From positions 1-51,714 of the IMG/VR virus record IMGVR_UViG_3300043448_000382: a stretch of 51,714 nucleotides of DNA; one strand, written 5' to 3'. Of the stretch, positions 1 through 51,714 are shown piece by piece; the first letter of the stretch is position 1; the number at the start of each line of letters is the position of its first letter. The position numbers and the translations under genes are program-made. The stretch is from a virus. The notes below the pieces were generated by a model. That model did no database searches. It saw only the letters and a list, made by a program, of their open reading frames with translations, and had not been told where the DNA came from.

Positions 1-7
1 TAGTGAA

Positions 8-1024
8 ATGGTTATAATGAACAAAGAAATGGCTGACAAGGCCAAAGTAAGTGCTGAACGAAACGCCTCAAATTCTAAAGAATTTAACTCTGAACGTGAA
101 AAAAATATAAAGCGACAAACTGAATCTCAAATGGTTCCAAAAGAAGGTGGAATCAAAGAAACACAAATTAAGCTTATTGAAACACAACTTGAAGTACAAA
201 CTGCATTTCAAACACTAGTAAAATTAATTGCGGATTATGTAAATCCAGCTTTTACGTATATGTTAAAAGGTTTAGATCAACTAACCCAAGGTTTGATGTC
301 AACACTTTCTCATTTAGGTGTTGTAGATGCAGACTTTCCGTATATGTTTAAAGACGCCGGTGAACTTAATAAAATTTTATTAGAGAAGCAGGGCAGGCTT
401 GTTGATTTGCAAAAAGATAAAGAGCAGACTACAAAATTAGAAGCACTGGGTATTGATTTAAGTAAACCAGCAGACGTAGTAAAAAAGGCATATGTTGATC
501 AACAAATAAAATTACAAGAAAAAGAAATAGATGCACTTAAAAAACGGTTAAAGGCATTAACAGGTAGTGATAGACCTAATCTTTCTCCACCAGTTTCAAC
601 AAGTGGCAGTGCTAATGGAACAGGTGGTGGAGATTTTTCAACAACCAATAATTTAAATTTTGGTATATCATCAGGGCCTACTGAGGGATATAATGGATTT
701 TTAAATGATGACCTTCAAGCAGTTGTACCGTTACCAGATGGCAAAAGCATACCAGTTAGTTTTAAAAATCTACCTAGCGAGCTATTAAGTAAACGAAAAA
801 ATCCATTATCTCAGTCTGATGATATAGCTAGTTTACTTAGTGGATATGCAGCATCAATGGTCAATAATATAAATCAAACAAACACCGTGAGTTTTAATCA
901 AACTGCTAATGATGATAAAAGTGGAATTATCAACTTAGTAGCAAGTAAAATGGACACACTGTTAGATAACATTTCAAAAAATAATCAATTACAAAATGAT
1001 ATGTTGGTATACCTAAAGAGATAA
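8..1024 (+). CDS. Unrecognised virion-type protein, possibly 5'-truncated
   Basis: I do not recognise a family. The frame stays open to the window edge (the two codons before the ATG are sense), so the true start may lie upstream; a second ATG lies three codons in. The 338-residue product has a charged, lysine/glutamate-rich start, a hydrophobic helical stretch around residues 65-106, and a predicted coiled coil around 120-185 rich in K, E and L. A Ser/Thr/Gly/Asn-rich linker follows (about 190-220). The C-terminus (K.DTLLDNISKNN....D...Y) resembles the end of the next protein (KIDTL..KISESN...D..LY), which lies 3 bases downstream. That resemblance, the coiled coil and the neighbourhood suggest a tail or tape-measure-associated protein. 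This is inference only. Confidence 0.6.
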   Translation: MVIMNKEMADKAKVSAERNASNSKEFNSEREKNIKRQTESQMVPKEGGIKETQIKLIETQLEVQTAFQTLVKLIADYVNPAFTYMLKGLDQLTQGLMSTLSHLGVVDADFPYMFKDAGELNKILLEKQGRLVDLQKDKEQTTKLEALGIDLSKPADVVKKAYVDQQIKLQEKEIDALKKRLKALTGSDRPNLSPPVSTSGSANGTGGGDFSTTNNLNFGISSGPTEGYNGFLNDDLQAVVPLPDGKSIPVSFKNLPSELLSKRKNPLSQSDDIASLLSGYAASMVNNINQTNTVSFNQTANDDKSGIINLVASKMDTLLDNISKNNQLQNDMLVYLKR

Positions 1025-1027
1025 TTT

Positions 1028-3583
1028 ATGGCAGATAACGCATCAGATTCAGTACAAGAAATTACCTCTGCGCTTAAGAGATACAATAATGCAGTAAGTT
1101 CTGTGGGAAATTCTGCACGTGGACTGGACAGCGCACTTTCTAGTTTAAAAGATACCATAGGAGCAACAACTACAGCATTGTTATCAAGTGATGCATCATT
1201 TACAAAATGGACAAAATCTGTTGATGATTCAACAAAATTTTTAAAACGAACAGCAATATTTTCACTTGAAAAGTTACCCGGCACAAGATTCGCAGTAGAA
1301 ACTTTAATTGCATCAGCTAAAGGACTAGTTACGGCGGTTCTTGAAAGCAATGATGCACAAGTTCAAGCATTTGATACTGTTTCAAAATTTGGAATAGGAG
1401 TAGGAACAAGTGTAGAAGGGTTAACGAAAATAATTAATGAAGCAGGATTTTGGTCAAAAAATAATGCGGGTTTAATTAAATCATACGAAAAATTAGGAAC
1501 TAAATTAACTGGATTAGGAGAAACATCTAATTCAGGAGCAAAAGAATTCAGTAAAATTGTAAGAACAGGTGATGGTGTAGTTAGTGAATTCATGAGGTTA
1601 GGAGTTAGCCAAAATGATTTAGTAACTTTACAGGCTGACTATGTATCAATGTCACAAAACTTAGGATCAAGGTATGCAAAAAATGATGAAAAAATGAGAG
1701 ATGAAAGCCGAGCTTATGTAACTTCACTTGTTGGTTTATCAAGATTAACTGGTGATAGTGTTACAGAAATATCGGCTAGAATTGCGGAGCAGGCAAGAGA
1801 TGCAGCATTTGGAACAAGATTACTTCAACTAAGAAAAACAGCGCAAGGTAAAATTATAGCAGACAGATATTCACAGGCTGAAGCTATTTCAAAAACATTC
1901 TTTGGGCCTGAAATGGCAAAAGCGGTAAGAGATTTTCTTGCAACTGGTACTGCAACTACTAAAGAGGGAGAGGCATTATTAGCGCAAACTAAGGGGAAAA
2001 TATTTCAATATAAAGCAGATTTGGATGCAGGAAGAATTACAACTCTAGAGTTTAATCAATTAATTGGAAAATCTGCTAAAGAATTTGAAAAACAAAATAG
2101 AAGATCATTAATACAAAGTACAGATTTTCAAACTAAAACTCTCACTAGTATTCAAGTGTTAGAAGGTGCCGACAAATTAGAAAGTATTAGAAGTTTACAA
2201 GACATTAATGCAGAAATAGAAGCTTATAAGAAAGGACAAAAAAATGGAGAAAAGGTCAACGATGCATTAAAAGATGTGCAAATTGCAAGTTTTGAGTTGG
2301 CTCAAAGCTCAGGTATAGCAAAAGACAAACTTGTTGCACTAATACAAGAACCGGTAAATGGAACCTTAAGAAAATTAGCAGATTTTGTTAAACAAACCGC
2401 TATTGGTACTATCAGATTAGGTGCTTGGATGTTGGGCTTAGATAGTAGCAAAATTGATGAAGCATTAGTGGCGTTAGGTGACACATCACAGATTAAAAGT
2501 TACATTCAAAATTTAAACAAATCTATTAATGAAACAGACCTTCAAATTAAAAAACAAGAATCATTTGCTAATTTTCAAAAAGAAAATGACAGAAAGTTAC
2601 AGGCTGCTATACAAAAACAAAAACAACTTCAGTCTAAAATTTCACAGTCACCTGCAGATAAAGCTAGATTAACCGAAGAATTAACAACGACAGAATCAGA
2701 TATAAGAAAATATCAAGAAACTATACAGACTAGTAAAAAAGAAGAAAAAGAAAAATTTGGACAAACATCTGACGAATTACAAACAAAACGTGAAGATTTA
2801 ATCAAACGTAAGAAAGTTGCTGAAGGTCAAAAAGCAGAAAGTGACCGTGCAGAAACAAGGAAAACAACAGCATACAAAACTTACATTGATGGTAAGGGTT
2901 CTGATTACGAACGTTGGACCCAAGTTAAACCTGATTTTCAACAAAAAGTATTATCAATGGCTCAAAAATACTTTGAGTTAACTGGACAAAAATTACATGT
3001 TACCAGCTCATATCGTTCAGATGAAGAACAATTAGATATGTACAATGAGTGGCGTGCCGCAGGTGGACGTTACCCACACGAAACAAATCCAAACCCTAAA
3101 GTTAAAACTAGTAAGTATGGTTGGTTGTATATGCCAGCAAAATCGCCTGGTGGTCATGGGAGAGGTACAGCAGTTGATATAAATCAGGATCAATTAGATT
3201 GGTTAGAAAAAAATGGATTACTTGATGAGTATAACTTACGCAGACATTATCCTATAGCAGACGACCCTGTACATGTAATGCCAAAAGCAAGAATGGGTGG
3301 CATTTTTCAGGGCGGAGACTGGATTGATATGCACGGAACAGAGGCAAAAATACCCTTTAATGGTGCTATTCCTATAGAATTAAAGCAGTCTGGAAACATG
3401 AATGATTTTTCAAACATTAGAAGCACTATCACAAAACCAAATATTCGTACTCCTTCAGCTCCTGTAAAACCAAAATCAGACGAACTTGCTACTGTTTTAC
3501 TTGATAAAATAGATACTCTTACCCGCAAAATATCAGAAAGTAATAGCATTTACAGTGATATTAAACTGTACATGAGCAATTAA
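1028..3583 (+). CDS. Tail tape-measure-like protein with C-terminal M15/VanY-type peptidase domain
   Basis: The product has 851 residues. The N-terminal two thirds are mostly helical: Ser/Thr/Lys-rich at the start, hydrophobic stretches around 90-130 and near 440-480, then a long coiled coil around 490-620. This is the usual look of a phage tape measure, which fixes tail length and threads through the tail tube. The C-terminal part carries an M15 D-Ala-D-Ala peptidase signature: SSYRSDEEQ at about 660-668, HGRGTAVDIN from His710 to Asp717 (two predicted zinc ligands), and DPVHVMP with His749 as the likely third ligand. Such domains on tape measures are known to cut peptidoglycan during DNA entry. 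The gene starts 3 bases after its neighbour and lies just upstream of the portal gene. The peptidase call is firm on motifs; the tape-measure call rests on architecture and position. Confidence 0.75.
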   Translation: MADNASDSVQEITSALKRYNNAVSSVGNSARGLDSALSSLKDTIGATTTALLSSDASFTKWTKSVDDSTKFLKRTAIFSLEKLPGTRFAVETLIASAKGLVTAVLESNDAQVQAFDTVSKFGIGVGTSVEGLTKIINEAGFWSKNNAGLIKSYEKLGTKLTGLGETSNSGAKEFSKIVRTGDGVVSEFMRLGVSQNDLVTLQADYVSMSQNLGSRYAKNDEKMRDESRAYVTSLVGLSRLTGDSVTEISARIAEQARDAAFGTRLLQLRKTAQGKIIADRYSQAEAISKTFFGPEMAKAVRDFLATGTATTKEGEALLAQTKGKIFQYKADLDAGRITTLEFNQLIGKSAKEFEKQNRRSLIQSTDFQTKTLTSIQVLEGADKLESIRSLQDINAEIEAYKKGQKNGEKVNDALKDVQIASFELAQSSGIAKDKLVALIQEPVNGTLRKLADFVKQTAIGTIRLGAWMLGLDSSKIDEALVALGDTSQIKSYIQNLNKSINETDLQIKKQESFANFQKENDRKLQAAIQKQKQLQSKISQSPADKARLTEELTTTESDIRKYQETIQTSKKEEKEKFGQTSDELQTKREDLIKRKKVAEGQKAESDRAETRKTTAYKTYIDGKGSDYERWTQVKPDFQQKVLSMAQKYFELTGQKLHVTSSYRSDEEQLDMYNEWRAAGGRYPHETNPNPKVKTSKYGWLYMPAKSPGGHGRGTAVDINQDQLDWLEKNGLLDEYNLRRHYPIADDPVHVMPKARMGGIFQGGDWIDMHGTEAKIPFNGAIPIELKQSGNMNDFSNIRSTITKPNIRTPSAPVKPKSDELATVLLDKIDTLTRKISESNSIYSDIKLYMSN

Positions 3584-3598
3584 TACTAAATACTAATC

Positions 3599-5374
3599 AT
3601 GGCATATAAAAAACGTTTTTCTACTGTAAACACTACAGGTCAACTCAGTCCTATTTCAGGTAACAACAGTAATAGTGGCGCTTGGAACGGACCTGGCTAT
3701 AACAATGAGCAAACTGGCGGCTGGAATAACGCAGAGTTTGGTTACAAAAATTACATGAGTAGACTTCCTGAAGTCTATACTGGTCACCCAAATCGTGTAG
3801 AGCGTTATAACCAATATGAAATGATGGATGTAGACGCTGAAATTAATGCTTGTTTGGACATCATTGCAGAGTTTAGCACACAGAGGAATGAACATAATAA
3901 TACACCTTTTAGTCTAGAATTTAAAGAAGATCCAACTCCTCACGAAGTAGAATTATTAAAAAAGCAGTTACAGCAATGGTGTAAACTCAATGATTTTGAC
4001 AATAGAATATTTAAAATTTTTAGAAATACAATCAAGTACGGAGATCAATTCTTTATACGTGATCCAGAAAACTTTAAACTTTACTGGGTAGATGCAACAA
4101 AAGTAGGTAAAGTTATTGTGAATGAAAGTGAAGGTAAGTTACCTGAACAATATGTAGTTAAGGATATAAACGTTAACTTGCAAAACTTAACAATAGCAGC
4201 AAAAACTACCACAGACTTTCAGGCCCAACCACCAACAGCAGGATATAGTGCACCATACAGCTATACAGTACCAAACGAACCTTACGGTACTACAGGAAGC
4301 AGATTTAGTTTAGGACAAAATGAAGCAGCAATAGATGCTAAACATGTGGTTCATCTAAGTTTGACAGAGGGATTAGATAGATATTGGCCGTTTGGGCAGA
4401 GTATTTTAGAGAGTATTTTCAAAGTTTACAAACAAAAAGAATTGTTAGAAGATGCTATATTAATCTATCGTGTTAGTCGTGCGCCCGAACGTAGAGTGTT
4501 TAAAATTGACGTTGGAAACATGCCAAGTCATATGGCTATGGCATTCGTTGACCGTGTAAAAAATGAGATCCATCAGCGCAGAATACCTACTTCTCAGGGT
4601 GGTTCTAGCGTGTTAGATGCTACGTATAATCCATTAAGTATTAATGAAGATTATTTCTTTCCAACTACTGCTGACGGTAGAGGTAGCACCGTAGAGATGC
4701 TACAGGGCGGACAAAACTTAGGTGAAATTGACGATTTAAAGTATTTTAATAATAGATTAGCACGTGGATTGCGTGTGCCTAGTAGCTATTTACCAACTGG
4801 ACCTGATGATGGTCAAGTACCATTAAATGACGGTCGTGTTGGAACAGCAATGATACAAGAGTTCCGCTTCAATCAATATTGTGAGAGATTACAGAACTAT
4901 ATCGCTCAAAAACTAGACGATGAGTTTAAGTTATTTTTGCGTTGGAGAGGATTTAATATTGATAGTGGATTATTCAACATTAAGTTTAATGCTCCACAAA
5001 ACTTTGCAGCATATCGTCAAAGTGAGTTAGACAAAGATCGTGTTGCTACTTTCTCAACGATGGAAGCCTTTCCCTATATAAGTAAACGTTTTGCATTACA
5101 AAGATTCTTAGGATTAACTGAGGAAGAGATTACAGAAAATGAACGCATGTGGGAAGAGGAACGTGAATCCGAAGTCACAGACGATGCAAAAGGCAGTGAT
5201 CTACGTAGTATTGGAATAAGTGCAGGTGACATTGATACTGATTTAGAAACAGCAGAAGGTATGGAGGGAGAAGAAGGTATGCCTCCACCTGAGGTAGCAC
5301 CTGGTGTCGCAGGTCCTCAAGCAATGCCCGGTGGCGGAGTCCCAGCTGCAGCGGCTCCGGCCCCAGCGATGTAA
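3599..5374 (+). CDS. 20: Portal vertex protein, T4 gp20 family
   Basis: The 591-residue product matches the T4 gp20 portal family, which forms the dodecameric DNA gateway at one capsid vertex, nucleates head assembly and docks the packaging motor and neck. Recognisable are the N-terminal region with MDVDAEINACLDIIAEFST (about residues 76-94), then FKIFRNTIKYGDQFFIRDP, a central part with ILIYRVSRAPERRVFKIDVG, and YFNNRLARGLRVPSSYLP. T4 gp20 has 524 residues; the excess here is mainly an Asn/Gly-rich start and an acidic, then Pro/Ala/Gly-rich tail after about residue 525. The gene is first in the order portal, core proteins, protease, scaffold, capsid, which independently supports the call. 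It starts with ATG after a 15-base gap. Confidence 0.95.
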   Translation: MAYKKRFSTVNTTGQLSPISGNNSNSGAWNGPGYNNEQTGGWNNAEFGYKNYMSRLPEVYTGHPNRVERYNQYEMMDVDAEINACLDIIAEFSTQRNEHNNTPFSLEFKEDPTPHEVELLKKQLQQWCKLNDFDNRIFKIFRNTIKYGDQFFIRDPENFKLYWVDATKVGKVIVNESEGKLPEQYVVKDINVNLQNLTIAAKTTTDFQAQPPTAGYSAPYSYTVPNEPYGTTGSRFSLGQNEAAIDAKHVVHLSLTEGLDRYWPFGQSILESIFKVYKQKELLEDAILIYRVSRAPERRVFKIDVGNMPSHMAMAFVDRVKNEIHQRRIPTSQGGSSVLDATYNPLSINEDYFFPTTADGRGSTVEMLQGGQNLGEIDDLKYFNNRLARGLRVPSSYLPTGPDDGQVPLNDGRVGTAMIQEFRFNQYCERLQNYIAQKLDDEFKLFLRWRGFNIDSGLFNIKFNAPQNFAAYRQSELDKDRVATFSTMEAFPYISKRFALQRFLGLTEEEITENERMWEEERESEVTDDAKGSDLRSIGISAGDIDTDLETAEGMEGEEGMPPPEVAPGVAGPQAMPGGGVPAAAAPAPAM

Positions 5375-5389
5375 GATAAATATTATATT

Positions 5390-5608
5390 ATGAAACTTTT
5401 TGAAATGTTCAATCCAGCGGTACCCGGTTATCAAGACACTGAATCTGATAACAGTAAACCTAAATGGAAAGAAAGCCGTAAAACAAAACTAACATTACGT
5501 CAAATTAGAAAATTACGTAAAATGCTTGATGTTAGAAATTTTGAAAAGGCAAAAAATTTAGAAAAAGTTAGAAAGCAGTATAAACCAGCAGCACCTCCCC
5601 CAGCCTAA
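5390..5608 (+). CDS. Small basic protein of the head cluster (hypothetical)
   Basis: This 72-residue, strongly basic protein has a predicted helical core (TLRQIRKLRKMLDVRNFEKA, then KNLEKVRKQY) and a Pro/Ala-rich end. It sits between the portal and the acidic core protein, where T4 carries the small prohead-core genes 67 and 68. Position suggests a head-assembly role, but its charge is opposite to that of gp67 and I cannot assign it by sequence. Its start follows the portal stop by 15 bases, and it is followed by a strong hairpin terminator, so it is probably cotranscribed with the portal gene. Confidence 0.7.
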   Translation: MKLFEMFNPAVPGYQDTESDNSKPKWKESRKTKLTLRQIRKLRKMLDVRNFEKAKNLEKVRKQYKPAAPPPA

Positions 5609-5633
5609 AATTCTATATTCTACAAAAAAACGT

Positions 5634-5664
5634 AAAAAAATAGCACATTTTGTGCTGTTTTTTT
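5634..5664 (+). terminator. Rho-independent terminator after portal/small-protein unit
   Basis: A perfect 6-bp inverted repeat, AGCACA / TGTGCT with a 3-base loop (5642-5656), is preceded by a run of seven A and followed by G and a run of seven T. The A and T runs can extend the stem, so it might act in both directions. It separates the portal unit from the core/protease/scaffold/capsid unit. Confidence 0.85.
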
Positions 5665-5672
5665 ATATACCC

Positions 5673-5680
5673 AATAAATA
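5673..5680 (+). promoter_or_regulatory. Candidate T4-type late promoter
   Basis: AATAAATA lies just after the terminator and 36 bases before the acidic core gene. It differs by one base from the T4 late-promoter element TATAAATA, which is read by a gp55/gp33-type sigma and coactivator in T4. Placement at the head of the capsid unit, with room for a leader and an AAAGGAG ribosome site at 5701-5707, supports it. In AT-rich DNA such an octamer can occur by chance. Confidence 0.45.
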
Positions 5681-5716
5681 ACTATTACAAAGCCATTTCT
5701 AAAGGAGAAATTTACA

Positions 5717-6577
5717 ATGGATAACAGAAAATTTGAACAACTTATTGAGTTAATTATCAATGAGAATGAAGAACAAGCACGTGCATTATTTCACGATATA
5801 GTGGTTGAAAAATCAAGAGAAATATATGAGTCAATAATGGACGAAGAAGCAATGGCAGAAGATATGTCCGGCGGTCTACTAGATGAAATTGAATCAGATG
5901 TAATGTCTGATGAAGAAGGTATGAGCGAAGAAGAGGATGAATTTGCCGACATCGAAATAGATGACGAAGAAGGTTTTGGCGATGAAGATGAATCAGAAGA
6001 TTTAGAAGATCGTGTCGTTGACCTCGAAGATAAACTTGATCAGTTGATGGCTGAGTTTGAAGAAATTATGGGTCACGATGACGACATGGGTGACGACATG
6101 GGCGATATGGGTGACGACATGGGCGACATGGACGATGAAGATATGATGGAAGCTCGTCATAGTGATGATGACGAAGAAGACGTTACCGAATCAGAAGAAG
6201 ATGATGAAGAATCAGTAGAAGAAAGCCTAGAAGAATCTGTACAATTAACAAAAGTACCAGGTTTGTATGACAGCAAAATTGGTGGTGATAATGGTGCACA
6301 GTCAAAGAGCCCAACACTAACAAAGCCAAAAGTTACACAAACAGGTGCTAAGCCAGTTAACTTCAGTGGCGAAAGCTCAACAGGTGGAACAAAAGGTGGA
6401 TTAGCAAGTCCTGACACTAAAGATGTAGAACATGCATCACAGTGGAAGAATCGTCCATCACAGAAAGGCATGAACTTAGAAAAAGCTCCTAGCCCAAAAC
6501 ATGGAGATAATGGATCAAATACTAAGAGTCCACTAGGTGAGAGCAAGAAGTCTGTAAAAAAGATTATTAAGAAATAA
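5717..6577 (+). CDS. Acidic prohead core protein, gp67-like (expanded)
   Basis: The 286-residue product begins with a helical segment (FEQLIELIINENEEQARALF, then HDIVVEKSREIYESIM) that resembles the start of T4 gp67, the internal prohead core peptide. It continues into a very acidic stretch (about 40-160) dominated by Asp and Glu, with Met-Gly-Asp repeats (DDMGDMGDD, about 121-142). The C-terminal third (about 165-286) is Lys/Ser/Gly/Pro-rich and ends KKSVKKIIKK. T4 gp67 has only 80 residues, so this would be a strongly enlarged form. It sits directly before the protease gene and has a good AAAGGAG site. A core or scaffold role is inferred from the N-terminal likeness, charge and position. 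It could instead correspond to gp68 or be unique to this group. Confidence 0.6.
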   Translation: MDNRKFEQLIELIINENEEQARALFHDIVVEKSREIYESIMDEEAMAEDMSGGLLDEIESDVMSDEEGMSEEEDEFADIEIDDEEGFGDEDESEDLEDRVVDLEDKLDQLMAEFEEIMGHDDDMGDDMGDMGDDMGDMDDEDMMEARHSDDDEEDVTESEEDDEESVEESLEESVQLTKVPGLYDSKIGGDNGAQSKSPTLTKPKVTQTGAKPVNFSGESSTGGTKGGLASPDTKDVEHASQWKNRPSQKGMNLEKAPSPKHGDNGSNTKSPLGESKKSVKKIIKK

Positions 6578-6592
6578 GGAACTCTAAAGCAA

Positions 6593-7225
6593 ATGGCTTT
6601 GTATCTTAGAGAAAATCTGACCTTCGACCGCGCTAACATCGTGGTCGAAAGTATCTCAGATGGGGACAAAAAGAACCTTTATATGAAAGGTGTCTTTATT
6701 CAAGGTGGAGTAAAAAACGCCAATGAGCGTGTTTACCCAGTCGATCAAATTGAGTCAGCAGTTGAACAACTCAATGAGCAAATTATGAATGGTAACAGTG
6801 TTTTAGGTGAAGTTGACCATCCAGACGATTTAAAAATCAATCTAGACCGTGTAAGTCACATGATAACAAACATGTGGATGGATGGTCCTAATGGTTTTGG
6901 CAAGTTAAAAATATTACCTACTCCAATGGGACAACTTGTTTCAACGATGTTAGAGAGTGGTGTAAAACTAGGTGTTAGTAGTAGAGGAAGCGGAAACGTT
7001 GATGATGCTACTGGTAAGGTTAGTGACTTTGAAATAGTCACTGTGGATATTGTCGCACAGCCTAGTGCTCCTAATGCATACCCAAAAGCAATTTATGAAG
7101 GCATGATGAATATGAAGCATGGTCATAAGTTACTTGGTATTGCAAAAGATGCACAAAACGACAAAAAAGTACAGAGATACCTGAAAGACGAAGTGGTTCG
7201 TCTTATCAAGGACCTCAAGCTATAA
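6593..7225 (+). CDS. 21: Prohead core protease, T4 gp21 family
   Basis: The 210-residue product matches the T4 gp21 serine protease, which sits in the prohead, cleaves core and capsid proteins after [LI]-x-E, and destroys the scaffold to make room for DNA. Diagnostic segments are GGVKNANERVYPVDQI (about 38-53), GEVDHPDD with the likely catalytic His76, and GVSSRGSG with the catalytic Ser at 129 or 130. VDIVAQPSAPNAYP (about 151-164) carries the conserved Asp152. The length equals that of T4 gp21 (about 212). It starts 15 bases after the core gene and is followed 12 bases later by the scaffold gene. Confidence 0.95.
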   Translation: MALYLRENLTFDRANIVVESISDGDKKNLYMKGVFIQGGVKNANERVYPVDQIESAVEQLNEQIMNGNSVLGEVDHPDDLKINLDRVSHMITNMWMDGPNGFGKLKILPTPMGQLVSTMLESGVKLGVSSRGSGNVDDATGKVSDFEIVTVDIVAQPSAPNAYPKAIYEGMMNMKHGHKLLGIAKDAQNDKKVQRYLKDEVVRLIKDLKL

Positions 7226-7237
7226 GGGGAATCAAGC

Positions 7238-8344
7238 ATGTTTGATGCTATTAAACCATTACTTGAGAGCGGAATTATCAATGAAGAAACCAGCCAAGCA
7301 ATTAATGAGGCATGGGAATCTAAGTTGAATGAGGCTCGTGAGCAAGTACGTGCAGAATTACACGAAGAATTCGCACAAAGATATGAGCATGATAAGAATG
7401 TAATGGTGGAAGCCCTTGATAAAATGGTAACTGCAAATCTAGAGGAAGAGATTCAAGAATTCTATTCCGAAAGACAAGCAATGAACGAAGACCGCGTAAA
7501 AGCACAGATCAAGTTACGTGAAAATGCTGCAAAATTTAATGACTTTATGGTTACTAAGTTAGCAGAAGAAATCAAAGAATTACGTAATGATCGTAAACTA
7601 CAGTTAGAAGGTCAAGAAAAACTTGAGCAATTTGTTGTTCACGCCTTAGCACGTGAAATAAAAGAATTTGCGCAAGACAAACAAGCTGTAGTTGAAGCAA
7701 AGGTTAAGTTAGTTGCTGAAGGACGCAAACAATTAGAATTACTGAAGAACAAATTTGTTACAGAAAGTTCTAAGCGTTTAAATTCCGCTGTTACTAATCA
7801 CCTCAAGGGTGAGTTAGGTCAATTGAAAGAAGATATCAAAATTGCACGTGAAAACAATTTTGGTCGTAAGATTTTTGAAGCATATGCTAGTGAGTACAGT
7901 TCAACACATCTCAATGAGAAGGCTGACACACGTAGTTTACTATCAATGCTAGAAGAAAAAGATCGTCAATTGGCAGAATCCGCCGAAAGAATCAATAAGG
8001 CGAAAGTCTTAATTGAAAGTAAGGAACAAGAAGTTCGTGTTATTAAAGAATCCAATGAGCGCAATAAGATCATGGGTGAATTGCTATCAACTCTAAATGA
8101 GGAGAAAGCAGGTTTAATGAAGAACTTATTGGAAAGCGTACAGACACCACGTCTGCAGAACGCTTTTGACAAGTATCTTCCAGCAGTACTCAATACTGGA
8201 TCAGAAAAGCCTGTTACTAAAAAGGCTATGATTAATGAATCAGTAAAAGAAGTAACTGGAGATAAAGCTGCAATCAAACCAAAAGTTGATGATGAGTCAC
8301 ATCGTGACAATGTAATCGATATTAAGCGTTTGGCAGGGCTTTAA
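7238..8344 (+). CDS. 22: Prohead scaffold core protein, T4 gp22 family
   Basis: The product has 368 residues, is almost wholly helical and is rich in E, K, A, L and Q, with coiled-coil-like heptads over about 20-310. The N-terminus (LLESGIINEETSQAINEAWE) is typical of gp22 proteins. gp22 forms the internal scaffold around which gp23 assembles and is later degraded by gp21. Several L-x-E or I-x-E sites that would suit gp21 are visible. T4 gp22 has 269 residues, so this one is longer. It lies between protease and capsid, as expected, with a GGGGA ribosome site before the ATG. Confidence 0.9.
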   Translation: MFDAIKPLLESGIINEETSQAINEAWESKLNEAREQVRAELHEEFAQRYEHDKNVMVEALDKMVTANLEEEIQEFYSERQAMNEDRVKAQIKLRENAAKFNDFMVTKLAEEIKELRNDRKLQLEGQEKLEQFVVHALAREIKEFAQDKQAVVEAKVKLVAEGRKQLELLKNKFVTESSKRLNSAVTNHLKGELGQLKEDIKIARENNFGRKIFEAYASEYSSTHLNEKADTRSLLSMLEEKDRQLAESAERINKAKVLIESKEQEVRVIKESNERNKIMGELLSTLNEEKAGLMKNLLESVQTPRLQNAFDKYLPAVLNTGSEKPVTKKAMINESVKEVTGDKAAIKPKVDDESHRDNVIDIKRLAGL

Positions 8345-8378
8345 AATAAAAAGACATTAGATTAGGAGAAATATAATT

Positions 8379-9581
8379 ATGTCACAAGTACTCTTAGAAA
8401 GCCGTTGGGACGAAGCCAAAGAAGCTCTGATGGAAGGCTTAAAAGGAAATCGTCGTTCAACTATGGGTGTTTTATTAGAAAATACTCGCAAACAGTTACT
8501 ATCTGAAAGTTCAGCTGGTACAACAACAGCAGGTAATATCGCTACTCTTAACCGTGTAATTCTACCGGTTATCCGTCGTGTTATGCCTACTGTTATCGCT
8601 AACGAATTAGTCGGTGTTCAGCCAATGACTGGTCCAGTTGGTCAGATTCATACACTACGTGTACGTTATGCTCAGTCATTGACTGATAACAGCGCAGCAC
8701 AAACAAGTGTAACAGCAGGTGAAGAAGCATTAAGCCCATTCAAGATCGCTCAGGCGTACTCACGTACACCAGGTGGCGCTGCTAACCCAACAGTAACTAG
8801 CTATACTGCTAACGATACTGCTGCGATGGAAGGTAACGGCGGTCGTCAGATCAGCGTTCAAATTCTACGTCAGGCAGTTGAAGCTAAGTCACGTAAGCTA
8901 CAAGCTCGTTGGACATTTGAAGCTGCACAAGATGCACAAAGTCAGCATGGTATTGATGTTGAAGCAGAAATTATGGCTGCTCTAGCACAAGAAATCACCG
9001 CTGAAATTGATCAGGAAATCTTGTTAAGCCTACGTACTCTTGCATCAACAGAGTTCACATACAACCAAGCTACAGTATCAGGTACTGCTACTTACGTTGG
9101 TGACGAACACGCTGCTCTAGCTGTTCTAATCAATCGTGTTGCTAACCTAATCGCACAACGTACTCGTCGTGGTGCAGGTAACTGGGCAGTTGTTTCTTCA
9201 GCAGCATTGACTGTTCTACAGTCAGCTACAACTTCAGCATTTGCACGTACAACAGAAGGTACATTCGAAGCACCTACAAACACTAAGTTTGTTGGTACAT
9301 TGAATGGTGCAATGCGTGTTTTCGTTGATAGCTATGCTCCTGACACAACTCCAGTTCTAGTTGGTTACAAAGGATCAAGCGAAACAGACGCAGCAGCATT
9401 CTATTGCCCATACATTCCGTTAATGAGCAGTGGTGTTGTTCTAGATCCATCAACATTTGAGCCAGTAGTTAGCTTTATGACTCGTTATGGTTATATCGAG
9501 TTAACTAATACTGCAAGCAGCTTCGGTAACGCGGCTGACTATGTTGGTGAAATCGCTGTAAGCAACCTCACATTCCAATAA
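8379..9581 (+). CDS. 23: Major capsid protein, T4 gp23 family
   Basis: The 400-residue product matches the gp23 capsid family: an N-terminal helical prosequence (about 1-43), then NRVILPVIRRVMPTVIANEL and GVQPMTGPVGQIHTLRVRY. Later come AEIDQEILLSLRTLA, RTRRGAGNWAVVSSAAL and the C-terminal SFMTRYGYIELTNTAS. LSE at residues 41-43, before SSAGTTTAG, fits the gp21 cleavage rule and would release about 43 residues on maturation. T4 gp23 has 521 residues; the shorter form is usual in the cyanophage-like branches. A TTAGGAGAAAT site precedes the ATG and a strong terminator follows, as suits the most abundant virion protein. Codon use is visibly more uniform (GCT, GTT, CGT) than in the fibre genes. 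Confidence 0.96.
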   Translation: MSQVLLESRWDEAKEALMEGLKGNRRSTMGVLLENTRKQLLSESSAGTTTAGNIATLNRVILPVIRRVMPTVIANELVGVQPMTGPVGQIHTLRVRYAQSLTDNSAAQTSVTAGEEALSPFKIAQAYSRTPGGAANPTVTSYTANDTAAMEGNGGRQISVQILRQAVEAKSRKLQARWTFEAAQDAQSQHGIDVEAEIMAALAQEITAEIDQEILLSLRTLASTEFTYNQATVSGTATYVGDEHAALAVLINRVANLIAQRTRRGAGNWAVVSSAALTVLQSATTSAFARTTEGTFEAPTNTKFVGTLNGAMRVFVDSYAPDTTPVLVGYKGSSETDAAAFYCPYIPLMSSGVVLDPSTFEPVVSFMTRYGYIELTNTASSFGNAADYVGEIAVSNLTFQ

Positions 9582-9608
9582 TTTCCACTCGGGATGGGAA
9601 GAACAGAA

Positions 9609-9632
9609 AGGCGCACTTATGTGCGCTTTTTT
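9609..9632 (+). terminator. Rho-independent terminator after major capsid gene
   Basis: GCGCAC / GTGCGC with a TTAT loop (9611-9626) is followed by six T. This GC-rich hairpin stands out in AT-rich surroundings, lies about 30 bases after the capsid stop codon, and marks the end of the head transcription unit. Confidence 0.92.
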
Positions 9633-9677
9633 GTTGGCCTTACTGGCTTTTCACATAGGAACGATCTCTCCAAAATT

Positions 9678-9685
9678 GATAAATA
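9678..9685 (+). promoter_or_regulatory. Candidate T4-type late promoter for the fibre cluster
   Basis: GATAAATA, one base from the T4 late element TATAAATA, lies 26 bases before the first fibre-like gene and after the capsid terminator, where a new promoter is needed. A palindromic ATAAATTTAT follows at 9690-9699 and could be an alternative element. No other good candidate is seen for the downstream genes up to 24 kb, so this may drive a very long transcript. Confidence 0.45.
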
Positions 9686-9711
9686 CTAGATAAATTTATA
9701 TTGGGACAATT

Positions 9712-10392
9712 ATGGCTTTAGATCCTTTTAATTCAGTTGGTGGTTATTCAGTTGGCATACCTCCTGTACAAGTTGTTGATCAAAATGGAAATATATTAGG
9801 TAATATTGGTAATATTGTGAACTTAAGTTCACAGGACATAAGTGCAAGCGGAAACATTACTGCAAACACTTTTTATGGCAACTTAATAGGTAACATTGTT
9901 GCTAACATTACTGTACCCGGTGTTAATACATCGGTAATTTTTAATGATTCAGGTCTTGCAAATGCATCAGCTAATTTTACTTTTGATAAAGTTCTTAACA
10001 AAGTTAACGTTACAGGAGCATTAAGTGCAAACACGTTTAGTGTGGGATCCGGTAATTACGAATTAATTACACAAAGCGTAGTGTTTGCAGTTACAGCTAG
10101 TATGTCAACAGATCAAGTTTTACATAGAGTGTTAGCAAATACAATTTGTTCCATTGATTACACTGTTATTGGTACTGATGTGACTTCAAACACAAGACAA
10201 ACTAGTAAATTAGTTGCAAGTGTATTAGGTGGCAACGTAGGTTATTACGAATACGGAACTATTAACATGAACGGTGGTGTAGGTGATTTTAAAGTACAGT
10301 ATAATAGTGGTAATATTGAATTAACTGTTGATCCTCTAACTTCATTTTCTACCAGCTATAAAATAATGGTAACTTCCTATAAAGAGAGTTAA
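9712..10392 (+). CDS. Short fibre-like structural protein (226 aa)
   Basis: The protein has an N-terminal module FNSVGGYSVG..P.QVVDQNGN (about 5-27) shared with the next two gene products. A short Asn/Gly/Ile-rich shaft follows (about 28-120: SASGNITANTFYGN, then NTSVIFNDSGLANASANFTF). A C-terminal domain of about 100 residues (NMNGGVGDFKVQYNSGNIEL near its end) has relatives at the ends of the 798- and 1593-residue proteins. It is effectively the same architecture with most of the shaft missing. Such proteins are tail-fibre or neck/whisker-type components in environmental T4-like phages (family knowledge from memory). Its exact place in the virion is not known. A related gene begins 6 bases after its stop. 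Confidence 0.75.
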   Translation: MALDPFNSVGGYSVGIPPVQVVDQNGNILGNIGNIVNLSSQDISASGNITANTFYGNLIGNIVANITVPGVNTSVIFNDSGLANASANFTFDKVLNKVNVTGALSANTFSVGSGNYELITQSVVFAVTASMSTDQVLHRVLANTICSIDYTVIGTDVTSNTRQTSKLVASVLGGNVGYYEYGTINMNGGVGDFKVQYNSGNIELTVDPLTSFSTSYKIMVTSYKES

Positions 10393-10398
10393 AATTAA

Positions 10399-12795
10399 AT
10401 GGCTATAAAAGCACTAAATTCCGTAGGTGGCTTTTCGGTAGGAGAAAATCCTTTTGTAATAATTCTTTCCAATGGTGACATCACTACAGGTAATGCTAAT
10501 CTAACTGGCAACGTTTTTGCTAATGTTGTATTAACAGACAACTATAGATATGCGAACGGTGATCCAGTTGACTTTCAATTACCAGCAGGTAATCCTTATG
10601 AAATACAGTTTAATAATTTTGGTGATTTTGGTGCAAGTCCTGATTTATTATTTTATCCTGCCAATAGCACTCTTTTATTAAATGGATCAACACAAACAAA
10701 TACGTTAGTAACAGTTAGTACAATATCATCAGGTGGTAATATAACAGCACCTTTCTTTTTAGGAAATGTTATCGGTAACATATCAGGTAATATTGTAGTA
10801 CCTGGAACAAACACTTCTGTTTTATATAATGATAGTGGAAACGCAGGTTCAAGTGATGCATTTCAATTTAATGAAGTCAGTAATGTTTTAACACTTAATG
10901 GTAATTTCTCAGTTCAAAATATTGACAACGCCAATTTAATTACAGCAAACTACTTCAACGGTACACTTACAACTTCAAGTCAACCAAATATAACTAGTTT
11001 GGGAGATTTAACGTCATTATCTGTTATAGGAAATATTATAACAGCAAACGCAAATGTAACTACAAATTTAGATGTAGGTGCTAACTTAAATGTTTCTAAT
11101 ATAAAAGTAAACAGTACAGCAAATATCACTACACTAATAGCAAGTAACCTTTCTTACCCAACAGTTGACGGTTCATCTAACCAAGTTCTCGTAACAGATG
11201 GTAATGGTGTATTAGGGTTTGCAGATGCAAACAACCACTTTATAGCAAATGGTACTAGTAATGTTTACGTTTATAATAATGCTAATGTAACTATAAGTAG
11301 TGCAGGTACGGGTAATGTCATAGTAGTTTCTAATACTGGTTTAAATGTCACAGGATTATTAAGTGTTTCTAGTAACGTTACTGGTTCAAATATAATTACT
11401 GCTGGTATAGTAAGTGCAAATGGAAACGTAACTGGTAATAATTTTTCTGGCAACACACTAAGTGTTGCTGGCAATGTAAACGCAAGTAATCTTTCAGCAA
11501 GTATATTAACCACAACAGCAAATTTATCAGTGATAGGATTTGTTGAAGGCAACCTAACACCAGGTTCAAATAATCAAGCAAACTTAGGAACATCTGGTCA
11601 AACATGGGGCAACTTGTATATAGGCAACGCCATATATGTTGGAAATGCAAGCATTACTCAACTTAACGGTAATGTAATTTTATCAAATGCAAACTTACAA
11701 GGTAATACAGTTGTATCTGTTTTAAGTGTTATTGGTGATACATTTAATCAAAGTAATGTAACAATATCAGGTAACTTAACTGTCAATGGAAATACTAATT
11801 ATATTAATGTAACTAATTTAGCAATTAAAGATCCGTTAATTTCATTAGGTGGAAATGCTAACGGTGCTAATATTGGAGCATATGATGGTAAAGACAGAGG
11901 ATTAATATTACATAACTATTATAGCAATGGATCAGGACCTTATAATCAAGCATTCATTTGGAAAACAGCAAATTTAGAATTTCAAGCAGTATCAAATGTA
12001 ACAAGTTTTGCAAGTGAAATTGTAACTTCAAACGGATTTGCAAATATACGAGGTAATGCATTTATAGGTAACCTAGAAGGCACAGTGCTTCAGGCTAGTC
12101 AAACTAATATTACTACTGTTGGAACACTAACAACTTTAAGTGTTACTGGTAACATTGATACTGCAAATCGTGCCAACGTTGGCTCACTTAAAGCAGCTAA
12201 TCTTCTTTATCCAACAAGTGATGGCAGTGCTAATCAAGTTATTGCAACATACGGTAATGGTGAGTTATTTTTCACCTCTGTTGCAACAAATAGTTTAGTA
12301 AATGGTAATAGTAATGTTGTTGTAAATGCTAATGCAAATGTCACAATAAGTGCAAATGGTGTTGCAAATGTCATTACTGTCACATCAGTTGGTGGTAATG
12401 TAACTGGTAACGTAGTAATAACATCAAACGCAATTGCTAATAACTTAACTGCAAACACAAGAATAAACATAGGAAACACAGCATTAAGCTGGGCAACAAT
12501 AACAACCACATCAACCTCTGCTAATCAAATCATTGCCAGTTTAGATGCTAATGTAGTACGTGGTGCAGAATTTTTAGTAAAGGGTGAAGAAGCAGCTGGT
12601 GGCAAATATACAGTAGTTTCGTTATCGGGAATTCATAATGGAACTTCAGCAAACTATGCAGTATACAGTTCAGTTAATATGGGAGGACAAGTAGGTCAGT
12701 TAAGAGTAATTTATAATTTGGGATTACTTTCATTAGCTGTTACACCTGCCACTAGTAACTCAACTGTTTGGACAACACAATATAGAATGATATAA
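10399..12795 (+). CDS. Repeat-built tail-fibre-like protein (798 aa)
   Basis: The N-terminal anchor-like module is LNSVGGFSVGENPF (about 6-19). The shaft is built from Asn/Thr/Gly/Ser-rich beta-type units, including SQPNITSLGDLTSLSVIGN and its relative SQTNITTVGTLTTLSVTGN. At about 460-540 lies a KDPLISLGG ... DGKDRGLILHNYY module seen in all three large fibre genes of this window. The C-terminal domain (about 705-798) is related to those of its neighbours (NMGGQVGQLRVIYNLG). The composition and unit pattern suggest a trimeric fibrous beta-structure, which is inference. It lies one base before the next gene, so translation is probably coupled. Likely role: part of the host-attachment fibres. 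Confidence 0.8.
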   Translation: MAIKALNSVGGFSVGENPFVIILSNGDITTGNANLTGNVFANVVLTDNYRYANGDPVDFQLPAGNPYEIQFNNFGDFGASPDLLFYPANSTLLLNGSTQTNTLVTVSTISSGGNITAPFFLGNVIGNISGNIVVPGTNTSVLYNDSGNAGSSDAFQFNEVSNVLTLNGNFSVQNIDNANLITANYFNGTLTTSSQPNITSLGDLTSLSVIGNIITANANVTTNLDVGANLNVSNIKVNSTANITTLIASNLSYPTVDGSSNQVLVTDGNGVLGFADANNHFIANGTSNVYVYNNANVTISSAGTGNVIVVSNTGLNVTGLLSVSSNVTGSNIITAGIVSANGNVTGNNFSGNTLSVAGNVNASNLSASILTTTANLSVIGFVEGNLTPGSNNQANLGTSGQTWGNLYIGNAIYVGNASITQLNGNVILSNANLQGNTVVSVLSVIGDTFNQSNVTISGNLTVNGNTNYINVTNLAIKDPLISLGGNANGANIGAYDGKDRGLILHNYYSNGSGPYNQAFIWKTANLEFQAVSNVTSFASEIVTSNGFANIRGNAFIGNLEGTVLQASQTNITTVGTLTTLSVTGNIDTANRANVGSLKAANLLYPTSDGSANQVIATYGNGELFFTSVATNSLVNGNSNVVVNANANVTISANGVANVITVTSVGGNVTGNVVITSNAIANNLTANTRINIGNTALSWATITTTSTSANQIIASLDANVVRGAEFLVKGEEAAGGKYTVVSLSGIHNGTSANYAVYSSVNMGGQVGQLRVIYNLGLLSLAVTPATSNSTVWTTQYRMI

Positions 12796-12796
12796 A

Positions 12797-15700
12797 ATGG
12801 CAATAGTTAAGTTTAATTCAGAAGAAGGTTTTTCAGTAGGATACAATCCAATTGATGTTATAGACGCCAACGGCAACGTTGTGGCTAATGTATTAAACGT
12901 AACTACAAGTGCAGCATTAGGAAGTATTGGTAGTATAACAATATTAGGCGGTAGCAATGGTCAAGCTATTGTTACTGACGGCTTAGGTAATTTAAATTTT
13001 GAAACAATATCAGGTGGAGGCGGAACACCTCAAGGACCATACGGAGCATTACAATTTAATAACTTTGGTGTATTAGGTGGTGATGCTAATTTATATTACA
13101 ATCCTACATTAAACATTTTATATGCTCCTGTGTATAGCGGTGACGCTGCATTATTGTCTAACATACCAGGACCTAATGTTGTTGGTACTGTACCAAACGC
13201 TAACTTTGCAACTTACTCTGATTTAGCTACTGTTTCTACGTTATCATTTTATGTAAGTGAAGCCAATCAACCTAATATCACAAGTGTCGGTTCTCTTACT
13301 GATTTAAGTGTAGTTGGAAACGCAAACATAGGTGAAATAAATTCAGGTAATGTTACCGCTGCAAATTTCTTTATCGGTAACGGTGCTTATATATCATATA
13401 TTGAGGGTAATGCAGTTATTGGAACTGTAGCAAATGCCAATTATGCCGAATATTCACTCAATACAATTAATTCTAATGAAGCAAATGCTGCTATTAATGT
13501 TATAGGTTCAAGTCAACCTAACATCACAGCAGTTGGTAGTTTAGGTAATCTTGTTGTTATTGGTAATGCAAATGTAGACTTTGTTGAAGCAAATGGAATG
13601 ATTAGTAATAGTTCACTCTTAGTTAAGGGTGACACTACAATGTTAGGTAATTTGATTGTATACGGAAACACAATCTATGCAGACGTTACAAGCCTAACAG
13701 TTAAAGATCCAATTATTGAAATGGGTGGTAATCCAAATGGTGACCCATTAACAGCAAACGATACATTTGATCGTGGTTCATTAATGCATTACTACACTAC
13801 ATTACCTGTAGATGCATTTATGGGTTGGGTTAGTGCAAATGCAGAATTCGCAGTCGCAAGTAATGTATCAATGGTTAATAACTCAATTACAATACATGAA
13901 TTGGGTAACCTAAGAGCAAATGTGTTTATTGGTAATGGTGCAGCACTGTCCAATATTACTGCAGCAAATATTGATGGGGAAGTTGCTAATGCAGCGTTTT
14001 CAACAGATGCGAACTTTGCATACTATGCAGGTAATATAACTGAGAATGCACAACCAAATATAACAAGTGTTGGTACATTAATAGATTTAAGTGTCACCGG
14101 CAACATAAATTCAGGTAATGCTAACTTAGGTGATTTAGTATACGGTAATTTCTTTATTGGTGATGGCAGTAACCTAAGTAATATTGACGGCGGTAATGTT
14201 ACGGGTACTGTAGCCAACGCATCGTATGCTGTTAGCACAGACACCGCAAATACAGCAGCCACTGTTACAACTGCAAGTCAACCAAATATAACAAGTGTAG
14301 GCACACTAACAACACTTACTGTTAGTGGCAACGTAGACGCAACAAATGCCAACTTAGGTGATATTGTTACTGCCAACTATTATGTAGGTAATGGATATAA
14401 TTTATCGGATATTGCAGGTGCTAATGTTTCAGGCACTGTAGCAAACGCAAATTATGCATTATATGCTGACAATATATTAACAGCAAGCCAACCAAATATT
14501 ACAAGTGTAGGCACATTAACAAGTTTAAGTGTAAGTGGTAACATTGATGCAGCTAATTCTAATTTAGGTAATGCAGTTATCGCAAATTATTTTATTGGTA
14601 ATGGCTCACAACTAACATATTTACCTGCAGGTAATATTTCAGGAGTTGTTGCTAACGCAGTGTATGCAGCCAATGCAGGTAATGCAGGATACGCATATGA
14701 TGCATTAATGGCGAACACATCAAATACAGTCACAAACGCAGCACAACCTAATATAACAAGTGTAGGTACATTAACACTATTAAGTGTTACAGGAAATATA
14801 ACTAGTGGTAATGCTGATTTAGGAAACACTGTAGTTGGTAATTATTTTGTAGGTAGCGGTAATACATTATCAAATATATATGGACCAAATGTAACAGGTA
14901 TTGTTGCTAATGCAAATTTTGCAGCGAATAGTGAATTAGCCAACACATCTAATAGTGCAGTCATTGCAGGCACAGTCACTACCAATGCTCAACCAAACAT
15001 AACAAGTGTTGGTACACTAACAAGTATTAGCGTAACAGGCAATGCTAATATTGGTAACTTGAATAGCACTGCTAATGGTAGCTTTGTTGGTAACGTAACA
15101 GCAAGTACATTTATAGGTAACTTTACCGGAACAATATTAAGTAATATCCCAGCACCAGGTAATAATTATGAAATTATTTTTAATAGTTCAGGTAATACAG
15201 GTGCTAGCAATGCATTGACATTTAATAACTCAACAAACGTAGCAACAATAAGTGGTAATCTATCTGTAACAACAAACATTACAAGAGGTGGTAAAACTGT
15301 ACCAACATATTCGGTTCAGTCTGGTGCGCCCAGTAATCCACAAGCAGGTGATGGTTGGTATGATACAGACAATGATAGAACGTATACCTACACATATGAT
15401 GGCTTAACCTATCAATGGGTAGATGTAACAAGCGGTTATTTGAACGCAAATACTGCTGCTGTTGGTAACACATTAGCATTACGTGATATTAATGGTAATG
15501 TAGCAGCAAATGTATTTACGGGTAACAATGCTATATTGACTAACCTTACAGTCAATACTAGCATAATAGGTAATGTTGCTACATTTGCAAATGCAGTATA
15601 TGCTAACGGTAACGTTACGCAACCACATCAATTAGCTACTAAAGAATATGTTGATCAACAAACAACTGCAGGGCTTCACATTCATGCACCAGTTCTTGTA

Positions 15701-17578
15701 AAAACAACAGGAAATTTAAATGCAACATATAACAATGGCGGAACAGCACTTACCGTAACAGATATCACATCCAATAGTATTTTTACTACATCAGTAAATC
15801 ATAACTTACTGATAGACGACACAATAGTTCCTGCTACAACTACAAATGGATTAACTGCGGGCACCGCATATTTTGTTGCTGCTACTCCTGCGCTAAATCA
15901 ATTCACATTAAGTACGACTTTTCATGGTGCCCAAGCTAATACATTTACAAATGGAACAAGTTTAACTATATCAGTTACTGCCAATCCAGGTATAGGGGCA
16001 ACATTAACAAATGCAGGTACACAGGCTGCATTACAAATTGATACGATCAATATGTCTGTAAATGATCGTGTTTTAGTTGCAAGTCAAACAAATGCTTTTG
16101 AAAATGGTGTTTACGTTGTAAGCAATGTAGGAAATATTTCTACTAATTGGGTATTAACCAGAGCTAGTGATGCAGATCAATACCATCCACAGGATACAAA
16201 TGGTTTAGGTGAGGGCGATTATTTTTATGTTGAGCAAGGTGCAACTGGAGCAGGTGATAGCTTTGTATTGACCACTGAAGGTGTTATAATAATTGGTACA
16301 ACTAATTTAACGTATACTTTGTTTAGTGCTGCTGTAGTTTATACTGGCGTAAGTCCAATAGTAATCACAGGTCAACAAATTAGTCTAGCTAACCTAACTG
16401 GTACAGGTGATGTTGTTGTACTTGCAAACACACCAACACTTATCACTCCTGTAATCGGAGATGCAACTGGCACAACATTAAGTCTAACTGGTAATCTCAC
16501 AGCAGCTAATGCAAATTTAGGCAACGCAGTTACAGCCAACTTCTTTATTGGAAGTGGTAACAACTTAAGCAATATTCAAGCAACAAGTATTACAGGCACT
16601 GTTGCTAATGCAAATTATGCTGCATATGCAGGTGATGTAGTTAATGCAAGTCAATCTAATATTACAAGTGTAGGTACACTAACAAGTTTAAGTGTAAGTG
16701 GTAACGCTAACATTGGTAATATAGGCACCGGTATAATAAGTGCAACTGGCAATATTACAAGTAGTAATATAAACACTGGCGTTATAAGTGCAACTGGTAA
16801 TGCTGTTATTGCTAACATAGATACAGGTGTAGTAAGTGCTACTGGTAACATAACAAGTGCGAATCTTAACACTGGTATAATAAGCGCAAGTGGTAACATA
16901 ACAGTAGCAAATGTTAACACAGGTATTGTTAGTGCAAGTGGCAATGTTACTGGCGCGAACATACTAACAAGTGGATTAATAAGTGCTAGTGGAAATTTAA
17001 CTAGTAATAATGTTAACACAGGAATAGTAAGTGCTAGTGGAAATATCACAAGTGCTAATTTGAACACTGGGATAATAAGTGCAAGTGGTAACATAACTGG
17101 CGCCAACATATTAACAAGTGGAGTAATTAGTACTTCGGGTAATGTTGATAGCGGTAATATTAACACAGGATTTATAAGTTTAACAGGTAATATAAATGTA
17201 GGTGGTAATATTTCATTAGTTGGCAATGTTACAGCAAACGTTATAACAGCTAATAGTTTAGGAAGCAAAGATTTTAGAAGTCTAAGAAGTAATGTTGTAG
17301 TAACCACAAATACAGTTGTTGATGAGTTTGCGGTTTCAACTTACCGAACCGCTAAATACATTGTACAAGCACAGGGAGACATTGGCTTTCAAAGTGTTGA
17401 AGTATTATTAGTGCATGACAATAGTGACAGTTACATTACTATATTTGCCAGTGTATATAGTAATGCAGAAGTTATAACAATTAGTAGTAATGTAGTAACA
17501 GGGAACGCAAAATTATACGCTACGGCGTCGGGAGCAAACACAACAGTTAATTTATTGAGCATGTATGTACTAGACTAA
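12797..17578 (+). CDS. Large repeat-built tail-fibre-like protein (1593 aa)
   Basis: The start carries the same module as its neighbours (FNSEEGFSVGYNPIDVID, about 6-23). The shaft has many units of about 70 residues of the type ANYFIGNG..LS.I.GANVTG / TVANA.YA / SQPNITSVGTLTSLSVSGN, and a KDPIIEMGG ... FDRGSLMHYY module at about 288-370. Around 850-1195 sits a distinct globular region: DGWYDTDNDRTYTY, ATKEYVDQQTTAGLHIHAPV, NDRVLVASQTNAFENGVYVV and WVLTRASDAD. This region is common in environmental phage fibres (from memory). Then comes a 16-residue tandem array (about 1304-1465) and a C-terminal domain with YRTAKYIVQAQGDIGFQSVE (about 1515-1534), related to those of the two preceding products. 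The ATG comes one base after the upstream stop. Confidence 0.82.
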   Translation: MAIVKFNSEEGFSVGYNPIDVIDANGNVVANVLNVTTSAALGSIGSITILGGSNGQAIVTDGLGNLNFETISGGGGTPQGPYGALQFNNFGVLGGDANLYYNPTLNILYAPVYSGDAALLSNIPGPNVVGTVPNANFATYSDLATVSTLSFYVSEANQPNITSVGSLTDLSVVGNANIGEINSGNVTAANFFIGNGAYISYIEGNAVIGTVANANYAEYSLNTINSNEANAAINVIGSSQPNITAVGSLGNLVVIGNANVDFVEANGMISNSSLLVKGDTTMLGNLIVYGNTIYADVTSLTVKDPIIEMGGNPNGDPLTANDTFDRGSLMHYYTTLPVDAFMGWVSANAEFAVASNVSMVNNSITIHELGNLRANVFIGNGAALSNITAANIDGEVANAAFSTDANFAYYAGNITENAQPNITSVGTLIDLSVTGNINSGNANLGDLVYGNFFIGDGSNLSNIDGGNVTGTVANASYAVSTDTANTAATVTTASQPNITSVGTLTTLTVSGNVDATNANLGDIVTANYYVGNGYNLSDIAGANVSGTVANANYALYADNILTASQPNITSVGTLTSLSVSGNIDAANSNLGNAVIANYFIGNGSQLTYLPAGNISGVVANAVYAANAGNAGYAYDALMANTSNTVTNAAQPNITSVGTLTLLSVTGNITSGNADLGNTVVGNYFVGSGNTLSNIYGPNVTGIVANANFAANSELANTSNSAVIAGTVTTNAQPNITSVGTLTSISVTGNANIGNLNSTANGSFVGNVTASTFIGNFTGTILSNIPAPGNNYEIIFNSSGNTGASNALTFNNSTNVATISGNLSVTTNITRGGKTVPTYSVQSGAPSNPQAGDGWYDTDNDRTYTYTYDGLTYQWVDVTSGYLNANTAAVGNTLALRDINGNVAANVFTGNNAILTNLTVNTSIIGNVATFANAVYANGNVTQPHQLATKEYVDQQTTAGLHIHAPVLVKTTGNLNATYNNGGTALTVTDITSNSIFTTSVNHNLLIDDTIVPATTTNGLTAGTAYFVAATPALNQFTLSTTFHGAQANTFTNGTSLTISVTANPGIGATLTNAGTQAALQIDTINMSVNDRVLVASQTNAFENGVYVVSNVGNISTNWVLTRASDADQYHPQDTNGLGEGDYFYVEQGATGAGDSFVLTTEGVIIIGTTNLTYTLFSAAVVYTGVSPIVITGQQISLANLTGTGDVVVLANTPTLITPVIGDATGTTLSLTGNLTAANANLGNAVTANFFIGSGNNLSNIQATSITGTVANANYAAYAGDVVNASQSNITSVGTLTSLSVSGNANIGNIGTGIISATGNITSSNINTGVISATGNAVIANIDTGVVSATGNITSANLNTGIISASGNITVANVNTGIVSASGNVTGANILTSGLISASGNLTSNNVNTGIVSASGNITSANLNTGIISASGNITGANILTSGVISTSGNVDSGNINTGFISLTGNINVGGNISLVGNVTANVITANSLGSKDFRSLRSNVVVTTNTVVDEFAVSTYRTAKYIVQAQGDIGFQSVEVLLVHDNSDSYITIFASVYSNAEVITISSNVVTGNAKLYATASGANTTVNLLSMYVLD
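16705..17190 (+). repeat. Tandem 48-bp coding repeat (16-aa units)
   Basis: About ten consecutive units of the form GNITSANLNTGIISAS, read in the frame of the 1593-residue fibre gene. Each is 16 residues (48 bases), with an occasional 17-residue unit of type GNVTGANILTSGLISAS. Units differ at many third positions, so the repeat is clearer in protein than in DNA. Such regular units suggest one turn of a beta-helix or triple-beta shaft per unit. The array is a natural place for length change by unequal recombination. Confidence 0.85.
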
Positions 17579-17613
17579 AATAAAAACTAGCTGTTCATGG
17601 GGAATATGGAACT

Positions 17614-20600
17614 ATGACAACAAAAAACTTTGTGGTGAAAAACGGTCTTACGACCGGTAATATCACATTAGATGCATTAACAGATATAATAACAACAACA
17701 GGAAATGTTTCTGCTGCCAACCTTCTTACTGGCGGTCAAGTTTCTGCAACAGGTAATATCACAGGTAATAATCTAAGTACAGGTAATATCATTAGTGCTG
17801 GTGGAAATATTACTGGTGCAAATATTCTAACAATTGGAAATGTAAGCGCAAGTGGAGCAGTATTAGGTTCAAACGTTTACGTTTCATCATTGGGTTCAGA
17901 ACAAATAGCGATAGCATTTACAGGAGGTCAATTAGTAGGTGGTATTGACTTACGTTGGGAATTTGCTAATGCTGCTCTTTGGACAACAAATTTAAAATCA
18001 AATGGTTATATTTCTACTACCGGAAATGTTACTGGTGCGAATATATTAACCGGTGGTGATTTAAGTGCTACTGGATTACTAACTGTAGGAAACATAAGTA
18101 CCACGGGTAATATCAGTGCTAGTAATATAACATATAACGGCACATTATCAACATCTGGTAATATAAACTTTACCGGAGCAAATGCATATTTCTCTAATGT
18201 AGCAAACTTACGCATACCTGGTGGTACTGCAAATTATGTACTTACAACAGATGGTGCAGGCAACTTAAGTTGGCAAGTAACTGGTTCAGGTAATGGTAAC
18301 GCTAACGTAGCTGGTGCAAATACAGAAGTTCAGTTCAATGATGGCGGCGCATTAGGTGCAAGTGCTAATTTTACTTTTGATAAAACGACAAATACGTTAA
18401 CAGTTACAAATTATTCAGGTAATGGTGCAGGACTATCTGCTATTGCTGGAGCTAATGTTACCGGTACTGTGGCAAACGCAACTCATGCTTGTACGGCTAA
18501 CGTAGTAACAGATGGTACACAAAGCAATATCACTGCAGTCGGTACACTTACTAGTTTAAGCAGTTCAGGAAATATTGCAGGTGCAAATCTATTAACAGAT
18601 GGATTACTTAGTGCAAATGGTAATGTTACTGGTAACTATATTTTAGGAAATGGTTTTTACTTAACCGGTGTTAGTACAAACAGTACAAGCATAATAAATG
18701 GTAATAGTAATGTAGTTGTAGGGGCAAATAGTAATATTACAGTCGGTATTGCAGGTAATGCTAATGTTGTTGTATTTACAGATACAGGCGTAAATGTCAC
18801 AGGGTATGTTAATCTTTCGGCAAATCTTAGTGCAGCAAATGCCAACTTAGGCAATGCTGCAACTGCTAATTTCTTTATTGGTAGTGGCAATAATTTAAGC
18901 AACATACAAGGTAGCAATGTTACTGGTGCTGTGGCCAATGCTACACATGCTAGCACTGCAAACACAGTAGTTGATGCAAGTCAACCAAATATTACTTCAG
19001 TTGGGACATTATCAAGTTTAAGTGTAAGCGGCAATGCTAATATAGGTAATGTTAACACAGGGATTATAAGCGCAAGTGGAAATTTATCTGCCGCTAATGC
19101 AAATTTAGGCAATGCGGCTACTGCAAATTATTTTATTGGAAACGGTTCGAGTTTATCAAGTATTGCAGGAGCAAACGTAACAGGTACTGTTGCTAATGCC
19201 ACACATGCAAATACATCGAATACTGTAGTTGATGCAAATCAATCTAATATTACCGCTTTAGGCACACTAACAAATTTAAGTGTTAGCGGTAATGCAAACG
19301 TAGGTAATAATGTTAATGTTTCAGGTAATGCTGTTATTACTGGTAATCTAGTTGTCGGGGGCAATACAGTTTATATTAATGTTGAAACATTAAGGGTAGA
19401 AGATCCAATAATTGAATTAGGAGGTGGACCTAACGGAGATCCGTTAACCACTGATGACGGTAAAGATAGAGGTACATTATTGCATTATTATGCGGGCGCA
19501 GCTATAGATGCGTTTATGGGTTGGGATGAAAGTAATGCTGAATTTGCTTTAGGTAGTAATGTAACCGTAACTAATGATGTCGTAACATTTAACACATTTG
19601 GTAATCTTAGACTAAGTGGATTAATTGCTAACACAGGTAATTTTACTGGAAACCTAAACGCTAACAATATCAATGCTAGCAATATAGTAAGTGCTACCGG
19701 TAATGTTAAAACAAGTGGGTTCTTTGTGGGTGACGGTGGATATATTAGCAATATTACTGTCGCCGCAGGCTCATATATTGTTAATGGAACAAGTAATGTT
19801 CATTTGGATAGTAATGGTAATTTACATGTTGACATCGCAGGCAATACTGACAAATTAGTAGTTACTGGTACCGGTGTCAATGTAAATGGATATCTAACTG
19901 CATCGGGCAATTTAGAATCCGGCAATGCTAATTTAGGCAACGCGGCAACAGCAAATTATTTCATAGGTAGCGGCAATAACTTAAGCAATGTACAAGGTAG
20001 TAATGTATCAGGTGCAGTTGGTCTTGCAACATACGCAACAACAGCAAATGCAGTAGCCGGTGCTAATGTATCAGGAGAAGTAGCTAATGCTAATTATTCA
20101 AGTTATACAAATGTAGCAAACACTGCAAATGCAGTAGCCGGTGCCAATGTATTAGGAGCAGTGGCATACGCAACAACAGCAAATGCAGTAGCCGGTGCAA
20201 ACGTCACTGGTACAGTAGCAAATGCAAACTATGCTGCATACGCAGGTAATATAACTATTGCAGGCCAAAGCAATATCACTGCAGTTGGTACACTAACAAG
20301 TTTAAGTGTAAGCGGGAACATTGATGCAAATAACTTGAACACCTCAAATATTGTAAGTGCTACTGGTAATATTAAAACAAGTGGATTTTTTGTAGGTGAT
20401 GGCGGCTATATTAGTAACATTGTGGTTGCAGCAGGAAGTTATATTGTAAATGGTAATAGTAATGTACACCTAGATACTGATGGCAATTTACATGTCGATA
20501 TAGGTGGAATAACAGATAGATTACTTGTTACAACTACAGGTATTATTGCAAATAGTACAATTAGTGCAATTGGGAATATAACAGGAGCAAACCTATTAAC

Positions 20601-23478
20601 AGGTGGATTAATTAGTGCAACTGGTAATTTAACAAGCGGAAATGTTAATACCGGACGTGTCAGTGCAAGTGCAAATATTACTGGCGCTAATTTACTAACA
20701 GGTGGATTAATTAGCGCAACTGGTAATTTAACAAGCGGAAATGTTAATACAGGAATCGTATTTGCAAGCGGAAATGTAACTGGTGCAAATCTTAACACCG
20801 GTGGATTAATAAGTGCTAGTGGAAATATTAATGTAGGTAATGTAAACACAGGTATTGTTTCTGCAAATGGTAATGTTACTGGCGGTAATATATTAACTGC
20901 CGGAGAAATTAGCGGTACTGGTAATATAACTACGGCAAATTATTTTATTGGTAATGGATATTATTTAACTGGTATTGACGCAGGTATACAAGATCAAATT
21001 GCAAATGGAAATAGTAATGTTTACATACCAACAGCTAATGGTGATGTAACCATAACAGCAAGTGGCAATGCAAATATTGTTGTTGTAACTGGCACAGGCG
21101 CAAATATATTAGGAACTGCTAATATAACAGGTAACGCTAACGTTGGAAATATTGGCACAGGTATATTAACTGCAACTAGTAATGTAACAGGTGCTAATCT
21201 ATTAACTGCAGGTCAAGTTAGTGCATCAGGTAATGTTACCGGTAATTTTATATTGGGTAATGGTTATTATTTAACTGGATTAAATGTTGGTGTACAAGAT
21301 AAAATAGCAAATGGTAATAGTAATGTCTACATACCAACAGCTAACGGTGATGTAACTATTACAGCAAGTGGTAATGCAAACATTGTCGTTGTTACAGGAA
21401 CAGGCGCTAATGTCACTGGTTATGCAAATATTTCAGGTAATTTATCTGCAGGTAATATTACTTACACAGGAGAATTAAGTACGGCAGGTAATATTAATTT
21501 TACTGGGGCTAATGCATATTTCTCTAACGTAGCAAATATTAAAATACCAGGTGGCACTGCAAATTACGTATTAACTACAGACGGAGCAGGTAATTTAAGT
21601 TGGCAAGTAACAGGTACAGGTAACGGTAACGCTAATGTTGCTGGTACTAATACACAAGTTCAATTCAATGACGCTGGGGTCTTAGGTGCAGATGCTAATT
21701 TTACTTTTGATAAGGTAACAGAAACACTTAGCGTAACAAATATTTCTACTGCAGGTAATGCAGTAATTGCAGGCAATCTAACAGTAAGCGGCACAACTGA
21801 ATATATTAATGTAACAAATCTTGCTATCAAAGATCCAATTATTAGTATTGGCAGAGGAACAAATAATGCTCCATTAACATCTGATGATGGTAAAGATCGT
21901 GGTGAGCAATTATGGTATTACTCAGGTAGCGAGAAATCTGGGTTCATTGGTTACGACAATTCAGCAGGTAAAATAATTGCTGCAACGGATGTAACTATAT
22001 CAAGTGAAGTTGTTACGGTTAGCACTTATGGTAATTTTGTAGTGGGTGGATTAGAAGCAGCAACAGTTAGTGCATCGGGAAATATAAATGGTGCTAATGT
22101 ATTAACTGGCGGGCTAATAAGTGCAACAGGCAACATTGATGCTAATAATGTTAATGTGGGAAACATTATTAGTGCTGCAGGCAATATTACAGGTAATTAC
22201 ATCTTAGGCAATGGTGCTTTCTTAACTGGAGTAGCTACAGGTACACCTTCAAATATTGCGAATGGAACCAGTAATATTAATATACCAGTAGCAGATGGTA
22301 ATATAAACACTAGCGTTGGTGGTGCAGCTAATGTGTTTGTTGTTACATCAACTGGTGCTAATATTACCGGTACTGCAAATGTTTCAGGTAATCTTTCTGC
22401 TGGTAATATAAACGTAGTAAATGCATTAAGTGCTAGTGCAAACATAACTGGTGCTAACTTAAATACTGGTAATAATATTAGTGCTGCTGGCACAATAACT
22501 GCAAATAATATAAATTTAGGAAATGTTGTATCAGCAGGTGGCAATGTCACTGGTGCTAATTTATTAACTGGCGGATTGATAAGTGCAACAGGCAATATAA
22601 ATGGTAACAACATTATTGCTAGTGGTAATCTAAGTGCAACGTCTGGTATTTATGGCACTATTCAAACAGCATCTCAACCTAATATTACAAGTTTAGGTAC
22701 ACTAACTGGATTGACAGTTGGACCGAATAGTAGTGTTATATTATCAGGTAATACTGGTTATGTAAGGGCAAACAGTATTCAAGGACGTGACGGTACGCAA
22801 TCCATTTACATGTACTATGGCAATGTAAGCGGAGCAGTAGCAACTGTAACTGATTTGACTGTTGGTGCTAGTGGTTCCGGTAATTTAGTAATAGCAAATG
22901 GTGCAGCTAATATAAGCGGCAATATTAATTTTACTGGTGCTAATGCATATTTTTCAAATGTAGGTAACTTACGTATACCGGGCGGATCAGTAGGATATTT
23001 CCTTAAAACAGATGGTTCTGGTAATTTAAGTTGGGATCAAGCATCAGCCACACCAGGAGGTAGTCCAACCGAACTACAATTTAATAATACAGGTTTATTT
23101 GGTGGAACGGCTAATTTAGAATTTGACACAACCGAATATAGACTATCTATTCAAAATTATTCTATTGTAGTTCAAGCATTAGGAGGTGTTTCTGGAGCTA
23201 CTACAGTTAATATTACCAACGGATGTTATGTAACTGCTGTAGCATCTGGAATTACAACTTGGATATTTAGTTTTAGCGCACCGTCTGGAAATGCAAGTGG
23301 ATTCGTGTTAGAGTTAACGAACGGTGGACTTTACACTGTTAACTGGCCATTAAGTGTAAAATGGCCCGGAGGAACGGCTCCTGATTTAACTTCTTCTGGA
23401 ACTGACGTTTTAGTTTTTATAACAAACGATAATGGAACTACTTGGCGTGGCGCAGTATCTATGCTTAACAGTCTGTGA
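17614..23478 (+). CDS. Very large repeat-built tail-fibre-like protein (1954 aa)
   Basis: The N-terminus differs from the three preceding products (TKNFVVKNGLTTGNITLD). The shaft mixes the 70-residue NYFIGNG/SQPNITSVGTL units and 16/17-residue units (GANLLTGGLISATGN). Two KDPII/EDPII ... DGKDRG modules lie at about 586-665 and 1392-1475. A module with GNINFTGANAYFSNVANLRI appears three times (about 185, 1295 and 1770). The C-terminal domain (about 1850-1954) contains FVLELTNGGLYTVNWPLSVK and VLVFITNDNGTTWRGAVSML, a recurrent end domain of aquatic phage fibre proteins (from memory). The start is the first in-frame ATG after a 35-base gap with GGGGA upstream. This is the only gene here that ends in TGA. 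It probably forms a long shaft of the attachment apparatus. Confidence 0.82.
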   Translation: MTTKNFVVKNGLTTGNITLDALTDIITTTGNVSAANLLTGGQVSATGNITGNNLSTGNIISAGGNITGANILTIGNVSASGAVLGSNVYVSSLGSEQIAIAFTGGQLVGGIDLRWEFANAALWTTNLKSNGYISTTGNVTGANILTGGDLSATGLLTVGNISTTGNISASNITYNGTLSTSGNINFTGANAYFSNVANLRIPGGTANYVLTTDGAGNLSWQVTGSGNGNANVAGANTEVQFNDGGALGASANFTFDKTTNTLTVTNYSGNGAGLSAIAGANVTGTVANATHACTANVVTDGTQSNITAVGTLTSLSSSGNIAGANLLTDGLLSANGNVTGNYILGNGFYLTGVSTNSTSIINGNSNVVVGANSNITVGIAGNANVVVFTDTGVNVTGYVNLSANLSAANANLGNAATANFFIGSGNNLSNIQGSNVTGAVANATHASTANTVVDASQPNITSVGTLSSLSVSGNANIGNVNTGIISASGNLSAANANLGNAATANYFIGNGSSLSSIAGANVTGTVANATHANTSNTVVDANQSNITALGTLTNLSVSGNANVGNNVNVSGNAVITGNLVVGGNTVYINVETLRVEDPIIELGGGPNGDPLTTDDGKDRGTLLHYYAGAAIDAFMGWDESNAEFALGSNVTVTNDVVTFNTFGNLRLSGLIANTGNFTGNLNANNINASNIVSATGNVKTSGFFVGDGGYISNITVAAGSYIVNGTSNVHLDSNGNLHVDIAGNTDKLVVTGTGVNVNGYLTASGNLESGNANLGNAATANYFIGSGNNLSNVQGSNVSGAVGLATYATTANAVAGANVSGEVANANYSSYTNVANTANAVAGANVLGAVAYATTANAVAGANVTGTVANANYAAYAGNITIAGQSNITAVGTLTSLSVSGNIDANNLNTSNIVSATGNIKTSGFFVGDGGYISNIVVAAGSYIVNGNSNVHLDTDGNLHVDIGGITDRLLVTTTGIIANSTISAIGNITGANLLTGGLISATGNLTSGNVNTGRVSASANITGANLLTGGLISATGNLTSGNVNTGIVFASGNVTGANLNTGGLISASGNINVGNVNTGIVSANGNVTGGNILTAGEISGTGNITTANYFIGNGYYLTGIDAGIQDQIANGNSNVYIPTANGDVTITASGNANIVVVTGTGANILGTANITGNANVGNIGTGILTATSNVTGANLLTAGQVSASGNVTGNFILGNGYYLTGLNVGVQDKIANGNSNVYIPTANGDVTITASGNANIVVVTGTGANVTGYANISGNLSAGNITYTGELSTAGNINFTGANAYFSNVANIKIPGGTANYVLTTDGAGNLSWQVTGTGNGNANVAGTNTQVQFNDAGVLGADANFTFDKVTETLSVTNISTAGNAVIAGNLTVSGTTEYINVTNLAIKDPIISIGRGTNNAPLTSDDGKDRGEQLWYYSGSEKSGFIGYDNSAGKIIAATDVTISSEVVTVSTYGNFVVGGLEAATVSASGNINGANVLTGGLISATGNIDANNVNVGNIISAAGNITGNYILGNGAFLTGVATGTPSNIANGTSNINIPVADGNINTSVGGAANVFVVTSTGANITGTANVSGNLSAGNINVVNALSASANITGANLNTGNNISAAGTITANNINLGNVVSAGGNVTGANLLTGGLISATGNINGNNIIASGNLSATSGIYGTIQTASQPNITSLGTLTGLTVGPNSSVILSGNTGYVRANSIQGRDGTQSIYMYYGNVSGAVATVTDLTVGASGSGNLVIANGAANISGNINFTGANAYFSNVGNLRIPGGSVGYFLKTDGSGNLSWDQASATPGGSPTELQFNNTGLFGGTANLEFDTTEYRLSIQNYSIVVQALGGVSGATTVNITNGCYVTAVASGITTWIFSFSAPSGNASGFVLELTNGGLYTVNWPLSVKWPGGTAPDLTSSGTDVLVFITNDNGTTWRGAVSMLNSL
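20560..20920 (+). repeat. Tandem 16/17-residue coding repeat with near-identical 99-base copies
   Basis: Units of type GNITGANLLTGGLISAT alternate with GNLTSGNVNTGIVSAS. The stretch starting GGTGGATTAATTAG at 20602 recurs at 20701 with only a few changes over about 50 bases, an offset of 99 bases (33 codons). These are the most DNA-similar tandem copies I noticed in the fibre genes and suggest a fairly recent duplication. Confidence 0.8.
20985..21420 (+). repeat. Duplicated segment of about 125 bases, offset about 306 bases
   Basis: The coding stretch for ANGNSNVYIPTANGDVTITA and what follows occurs at about 20988-21112 and again at about 21294-21418. The protein is nearly identical, with scattered synonymous changes. 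It lies inside the 1954-residue fibre gene and marks an internal duplication of a larger unit. Confidence 0.8.
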
Positions 23479-23486
23479 GATATATT

Positions 23487-24098
23487 ATGGCAAATTATGT
23501 TTTAGTTGAAAATAATCAAATTGTAGAATATCATGATTTATTGCCACGTACATGGAGACATGTCAGTGGATTACATTTACTTAAAGATAATGAGGAGATG
23601 TTAAATCAAAACGGGTGGTATACTATTCGCAAAGTAGAAATTGCATATAATAATCAAACTCATTACTTAGACGGATATGAATACAACATTGAAGATAATC
23701 AAGTTTTTGAAATACCAGTTTTAAAAGAAATTATTTACAGTAATGTACCTGATGAGCAAGAAGAAATAAGATTTAATATTGAATTAGCTAACGTAAGAAA
23801 CACTAGAGATCAATTATTAAGAGAATCTGATTGGACACAAATGGCTGACGTACAACAGATGCGTAGTCAAGAATGGAAAAATATTTGGGCAAATTATAGA
23901 CAAGAACTTAGGGATGTTCCTAACAAGTGCATTTCTGGTGAAATAAATATATACATGGTTAATTGGCCAAACACACCTGAATCAGTTTATAATCCTATAG
24001 ATCCTACCATACCAAACTCAGATCCTGTGGAAAATAATGACTCTATTGAAAACAATGATCAACTAAATTCAGATCCAATAGAACCTTCACCTGAATAA
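23487..24098 (+). CDS. Tail-fibre assembly chaperone-like protein (PF16778-like)
   Basis: The product has 203 residues from the ATG at 23487. A GTG at 23475 would add four residues but would overlap the upstream gene; ATG after its stop gives the natural MANYVLVENNQIVEYHDLLP. The middle part has RNTRDQLLRESDWTQMADVQ and EWKNIWANYRQELRDVP (about 112-150). This is the R..LL..SDWTQ ... W..YRQ.LRD.P signature of the phage tail assembly chaperone family (Pfam PF16778 from memory). The last 35 residues are acidic and Asn/Pro-rich. Its place directly after the fibre genes and before the RCC1 genes fits a helper that folds or trimerises one of them. Which one is not known. Confidence 0.75.
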   Translation: MANYVLVENNQIVEYHDLLPRTWRHVSGLHLLKDNEEMLNQNGWYTIRKVEIAYNNQTHYLDGYEYNIEDNQVFEIPVLKEIIYSNVPDEQEEIRFNIELANVRNTRDQLLRESDWTQMADVQQMRSQEWKNIWANYRQELRDVPNKCISGEINIYMVNWPNTPESVYNPIDPTIPNSDPVENNDSIENNDQLNSDPIEPSPE

Positions 24099-24107
24099 AA
24101 GTTACAT

Positions 24108-27100
24108 ATGTTATTAAAAGAGATTCTATTAACCTCAACGCAATATAACATACAAAAAACTTCAAATAAGTTATTTGTGTGGGGTTTAGGTACGTCAGGA
24201 CAGGATACAACAGTTGACTACACTTTTTCTTTGGCACAATTAAGTGCAGGTGCAAGCCATGCTATCGCACTAACTAGTGACAACAGGATCTTAACTTGGG
24301 GATTAAATAATACTGGTCAATTAGGCATCAATGACACCATCAATAGAAGTTATCCAGTACAGGTTGGATTAAAGGGTTGGAAAAGAGTTGCAGCTGGTGA
24401 CAGCCATAGTGTTGCTATAAGAGGAGATGGATCACTTTTTGCATGGGGATTAGGAACATCAGGTCAGTTAGGATACGGTATTGCAGGAACTAGATCAAGT
24501 CCTGTTCAAGTTACTACACCTTCTATAAGTTGGTTAACTTTAGCTGCAGGAGTAAATTCAACACTTGGCATTAGTAATGACTTAAAACTTTATGCATGGG
24601 GCTTAAACAATGCGGGTCAATTAGGTGATACTACTACCATAAGTAAATCAAGTCCTGTGCCAATTGGTACTAGTAGTTGGAGCCAAGTCGCAGTAGGTGC
24701 ATCTTTTGCAGGTGGTCTATTAGTCGGAGGCGAACTTTTTACTTGGGGACTTAATAGTTCAGGCCAATTAGGTTTAGGTGATACGACAAATAGAAACAGT
24801 CCTGTTCAAGTTGGATCAAGCTTATGGTTAAAACTATCAATGGGCGCAGGACATACTGTCGCTATAAGAGATGATAGTTTAGGATATGCATGGGGCTTAA
24901 ACAATGCATATCAACTAGGTGATGGTACAACTACAAATAGAAATAGTCCAGTTCAGATTGACACAACATTAGTAACAAGTTGGAAATCTGTTTCTGCAGG
25001 TACTAGTTTTACTTTAGGCATTGGTGCTGATGAAGGAACAAATAATAAATTATATGCTTGGGGTTTAGCAAGTTCTTATCAATTAGGCACAACGGTTACA
25101 ATTAACAGAAGTGTTCCAATACAAATTACAACAGGTAGTTGGTCACTCATAGCCGCAGGCGGCCTTTTCAGCGTAGCAACGAATGATAATAAATTTTTAT
25201 ATCATTGGGGTTCAGGTGCAGGTGGTGTTGGAGGTGACGGTAGAACATTAACACGTTCAAGTCCAACACTAGTTTCTTTCAGTCAAACAATCAGTCAAAG
25301 TAGCCCTATACAAATAGGTACTGATTCTTGGTCTACAATTTCAGCAGGCACTAACTTTTTTGCAGGTATAAAAAGTGATGGATTGTTATATTCGTGGGGA
25401 GTAAACAATGTAGGGCAATTGGGTATCAATTCTACATTGAACAGAAGTAGTCCAGTTCAAATAGGTACTAGTAGTTGGACTTCAGTTAAGGCAGGTTCTA
25501 GTGCGTCAATAGCAATAAGGTCCGACAGCACACTATGGGGTTGGGGTAATGTATTAGACTACTATGGCGGAGTGCCACCACAAAGAAGTTGGATTGACAC
25601 AGTAGGACATTCTAATGCTAAATTTGCACTTAGAAGTGATAATACGATTTGGGGATGGGGACAAAATAATAACGGAATATTGAGTACAAATGATACGATC
25701 AATAGAAGTAGTCCGGTTCAAATTGGTTCAGCAATAAATTGGAAAAAATTAGGTGCTCCTGCAGATTTCTATTCCACTTTTTATGCAATTGCAACTGATG
25801 ATACAGCATATGCAGTTGGTTCAGGATTAAATGGAGAATTTGGTAATAATACTGTAATAAGCCGGTCTAATATCACTCAAGTAATGCCTGATAAAACTTG
25901 GAGTGAAATTGGTGGTGGAATGGGTATTACTACTGATGGTAAACTTTGGACATGGGGATACAATATAAATGGCACGTTGGGTATAGGCGATACAATAAAC
26001 AGATCAAGTCCTACTCAAATTTTATCTGGAACAAGTTTTACTTTCATCGCAGGTGGATATAACCATGTATTTGCAATTTCTACTACAGGAACACTATATG
26101 GCATAGGAAGAAATACTGCAGGAGAATTGGGAAATAATACAACAATAAGCAGATCAAGTCCAGTAACTTTAGTTGCACCATTTGATACGTATAGTTGGAT
26201 ACAAGTTGCTTCTGGAGCAGCAGATGCAACCTCTACTGCAGGTCACACACTTGCAATAAGAGATGACTTTACACTATGGAGTTGGGGACTTAATAATGTT
26301 GGTCAGTTAGGTATTAATACGACAATAAACAGATCAAGCCCAGTAACTTCTATTGCAAGTCCAAATAGTTGGCTACAAATTGCAGCAGGTAATTCACGTT
26401 CAGTTGCCATAAATTATAGTGGCTTTATGTTAGCATGGGGATTAAATAGTGCCTCACAACTAGGTGACGGCACATCAATTAACAGATCAAGTCCTGTAGT
26501 TACAGACAGTGCAGCCGCAAACGTTTATAGATACATAAATTTATCTGCAGATTGGTTTGGAACTGCAGCCATACGTGAAGATGGTACACTTTATGTTTGG
26601 GGTACGAATAACCTCGGAAATTTAGGCGACGGCACAACTGTAGGTAAAACACTTCCAACAGTTCAGAACGCAGTTACACAACTATCAAGTCCAGTGCAAA
26701 TTGGTTCAGCATCAAACTATACGCAAATTTCAGCAGGAAATTCTTTCTACGGAGCAATTGATTCAACTGGCGCACTTTATACATGGGGAATAAACACCAG
26801 CGGACAATTAGGACAGGCAACTCCTGCAAACAATACAAGATTAATACCATCAAGATTACGAGATGCATTATCTAATGATAATACAAGTAGTTGGACATTA
26901 GTATCTGCTGGCAATAATCATGCATTAGCTATAACAGTTGATGGCAAATTATTTGCATGGGGTAATAACGCATCTAGCCAACTTGGAGACGATACTGTTG
27001 TCTCAAAATCAATTGCAGTTCAAATTGGATTATCTTATGCTGGTGCCGCAATAACTAGTTGGCGATATGCAAGTGCGGGTAATGCACACTCTTTAGCAAT

Positions 27101-30100
27101 TGACAATAATTATAATTTTTATGGTTGGGGACTTAATAACGCAGGACAAATAGGAGTTGTAACAGAGGCATATAGCTGGAAACAAGTTTCAACTGGTAGC
27201 ACAAATTATGCAGCGGCAATCAGACAAGATGATACATTATGGATTTGGGGATTTGGTACATCAGGACAATTAGGTTTAGGTGATACAATAAACAGATCAA
27301 GTCCTACTCAAATTGCAGGTAGCTGGAGTCAAATTTCTACTACATTAAGTTCTGTAGGTATAACCGCAGGTATTTCTGATGATAGTAAGTTGTATATGTG
27401 GGGTAATAATGCTTTTTGGTCCTTAGGCACAGGCGATAGCATTAATAGAAGTAGCCCTACATTAATAGGTAATAGTAGCTGGAGTCAAGTAAGTGTTGGT
27501 TGGTATCACACTTTAGCAATTGATGCACAAGGTAGATTATTTGGTTGGGGGTTAGGTACAGCATTAAATTCAAGCACTGCTCCATTTAGTTGGACAACCG
27601 TATCTGAAAATACATCATCTGTAACTGCAATTAGAAACGATGGCTTATTATTTACTTGGGGGTTAAATAGTTCAGGTCAGTTAGGTAACGGAACAACAAT
27701 AAATCAATCAAGCCCAGTACAAATAGGTACTAGCAGTTGGTTAACAGTAAGTTCTGGTGGTGATCACATGTTAGGAATTACAAGTGATTATAGATTATTT
27801 GCTTGGGGAGGTAATGGAGGCTACCAATTAGGTGATACTACTAATGTAAATAAGTCAAGTCCTGTATTAATATCAGGTCCAAGTTGGACACAAGTAGCAG
27901 CAGGTAACAGCTACAGTATGGCATTAAAATCAGATAGCACATTATGGGCGTGGGGATTAGGATTAAGTGGACAATTAGGTACATTAACTGAATCTAAATC
28001 ATGGACAGATGTAAGTGCAGGTAGTAGTACAAGTTTAGCAGTTCGTAGTGATAATACACTTTGGGGCTGGGGACTTAACACAGGATATCAAATAGGAGAT
28101 GGATCAAGTGTTACAAAATCAAGTCCAGTTCAAGTACAAGGTTCATTAAGTTGGAATAAAGTGAGTTCAGGTGTCAATCATACATTAGGTATAACAAACA
28201 ATGGTGCGTTATATGGTTGGGGAACAGCAACAACAGGCGCAACTGGAAATTATTTTCCTCTATATAGCTGGACAATGATAACAAGCACAAGTGGCGCCAA
28301 TTTAATCGCAATAAGAAGTGACGGAAGTTTATGGGTTCTAGGTACAAATACCAACGGTGTGTTAGGATTAGGTGATGCTGTATCTAGGTCTAATTTTGTT
28401 CAAGTTGGGAGCAGTAGCTACATTTATGTTAATGCAGGATATTATAATACTTTTGCAATTACTACTGATTATAAATTATTTGGTTGGGGAGATAATACCT
28501 ATGGTCAGTTAGGTGATAATACAACTGTAAGTAAATCTAGCCCGATACAAATTGGAGTAGGTAGTAGCTGGATTGCTGCAACGGCTGGATCATTCCATTC
28601 TTTATTATTAAGAAGTGACTACACACTGTGGTCTGCAGGTTGGAATAGTAACGGTCAATTAGGATTAGGTGATATAATTGATAGATCCTCGATTACTCAA
28701 GTAAGCTCAGAAAGTTATACTGTTATTTGTGCTGGTCAGCTTCACTCAGCCGGCATTAGGTCTGATAGTACACTATGGACATGGGGTTACAACTCTGCAG
28801 GACAACTAGGGGTGTCAGGTAACATTTATCGTTCAAGTCCCACACAAGTTACTGTTCCAGGAACAGGTCCTTGGTTAGCAGTTAGTGCAGCAGATACTTA
28901 CACACTAGGGATAAGTGGCTTAGGTTTAGGAACACCATACAGTGTATATGCATGGGGAGGAAACAGTGGCGGGGCAACCGGTCTTGGAGTATCAACAGGT
29001 CAAAATCAAACTCCGGTGTTGGCTAAGGCAGGGGCTGCAGGCGCGAGCTTTATTCAAATATCAACAGGTCGAGAAAACAATATATACCAAAATAGTATGG
29101 CATTAGCAAGCAACGGAAAACTTTGGATGTGGGGTTATGGAAATTCGGGAGAAATAGGTGATAACGATAATTTAAGTAGATCAAGTCCTTCTTTAGTAGC
29201 TGGATCAACTTCGTGGTCACAAATTCCTAATGGTACAGGCGGACAGGTGTCTTTAGCTATAGCAAACGACAATACATTATATCGTTGGGGGTCTACTATT
29301 GTTGGTGCTTTCGAAACAGACCCGGTTTCTACCCCTTCAAATCCGGTACAAATTGGCGATAACACTATATTTAATGCATTCGGTTATCCAGCGTTTACTA
29401 TTAATAGTGAGCCAGGACAAGGTTCATGGACAAGTGTAAGTGCAGGTAATAGTTTTTCATTAGGTATTAAAGAAAATAAATTATACGCCTGGGGACAAAA
29501 TACTTCAGGGCAATTAGCACAAGGTGATACTATAGCTAGATTAAGCCCAACTCAAGTAGGATTAAATGATTGGAGTGTTATTGCTACAAGTGAAACTAAT
29601 AATTTTGCAGGTGCAATCGATAGTACTAATACATTATTTTTATGGGGAGTTAATACTAATTATCAATTAGGTGATGGCACTACTGTAAGTAAATCAAGTC
29701 CTGTTGCAGTATTCGCTACTGGCACAAGTAGTTACGTTCAAGTAAGCGTGGGAGCAAGTCACACTTTAGCAGTGCAAAATGATGGTACATTGTGGGCATG
29801 GGGAAGTAATGCAAATAGTATATTAGGTTTAGGTAATACTGAAACACGTTCAATACCCACTCAAATCGGAACAGATAGTAATTGGTCATTAGTAAGTGCA
29901 GGCTCAGATCACAGTATGGCAATAAAAACAAATAATACACTATGGGGTTGGGGCAGTAATGTTTTAGGACAAATTGGATTACTTACAACTACATATTCAT
30001 GGACCTTAGTAAGCCAAGCAGGTGGAGATGCTAATTCAAGTTTTGCCATTAGAAATGATGGTTTATTATTTGCGTGGGGACAAAACAATGTAGGACAATT

Positions 30101-31202
30101 AGGATTAAATGACACAATAACTCGTAGTAGTCCAGTGCAAATTGGTAATAGTAGTTGGACAACTGTTGCTCACAATTTATCACATACTATAGCTGTTAAA
30201 GTAGATGGCACATTGTGGGCTTGGGGACTAAATTCTGATGGTAGACTAGGGGATAATTCAATCATTAGTAAATCAAGTCCTGTATTAGTTTCAGGTGACA
30301 GGAGTAATTACGTACAAGTAGCAGCTGGACAAGGAATGGGCTATGCTATTACTTCTGATAATACATTATATGCTTGGGGAAGAAATAATGAAGGACAATT
30401 GGGCCAAAGTAACCTAGTAACCGTTTCTAATCCGGTGCAAGTTACTGGAAATTGGACAAAGGTAGCTGCCACAAACTCAAGTGCTGCAGCAATAGATAAT
30501 ACCGGAATATTATACACTTGGGGAGGAGGCAGCGCCGGCCAGTTAGGAACTAATACAACAATCAATAGATCATCACCTAGTCAACTTGCAGCAGGTTTTA
30601 ATACATTTGTTTGGACTGATGTTGCAGGTGGCATAACACACGTGACTGCGCTACGTAATAACGGAGCACTATATAGTTTTGGTGCAAACAACGTTGGACA
30701 ATTAGGAGATAATAGTTTAATTAGTAAATCAAATCCTTCAATTATACAAGGTACAACTAGCTGGGCACAAATAGGTAGTGCAAGTAATTTAGGATATGCT
30801 AAAGACTCAAATGGAAGAATATGGTCATGGGGTCAATGGCAAAATGGATTAGGAGGTAATAATACTCCCACTGGTATTATTTCTTCACCTATACAAATAA
30901 GTAGCAGTAGTTTTAATTCTATTATAGGTTCTGGGCAGGCAGCATTTGCAATTAGAAGTGATGGTATTTTGTTTGGTTGGGGAAATCAGGGTACTTATGG
31001 AGTGGTAGGGGATGGCACACAAGTGACAAAATCAAGTCCTACACAAATCGGAAATAATAATGAAATAAATACATTAACACCTGTGCAAATTGCAGGTAGC
31101 TGGAATATAGTAAACTCAGGTACACAATTTACATTAGCAAGAGATATTAATAATAATCTTTATGCATGGGGACAAGACAGTTCAGGACAATTAGGTTTAT
31201 AA
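24108..31202 (+). CDS. Giant RCC1-repeat protein (2364 aa)
   Basis: Apart from about 20 N-terminal residues, the protein is a continuous array of about 47 RCC1-type units of about 50 residues (my count by eye). The pattern is SW..VSAG..H..AI..DG.LY / AWGLN..GQLG / D.T..NRSSPVQIG. RCC1 units form blades of beta-propellers; here that implies a chain of several propellers. No transmembrane segment or other domain is visible. Units 10, 20, 23, 26, 28 and 39 lack the usual GQLG...SSPVQIG loop or carry a shortened one before the next SW. The frame ends at TAA in mid-unit, right after GQLGL, and the next frame begins at the following base in the same register. RCC1 family members in eukaryotes regulate Ran, but nothing supports that here. 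A host-adhesion role is inferred from position. The ribosome site is weak. Confidence 0.9.
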   Translation: MLLKEILLTSTQYNIQKTSNKLFVWGLGTSGQDTTVDYTFSLAQLSAGASHAIALTSDNRILTWGLNNTGQLGINDTINRSYPVQVGLKGWKRVAAGDSHSVAIRGDGSLFAWGLGTSGQLGYGIAGTRSSPVQVTTPSISWLTLAAGVNSTLGISNDLKLYAWGLNNAGQLGDTTTISKSSPVPIGTSSWSQVAVGASFAGGLLVGGELFTWGLNSSGQLGLGDTTNRNSPVQVGSSLWLKLSMGAGHTVAIRDDSLGYAWGLNNAYQLGDGTTTNRNSPVQIDTTLVTSWKSVSAGTSFTLGIGADEGTNNKLYAWGLASSYQLGTTVTINRSVPIQITTGSWSLIAAGGLFSVATNDNKFLYHWGSGAGGVGGDGRTLTRSSPTLVSFSQTISQSSPIQIGTDSWSTISAGTNFFAGIKSDGLLYSWGVNNVGQLGINSTLNRSSPVQIGTSSWTSVKAGSSASIAIRSDSTLWGWGNVLDYYGGVPPQRSWIDTVGHSNAKFALRSDNTIWGWGQNNNGILSTNDTINRSSPVQIGSAINWKKLGAPADFYSTFYAIATDDTAYAVGSGLNGEFGNNTVISRSNITQVMPDKTWSEIGGGMGITTDGKLWTWGYNINGTLGIGDTINRSSPTQILSGTSFTFIAGGYNHVFAISTTGTLYGIGRNTAGELGNNTTISRSSPVTLVAPFDTYSWIQVASGAADATSTAGHTLAIRDDFTLWSWGLNNVGQLGINTTINRSSPVTSIASPNSWLQIAAGNSRSVAINYSGFMLAWGLNSASQLGDGTSINRSSPVVTDSAAANVYRYINLSADWFGTAAIREDGTLYVWGTNNLGNLGDGTTVGKTLPTVQNAVTQLSSPVQIGSASNYTQISAGNSFYGAIDSTGALYTWGINTSGQLGQATPANNTRLIPSRLRDALSNDNTSSWTLVSAGNNHALAITVDGKLFAWGNNASSQLGDDTVVSKSIAVQIGLSYAGAAITSWRYASAGNAHSLAIDNNYNFYGWGLNNAGQIGVVTEAYSWKQVSTGSTNYAAAIRQDDTLWIWGFGTSGQLGLGDTINRSSPTQIAGSWSQISTTLSSVGITAGISDDSKLYMWGNNAFWSLGTGDSINRSSPTLIGNSSWSQVSVGWYHTLAIDAQGRLFGWGLGTALNSSTAPFSWTTVSENTSSVTAIRNDGLLFTWGLNSSGQLGNGTTINQSSPVQIGTSSWLTVSSGGDHMLGITSDYRLFAWGGNGGYQLGDTTNVNKSSPVLISGPSWTQVAAGNSYSMALKSDSTLWAWGLGLSGQLGTLTESKSWTDVSAGSSTSLAVRSDNTLWGWGLNTGYQIGDGSSVTKSSPVQVQGSLSWNKVSSGVNHTLGITNNGALYGWGTATTGATGNYFPLYSWTMITSTSGANLIAIRSDGSLWVLGTNTNGVLGLGDAVSRSNFVQVGSSSYIYVNAGYYNTFAITTDYKLFGWGDNTYGQLGDNTTVSKSSPIQIGVGSSWIAATAGSFHSLLLRSDYTLWSAGWNSNGQLGLGDIIDRSSITQVSSESYTVICAGQLHSAGIRSDSTLWTWGYNSAGQLGVSGNIYRSSPTQVTVPGTGPWLAVSAADTYTLGISGLGLGTPYSVYAWGGNSGGATGLGVSTGQNQTPVLAKAGAAGASFIQISTGRENNIYQNSMALASNGKLWMWGYGNSGEIGDNDNLSRSSPSLVAGSTSWSQIPNGTGGQVSLAIANDNTLYRWGSTIVGAFETDPVSTPSNPVQIGDNTIFNAFGYPAFTINSEPGQGSWTSVSAGNSFSLGIKENKLYAWGQNTSGQLAQGDTIARLSPTQVGLNDWSVIATSETNNFAGAIDSTNTLFLWGVNTNYQLGDGTTVSKSSPVAVFATGTSSYVQVSVGASHTLAVQNDGTLWAWGSNANSILGLGNTETRSIPTQIGTDSNWSLVSAGSDHSMAIKTNNTLWGWGSNVLGQIGLLTTTYSWTLVSQAGGDANSSFAIRNDGLLFAWGQNNVGQLGLNDTITRSSPVQIGNSSWTTVAHNLSHTIAVKVDGTLWAWGLNSDGRLGDNSIISKSSPVLVSGDRSNYVQVAAGQGMGYAITSDNTLYAWGRNNEGQLGQSNLVTVSNPVQVTGNWTKVAATNSSAAAIDNTGILYTWGGGSAGQLGTNTTINRSSPSQLAAGFNTFVWTDVAGGITHVTALRNNGALYSFGANNVGQLGDNSLISKSNPSIIQGTTSWAQIGSASNLGYAKDSNGRIWSWGQWQNGLGGNNTPTGIISSPIQISSSSFNSIIGSGQAAFAIRSDGILFGWGNQGTYGVVGDGTQVTKSSPTQIGNNNEINTLTPVQIAGSWNIVNSGTQFTLARDINNNLYAWGQDSSGQLGL

Positions 31203-31205
31203 ATG
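31200..31205 (+). other. TAA-ATG seam between two in-register RCC1 frames
   Basis: The TAA stop of the 2364-residue frame is followed at once by ATG in the same reading register. On the protein level the sequence runs GQLGL, stop, MPINSPVILG, where a normal unit reads GQLGLGDTINRSSPVQIG. The stop therefore lies inside an RCC1 unit, with its two halves on either side. No strong Shine-Dalgarno is visible before the ATG; only weak AGG-type stretches are present. This could be a coupled stop-start, a readthrough stop, a recent mutation or a sequencing error. Confidence 0.8.
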
Positions 31206-34200
31206 CCAATAAATTCACCAGTCATATTAGGAAATAGATTACCATATAATTTACCGCAACCACAAAAAGTTGACAACAATAGTTGGTCACAGGTAAGTGC
31301 ATTCAATAATTTTACTGTAGGATTACAATCTAATAGTTTACTATATGCATGGGGTACAAATAATGTTAATCAAGTTGGTGATGGTACTACACTAAACAAA
31401 TCAATACCGGTGCAAATTTCAACTAGTAGTTTCTCACAAATAAGTGCAGGTTTTGATCACGCAGCAGCTATAACATCAGACAACTATCTTTACGTTTGGG
31501 GTAATAGTCTAAGTACCTTCGTTCAAACTTATATTTTTTCTTGGACCTCAATATCTACACGTTGGAATCATAATATTGCTATTAGAAACGATGGTTTATT
31601 ATTTACTTGGGGATTAAATTCTAGTGGTCAATTAGGTGATAATACAACAATAACTAAATCTAGTCCTGTGCAAATAGGCACTAGCAGTTGGAATTTTGTA
31701 GCAGCAGGCAATGATCATAGTATTGCTGTAATTGGTAAAGATTTATATGCTTGGGGTAGCGGAGCATTTTTACAAAACGGTGCTACAATAAATCGTAGTA
31801 GTCCTGTATTAATTTCTTCATTACCTGTAAGTTTTGTATCAGTAAGCGCAGGTAATCAATTTAGTACTTTTGTACTAGAAGATGGTTCACTCTATACGTT
31901 TGGTAGAAATAATGTTTACCAGTTAGGAGATCAAACTACTGTTGATAGAAGTAATCCAGCAACAATAGGAACTGAACGTAGCTATACAATGGTAAATGCA
32001 GGAAGTGATCACTCACTTGCAATAGACACTGCTAAACAATTATATCTATGGGGAAACAATTTAAGTACTATTGCACCTATACCAACAATAGCGCAAAGTT
32101 GGAGCTTACTAAAAATAAGTTCAAGCGCACTTAACACTATAGGAATCACAACTGATAATAGAGGATACGTTTGGGGAAGAAATGATTACGGGCAGATAGG
32201 TGATAACACTACAATAAATCAACGTTCAAGCCCGGTACAATTAGGATTCGGAACTAGTAGTTATACACAAGTTGCGGTAAACAGATATAATACAGGCGCA
32301 ATTGATAGTTTAGGTAGACTATATGTTTGGGGATTAAATGATCAGGGTCAAGTGGGTGATGGATCCATTGCAAACAAATCAAATCCTGTGCAAATTGATT
32401 ATTTGAATAAGAGTTATGTGCAAGTTGAATTCGACCCTCGCCAAAATACTATTGCTATAGATTCTGATTATAAATTATGGGCCTGGGGTCAAAACGTATC
32501 AGGATCAATGGGTATCGCACCTAATACAGCCCAGTCATGGAAACAAATGGCATTCGGATTTCAACATACGGTTGCCATTAGGTCTGACGATACACTTTGG
32601 ACATGGGGTCGTAATGCTGAAGGTCAATTAGGAATAGGAACTACAACAAATAGAAGTTATCCAGTGCAAATAGGTTCCAGTAGTTGGAAATTTGCAACTG
32701 CAGGAAATTTTACAAGTTTTGCTATAGATGTTAACGATAATTTATATGCATGGGGTACAGGTACAAATGGACAATTAGGGGATAATAGTACAGTAAGCAA
32801 GTCTACACCGACAGCAGTGTACCAAACAACGGGGACAGCTAGTCAATACACACAAGTAAGTTCATCAGGTACTCACACTGTAGCAATTGACAATTTAGGT
32901 AGGGCATGGGCTTGGGGTTTAAACAATGTAGGACAATTAGGTGATGTTACAGTAACTCAAAGATCAAGACCTGTATTAGTATCTTTACCAGTAGGGGTAT
33001 CTGCGTCTATGGTGCAAGCAGGATATCCTAGTGCTGGTTCTGCATATCATTCATTAGTTCTTTCAACCACAAATGCGTTATATGCTTTTGGATATAATGG
33101 CACAGGTGCTCTTGGAGATAATACAACGGTTAATAGATCAAGTCCTGTTCAAATAGCCGCAGACAATTCTTGGACATTTGTTCATGCAGGAGCCGAAGTT
33201 TCAGGGGCTATTAGAAGTGACGGAGAACTATTTGTTTGGGGTTATAACGTAAGCGGACAATTAGGACAAAACGATACAATTGATAGAAGTAGCCCAACTT
33301 TAGTTACAGGATTACCGGACATTGTAAAAGATGTGGTTAGTCAAAGAAATGGAATTCAAGCACTTTTACAAAATGACACATATTGGGCGTGGGGTAATAG
33401 TGTCCCTATAGAAAGTAATATACGCTCTACTCCGGTTCAAGTAGGCAATGAAAGCGACTGGCTACAATTAATAATGACTAAGGGAGGTGTTGGTGGTGGT
33501 GGTACCTACGGTGCTATAAAAAATAATTATCTAGCATATGTTAGTGGTCAATACGGGTTAATACAAGGAAATGGTAATGTTCAAACAGCAGCGAATGTGA
33601 GTTTCGCACTAGTTGGATATGTAAACAACCTTACAGCAGGTATTTTAGCAAATTATTCAAGTCCAACACAAGTAGCAAGCACAAGTAGTTGGATACAATT
33701 AACAAAAGGACAGACATTTAGTGCTGCTATAGACAGTAATTATAAATTATTTACTTGGGGTCTCAATAATCTTTCTCAATTAGGCGATTCAGGCACAGTT
33801 GATAAATGGAGTCCAACACAAGTAGATAACAATAGTTGGATTAGTGTAAGTGCAGGTGATAATCATGTACTAGCAGTTCGTGCTGACAATACACTATGGA
33901 CTTGGGGTAGTTCAACTGCAATAAGTTTAGTGGTAGAACCTCAATCATGGAACAATGTAAGTATAGGTTCTAATTATACATTAGCTATTGATTCTAAAGG
34001 TGTATTATGGGCCTGGGGTCTTAATAGTTCAGGTCAATTAGGTATAAGTTCAACTCTTAATAGGAGTAGTCCTGTATTAGTCGGAGTAACAACAGCGATA
34101 AGAGATAATATAGTTCAAAGTAATTACACACAAGTTATTGCTGGAGCAAGTCATGCAATGGTTCTCGATAACAATAATAAACTATATACATGGGGTCTTA

Positions 34201-37200
34201 ACACTGCAGGTCAGTTAGGAAATAGTACAACAATTGATCGTTCTTATCCAATACAACTGGGTGAATATAGTTGGCAACAGGTTGTGGCAGGCACTGATCA
34301 TACGATGGCAATAGATTTTAATGGATCATTGTATGGTTGGGGACAATACTCAAGTGGTCAAGTTGGCATTTACGATACAGATTATTCTTGGATACAAATT
34401 GCTGCCGGCATAGGTTTACGCGGAGACAATACTCTTTGGACATGGGGAGCAAATGATAATGGTCAGTTGGGTAACAACTCAATATTTGCAACCTTTAGTC
34501 CTGTACAAATTGGATCTAACGATTGGATAGCTATTAGTACTCCGCACGAACAAAACACAGGTATGAGAGGAGCTATCAAATCTGATTATACATTATATGT
34601 TTGGGGAGACAATAGTTACGGACAACTAGGTTTAAGTGACACTATTAATAGAAGTAGTCCTGTGCAACTTGATGGTAGTTGGAGTCAAATAAGTAATCAA
34701 TTAAGATTTACCGTTGGACTACGCACAGACGGAACAATTTGGACATGGGGAGAAAATCCAAATGGACAACTAGGTGATAATAGTACTATTGCTAAGTCAA
34801 GCCCTGTTGCATTAGGATCACCATTCAATACTAGTTCGTGGACACAAGTGTCAGCAAGCTTAACTCATACAGTTGCATTACGCACTGATGGTGCGATCTA
34901 TGCATGGGGATTAAACAGTAGCGGCGCAATTGGCGATAACACTTCTTTAAACAGATCAGTACCAACAGCACTTGTTGCGCCATTTGCAGCGAGTAGTTTT
35001 ACAATGGTAAGTGCTGGCGGCGTAAGTTCGTTTGCAATCAGACTAGGTGGTTCATTATTTGCTTGGGGATTAAACTCAAATGGCCAATTGGGTATCAATC
35101 TAAGTGTAAACAAATTAAGTCCAGTGCAAATAGGTGTAAGCAGCTGGAGTATGGTAGCTGCTGGTCGTTTAAATGGATATGCGATTGATATTAATAATAG
35201 ATTGTTTGGTTGGGGAAGTAATAGCTCAGGTGAGTTAGGCGATAATACATCTATAACTAAATCAAGTCCTGTACTTATAGGTGCTGGAACATCTTTTGTT
35301 AATGTAGGATCAAGATTCGCTGCAGCGAATAATAATGTTGCATATGTTTGGGGCGACAACACAGGTATATTAGATACAAATATTGTAAATTCAACTGTAA
35401 CAGCATCAAGTCCTATACAAGTAGGCGGATATAGATGGCCTGCAAATAAATACTGGTCACCACAAAAAATAAACAACAGTAGTTATAATTTTGTATCAGC
35501 AGGTAACTCTTATACAGTTGCACTTAACATTGATGATCTATTATATGGTTGGGGTGATGGATCAACTGGTATTTTTGCTGAACAGGCAAGTAACTTTGAT
35601 AGTAAGAGTTCTCCAGTTCAAATAACAACTAGTAGTTTTAATGCTATCAGTGCAGGATATGATCATTTACTCGCTATTAAAAATGACGGAACACTATGGA
35701 CATGGGGTAATTCTGCAGCAATTAGTTTAACCGTGCAACCATTTTCATGGACAAGTGTAAGTATTGGTAACTCTCACATGTTAGCAATACGTAGTGATGG
35801 TGCATTGTTTACTTGGGGAATAGGCACAAGCGGTCAGTTAGGATATGGAACTGCAGGCAGCAGATCAAGTCCAACAGTTGTTGGTACTAGCAGCTGGAGT
35901 ATGGTATATGCTGGAAATAATTTCTCATTAGGAATTGATGCTAATGATAGATTATTTGGTTGGGGATTAAACACATCATATCAATTAGGCATTGGACTAA
36001 GCACAAACAGATCAAGTCCTACGCTAATAACTTCTGGTAGTTGGATAGGATTAGCAGCAGGTGATACACATGCATTTGCAGTGCGCTCTGATAATAAACT
36101 GTTTGGATGGGGTAACAATAACGTAGGGCAAATTATGCCTTACGGAGAATATAGTGAAAATAGTGTTTCAAATCCAGTATCAATTGGTCAGCTAACTTTT
36201 AACACCGGTTATTTAACAGCAGGTTATATTCGTAAAACCACTGGACAATTGTTTATGTGGGGCTTAGGGGGAAGTGGTCAATTAGGACAAATAACGAACA
36301 CTATTGATAGGTCAAATCCAACGTCGTTGGGAACAGATGCTTTACAACTTAGATTAATTGTTGGACAAGGTGGCGGTGGCGGAGCTTTTAATAGAGATGG
36401 TGGTGGAGGTGGTGGCGGCACTGGAATTGAATTTGCGACTAGTCAATTCCCTATACTAGTTGCTGGTGGTGGAGGCGGCGGCTCAAGCACTAGAGGTGGC
36501 GGCGGCGGTGGATCCAGCGGTCAAAATGGAGAATATGTTTTCTTTGGTGGAGACAATTTTGGGGGCGGCGGTGGAACTCAAGTTGGGCCCGGCGCAGGCG
36601 GCGTTGGTCAAAGAGGAACAGGTAATTCTGGGTCTGGCCGAAACGGCGGTGCAGGAAGCGGGGCAGGAGGTACAGCACATGCCGGCGGCACTGGCTATGG
36701 TAATGGCGGTGTGGGTGGCAGAGATGTAAATGACACAGGAACTCCTGGAGGAGGAGGCGGTTACTTTGGTGGCGGTGCTGGTGGATTCTATCAAGGAGCT
36801 ACCGGCGCTGGCGGCGGATCGGGATATTATAATCCTAATTTTGTGACTAGTGGAGTTATTGTTACAGGTAATTATAACACACCAGGTATTTCTTCTAGTT
36901 TAGGAAATGTATATTTAGGTGGAAGTGGCGGATCAACAAGTGGTGGATCAGATGGATATCTATTGATAGATTTATCCAGTGAAACGATTCCTGCAGGAAA
37001 TTTATTCATTAACATCAGTCCTGCAATTTCAGGTAAAACTACTTGGACAAAAGCTGACGGAAATTTGATTATATCCACCAATGGTACATATACACTTAAT
37101 GTAGCGCAAAGTTTTAACGCTCCTACTTACTTATGGGGAGCAGGTGGAGGATCTACGAGTGCGACTGGCGGCGGAGGTGGTTTGGCTCAGGGAATAGTGA

Positions 37201-40200
37201 GTTACGGTCAGGGATTTGATGCGTGGAAACAAATATCAATCGGAGATAGGACAACAGCAGCTATACGAGCCGACAATCAGTTGTACATGTGGGGTTTAGG
37301 AACAAGTGGTCAGCTAGGATACGGTACTGCAGCAAATAGGTCAAGTCCAGTTCAAGTTGCTGGCGGAGGTAGTTGGAATTTTGTTTCTGTGGGCGTTAGT
37401 CATACTGCAGCGATAAAATCAGATGGTACACTTTGGTTGTGGGGTTCTAATTCTAATTCACAGTTAGGTGATGCTACTGCCATAAGTAAATCCAGTCCAG
37501 TGCAAGTTTATGGTGGTGGAAGTTGGACTTTTGTGGATGCTGGATTAGAAAATACTATAGCGATTAACTCTAACAATATAGTGTATGCTTGGGGTAGAAA
37601 TTTAAATGGATCATTAGGAGATGGCACAACAATACAAAGAAGTGTGCCCACGCTTTTAGTATCTCCGTTCAACACAACTTCATTTACGATGGTAAAAACA
37701 GGTGGAGGATACACAACTTATGGCATCACAAGTTCAGGTCAATTATATACATGGGGAAATAACGCATCAAATCAATTAGGATTGGGTGATGCAATTAATA
37801 GATCAAATCCAACTTTAGTGCAAAATGTAGCAGGAGATCCAATACCAAATAACTATGGTTCTTGGACAGATGTAGATGTTGGTCAAAGTCATGGTGCTGG
37901 AATTAATAACGGAAAATTATACACTTGGGGGTCTGGTGCGAATGGTGTTTTAGGTAACGGTACTACAACAAGTCGTTCGGTGCCAACTCAGATAGGTCAA
38001 GGTTATTCTTGGTTAGCAGTCAGTGTAGATAAAGTACAAAGTTTAAATTCATATTTCTTACGTAGTGATTACAGCACATGGATTACTGGATTTGGCAACA
38101 ACGGAACTATTGGTGACAATTCAATAATTAGTCGTTCTGATCCAGTAATTGTAGGTACCGCAGCTAATACTACAACGATCTCTGTTCCAACCCAAATAGG
38201 TACAAGTAGCTGGAGTCAGATAAGTGCAGGATTAAGTTACAGTGCAGGTATTAATAATAATGGACAGTTATACACATGGGGTCTTAATAATTTAAATCAA
38301 CTAGGTAATGTAAACACTATTAATAGAAATGATGCCTACGTTCAATTGGCTGGTAGTTGGAGTAAAGTAAGTGCAGGTATCAATCATGTGTTAGGACTTA
38401 AAACTGATAATACATTATGGACCTGGGGTAATAGCTTAGGAATCATATTAAGTAATCTAACACCTGCAAGTTGGGCAAGTATAGCATCAGGTAATGCAAG
38501 TCATGTGGCTGCTATTAGAAGTGATGGTATGTTGTTCACATGGGGCTTAAACACTTCAGGTCAATTAGGTGACACAACAACAATTAATAAGTCAAGTCCT
38601 ACACAAATTGGTACAGAAAGTTGGTCAATCGTTGCAGTATCAACATCAAATACACTAGCGGTTAAAGCAGGTGATGGTGGCTTATGGGCGTGGGGAAATA
38701 ATACTAATGGACAATTAGGTGATCTTACAGCCATAAGTAAATCTAGTCCAGTGTTTGTTGCTTATGGTAGTTGGACTCAAATATCAGTTGCAAATCACGT
38801 AGTCGGAATTCAAAACAATGATACATTATATGTTTGGGGCCGCAATAACGAAGGCCAACTAGGATTAAATGACGCAATATCAAGATCAGCCCCTGTACAG
38901 GTTAGAACATCAGTTACTTCTGTAATTGATGGAAGCAACAATGCATTTACACCAACAGTTACTGGAACTGTATATGGTAGTGCATTGTATCAACCATTTA
39001 CTGGCGCAGTTACAATTCAAATGGGAACAGCAGGATCAGCAGGTAGTCCCGGATCATATTTAACCTATGCAAGTAATGCAGCGTTGGCACTTAACTCAGC
39101 AGCATGGACAATTGAATTTTGGTTATATGCTACATCATTACAGGACATAAATTTAGGAGTTCCATTTCTTATACAAAATGGAGCGAATGGATCAGGTAAC
39201 TGGGCTATTGTTATACTAGGAAATAGTAGTCCACTAACTAACGATATTAGGTGGTACAAAACAGATGGCTCAACTGTTAACATTGTAACTAATATTTCTT
39301 TAAATACATGGTACCACGTTGCAGTAGTTTTATCCTCAAGCACTATTTACCTATATGCAAACGGTAGTTTAGTTACAAGTTTTGCAAGTGGAGGCTATGC
39401 TACGCAAGCTGCGGTTACGGTTGGTGGTGGCCCTAACTCAAGCATAGGGACTGAGGTCTCTTATACGGCTGGCTATCTTTCAAATATACGTATAGTAAAA
39501 AATGTTGCAGTATACACAGGTAATTTTACAGTACCTACAAGTCCATTACAAAAAACACAAAGTGCAGGCGTAAATATAAGTGCAATTACTGGGTCTGATA
39601 CATCACTATTAATTGCGAACGATTCAAACTCTGTAGTGTACCCGTCATTTACTGCAGCACAAGCTTCAGAAAGCAATTTCACAGTGGCAATAGGCAGTAA
39701 TTCTTTATATAGTTGGGGAACTAATAACGTAGGACAATTAGGATTAGCAGATAATAGTTCAACTATTAGTAGATCAAACCCAACTCAAGTTGCCGCAATA
39801 CCTGGCATAAGTTATACGTCACTGAGTGTTGGCACAAACCATACACTTGCATTAGATAGCACAAATAAAGTTTGGACGTGGGGAGATGGTGCTAGTATAG
39901 GTGCAGATTTTAATAGTTGGACACAAATTTCATCAGGTGAACTTTTCACATTAGCATTACGTAGTGATGGTAGATTGTTTTCATGGGGATATAACGCTCA
40001 TGGTCAATTAGGTATAGGTGATGTAACTTATAGATCAAATCCAGTGCCTGTGGGATCAAACAGTTATTCTTTAATCACTGCTGGAAAATATAATGGTTAT
40101 GCTGCAACAGAATCTGGTTTAGTTTATGGTTGGGGAAATAATGCATACGGAGCGGTTGGTGATAACACAACCGTAAATAAAACTAGTCCAGTATTATTGA

Positions 40201-43200
40201 ATTTACCTTCTTCTGGTCCTATCTTAAAAATATCGGCAGGTGAAAGTCATGCTGCAGTAGTCAATAATCAAGGTCAGTTATATATTTGGGGAACAAACAC
40301 ATCAGGAGTCTTAGGATTTAATAATACAATTGCTAGAAGCTCACCTGTTCAATTAGGAAGTAGCAGTTGGTCAAGTGTTAGTGCAGGGTTAACACATACG
40401 TTAGCGATTGACTCTTCTGGACAAATGTTTGCGTGGGGCCTTAATAATTTAAATCAGTTGGGTGATAATACATTTATAACACGTTCAAGCCCGGTTCAAA
40501 TTGGACTTAGCAATAGTGTATCAGGTTTTTCAGGTAGTTGGAGTGTAATTTCTGCTGGTAATCAGCATTCATTAGCAATTGGCACTAACAATAAACTGTA
40601 CGCTTGGGGCAGTCAAAATTCGATATTATTATTCCCAGAAATACAAAGTTGGTCTGAAGTAGCGGCGGGAACTAATGGAACTTTTAGTTTAGCCATACGA
40701 AGTGATGGATTATTGTATGCTTGGGGTTTAAATAGTAGTGGTCAATTAGGTGTTTCTGACACAATCAATCGTTCAAGTCCGGTTTTAGTAAGTACATCAA
40801 CATGGAAAAAAGTTGCTGCAGGTGCGACTCATAGTTTAGCTATAGACATTAACGATTCTTTGTACACATGGGGATTGAATACGTCAGGCCAATTAGGTGA
40901 TTATACTGGCATAAGCAAATCTAGCCCAACACAAATTGGAAGTCAACAGGTAGTTGATACAAGCGTTTACACGACTCCAACAACAAAAACATCAACACTT
41001 ACATTTAGTACAACAAATGTACCTGTAACAGGTGCTGTATCAGCAATATTTACCGCATCGGATATTGTAACTATTACAAGTAATGGATCAAATTTAAATG
41101 CTCAAGGATTATTAAGTTTTGGAATTGCAGATTTTACAGTGGAAGCCTGGGTTTATCCAACTCAAGTCAATGCGGATGCTGCTGGTATTATTGATGCTAG
41201 GGCGGCAGCATTAGCTCAAAATTGGATTTTTTTATTACGAAATGTTTCGGGAGTTTACAAACTAGAATTTTATAATCTTGCCCAAAGAACCGGTAGTACA
41301 ACAGTATCTCTTAATGTTTGGACTCATGTGGCGGCAGTTAGACAATCAGGAACAATATACCTATATATAAATGGTGTTCAAGATGCAAACACATTTGCAG
41401 GACAAACTGCAGCCATAGACGCTGCAGGCACTACTCAACTAATTGGCACATTTAGGAATGGTTCTACGTACACACTAATTGGTGCAATTAGTAATGTAAG
41501 AGTAGTAAAAGGACTTGCAGTTTATACAGGAGCATTTACACCACCAACAAGTGTACTAACAACAACTCAAAGTGCAGATACGAATATAAGTGCTATAACA
41601 AATGCAGCGCAAACAACATTGTTACTATTAACAACCTCATCTGCATCTGTTGTTACAAAGAGTTTTGTTTCTATAGGTGCAGGTACTTCTCATAGTTCAG
41701 CTATTGATAATTTAGGATATTTATACACATGGGGAAGTGCAGCAGGCGGTGAATTAGGTGATAATACGACTGTAGCCAAATCAAGTCCGGTGCAGATAGG
41801 TTATGATAGTTGGTCAAGTGTAAGCGGTGGCAACTCTTTTACTGTAGCAATAAATTCACTGTATAAACTATTTGCTTGGGGTCTTAACACAAATAACCAA
41901 TTGGGGGACGCTACTATTATAAGTAAATCCAGCCCAGTACAATTAGCATCAGGTTTAGGATTAAATTGGTATGTCGCTTCTGCAGGATTCGACCACTCTG
42001 CAGGAGTCGAAACATTTCAAGGATTGTATGCATGGGGTAGTGCAAATGGTGTACTATTGCAAAATCAAATTTATTCTTGGACAAAAATAAGTGCAGGTAT
42101 ACAACATACTATTGCTATTCGTAATGATGGTTTATTATATGCATGGGGATTAAATAATGCAGGTCAATTAGGTGATTTTACTGCGATAAGCAAATCAAGC
42201 CCAGTATTAGTTGCAAGTGATAATAGCTGGAACCAAATATCAGCCGGAGAAAGCTTCTCACTTGCAATTAAAAATGATGGAACACTGTTTGGTTGGGGAT
42301 TAAATTCTAGTGGTCAGTTGGGATCTACTGATGCTATTAACAGGTCAAGTCCAACATTAATATCTTCATATACTGTAGCAGATGTTAGTAATAGTCCAAA
42401 TACTATTACTACAATAGGTTCATTAGCTTATGATACAAACAACATACCATTTAGTGGTGCAGTTTCAATATATTTTGATACGTTTGCGAATTATTTAAGG
42501 ACATCTGCTCAAACTCCATTGAGTTTAGGTACAGGAACATTTACAATCGAAGCCTTTATTTTCATATCAAAACCCAACGCTGATGCTGCTGGTATTATTG
42601 ATGCTAGGGCAGCAGCGACCACTACCCCTTGGCTTTTTAATATAAGAACAACCTCCGGTGTATTGTTTTTAGAGTTTTATAATGGAACACAATATACAGG
42701 TAAAATACCAATACCAATGAACAAATGGGTGCATGTAGCTGCAACTAGAGACTCAAGTAATGTTTTAAGTTTATGGGTAAATGGTATACTTGATTATAGT
42801 TGGACTGGAATAACTGCAAACTTAGATGTAGCCAGTACAACACAATATATTGGAAGATTTGTAAATACCACTGATCTTAGTTTACGTGGATTTCTCAGCA
42901 ACTTAAGAGTGGTAAAGGGAATTAATGTATATACAGGTACATTTACACCACCAACAAGCCCACTAACTGCTACTCAGAGTGCAGGAACAAATATTCAAGC
43001 TATTTCAGGAAACGAAACCTCTCTGTTAGTTCTCACAGACATTGCCTCATTAACTAACATAATTAATTTTTCTTCAGTCGTAGCAGGAAAAGATCATGCC
43101 ATAGCAATTTCTACTACATCAAAATTATTTGCATGGGGAACAAACACAGCTGGACAATTAGGTGATGCAACTACAATTAATAAATCTAGCCCAACACAAA

Positions 43201-46200
43201 TAGGTAGTGAAAGTTGGTTAAGTTTAGCAGCAGGAACATCTTACACAGTTGCTACAAGAAGCGATTATACTTTATATGCATGGGGATTAAACACAAGTAG
43301 CCAAATAGGAAATGGACAAACACGAAATGTATCAAGTCCTGTACTAATTGGTGGAACTAATCAGTTTATTGATATAGCATCAGGGGTAGACCATTCATTA
43401 GCAATTGACAATTTTGGTAAATTGTATGCATGGGGTAACGGATCAGCAATTATATTAAACACACAAGTTTATTCATGGACAATGCTATCTATGGGTGCTG
43501 CACACATTTTGGGAATCAGAAATGATAATCTGTTGTATGCATGGGGACTTAACGCATCAGGTCAATTAGGTGATTTTACTGCAGTGAACAAATCAAGCCC
43601 AGTACTTATCGGTAATAGTAGTTGGGCAACAGTAGCTGCCGGTCATTCGCATAGTTTAGGTATAACTGTTGATGGTACATTATATGCATGGGGATTAGGT
43701 ACAAGTGGGCAATTAGGTGACGTAAGCATAATCGCTAAATCAAGCCCTGTACAAGTCTCAATGCCAGCAGGAGTAAGCTTTACTACACAAATAGGTGCGG
43801 CTAATGTAATAGCAGGTGGAATATTACACTCACTTGCAGTTGACACTTTAGGTAATCTATATGTTTGGGGAAGTGGTGCAAGTGGACAAACAGGACAAAA
43901 TAACACTGCGGTACTATCAAGTCCTGTACAGGTTACAGCAGCAGGTACAAGTAGTTATGTTCAAGTCGCAGCAGGAACAAGTCATAGTATAGCAATACAA
44001 AGTGACTATACATTATGGGCATGGGGATTAGGTACTAGTAAACAATTAGGTGACGGCTTCTCAATAACAAGATCAACACCAACTCAAATTGATCCTAACA
44101 AGAAAATTGCAACAAGTTGGTCATTAATATCTACAGAGTTTGATCATAATTTAGCATTATCAGATGATGGATCCCTTCACGCATGGGGTAACCCAACTGC
44201 TATTAGTTTATTAACTGAGACCAACAGTTGGGCACAAATTTCTGCGGCAGATGGCGGAAATCATACGCTTGCTATACGTAGTGATGGTTTCTTATTTGCA
44301 TGGGGTAACAATGCAGGTGGACAAGTAGGCGATTTTACCACAGTAACACGAAGCAGCCCAACATTGATAGGAGCACACAGTTGGAAAGTTGTAAAAGCTG
44401 GCACAAGCTTTAGTTTAGCTATCAAAGCAGATGACACACTTTGGGCTTGGGGATTAAACACATCTGCGCAAATCGGAGATAACTCAATTATATCCAAATC
44501 AAGTCCAGTTCAAATTGCAACTGGTACATTATTTAGAGACATCAGTGCAGGAACGCAAAACAGTTTAGCCATTGAATTGAGTGAATATAAGTTGTTTAGT
44601 TGGGGTAATAACAACGTTGGTCAATTAGGTACTAATTCTGTTATTAACAGATCAACACCTACACTCATTGAGACTGCAGCAAGTACCACAAGTTCATATA
44701 CACAAGTTTCAGCAGGTGATAGCTTTGCTGCTATAATTGACACAAACAATGAATTGTTCATGTTTGGTTTAGGATCATTAGGAAGATTGGGTAACAATAC
44801 AACAATCAATAGATCAATACCTACTATAGTAAGAGGTAGTGCATCTTTCTATACACAAGTGTCAGCTGGATTCGATCATACATTAGCTATATCTAATGGT
44901 ACAGCGGATGCTGCACAAAACATGAAGATATGGGCATGGGGCAATGCTAACGCAGGACAATTAGGGATTAATTCAACGTTAAACAGAAGTAATCCAACTG
45001 TAGTGACAGGAATAGGAACTAGTAGTTATACTCAAGTTAGTGCTGGTCAAAGCTGGTCGTTAGGACTACAAAGCAATAATAGATTATATGCGTGGGGATT
45101 AGCAAGTTCAGGTCAATTAGGAATTAACAATACTATTAATAGAAGTAATCCAGTATTAATAAGTGAGGCTGGTACAAGTAGTTATACACAAATTGATGCT
45201 GGTGGAACACATGGCGTTGCAATAGGAAGCAATAACTTATTGTATGCATGGGGATTAGGCACAAGTGGTCAATTAGGTACATATGTATTAATTACAAGAA
45301 GTAGTCCTTTCCAAATTAATGCAACACCTGTATTAAATTCTGGATTCGCAATACCAACTAAAATTGGTACAGGAAGCTGGAGTCAAATTAATGCAGGTGC
45401 AAGTCACTCACTTGGCATAAGTGCTAACGTAACTTATGGTTGGGGACTGAACAATGCAGGACAATTAAGTCAAAATAATACCATTGCACGTAGTAGTCCT
45501 GTAGTTATTAACTCAGGTACTACTTATAATAGATTAAGTGCAGGGGTTAGTTCAAGTGCTGCGATGAGAGCAGATGGTTTAGCTTTTGTTTGGGGTTTAG
45601 GCACTAGTGGACAATTAGGTGAGGATCTTGCAATCTCAAGATCAAACGCTGCACAAGTAGGAACAACAACACGCACGATTCAAAGATTAGGTAATCCAAC
45701 AGTTGTTAATGACACATTAAGTTGGATACATATTGCCGCAGGACAGTCATTTAGCTTAGCGATTGATAGTTCATATAGAGCATATGCATGGGGTGTAAAT
45801 AATTTATTCCAGTTAGGACAGAACACTACCATTACTACAACACGTAGTAGTCCAACATTAGTGGGCGGAACATTAAGTTATACTTCTGTTGCTGCTGGAT
45901 ACAGTCATGGAGTTGCAATTTCAGCAGAAAATAAAATTTATACTTGGGGCAGTAGTGTTTCAGGGCAAATTGGTGATGGCACGACTATTAACAAGAGTAG
46001 CCCAACTTTAGTTGGTAACACTGCACTCAACACTAGTGTTCCGGTACCAACTCTTGTTGGTTGGCCATATTCAAACGTTGTTGCAGGCACTAGTTTTACT
46101 GCAGCAATTGACTTTTTCAGTAATGTTTATGAATGGGGATTAAATAATGCAGGTCAGCTAGGAAATAATTCAGTTATAACTAGAAGCAGTCCAGTGCAAA

Positions 46201-49200
46201 CTGGAAGTTTGACCGCCCTCAAGATCGCTGTTGGCTCCAGTCATGCCATAGCAGTGTCCGGTGTTGACTCAACATTATATGCATGGGGATTAGGTTCTAG
46301 TGGCCAATTAGGAAGAACCTCTACAGCCAACGCATCTACTCCTAGTGTAGTTTCTCCAATAAGTCTTGCTGCAGGACAATGGCCTATTCCAACAATTATT
46401 GATTCAACAAATAGTTATAGTCAAGTTGCTGCTGGGTCAAGCTTTAGTGCAGCATTACGTACTGACTCTACTCAACTTTATGTTTGGGGTTTAAATACTT
46501 TTGGAAATTTAGGAGACAATACAACTATAACAAAAAGTAGTCCTACCCTGTTATCAAACACAAATGGTTATACTTTGATATCGACCATGGCTAGTGCTAG
46601 TAACTTATCAGTAATAAGTTCTAATAAGGTGTTCAATTGGGGTTATGGTTTGTATGGGCAATTAGGTATAGGAAATACTATTGCACGTAGCTCCCCTGTA
46701 CAGGTGTTTTCAACCATAGCTAACAATGTTGGTCTTACTGTACCAACTAGAATAAATTTAGACATTAGTTTCTCTCAAATAAGTGCAGGTATAAGTTATT
46801 CATTAGCTAGAAAGGCAGGGGACGGTGCAGTTTTTGCATGGGGCGATAACTCAGTAGGACAATACGGAGATACCACCGTAGTTAATTCAAGTTATCCTGT
46901 TATTGTAGGCTTAAGTCCAATAACAACAGATATATCACAAGTTATATTAACTGTTACTACCCCATCTGGTGGGCCAAAAGCCACGTATGACAGTCCTTTT
47001 GCTAGCGGCTCTTATGATATGACCATATATGGTGGAAGTGTTTATTTTAATGGTAATTCTAGAGGATTGATTGCGGCAGAGACAACTACAAATATTTTTT
47101 CTGGAACATTTGCTTCACTTGAAGTTTTCTTTAAATTAGATGTTATAAATATTGATCAAATTCTAATTGCACAGGATACCGGTTCGACTACAGCTCAAAT
47201 TTTCCAATTCGGAATAAACTCAAGTAATCAATTATATTTTGCATACTTTACTACAAGTTCAAGAGCATCAATCGCTACATTAACCTCGTATAGTACGGTT
47301 AACGCAAATACGTGGTATCATGGCTTAATAACTTATGAAAAAGATTCTATTACATTGATTGATTATAGCACATATGATACTGTACTAACATCAAGCTTCC
47401 CTCAAGTATCGCTTGTAACGATTCCGTCATTTGGACAAATTTCAGGCTATTTTGATGGCACAACTAGCACCGGTGTAGAAGCTGTACAAGTGGATGATAG
47501 ATTTAGTTTTGGTACAGGTGACTTTACATTAGAATGTTGGTTCTATCCAACACTAAGCTCATATACAGCTTCCGGTAAAGGGATTGTAAGAGTAGGTAAT
47601 TATTCAGTAGATTATACTGTATCTATAGGTGTTTATACAACAAATGTACGTATGACTTGGACTGTTCCTGGTAGCACGTCCACTACAGCTACTTCTACCC
47701 CATTTGTGCAGAATACTTGGCAACATGCAGCAGCGGTACGTAGCGGAACAACATTGTATTTTTATTATAACGGTACGTTAGTTGGAACTCAAACTGACAG
47801 GGGTGCAAATATGAGTACATCTACAACAGCTAGGATAGGTGTTGGTGATGCTGCTGGTAGTTCTACTGCATTCGCATATCCGTTTACTGGTTATATAAGT
47901 AATGTACGCATAGTAAAAGGTGTAGCAGTCTATACAGGAAACTTTACTGTACCTAATAGTTTATTGACTGCAACTCAAAGTGCAGATACAAATATTAGTG
48001 CAATTACAGGTAATGAAACATCGTTATTAACTTATACACTGTCAGCAGGCGCAACAAGTTCAGGGTATTTTAGATTATTTTTAAATGGGAACTTAGAAAC
48101 CTCACAAGCTCCCGTTACTGTATATACGGTAACAAATAGAGCGACCGGTATAGGATCGTTTAATAATAGTGTTTTAACTCCATTATATGGTAAGTTGAGT
48201 AATCTCAGAATGTTTAAAGACAGTATACCAGAAGATTACTCAACTACAGTTACATTAGGTATAACAGATCAAAGTAATTATGGATCAACTGTATTAAATT
48301 CAGGAACAACGTTTGACACCGTAACAACTATTCCTTTTGCAGGGTCTGTTTCTGGTGTATTTAGTGGTTTTAATATTTTACAAGTAAACACAAGTGGCAA
48401 CAAGTTTGATTTAGGTACAGGAGACTTTACAATAGAATGCTGGGTTAGACACGGAAATCCAAGTCAAACCACTGGTAGTCAATACTTATTCACTGTAGGT
48501 AATTACGTTGCTGAAAGTGGTTTTGGTATGAGTATATTTAATGGATTAAGGTATCAATTATTAAATGCTGGTATTACTGGAACAACGGTAATGACCACAC
48601 AAACACTTAATCCAAACCAATGGTACCATGCTGCTATGGTACGTAGTAGCGGAACATTTTACTCATATTTAGATGGTGTGCAAGTTGACTCTTATACTCC
48701 AGTTTCTCCGATATCTTATAATACAGCATATGGTGTAAGAATTGGTTCCGCAGATACAGGGTCAACAACAAATTGGGATCCTGCATATTACTTTACAGGT
48801 AGGATTAGTAATGTACGTTTAGTTAAAGGAGTGGCAGTTTATACAGGTAATTTTACAGTACCAACAAGTCCATTGCAAAAAACACAAAGTGCAGGTGTTA
48901 ATAAAAGTGCAATTACTGGAAATCAAACGTCATTATTAACATTGAATACTCCTGCAAGTATTACAAGTGGACCAGTAAACAATATCTTTACTGTACCAAC
49001 AAGTTTATTAACTGATTCAAGTCAAAATAGTTCACCTGAAAATATTGTTTATTTGGGTCTACGATCAGTACCAACTTATTCAGCAAGTAGCATTGCTGCT
49101 ATAGGGTCTACAACAAACTTCCTAAACAATGATATGACATTGTATAACACTGGCTTGAACAGTGTTGCACAATTGGGTACCAATACAGTCGTAAATCGTT

Positions 49201-51714
49201 CAGAACCTGTACAACTTGGAAATAATGATATTTTTAGTGGAATAAACACTGGTTTTGTGAGTCCGTTGATAGCTACGGGCATACCTGGTAGTTGGGCACA
49301 AGTAAGTGCAGGAAGTTCGTTTAGTTTTATAAGAGATAATGATGGTACCGCATATGCATGGGGATTAGGAACAAGTGGACAATTAGGAACAGAAAATTTA
49401 ATTACTACAAGGTCTATTCCTGTCATAGTTGGGCCTCAAACAAATGCTACGTATAGTGATCAAAGTTCATATGCACGCACAATCACTGGTTCAGGAGTAT
49501 ACGCCGTTACTGATACTATCATTACAAGCGGTGCATTATCCGGACTATTTAATGGAATAAATGATTATCTATCTTCTCCCTTAGCACTGTCAGTATTTTC
49601 TTCTAACCTTGATGAATTTACAATTGAGGGATATGCTTATCCAACTGTTATATCAGGATTACCAAATGGTAGATTTTTTATAGGAATAAATGGGACATCT
49701 AATGCAAGTAATAGCCTATTAATAGGTCCTGGATCACTCTGGTATAACGATTCTGCAGTAGATGCTACAGACATGACAGTAAATACGTGGACACATTTTG
49801 CTGTAACATTTGATGGTAGTACATTAAGATTATTTCATGCTGGTGTATTAATTTATTCAACAGTTACAGTGCCTAATTTTAGTTTAAATAATTGTATATT
49901 AACAATAGGAGCAGAAGCAGATAGTGCTAATGGAACTAATTTAGGAAATTGGTATCAAGGATATCTATCAAGCATAAGAATTACTCCACAAGCATTATAT
50001 ACTGGTGCATTCACACCTCCAACTGGTATACTTACAACAACAAGTGTTGGTACTTCTGGACCAAATGTTGCAACAAGTTTAGATGAAGCCGTAGCATTTT
50101 TAGCTATTACAACACCATCATCCGTTTCTGCACCAGTTATACCTGCATTTAATGATATTCAAGCTGGTGTTAATACAAGTGTTGGAATACAAACAGATTC
50201 ATTATTATATACTTGGGGAGCAGGTACAGTCGGACAAACTGCTGTAGGCACTGCAATAAGTAGATCAAGTCCAATGTTAGTTGGTGCTGATGGACAAACA
50301 TTAAACACCTACACTAATAGCCCAGTACAAGTGACATATGCAAGTAACTATACACAAGTTTGGGCTGGTCAAAGCTTTAGTTTCGCTAAAGATAGTTCAG
50401 GAAATACTTATGTTTGGGGTCTTAATACTTCAGGTCAACTAGGAATAAACAATGTAGATTCACGCTCAAGTCCTGTATTAATTTCATCCGCTGGTTTTAC
50501 GGCATTAGACGTAAGCACATATGCTGCAACATTAACTAGATTCGGTGGTAACGAATATAGTACAAATACAATTCCACTAAGTGGAGCAGTATCTGGATAC
50601 TATTTTGGTTCTGGATGTGTATTAGTTCCTACTGGTGTAACACAAACTAATTTAGGTACAGGTGATTTTACACTTGAGTGTTGGGTTTATGTAACAAAAA
50701 CAACAGCTGGAGGAATTGTATTTAGTTACGGAAATTATGGTGGATCTGGATATGGATTTTATATAGGAGAACGATTGGGTCTGCTGAAATTTACCCTAAC
50801 GACTCCTAATTCTACCACCGTTAGCGATTTGGCAACATTTAGTCACTTATTAAATGTTTGGTATCATCTAGCATATGTTAGATCCAGTGGAACTTTTTAC
50901 TTCTATAAAAATGGTGTGCAAATCGGCACATATACACCAGGAAGTCCAATTTCGTTTAACACATCAATTAATATAAAAGTTGGAGCAGGCGATGAGTCAA
51001 ACTCAACAAATCCAGACTATTTCTTCAATGGATATATAAGTAATGTAAGACTTGTCAAAGGTGTAGCTGTTTATACAGGTAATTTCACAGTACCGACAAC
51101 GCCATTAGAAAATTCACAGTCATCAGGAACAAATATTTCTGCGATTACTGCTTCTGAAACAAGTTTATTAATGTTTAACACAATAGCTTCTTTATCTATA
51201 CCTGCAGGTACTGTATTATCTCAATTCGCTGTAAATTCTACAGCAAGTGCAGCAATTGACACAACTGGATTGTTATACATGTGGGGTAACAATAATACTG
51301 GGCAATTAGGATATAGAGATACTATTAACAGGTCAAGTCCAACAATTGTTGGTACAAGTAATTTCATCAATACAGGAACACAAAGTCCAGTACAAGTCAA
51401 GTTTGGATTAACTAATAGTTGGACTAATGTAGCCGCAGGGAAATCATTTAGTTTAGCAGTTGATAATGCAGGATCATTGTACGCATGGGGATTAGGAACA
51501 AGTGGACAATTAGGCTCAAGCGATGTGCTTTCACGTTCAACTCCTACTTTAGTGGGAGGTAACTTTACTGTTCTTGATTTAGGTGGGCAAAGTAATACGA
51601 TCACTAGAAATGGTAGTAGTTTCTCTACGTCAACAATACCTACAGCAGGTTCAATATCAGGATATTTTAATGGTACTAGTGATTACTTAAGATGTGATGC
51701 TGCGTTAGATGTAT
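31203..51714 (+). CDS. Giant RCC1/LamG adhesin-like protein, 3' end beyond window (at least 6837 codons)
   Basis: The frame opens with ATG and runs to the window edge without a stop: 6837 full codons, C-terminus missing. I checked the register at several points, including 46920, 47280 and the last codons (GYFNGTSDYLRCDAALDV). It holds about 89 RCC1-type units (WGLGTSGQLG, RSSPVQIG), a glycine-rich domain (about residues 1718-2000) and nine LamG/concanavalin-like modules: about 2573-2808, 3251-3480, 3727-3945, 5243-5380 with 5620-5679 (split), 5382-5613, 5689-5913, 6085-6307, 6436-6658 and 6792 onward. The predicted mass already exceeds about 0.7 MDa. LamG-like folds often bind sugars, and RCC1 blades form propellers, so a cell-surface binding fibre or virion decoration is likely but not shown. 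No signal peptide or catalytic motif is seen. Confidence 0.9.
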   Translation, partial: MPINSPVILGNRLPYNLPQPQKVDNNSWSQVSAFNNFTVGLQSNSLLYAWGTNNVNQVGDGTTLNKSIPVQISTSSFSQISAGFDHAAAITSDNYLYVWGNSLSTFVQTYIFSWTSISTRWNHNIAIRNDGLLFTWGLNSSGQLGDNTTITKSSPVQIGTSSWNFVAAGNDHSIAVIGKDLYAWGSGAFLQNGATINRSSPVLISSLPVSFVSVSAGNQFSTFVLEDGSLYTFGRNNVYQLGDQTTVDRSNPATIGTERSYTMVNAGSDHSLAIDTAKQLYLWGNNLSTIAPIPTIAQSWSLLKISSSALNTIGITTDNRGYVWGRNDYGQIGDNTTINQRSSPVQLGFGTSSYTQVAVNRYNTGAIDSLGRLYVWGLNDQGQVGDGSIANKSNPVQIDYLNKSYVQVEFDPRQNTIAIDSDYKLWAWGQNVSGSMGIAPNTAQSWKQMAFGFQHTVAIRSDDTLWTWGRNAEGQLGIGTTTNRSYPVQIGSSSWKFATAGNFTSFAIDVNDNLYAWGTGTNGQLGDNSTVSKSTPTAVYQTTGTASQYTQVSSSGTHTVAIDNLGRAWAWGLNNVGQLGDVTVTQRSRPVLVSLPVGVSASMVQAGYPSAGSAYHSLVLSTTNALYAFGYNGTGALGDNTTVNRSSPVQIAADNSWTFVHAGAEVSGAIRSDGELFVWGYNVSGQLGQNDTIDRSSPTLVTGLPDIVKDVVSQRNGIQALLQNDTYWAWGNSVPIESNIRSTPVQVGNESDWLQLIMTKGGVGGGGTYGAIKNNYLAYVSGQYGLIQGNGNVQTAANVSFALVGYVNNLTAGILANYSSPTQVASTSSWIQLTKGQTFSAAIDSNYKLFTWGLNNLSQLGDSGTVDKWSPTQVDNNSWISVSAGDNHVLAVRADNTLWTWGSSTAISLVVEPQSWNNVSIGSNYTLAIDSKGVLWAWGLNSSGQLGISSTLNRSSPVLVGVTTAIRDNIVQSNYTQVIAGASHAMVLDNNNKLYTWGLNTAGQLGNSTTIDRSYPIQLGEYSWQQVVAGTDHTMAIDFNGSLYGWGQYSSGQVGIYDTDYSWIQIAAGIGLRGDNTLWTWGANDNGQLGNNSIFATFSPVQIGSNDWIAISTPHEQNTGMRGAIKSDYTLYVWGDNSYGQLGLSDTINRSSPVQLDGSWSQISNQLRFTVGLRTDGTIWTWGENPNGQLGDNSTIAKSSPVALGSPFNTSSWTQVSASLTHTVALRTDGAIYAWGLNSSGAIGDNTSLNRSVPTALVAPFAASSFTMVSAGGVSSFAIRLGGSLFAWGLNSNGQLGINLSVNKLSPVQIGVSSWSMVAAGRLNGYAIDINNRLFGWGSNSSGELGDNTSITKSSPVLIGAGTSFVNVGSRFAAANNNVAYVWGDNTGILDTNIVNSTVTASSPIQVGGYRWPANKYWSPQKINNSSYNFVSAGNSYTVALNIDDLLYGWGDGSTGIFAEQASNFDSKSSPVQITTSSFNAISAGYDHLLAIKNDGTLWTWGNSAAISLTVQPFSWTSVSIGNSHMLAIRSDGALFTWGIGTSGQLGYGTAGSRSSPTVVGTSSWSMVYAGNNFSLGIDANDRLFGWGLNTSYQLGIGLSTNRSSPTLITSGSWIGLAAGDTHAFAVRSDNKLFGWGNNNVGQIMPYGEYSENSVSNPVSIGQLTFNTGYLTAGYIRKTTGQLFMWGLGGSGQLGQITNTIDRSNPTSLGTDALQLRLIVGQGGGGGAFNRDGGGGGGGTGIEFATSQFPILVAGGGGGGSSTRGGGGGGSSGQNGEYVFFGGDNFGGGGGTQVGPGAGGVGQRGTGNSGSGRNGGAGSGAGGTAHAGGTGYGNGGVGGRDVNDTGTPGGGGGYFGGGAGGFYQGATGAGGGSGYYNPNFVTSGVIVTGNYNTPGISSSLGNVYLGGSGGSTSGGSDGYLLIDLSSETIPAGNLFINISPAISGKTTWTKADGNLIISTNGTYTLNVAQSFNAPTYLWGAGGGSTSATGGGGGLAQGIVSYGQGFDAWKQISIGDRTTAAIRADNQLYMWGLGTSGQLGYGTAANRSSPVQVAGGGSWNFVSVGVSHTAAIKSDGTLWLWGSNSNSQLGDATAISKSSPVQVYGGGSWTFVDAGLENTIAINSNNIVYAWGRNLNGSLGDGTTIQRSVPTLLVSPFNTTSFTMVKTGGGYTTYGITSSGQLYTWGNNASNQLGLGDAINRSNPTLVQNVAGDPIPNNYGSWTDVDVGQSHGAGINNGKLYTWGSGANGVLGNGTTTSRSVPTQIGQGYSWLAVSVDKVQSLNSYFLRSDYSTWITGFGNNGTIGDNSIISRSDPVIVGTAANTTTISVPTQIGTSSWSQISAGLSYSAGINNNGQLYTWGLNNLNQLGNVNTINRNDAYVQLAGSWSKVSAGINHVLGLKTDNTLWTWGNSLGIILSNLTPASWASIASGNASHVAAIRSDGMLFTWGLNTSGQLGDTTTINKSSPTQIGTESWSIVAVSTSNTLAVKAGDGGLWAWGNNTNGQLGDLTAISKSSPVFVAYGSWTQISVANHVVGIQNNDTLYVWGRNNEGQLGLNDAISRSAPVQVRTSVTSVIDGSNNAFTPTVTGTVYGSALYQPFTGAVTIQMGTAGSAGSPGSYLTYASNAALALNSAAWTIEFWLYATSLQDINLGVPFLIQNGANGSGNWAIVILGNSSPLTNDIRWYKTDGSTVNIVTNISLNTWYHVAVVLSSSTIYLYANGSLVTSFASGGYATQAAVTVGGGPNSSIGTEVSYTAGYLSNIRIVKNVAVYTGNFTVPTSPLQKTQSAGVNISAITGSDTSLLIANDSNSVVYPSFTAAQASESNFTVAIGSNSLYSWGTNNVGQLGLADNSSTISRSNPTQVAAIPGISYTSLSVGTNHTLALDSTNKVWTWGDGASIGADFNSWTQISSGELFTLALRSDGRLFSWGYNAHGQLGIGDVTYRSNPVPVGSNSYSLITAGKYNGYAATESGLVYGWGNNAYGAVGDNTTVNKTSPVLLNLPSSGPILKISAGESHAAVVNNQGQLYIWGTNTSGVLGFNNTIARSSPVQLGSSSWSSVSAGLTHTLAIDSSGQMFAWGLNNLNQLGDNTFITRSSPVQIGLSNSVSGFSGSWSVISAGNQHSLAIGTNNKLYAWGSQNSILLFPEIQSWSEVAAGTNGTFSLAIRSDGLLYAWGLNSSGQLGVSDTINRSSPVLVSTSTWKKVAAGATHSLAIDINDSLYTWGLNTSGQLGDYTGISKSSPTQIGSQQVVDTSVYTTPTTKTSTLTFSTTNVPVTGAVSAIFTASDIVTITSNGSNLNAQGLLSFGIADFTVEAWVYPTQVNADAAGIIDARAAALAQNWIFLLRNVSGVYKLEFYNLAQRTGSTTVSLNVWTHVAAVRQSGTIYLYINGVQDANTFAGQTAAIDAAGTTQLIGTFRNGSTYTLIGAISNVRVVKGLAVYTGAFTPPTSVLTTTQSADTNISAITNAAQTTLLLLTTSSASVVTKSFVSIGAGTSHSSAIDNLGYLYTWGSAAGGELGDNTTVAKSSPVQIGYDSWSSVSGGNSFTVAINSLYKLFAWGLNTNNQLGDATIISKSSPVQLASGLGLNWYVASAGFDHSAGVETFQGLYAWGSANGVLLQNQIYSWTKISAGIQHTIAIRNDGLLYAWGLNNAGQLGDFTAISKSSPVLVASDNSWNQISAGESFSLAIKNDGTLFGWGLNSSGQLGSTDAINRSSPTLISSYTVADVSNSPNTITTIGSLAYDTNNIPFSGAVSIYFDTFANYLRTSAQTPLSLGTGTFTIEAFIFISKPNADAAGIIDARAAATTTPWLFNIRTTSGVLFLEFYNGTQYTGKIPIPMNKWVHVAATRDSSNVLSLWVNGILDYSWTGITANLDVASTTQYIGRFVNTTDLSLRGFLSNLRVVKGINVYTGTFTPPTSPLTATQSAGTNIQAISGNETSLLVLTDIASLTNIINFSSVVAGKDHAIAISTTSKLFAWGTNTAGQLGDATTINKSSPTQIGSESWLSLAAGTSYTVATRSDYTLYAWGLNTSSQIGNGQTRNVSSPVLIGGTNQFIDIASGVDHSLAIDNFGKLYAWGNGSAIILNTQVYSWTMLSMGAAHILGIRNDNLLYAWGLNASGQLGDFTAVNKSSPVLIGNSSWATVAAGHSHSLGITVDGTLYAWGLGTSGQLGDVSIIAKSSPVQVSMPAGVSFTTQIGAANVIAGGILHSLAVDTLGNLYVWGSGASGQTGQNNTAVLSSPVQVTAAGTSSYVQVAAGTSHSIAIQSDYTLWAWGLGTSKQLGDGFSITRSTPTQIDPNKKIATSWSLISTEFDHNLALSDDGSLHAWGNPTAISLLTETNSWAQISAADGGNHTLAIRSDGFLFAWGNNAGGQVGDFTTVTRSSPTLIGAHSWKVVKAGTSFSLAIKADDTLWAWGLNTSAQIGDNSIISKSSPVQIATGTLFRDISAGTQNSLAIELSEYKLFSWGNNNVGQLGTNSVINRSTPTLIETAASTTSSYTQVSAGDSFAAIIDTNNELFMFGLGSLGRLGNNTTINRSIPTIVRGSASFYTQVSAGFDHTLAISNGTADAAQNMKIWAWGNANAGQLGINSTLNRSNPTVVTGIGTSSYTQVSAGQSWSLGLQSNNRLYAWGLASSGQLGINNTINRSNPVLISEAGTSSYTQIDAGGTHGVAIGSNNLLYAWGLGTSGQLGTYVLITRSSPFQINATPVLNSGFAIPTKIGTGSWSQINAGASHSLGISANVTYGWGLNNAGQLSQNNTIARSSPVVINSGTTYNRLSAGVSSSAAMRADGLAFVWGLGTSGQLGEDLAISRSNAAQVGTTTRTIQRLGNPTVVNDTLSWIHIAAGQSFSLAIDSSYRAYAWGVNNLFQLGQNTTITTTRSSPTLVGGTLSYTSVAAGYSHGVAISAENKIYTWGSSVSGQIGDGTTINKSSPTLVGNTALNTSVPVPTLVGWPYSNVVAGTSFTAAIDFFSNVYEWGLNNAGQLGNNSVITRSSPVQTGSLTALKIAVGSSHAIAVSGVDSTLYAWGLGSSGQLGRTSTANASTPSVVSPISLAAGQWPIPTIIDSTNSYSQVAAGSSFSAALRTDSTQLYVWGLNTFGNLGDNTTITKSSPTLLSNTNGYTLISTMASASNLSVISSNKVFNWGYGLYGQLGIGNTIARSSPVQVFSTIANNVGLTVPTRINLDISFSQISAGISYSLARKAGDGAVFAWGDNSVGQYGDTTVVNSSYPVIVGLSPITTDISQVILTVTTPSGGPKATYDSPFASGSYDMTIYGGSVYFNGNSRGLIAAETTTNIFSGTFASLEVFFKLDVINIDQILIAQDTGSTTAQIFQFGINSSNQLYFAYFTTSSRASIATLTSYSTVNANTWYHGLITYEKDSITLIDYSTYDTVLTSSFPQVSLVTIPSFGQISGYFDGTTSTGVEAVQVDDRFSFGTGDFTLECWFYPTLSSYTASGKGIVRVGNYSVDYTVSIGVYTTNVRMTWTVPGSTSTTATSTPFVQNTWQHAAAVRSGTTLYFYYNGTLVGTQTDRGANMSTSTTARIGVGDAAGSSTAFAYPFTGYISNVRIVKGVAVYTGNFTVPNSLLTATQSADTNISAITGNETSLLTYTLSAGATSSGYFRLFLNGNLETSQAPVTVYTVTNRATGIGSFNNSVLTPLYGKLSNLRMFKDSIPEDYSTTVTLGITDQSNYGSTVLNSGTTFDTVTTIPFAGSVSGVFSGFNILQVNTSGNKFDLGTGDFTIECWVRHGNPSQTTGSQYLFTVGNYVAESGFGMSIFNGLRYQLLNAGITGTTVMTTQTLNPNQWYHAAMVRSSGTFYSYLDGVQVDSYTPVSPISYNTAYGVRIGSADTGSTTNWDPAYYFTGRISNVRLVKGVAVYTGNFTVPTSPLQKTQSAGVNKSAITGNQTSLLTLNTPASITSGPVNNIFTVPTSLLTDSSQNSSPENIVYLGLRSVPTYSASSIAAIGSTTNFLNNDMTLYNTGLNSVAQLGTNTVVNRSEPVQLGNNDIFSGINTGFVSPLIATGIPGSWAQVSAGSSFSFIRDNDGTAYAWGLGTSGQLGTENLITTRSIPVIVGPQTNATYSDQSSYARTITGSGVYAVTDTIITSGALSGLFNGINDYLSSPLALSVFSSNLDEFTIEGYAYPTVISGLPNGRFFIGINGTSNASNSLLIGPGSLWYNDSAVDATDMTVNTWTHFAVTFDGSTLRLFHAGVLIYSTVTVPNFSLNNCILTIGAEADSANGTNLGNWYQGYLSSIRITPQALYTGAFTPPTGILTTTSVGTSGPNVATSLDEAVAFLAITTPSSVSAPVIPAFNDIQAGVNTSVGIQTDSLLYTWGAGTVGQTAVGTAISRSSPMLVGADGQTLNTYTNSPVQVTYASNYTQVWAGQSFSFAKDSSGNTYVWGLNTSGQLGINNVDSRSSPVLISSAGFTALDVSTYAATLTRFGGNEYSTNTIPLSGAVSGYYFGSGCVLVPTGVTQTNLGTGDFTLECWVYVTKTTAGGIVFSYGNYGGSGYGFYIGERLGLLKFTLTTPNSTTVSDLATFSHLLNVWYHLAYVRSSGTFYFYKNGVQIGTYTPGSPISFNTSINIKVGAGDESNSTNPDYFFNGYISNVRLVKGVAVYTGNFTVPTTPLENSQSSGTNISAITASETSLLMFNTIASLSIPAGTVLSQFAVNSTASAAIDTTGLLYMWGNNNTGQLGYRDTINRSSPTIVGTSNFINTGTQSPVQVKFGLTNSWTNVAAGKSFSLAVDNAGSLYAWGLGTSGQLGSSDVLSRSTPTLVGGNFTVLDLGGQSNTITRNGSSFSTSTIPTAGSISGYFNGTSDYLRCDAALDV
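36352..37200 (+). other. Glycine-rich domain inserted between RCC1 units
   Basis: This lies in the frame of the giant protein. From about 36360 to 36950 the sequence is packed with glycine runs (VGQGGGGGAF, ILVAGGGGGGGSS, GGGGGYFGGGAGGFYQGATG). It then continues with a beta-type segment (TTWTKADGNLIISTNGTYTL) and a second short Gly run before RCC1 units resume at AWKQISIGDRTTAAIRADN. The VAGGGGGGG pattern resembles the ALK-type glycine-rich domain (PF12810, from memory), and poly-glycine domains also occur in phage receptor-binding tips. Local GC content is much higher because of GGN codons. Open frames on both strands here are side effects of that composition. Confidence 0.75.
38920..39625 (+). 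other. LamG-like module 1 of the giant protein
   Basis: Inserted after an RCC1 unit ending RSAPVQVR. Core motifs are WTIEFWLYAT, NTWYHVAVVLSSSTIYLYAN and GYLSNIRIVKNVAVYTGNFT, then SPLQKTQSAGVNISAITGS. This is the concanavalin/laminin-G jelly-roll pattern found in phage adhesins. RCC1 units resume with NFTVAIGSNSLYSWG. Confidence 0.8.
40953..41640 (+). other. LamG-like module 2 of the giant protein
   Basis: Inserted after KSSPTQIG. Motifs are FGIADFTVEAWVYPTQ, NVWTHVAAVRQSGTIYLYIN and GAISNVRVVKGLAVYTGAFT. RCC1 resumes at SFVSIGAGTSHSSAIDNLG. Confidence 0.8.
42381..43036 (+). other. LamG-like module 3 of the giant protein
   Basis: Inserted after RSSPTLIS. Motifs are LGTGTFTIEAFIFIS, NKWVHVAATRDSSNVLSLWV and GFLSNLRVVKGINVYTGTFT. 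RCC1 resumes at FSSVVAGKDHAIAIS. The stretch AGIIDARAA is shared with module 2, which points to a common recent origin of these two. Confidence 0.8.
46929..48237 (+). other. LamG-like module 4, split by a nested module
   Basis: The first half (46929 to about 47343) runs to NTWYHGLITYEK. The second half (about 48060-48237) starts YFRLFLNGNLETS and ends LSNLRMFKDSIPEDYS. Together they make one LamG unit, since in the other modules the WYH strand is followed directly by the LYANG or FLNG strand. Between the halves lies complete module 5. Confidence 0.65.
47350..48040 (+). other. LamG-like module 5, nested inside module 4
   Basis: A complete module: QISGYFDGTTS, FGTGDFTLECWFYPT, NTWQHAAAVRSGTTLYFYYN, GYISNVRIVKGVAVYTGNFT, SAITGNETSLLTY. 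It starts right after the WYH strand of module 4 and ends just before the remainder of that module. Confidence 0.75.
48261..48945 (+). other. LamG-like module 6 of the giant protein
   Basis: Follows directly on the end of module 4 without RCC1 units between. Motifs are LGTGDFTIECWVRHG, NQWYHAAMVRSSGTFYSYLD and GRISNVRLVKGVAVYTGNFT. A single degenerate RCC1 unit (LYNTGLNSVAQLG) follows. Confidence 0.8.
49457..50125 (+). other. LamG-like module 7 of the giant protein
   Basis: Inserted after TRSIPVIVG. Motifs are GALSGLFNGINDYLSS, DEFTIEGYAYPT, NTWTHFAVTFDGSTLRLFHA and GYLSSIRITPQALYTGAFT. Confidence 0.75.
50508..51175 (+). other. LamG-like module 8 of the giant protein
   Basis: Inserted after RSSPVLIS. 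Motifs are LGTGDFTLECWVYVT, NVWYHLAYVRSSGTFYFYKN and GYISNVRLVKGVAVYTGNFT. RCC1 resumes with AAIDTTGLLYMWG. Confidence 0.8.
51576..51714 (+). other. LamG-like module 9, cut by window end
   Basis: Inserted after RSTPTLVG. The visible start contains STIPTAGSISGYFNGTSDYL, the usual opening of these modules; the rest lies beyond the window. Confidence 0.7.

Follow-up and report, generated by a model that had tools for sequence, protein, structure and literature searches.

A row of fibre genes with related ends and middles of very different length, lying 3' of the major capsid gene, raises the question of how such a set comes about and what it does for the phage that carries it. The row P1-P2-P3 belongs to the uncultivated bacterial virus IMGVR_UViG_3300043448_000382, a T4-type jumbo phage, and the window is the whole stretch of 51,714 nt that was analysed. 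In the original prediction, the three genes formed a ladder of paralogues produced by serial duplication with shaft expansion, perhaps yielding concentric or branched fibres. Their ORFs, all on the + strand, occupy exactly the positions in Table 1, with gaps of 6 and 1 nt. The anatomy is that of a modular phage fibre, namely a short N-terminal module, a repeat shaft and a C-terminal cap domain, as seen from the sequence and from the pattern of conservation. When P2 is compared with its counterpart in the relative L084 in blocks of 60, the first block agrees at 90%, the worst middle blocks at 42-55%, and the last at 100%. A module 'NTxVxFNDSG...TFDK' occurs once each in P1, P2 and P3 and twice in P4. 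Residues 945-1202 of P3 have their best match (54.3%, in two pieces) in Roseobacter phage CRP-603, and 46 records match P3 in total. The shortest product had been expected to have almost no shaft; in fact, P1 has about 80 residues between its ends.

Table 1. Positions of the fibre genes, their parts and flanking elements in the window
Feature	Position	Strand	Remark
Terminator-like hairpin and T run, between capsid gene and fibre cluster	9611..9631	+	consensus match only
GATAAATA, late-promoter-like motif, 34 bp 5' of first fibre gene	9678..9685	+	
P1, class A fibre, 226 aa	9712..10392	+	N-terminal module, shaft, C-terminal gp9-like domain
P1 N-terminal module, 33 residues	9712..9810	+	
P1 C-terminal domain, residues 114-226	10051..10389	+	predicted fold like T4 gp9 C-terminal barrel
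P2, class B fibre, 798 aa	10399..12795	+	
P2 N-terminal module	10399..10497	+	
P2 C-terminal domain	12448..12792	+	kin to P1 and P3 C-terminal domains
P3, class C fibre, 1593 aa	12797..17578	+	
P3 N-terminal module	12797..12895	+	
P3 internal module, residues 945-1202	15629..16402	+	common to fibre proteins of other phages
Tandem repeats of 48/96/147 bp, P3 shaft	16689..17178	+	site of length changes against L084
P3 C-terminal domain	17282..17575	+	predicted fold like T4 gp9 C-terminal barrel
P4, class D fibre, 1954 aa	17614..23478	+	N-terminus probably kin to class C
Tail fibre assembly chaperone (Phage_tail_APC)	23475..24098	+	PF16778, E 8.5e-15; 4 nt overlap with P4

First, the predicted common start of the three proteins is confirmed as a module of about 33 residues that runs into repeats. 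Over the first 35 residues, the pairwise scores are 72 (P1-P2), 97 (P1-P3) and 73 (P2-P3) against shuffle means of about 22. None of 2000 shuffles per pair reached these scores, nor did any interior window of the partner (0/126 in P2, 0/285 in P3). A profile search in other phages, as had been suggested, gave three strong matches apiece (E at most 4e-11) in relatives of 127, 223 and 303 kb, all of them at the cluster. The module was not found in nine cultured records (four jumbo phages, three cyanophages, one Pelagibacter phage and one Methylophilales phage), and its profile gave no or almost no match among PDB sequences at E<=10. Since the P1 model (mean pLDDT 50) is poor outside the C-terminal domain, the module is without a reliable predicted fold.

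The C-terminal domains are also related, P1 to P2 directly, P2 to P3 by profile, and P1 to P3 by fold. In the last 100 residues, P1-P2 scores 120, reached by none of 2000 shuffles. The P2-P3 score of 56 (3/2000 shuffles) is not convincing as pairwise similarity because 5/272 and 2/113 interior windows equal it, and P1-P3 shows no pairwise similarity (score 30, reached by 1136/2000 shuffles). Among the C-terminal profiles of relatives, class A matches class B at 98.6% (E 6e-16) and class B matches class C at 91.9% (E 7e-7); A against C directly gives 2.9%, and the control, an unrelated tip profile, 0.3%. In the predicted monomer models, the top solved-structure match of both the P1 and P3 domains is the C-terminal barrel of T4 gp9, the long tail fibre connector. 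For P1 (pLDDT blocks 62-83 over residues 121-220), the match has Z 8.7 over 109 residues with rmsd 3.2, tied within 1 Z with tailspike 6c72 (Z 8.1), and for P3 (mean pLDDT 79) Z 9.5 over 92 residues with rmsd 2.8, the next match being at 7.2. Foldseek returned no solved-structure match for P1 at E<=0.001. Predicted folds matching at Z 8-10 are modest likenesses, and a common fold would prove no function. Thus, paralogy with like ends and differing shafts is borne out by the N-terminal scores and by the C-terminal profile and fold links, although direct alignment, which relates the first 35 residues, relates the last 100 for P1-P2 and finds nothing for P1-P3. P1 was also considered as a replacement of gp9, as the searched relatives show no gp9 N-terminal family above the cut-off. 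However, the barrel is not special to P1, since P3 is capped by the same one. T4 gp9 differs in its N-terminal family, PF07880, which Pfam does not list for P1-P4 at E<=0.1; elsewhere in relatives, only two of 10 records, both from cyanophages, exceed the cut-off for this family, and weak matches below it come from G002, from G006 and from Vibrio phage 2.275.O.

Library searches returned little. P1 has no or almost no match in 50,697 phage records at E<=0.01, and in the PDB the class A profile and the class B tip profile each hit one chain only (E 0.96 and 0.22). In PHROGs, there was no or almost no match for P1-P3, no match for 20 class A tips, one member only for nine class A proteins (phrog_8068, E 0.0024), and four families with one member each for ten class B proteins, including head decoration and tail fiber protein.

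The cluster recurs in IMG/VR relatives as co-linear A-B-C(-D) genes, each class having an N-terminus of its own. Nearest neighbours keep gene position in 61 of 65 cases, and mean N-terminal identity is 54, 65 and 46% within classes A, B and C against 40-42% between classes. The full A-B-C-D set is present in 8 of 59 tabulated loci, many of which are cut off. Classes A, B and C keep this order across the relatives and predate their split. The ladder of 226, 798 and 1593 aa stands in the window but fails as a general rule: A is shorter than B in 29/30 contigs, whereas B is shorter than C in only 8 of the 22 contigs with both complete, so that the ladder is the state of a lineage. A first set of relatives, near copies included, had given A<B<C in 6/7 complete triads, and the wider set did not bear this out. 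Lengths range from 226 to 1573 aa in class A, 680 to 1894 in class B and 121 to 2642 in class C.

The length tests between classes, which ignore relatedness, give two further patterns. In collapsed pairs, A<B holds in 24/24, against a mean of 22.3/24 on random re-pairing (all 24 in 1.4% of re-pairings). With an A-B rank correlation of 0.38 (p 0.067), the coupling is weak. B and C vary inversely, with a Spearman coefficient of -0.61 over 16 triads and -0.53 (p 0.013) over the full 21 pairs, and fall into two states: C-long, with B at 680-1091 and C at 1209-2642 aa, and B-long, with B at 961-1841 and C at 121-1034 aa. Within either state the relation is gone (+0.43 and +0.25), and it may therefore rest on a few changes shared by descent. 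On an unrooted capsid tree, short versus long class A needs three changes, with a single origin still conceivable.

Serial duplication with a growing shaft is thus contradicted as a general account by the length variation within classes and the unkept length order, and also by kinship that conflicts between the ends and by exchanged tips. By pairwise scores, the nearest to P1 is P3 at the N-terminus and P2 at the C-terminus, and class B genes in seven contigs bear an unrelated tip. Conflicting kinship and swapped tips speak for mosaic exchange instead. The swapped tips of several relatives would also suit a store of alternative fibres, with one in use at a time and the rest kept as recombination donors. 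Such a store would need neither order nor class, whereas many phages keep the set in order, with N-termini particular to each class, and neighbouring genes in the window are separated by 1 to 35 nt; we regard a store as highly improbable.

A fourth gene just outside the P1-P3 range, P4, probably belongs to the family through its N-terminus. The class D and class C N-terminal profiles match at 92.6% with a score of 30.8, against 12.6 for the best of 40 column-shuffled controls. Against the combined A+B+C profile, class D reaches 36%, or 17% with more D members, and 11 windows from the interior of class B reach scores of up to 21.7 with the D profile, so that only the C-D link is counted as support. 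P4 has no tip of the class C type; phrog_9017 (tail fiber protein) matches over its residues 1854-1950.

The surroundings of the cluster bear on its expression and on its place in the virion. In 26 of 31 loci, counting near copies, the 80 bp before the first fibre gene contain the motif [TG]ATAAATA, and the + strand of the whole window has three copies of it; we take its copy GATAAATA to resemble a T4 late promoter. Terminator-like consensus sites in the region number 12 against 7.3 expected. The start of class A lies 106 to 4574 bp past the capsid gene in the 41 loci where both were found, most of them selected through the capsid gene. This position beside head genes, together with the match of one of ten class B proteins to phrog_2647 (head decoration), makes head fibres possible, in which the capsid rather than the tail would be decorated; the available text on phAPEC6 describes filaments on both (PMC7247149). 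However, the tail fibre assembly chaperone gene directly follows P4, and in phage CBB the annotated tail fibre and tail fibre assembly genes (gp260/gp261) are the third and fourth after the capsid gene. Decoration of the capsid seems a poor prospect, if less so than a store. CBB differs in that the N-terminal module was not found in its record at E<=1, and its authors, in the part of their report available, were unable to assign the hair genes (PMC5259590).

The reading that we favour, with slightly better than even confidence, is a set of several co-expressed trimeric fibres in which anchor and cap are fixed and the shaft evolves by repeat turnover. P1, P2, P3 and probably P4 would be adsorption-fibre paralogues in the same phage, expressed jointly from a single late transcription unit that begins past the capsid gene. 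Each chain would most likely trimerise through its C-terminal gp9-like barrel, while its short N-terminal module, specific to the class, would dock it on the virion. Since the class N-terminus is kept in many phages while shaft length varies freely, a separate socket for each class is most likely, and fibres of different reach would stand side by side on the tail. Shafts change length by gain or loss of repeat modules, and tips are exchanged between genes and between phages. Much more doubtful is a tiered apparatus, suggested by the two length states of B and C, in which every class has one socket and each virion one long-reach B/C fibre, the long role switching between B and C; the phage would then keep its anchors and caps and shift reach from socket to socket.

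A branched adsorption complex, in which one baseplate-bound organiser carries the others as in CBA120, RaK2 and phiKp24, is an alternative that we consider unlikely, though less so than head fibres. As far as the available texts describe them, RaK2 (Alcyoneusvirus), the type member of the Rak2-like jumbo phages, a group that includes CBB (PMC5259590), has nine long tail fibre proteins, gp526-gp534, with conserved N-terminal domains, one of which, gp529, bears a gp9-like C-terminal domain (PMC10253068) of the kind predicted here for P1 and P3; phiKp24 has hyperbranched fibres (PMC9700779). In the same texts, however, docking domains sit in an N-terminal region of the organiser that is clearly longer (PMC10253068, PMC9700779), whereas the modules here have about 33 residues before the repeats, and a docking domain could still lie elsewhere in the shafts. 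No organiser docking-domain Pfam family was found in P1-P4 at E<=0.1, the N-terminal fold being poorly predicted, and the gp9/gp10 family is not listed for them at E up to 0.1. RaK2 also differs, in the text available, by CBA120-like N-terminal domains and several depolymerase beta-helix bodies (PMC10253068), where the window has its short module and repeat shafts and no enzyme family found by Pfam. Many fibres of cyanophages and uncultured Caudovirales (e.g., E3SJ01 of Synechococcus phage S-SM2) have the same predicted C-terminal domain, and cyanophages have shaft stretches in common with the window fibres, but the N-terminal module was not found in the three cyanophage records searched.

Since the relatives keep the row and not the short-to-long ladder, this cluster of adsorption fibres looks ordinary in kind, if neatly ordered. 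Host range in jumbo phages is shaped by multi-gene fibre clusters, which have been dissected in few cultured phages. The present set, whose anchors and caps are particular to each class and whose shafts are free, is a natural series with varying fibre length and constant ends, useful for asking what shaft length does.

The window, a virus record of 51,714 bases, belongs to a T4-type jumbo phage, as judged from its capsid protein, head families and gene order. Among 30 matches listed of 2493 records, the capsid proteins of Vibrio phage 2.275.O, PA5oct, CBB, GAP32 and others share 64-68% identity with that of the window. Upstream of the fibre genes, a family search placed the portal, the head protease and the major head family. 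From portal to capsid gene the window shares its gene order with CBB and PA5oct: the portal is followed by a small ORF, one of about 286 aa, the protease, one of about 368 aa and the capsid gene. All close relatives found are IMG/VR contigs, a sample made of the best 80 matches kept in each of two scans. In relatives, endonuclease-like ORFs and other small genes, none of which occurs in the window, lie between the capsid gene and the fibre cluster. Two of the inserted ORFs start like KHFIYKTTHxNGKYYxGRHS, and there are ends like RWHGxNC; from such motifs we take the ORFs here to be homing-endonuclease-like.

Three fibre genes follow the capsid gene, P1 (226 aa), P2 (798 aa) and P3 (1593 aa), with intergenic gaps of 6 and 1 nt. 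The original prediction gave them a common start, and this was borne out: kinship over the first 35 residues is clear, with scores reached by none of 2000 shuffles and by no interior window. The related C-terminal domains that it also proposed were found for P1-P2 pairwise, for P2-P3 at the level of class profiles and for P1-P3 in predicted fold. Over the last 100 residues, P1 and P2 are related (0/2000 shuffles at that score). P2-P3 is doubtful pairwise, as 3/2000 shuffles, yet 5/272 and 2/113 interior windows, reach the score, and P1-P3 shows no pairwise kinship (1136/2000). When C-terminal profiles of classes A, B and C, the positions of P1, P2 and P3 in the co-linear row, were compared, A-B gave 98.6%, B-C 91.9%, A-C 2.9% and controls 0.3%. 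A pooled A+B profile gave 87.2% against C, 0.6% against an unrelated tip (C-terminal domain) and 1.9% with the best of 40 column-shuffled controls. Such profiles settle most of the C-terminal kinship that pairwise alignment left doubtful.

In each of three relatives, of 127, 223 and 303 kb, the N-terminal profile has three strong matches, always inside the cluster. It matches 11 of the 15 records searched at E<=0.01, G010 and G012 weakly, and none of nine cultured phages searched at E<=1. With a gene's own locus and rows >85% identical left out, the N-terminal nearest neighbour holds the same row position for 61 of 65 genes (31 loci), so the fibre classes predate the split of these phages. The four other genes are two of class B, one of which comes first in a row where no class A was found, a divergent third gene and a lone gene. 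Six loci with more distant capsids (78-87% identity; L054, L062, L064, L068, L072, L081) have no A-B-C set downstream; there the capsid gene is followed by a different row, whose first ORF has MGRP close to the start and whose second has LGNGxSR, and so on.

The increasing lengths had been read as serial duplication with shaft expansion, and the relatives speak against this. Among contigs with complete genes, A is shorter than B in 29/30 and B shorter than C in only 8/22; A<B<C holds in 6/16 triads, near copies collapsed, and the window belongs to the minority with a long C. L082 is the sole contig that departs from A<B: its class B frame measures 91 aa, yet its class B match continues downstream across the whole protein; some short C frames (L146, 121 aa; L192, 355 aa) may be broken as well. 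Class A measures 226-243 aa in 11 of 28 capsid-tree rows, a short form that clusters on this tree, and 439-1573 aa elsewhere, leaving out an 1889-aa protein of L011. No class A tip was recognised in the long class A proteins of L139, L155 and L157. Shaft length is therefore variable at the lineage level, and three increasing lengths in a row are not a footprint of serial duplication. By their B and C lengths, the relatives are either C-long or B-long; across all 21 pairs the two lengths are inversely related (Spearman -0.53, p 0.013), and the inverse relation is absent inside either state (+0.43, n=7; +0.25, n=14). It could come from few changes, common by descent; that a long-reach role switches between the B and C sockets seems quite improbable.

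Compared with the relative L084, P3 has small indels in repeats at residues ~1230-1460 and P4, the next gene, larger indel pieces (longest 86 and 33 residues); against four relatives, P1 has no indels and P2 single-residue ones only. Fibre comparisons show conserved ends and diverged middles. For P2 against L084, identity falls from 90% in the first block to 42-55% in the worst middle blocks and is 100% in the last; against the nearest relative, L086, it is 100%, 75% and 94%. An unrelated C-terminal domain sits on the class B genes of seven contigs tabulated (L008, L013, L026, L027, L035, L120, L148), and the L011 protein joins a class A start to it. A P3 stretch of 258 residues matches fibre proteins of distant phages, and N- and C-termini disagree on the closest pair among P1-P3. 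The indels, diverged middles, tip exchange, distant stretch and terminal conflict together argue for mosaic evolution of the cluster. An unrelated and strongly conserved tip, alignment A8 (SKFD...NGSDG..LGG...), caps fibres in nine loci, in all of which the next gene starts alike, with QxVDLLxKxxxGVxKT or close.

P4 is probably, though not provenly, a member of the fibre family. The N-terminal profile of its class, D, is in register with that of class C from the first residue on (92.6%, E 4.6e-7; score 30.8, against 12.6 for the best of 40 column-shuffled controls) and reaches only 36% or 17% against the three-class profile. The P3-cap type of tip, whose profile includes one D tip among five rows, occurs in 14/19 class D genes tabulated; the window's own P4 is without it. 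A terminator-like hairpin, a consensus match only, lies 3' of the capsid gene. The motif GATAAATA, which resembles the T4 late promoter, has three copies of its type on the window + strand, and in 26/31 loci, near copies included, such a motif lies no more than 80 bp ahead of the first fibre gene. Since none precedes P2, P3 or P4 in the window, P1-P4 likely form one late transcription unit. A second GATAAATA at 5375, directly 3' of the portal gene and just upstream of a 72-aa ORF and head genes, is possibly a further late promoter.

Features of the window and of relatives
Feature	Position	Remarks
P1, class A	9712-10392	+ strand
P2, class B	10399-12795	+ strand
P3, class C	12797-17578	+ strand
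P4, class D	17614-23478	1954 aa; start sequence differs from P1-P3
GATAAATA	34 bp upstream of P1	
Tandem repeats	16689-17178	48 to 147 bp
Tandem repeats	20597-20930	48 to 147 bp
RCC1-repeat giant	24108-31202	2364 aa
RCC1-repeat giant	31203-51713	at least 6837 aa; open at contig end
Inserted ORF, L077	1079-1882	
Inserted ORF, L014	11308-12102	
Inserted ORF, L021	11317-12096	
A8-tip loci		L008, L011, L013, L019, L026, L027, L035, L037, L064

The two RCC1 giants are adjacent; in the second, scanned outside its middle part, the last third also has Laminin_G_3 domains. Of 14 records of relatives, each of them possibly a fragment, one has RCC1; in the relative G001, RCC1 matches lie in two open frames, of 1985 and 4525 aa. 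The position of the giants behind the fibre genes agrees with a virion-surface role no less well than with the DNA-ordering role put forward for the RCC1 proteins of phAPEC6 (PMC7247149).

P1-P3 matched no PHROGs family at E<=0.001 and no Pfam family above cut-off, and P1 had no match among 50,697 phage records. Only the C-terminal part of the P1 model is usable (mean pLDDT 50, blocks of 62-83 at residues 121-220); the P3 C-terminal model is better (mean 79). The top solved-structure match of both predicted domains is T4 gp9 (Z 8.7 for P1, 9.5 for P3). An Acinetobacter phage tailspike end (Z 8.1) ties with it for P1, and for P3 the following rows are at Z 7.2; further down both match a Klebsiella phage baseplate protein and other tailspike ends. 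Foldseek alone gave P1 no solved structure at E<=0.001. The two models have many matches in common, which are cyanophage and uncultured-phage proteins. According to PMC10253068, the gp9 barrel has a role in trimerisation and long tail fibre attachment, and RaK2 gp529 carries a similar domain, regarded by its authors as a likely trimerisation aid. By analogy, the gp9-like domain of P1 and P3 likely aids trimerisation.

A branched complex of fibres is an unlikely though credible arrangement. The main point against it, anatomical and not decisive, is that the N-terminal modules of P1-P3 are equally short, unlike the long N-terminal regions with docking domains described for the organisers of CBA120, RaK2 and phiKp24 (PMC10253068, PMC9700779). 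Head fibres, which gain a little from a head decoration family match in 1 of 10 class B proteins, seem rather improbable. Our preferred model, with moderate confidence, is a set of several fibres side by side, each of them a trimer in a socket of its own. A multi-fibre cluster with common anchors and modular shafts is of a kind already known.
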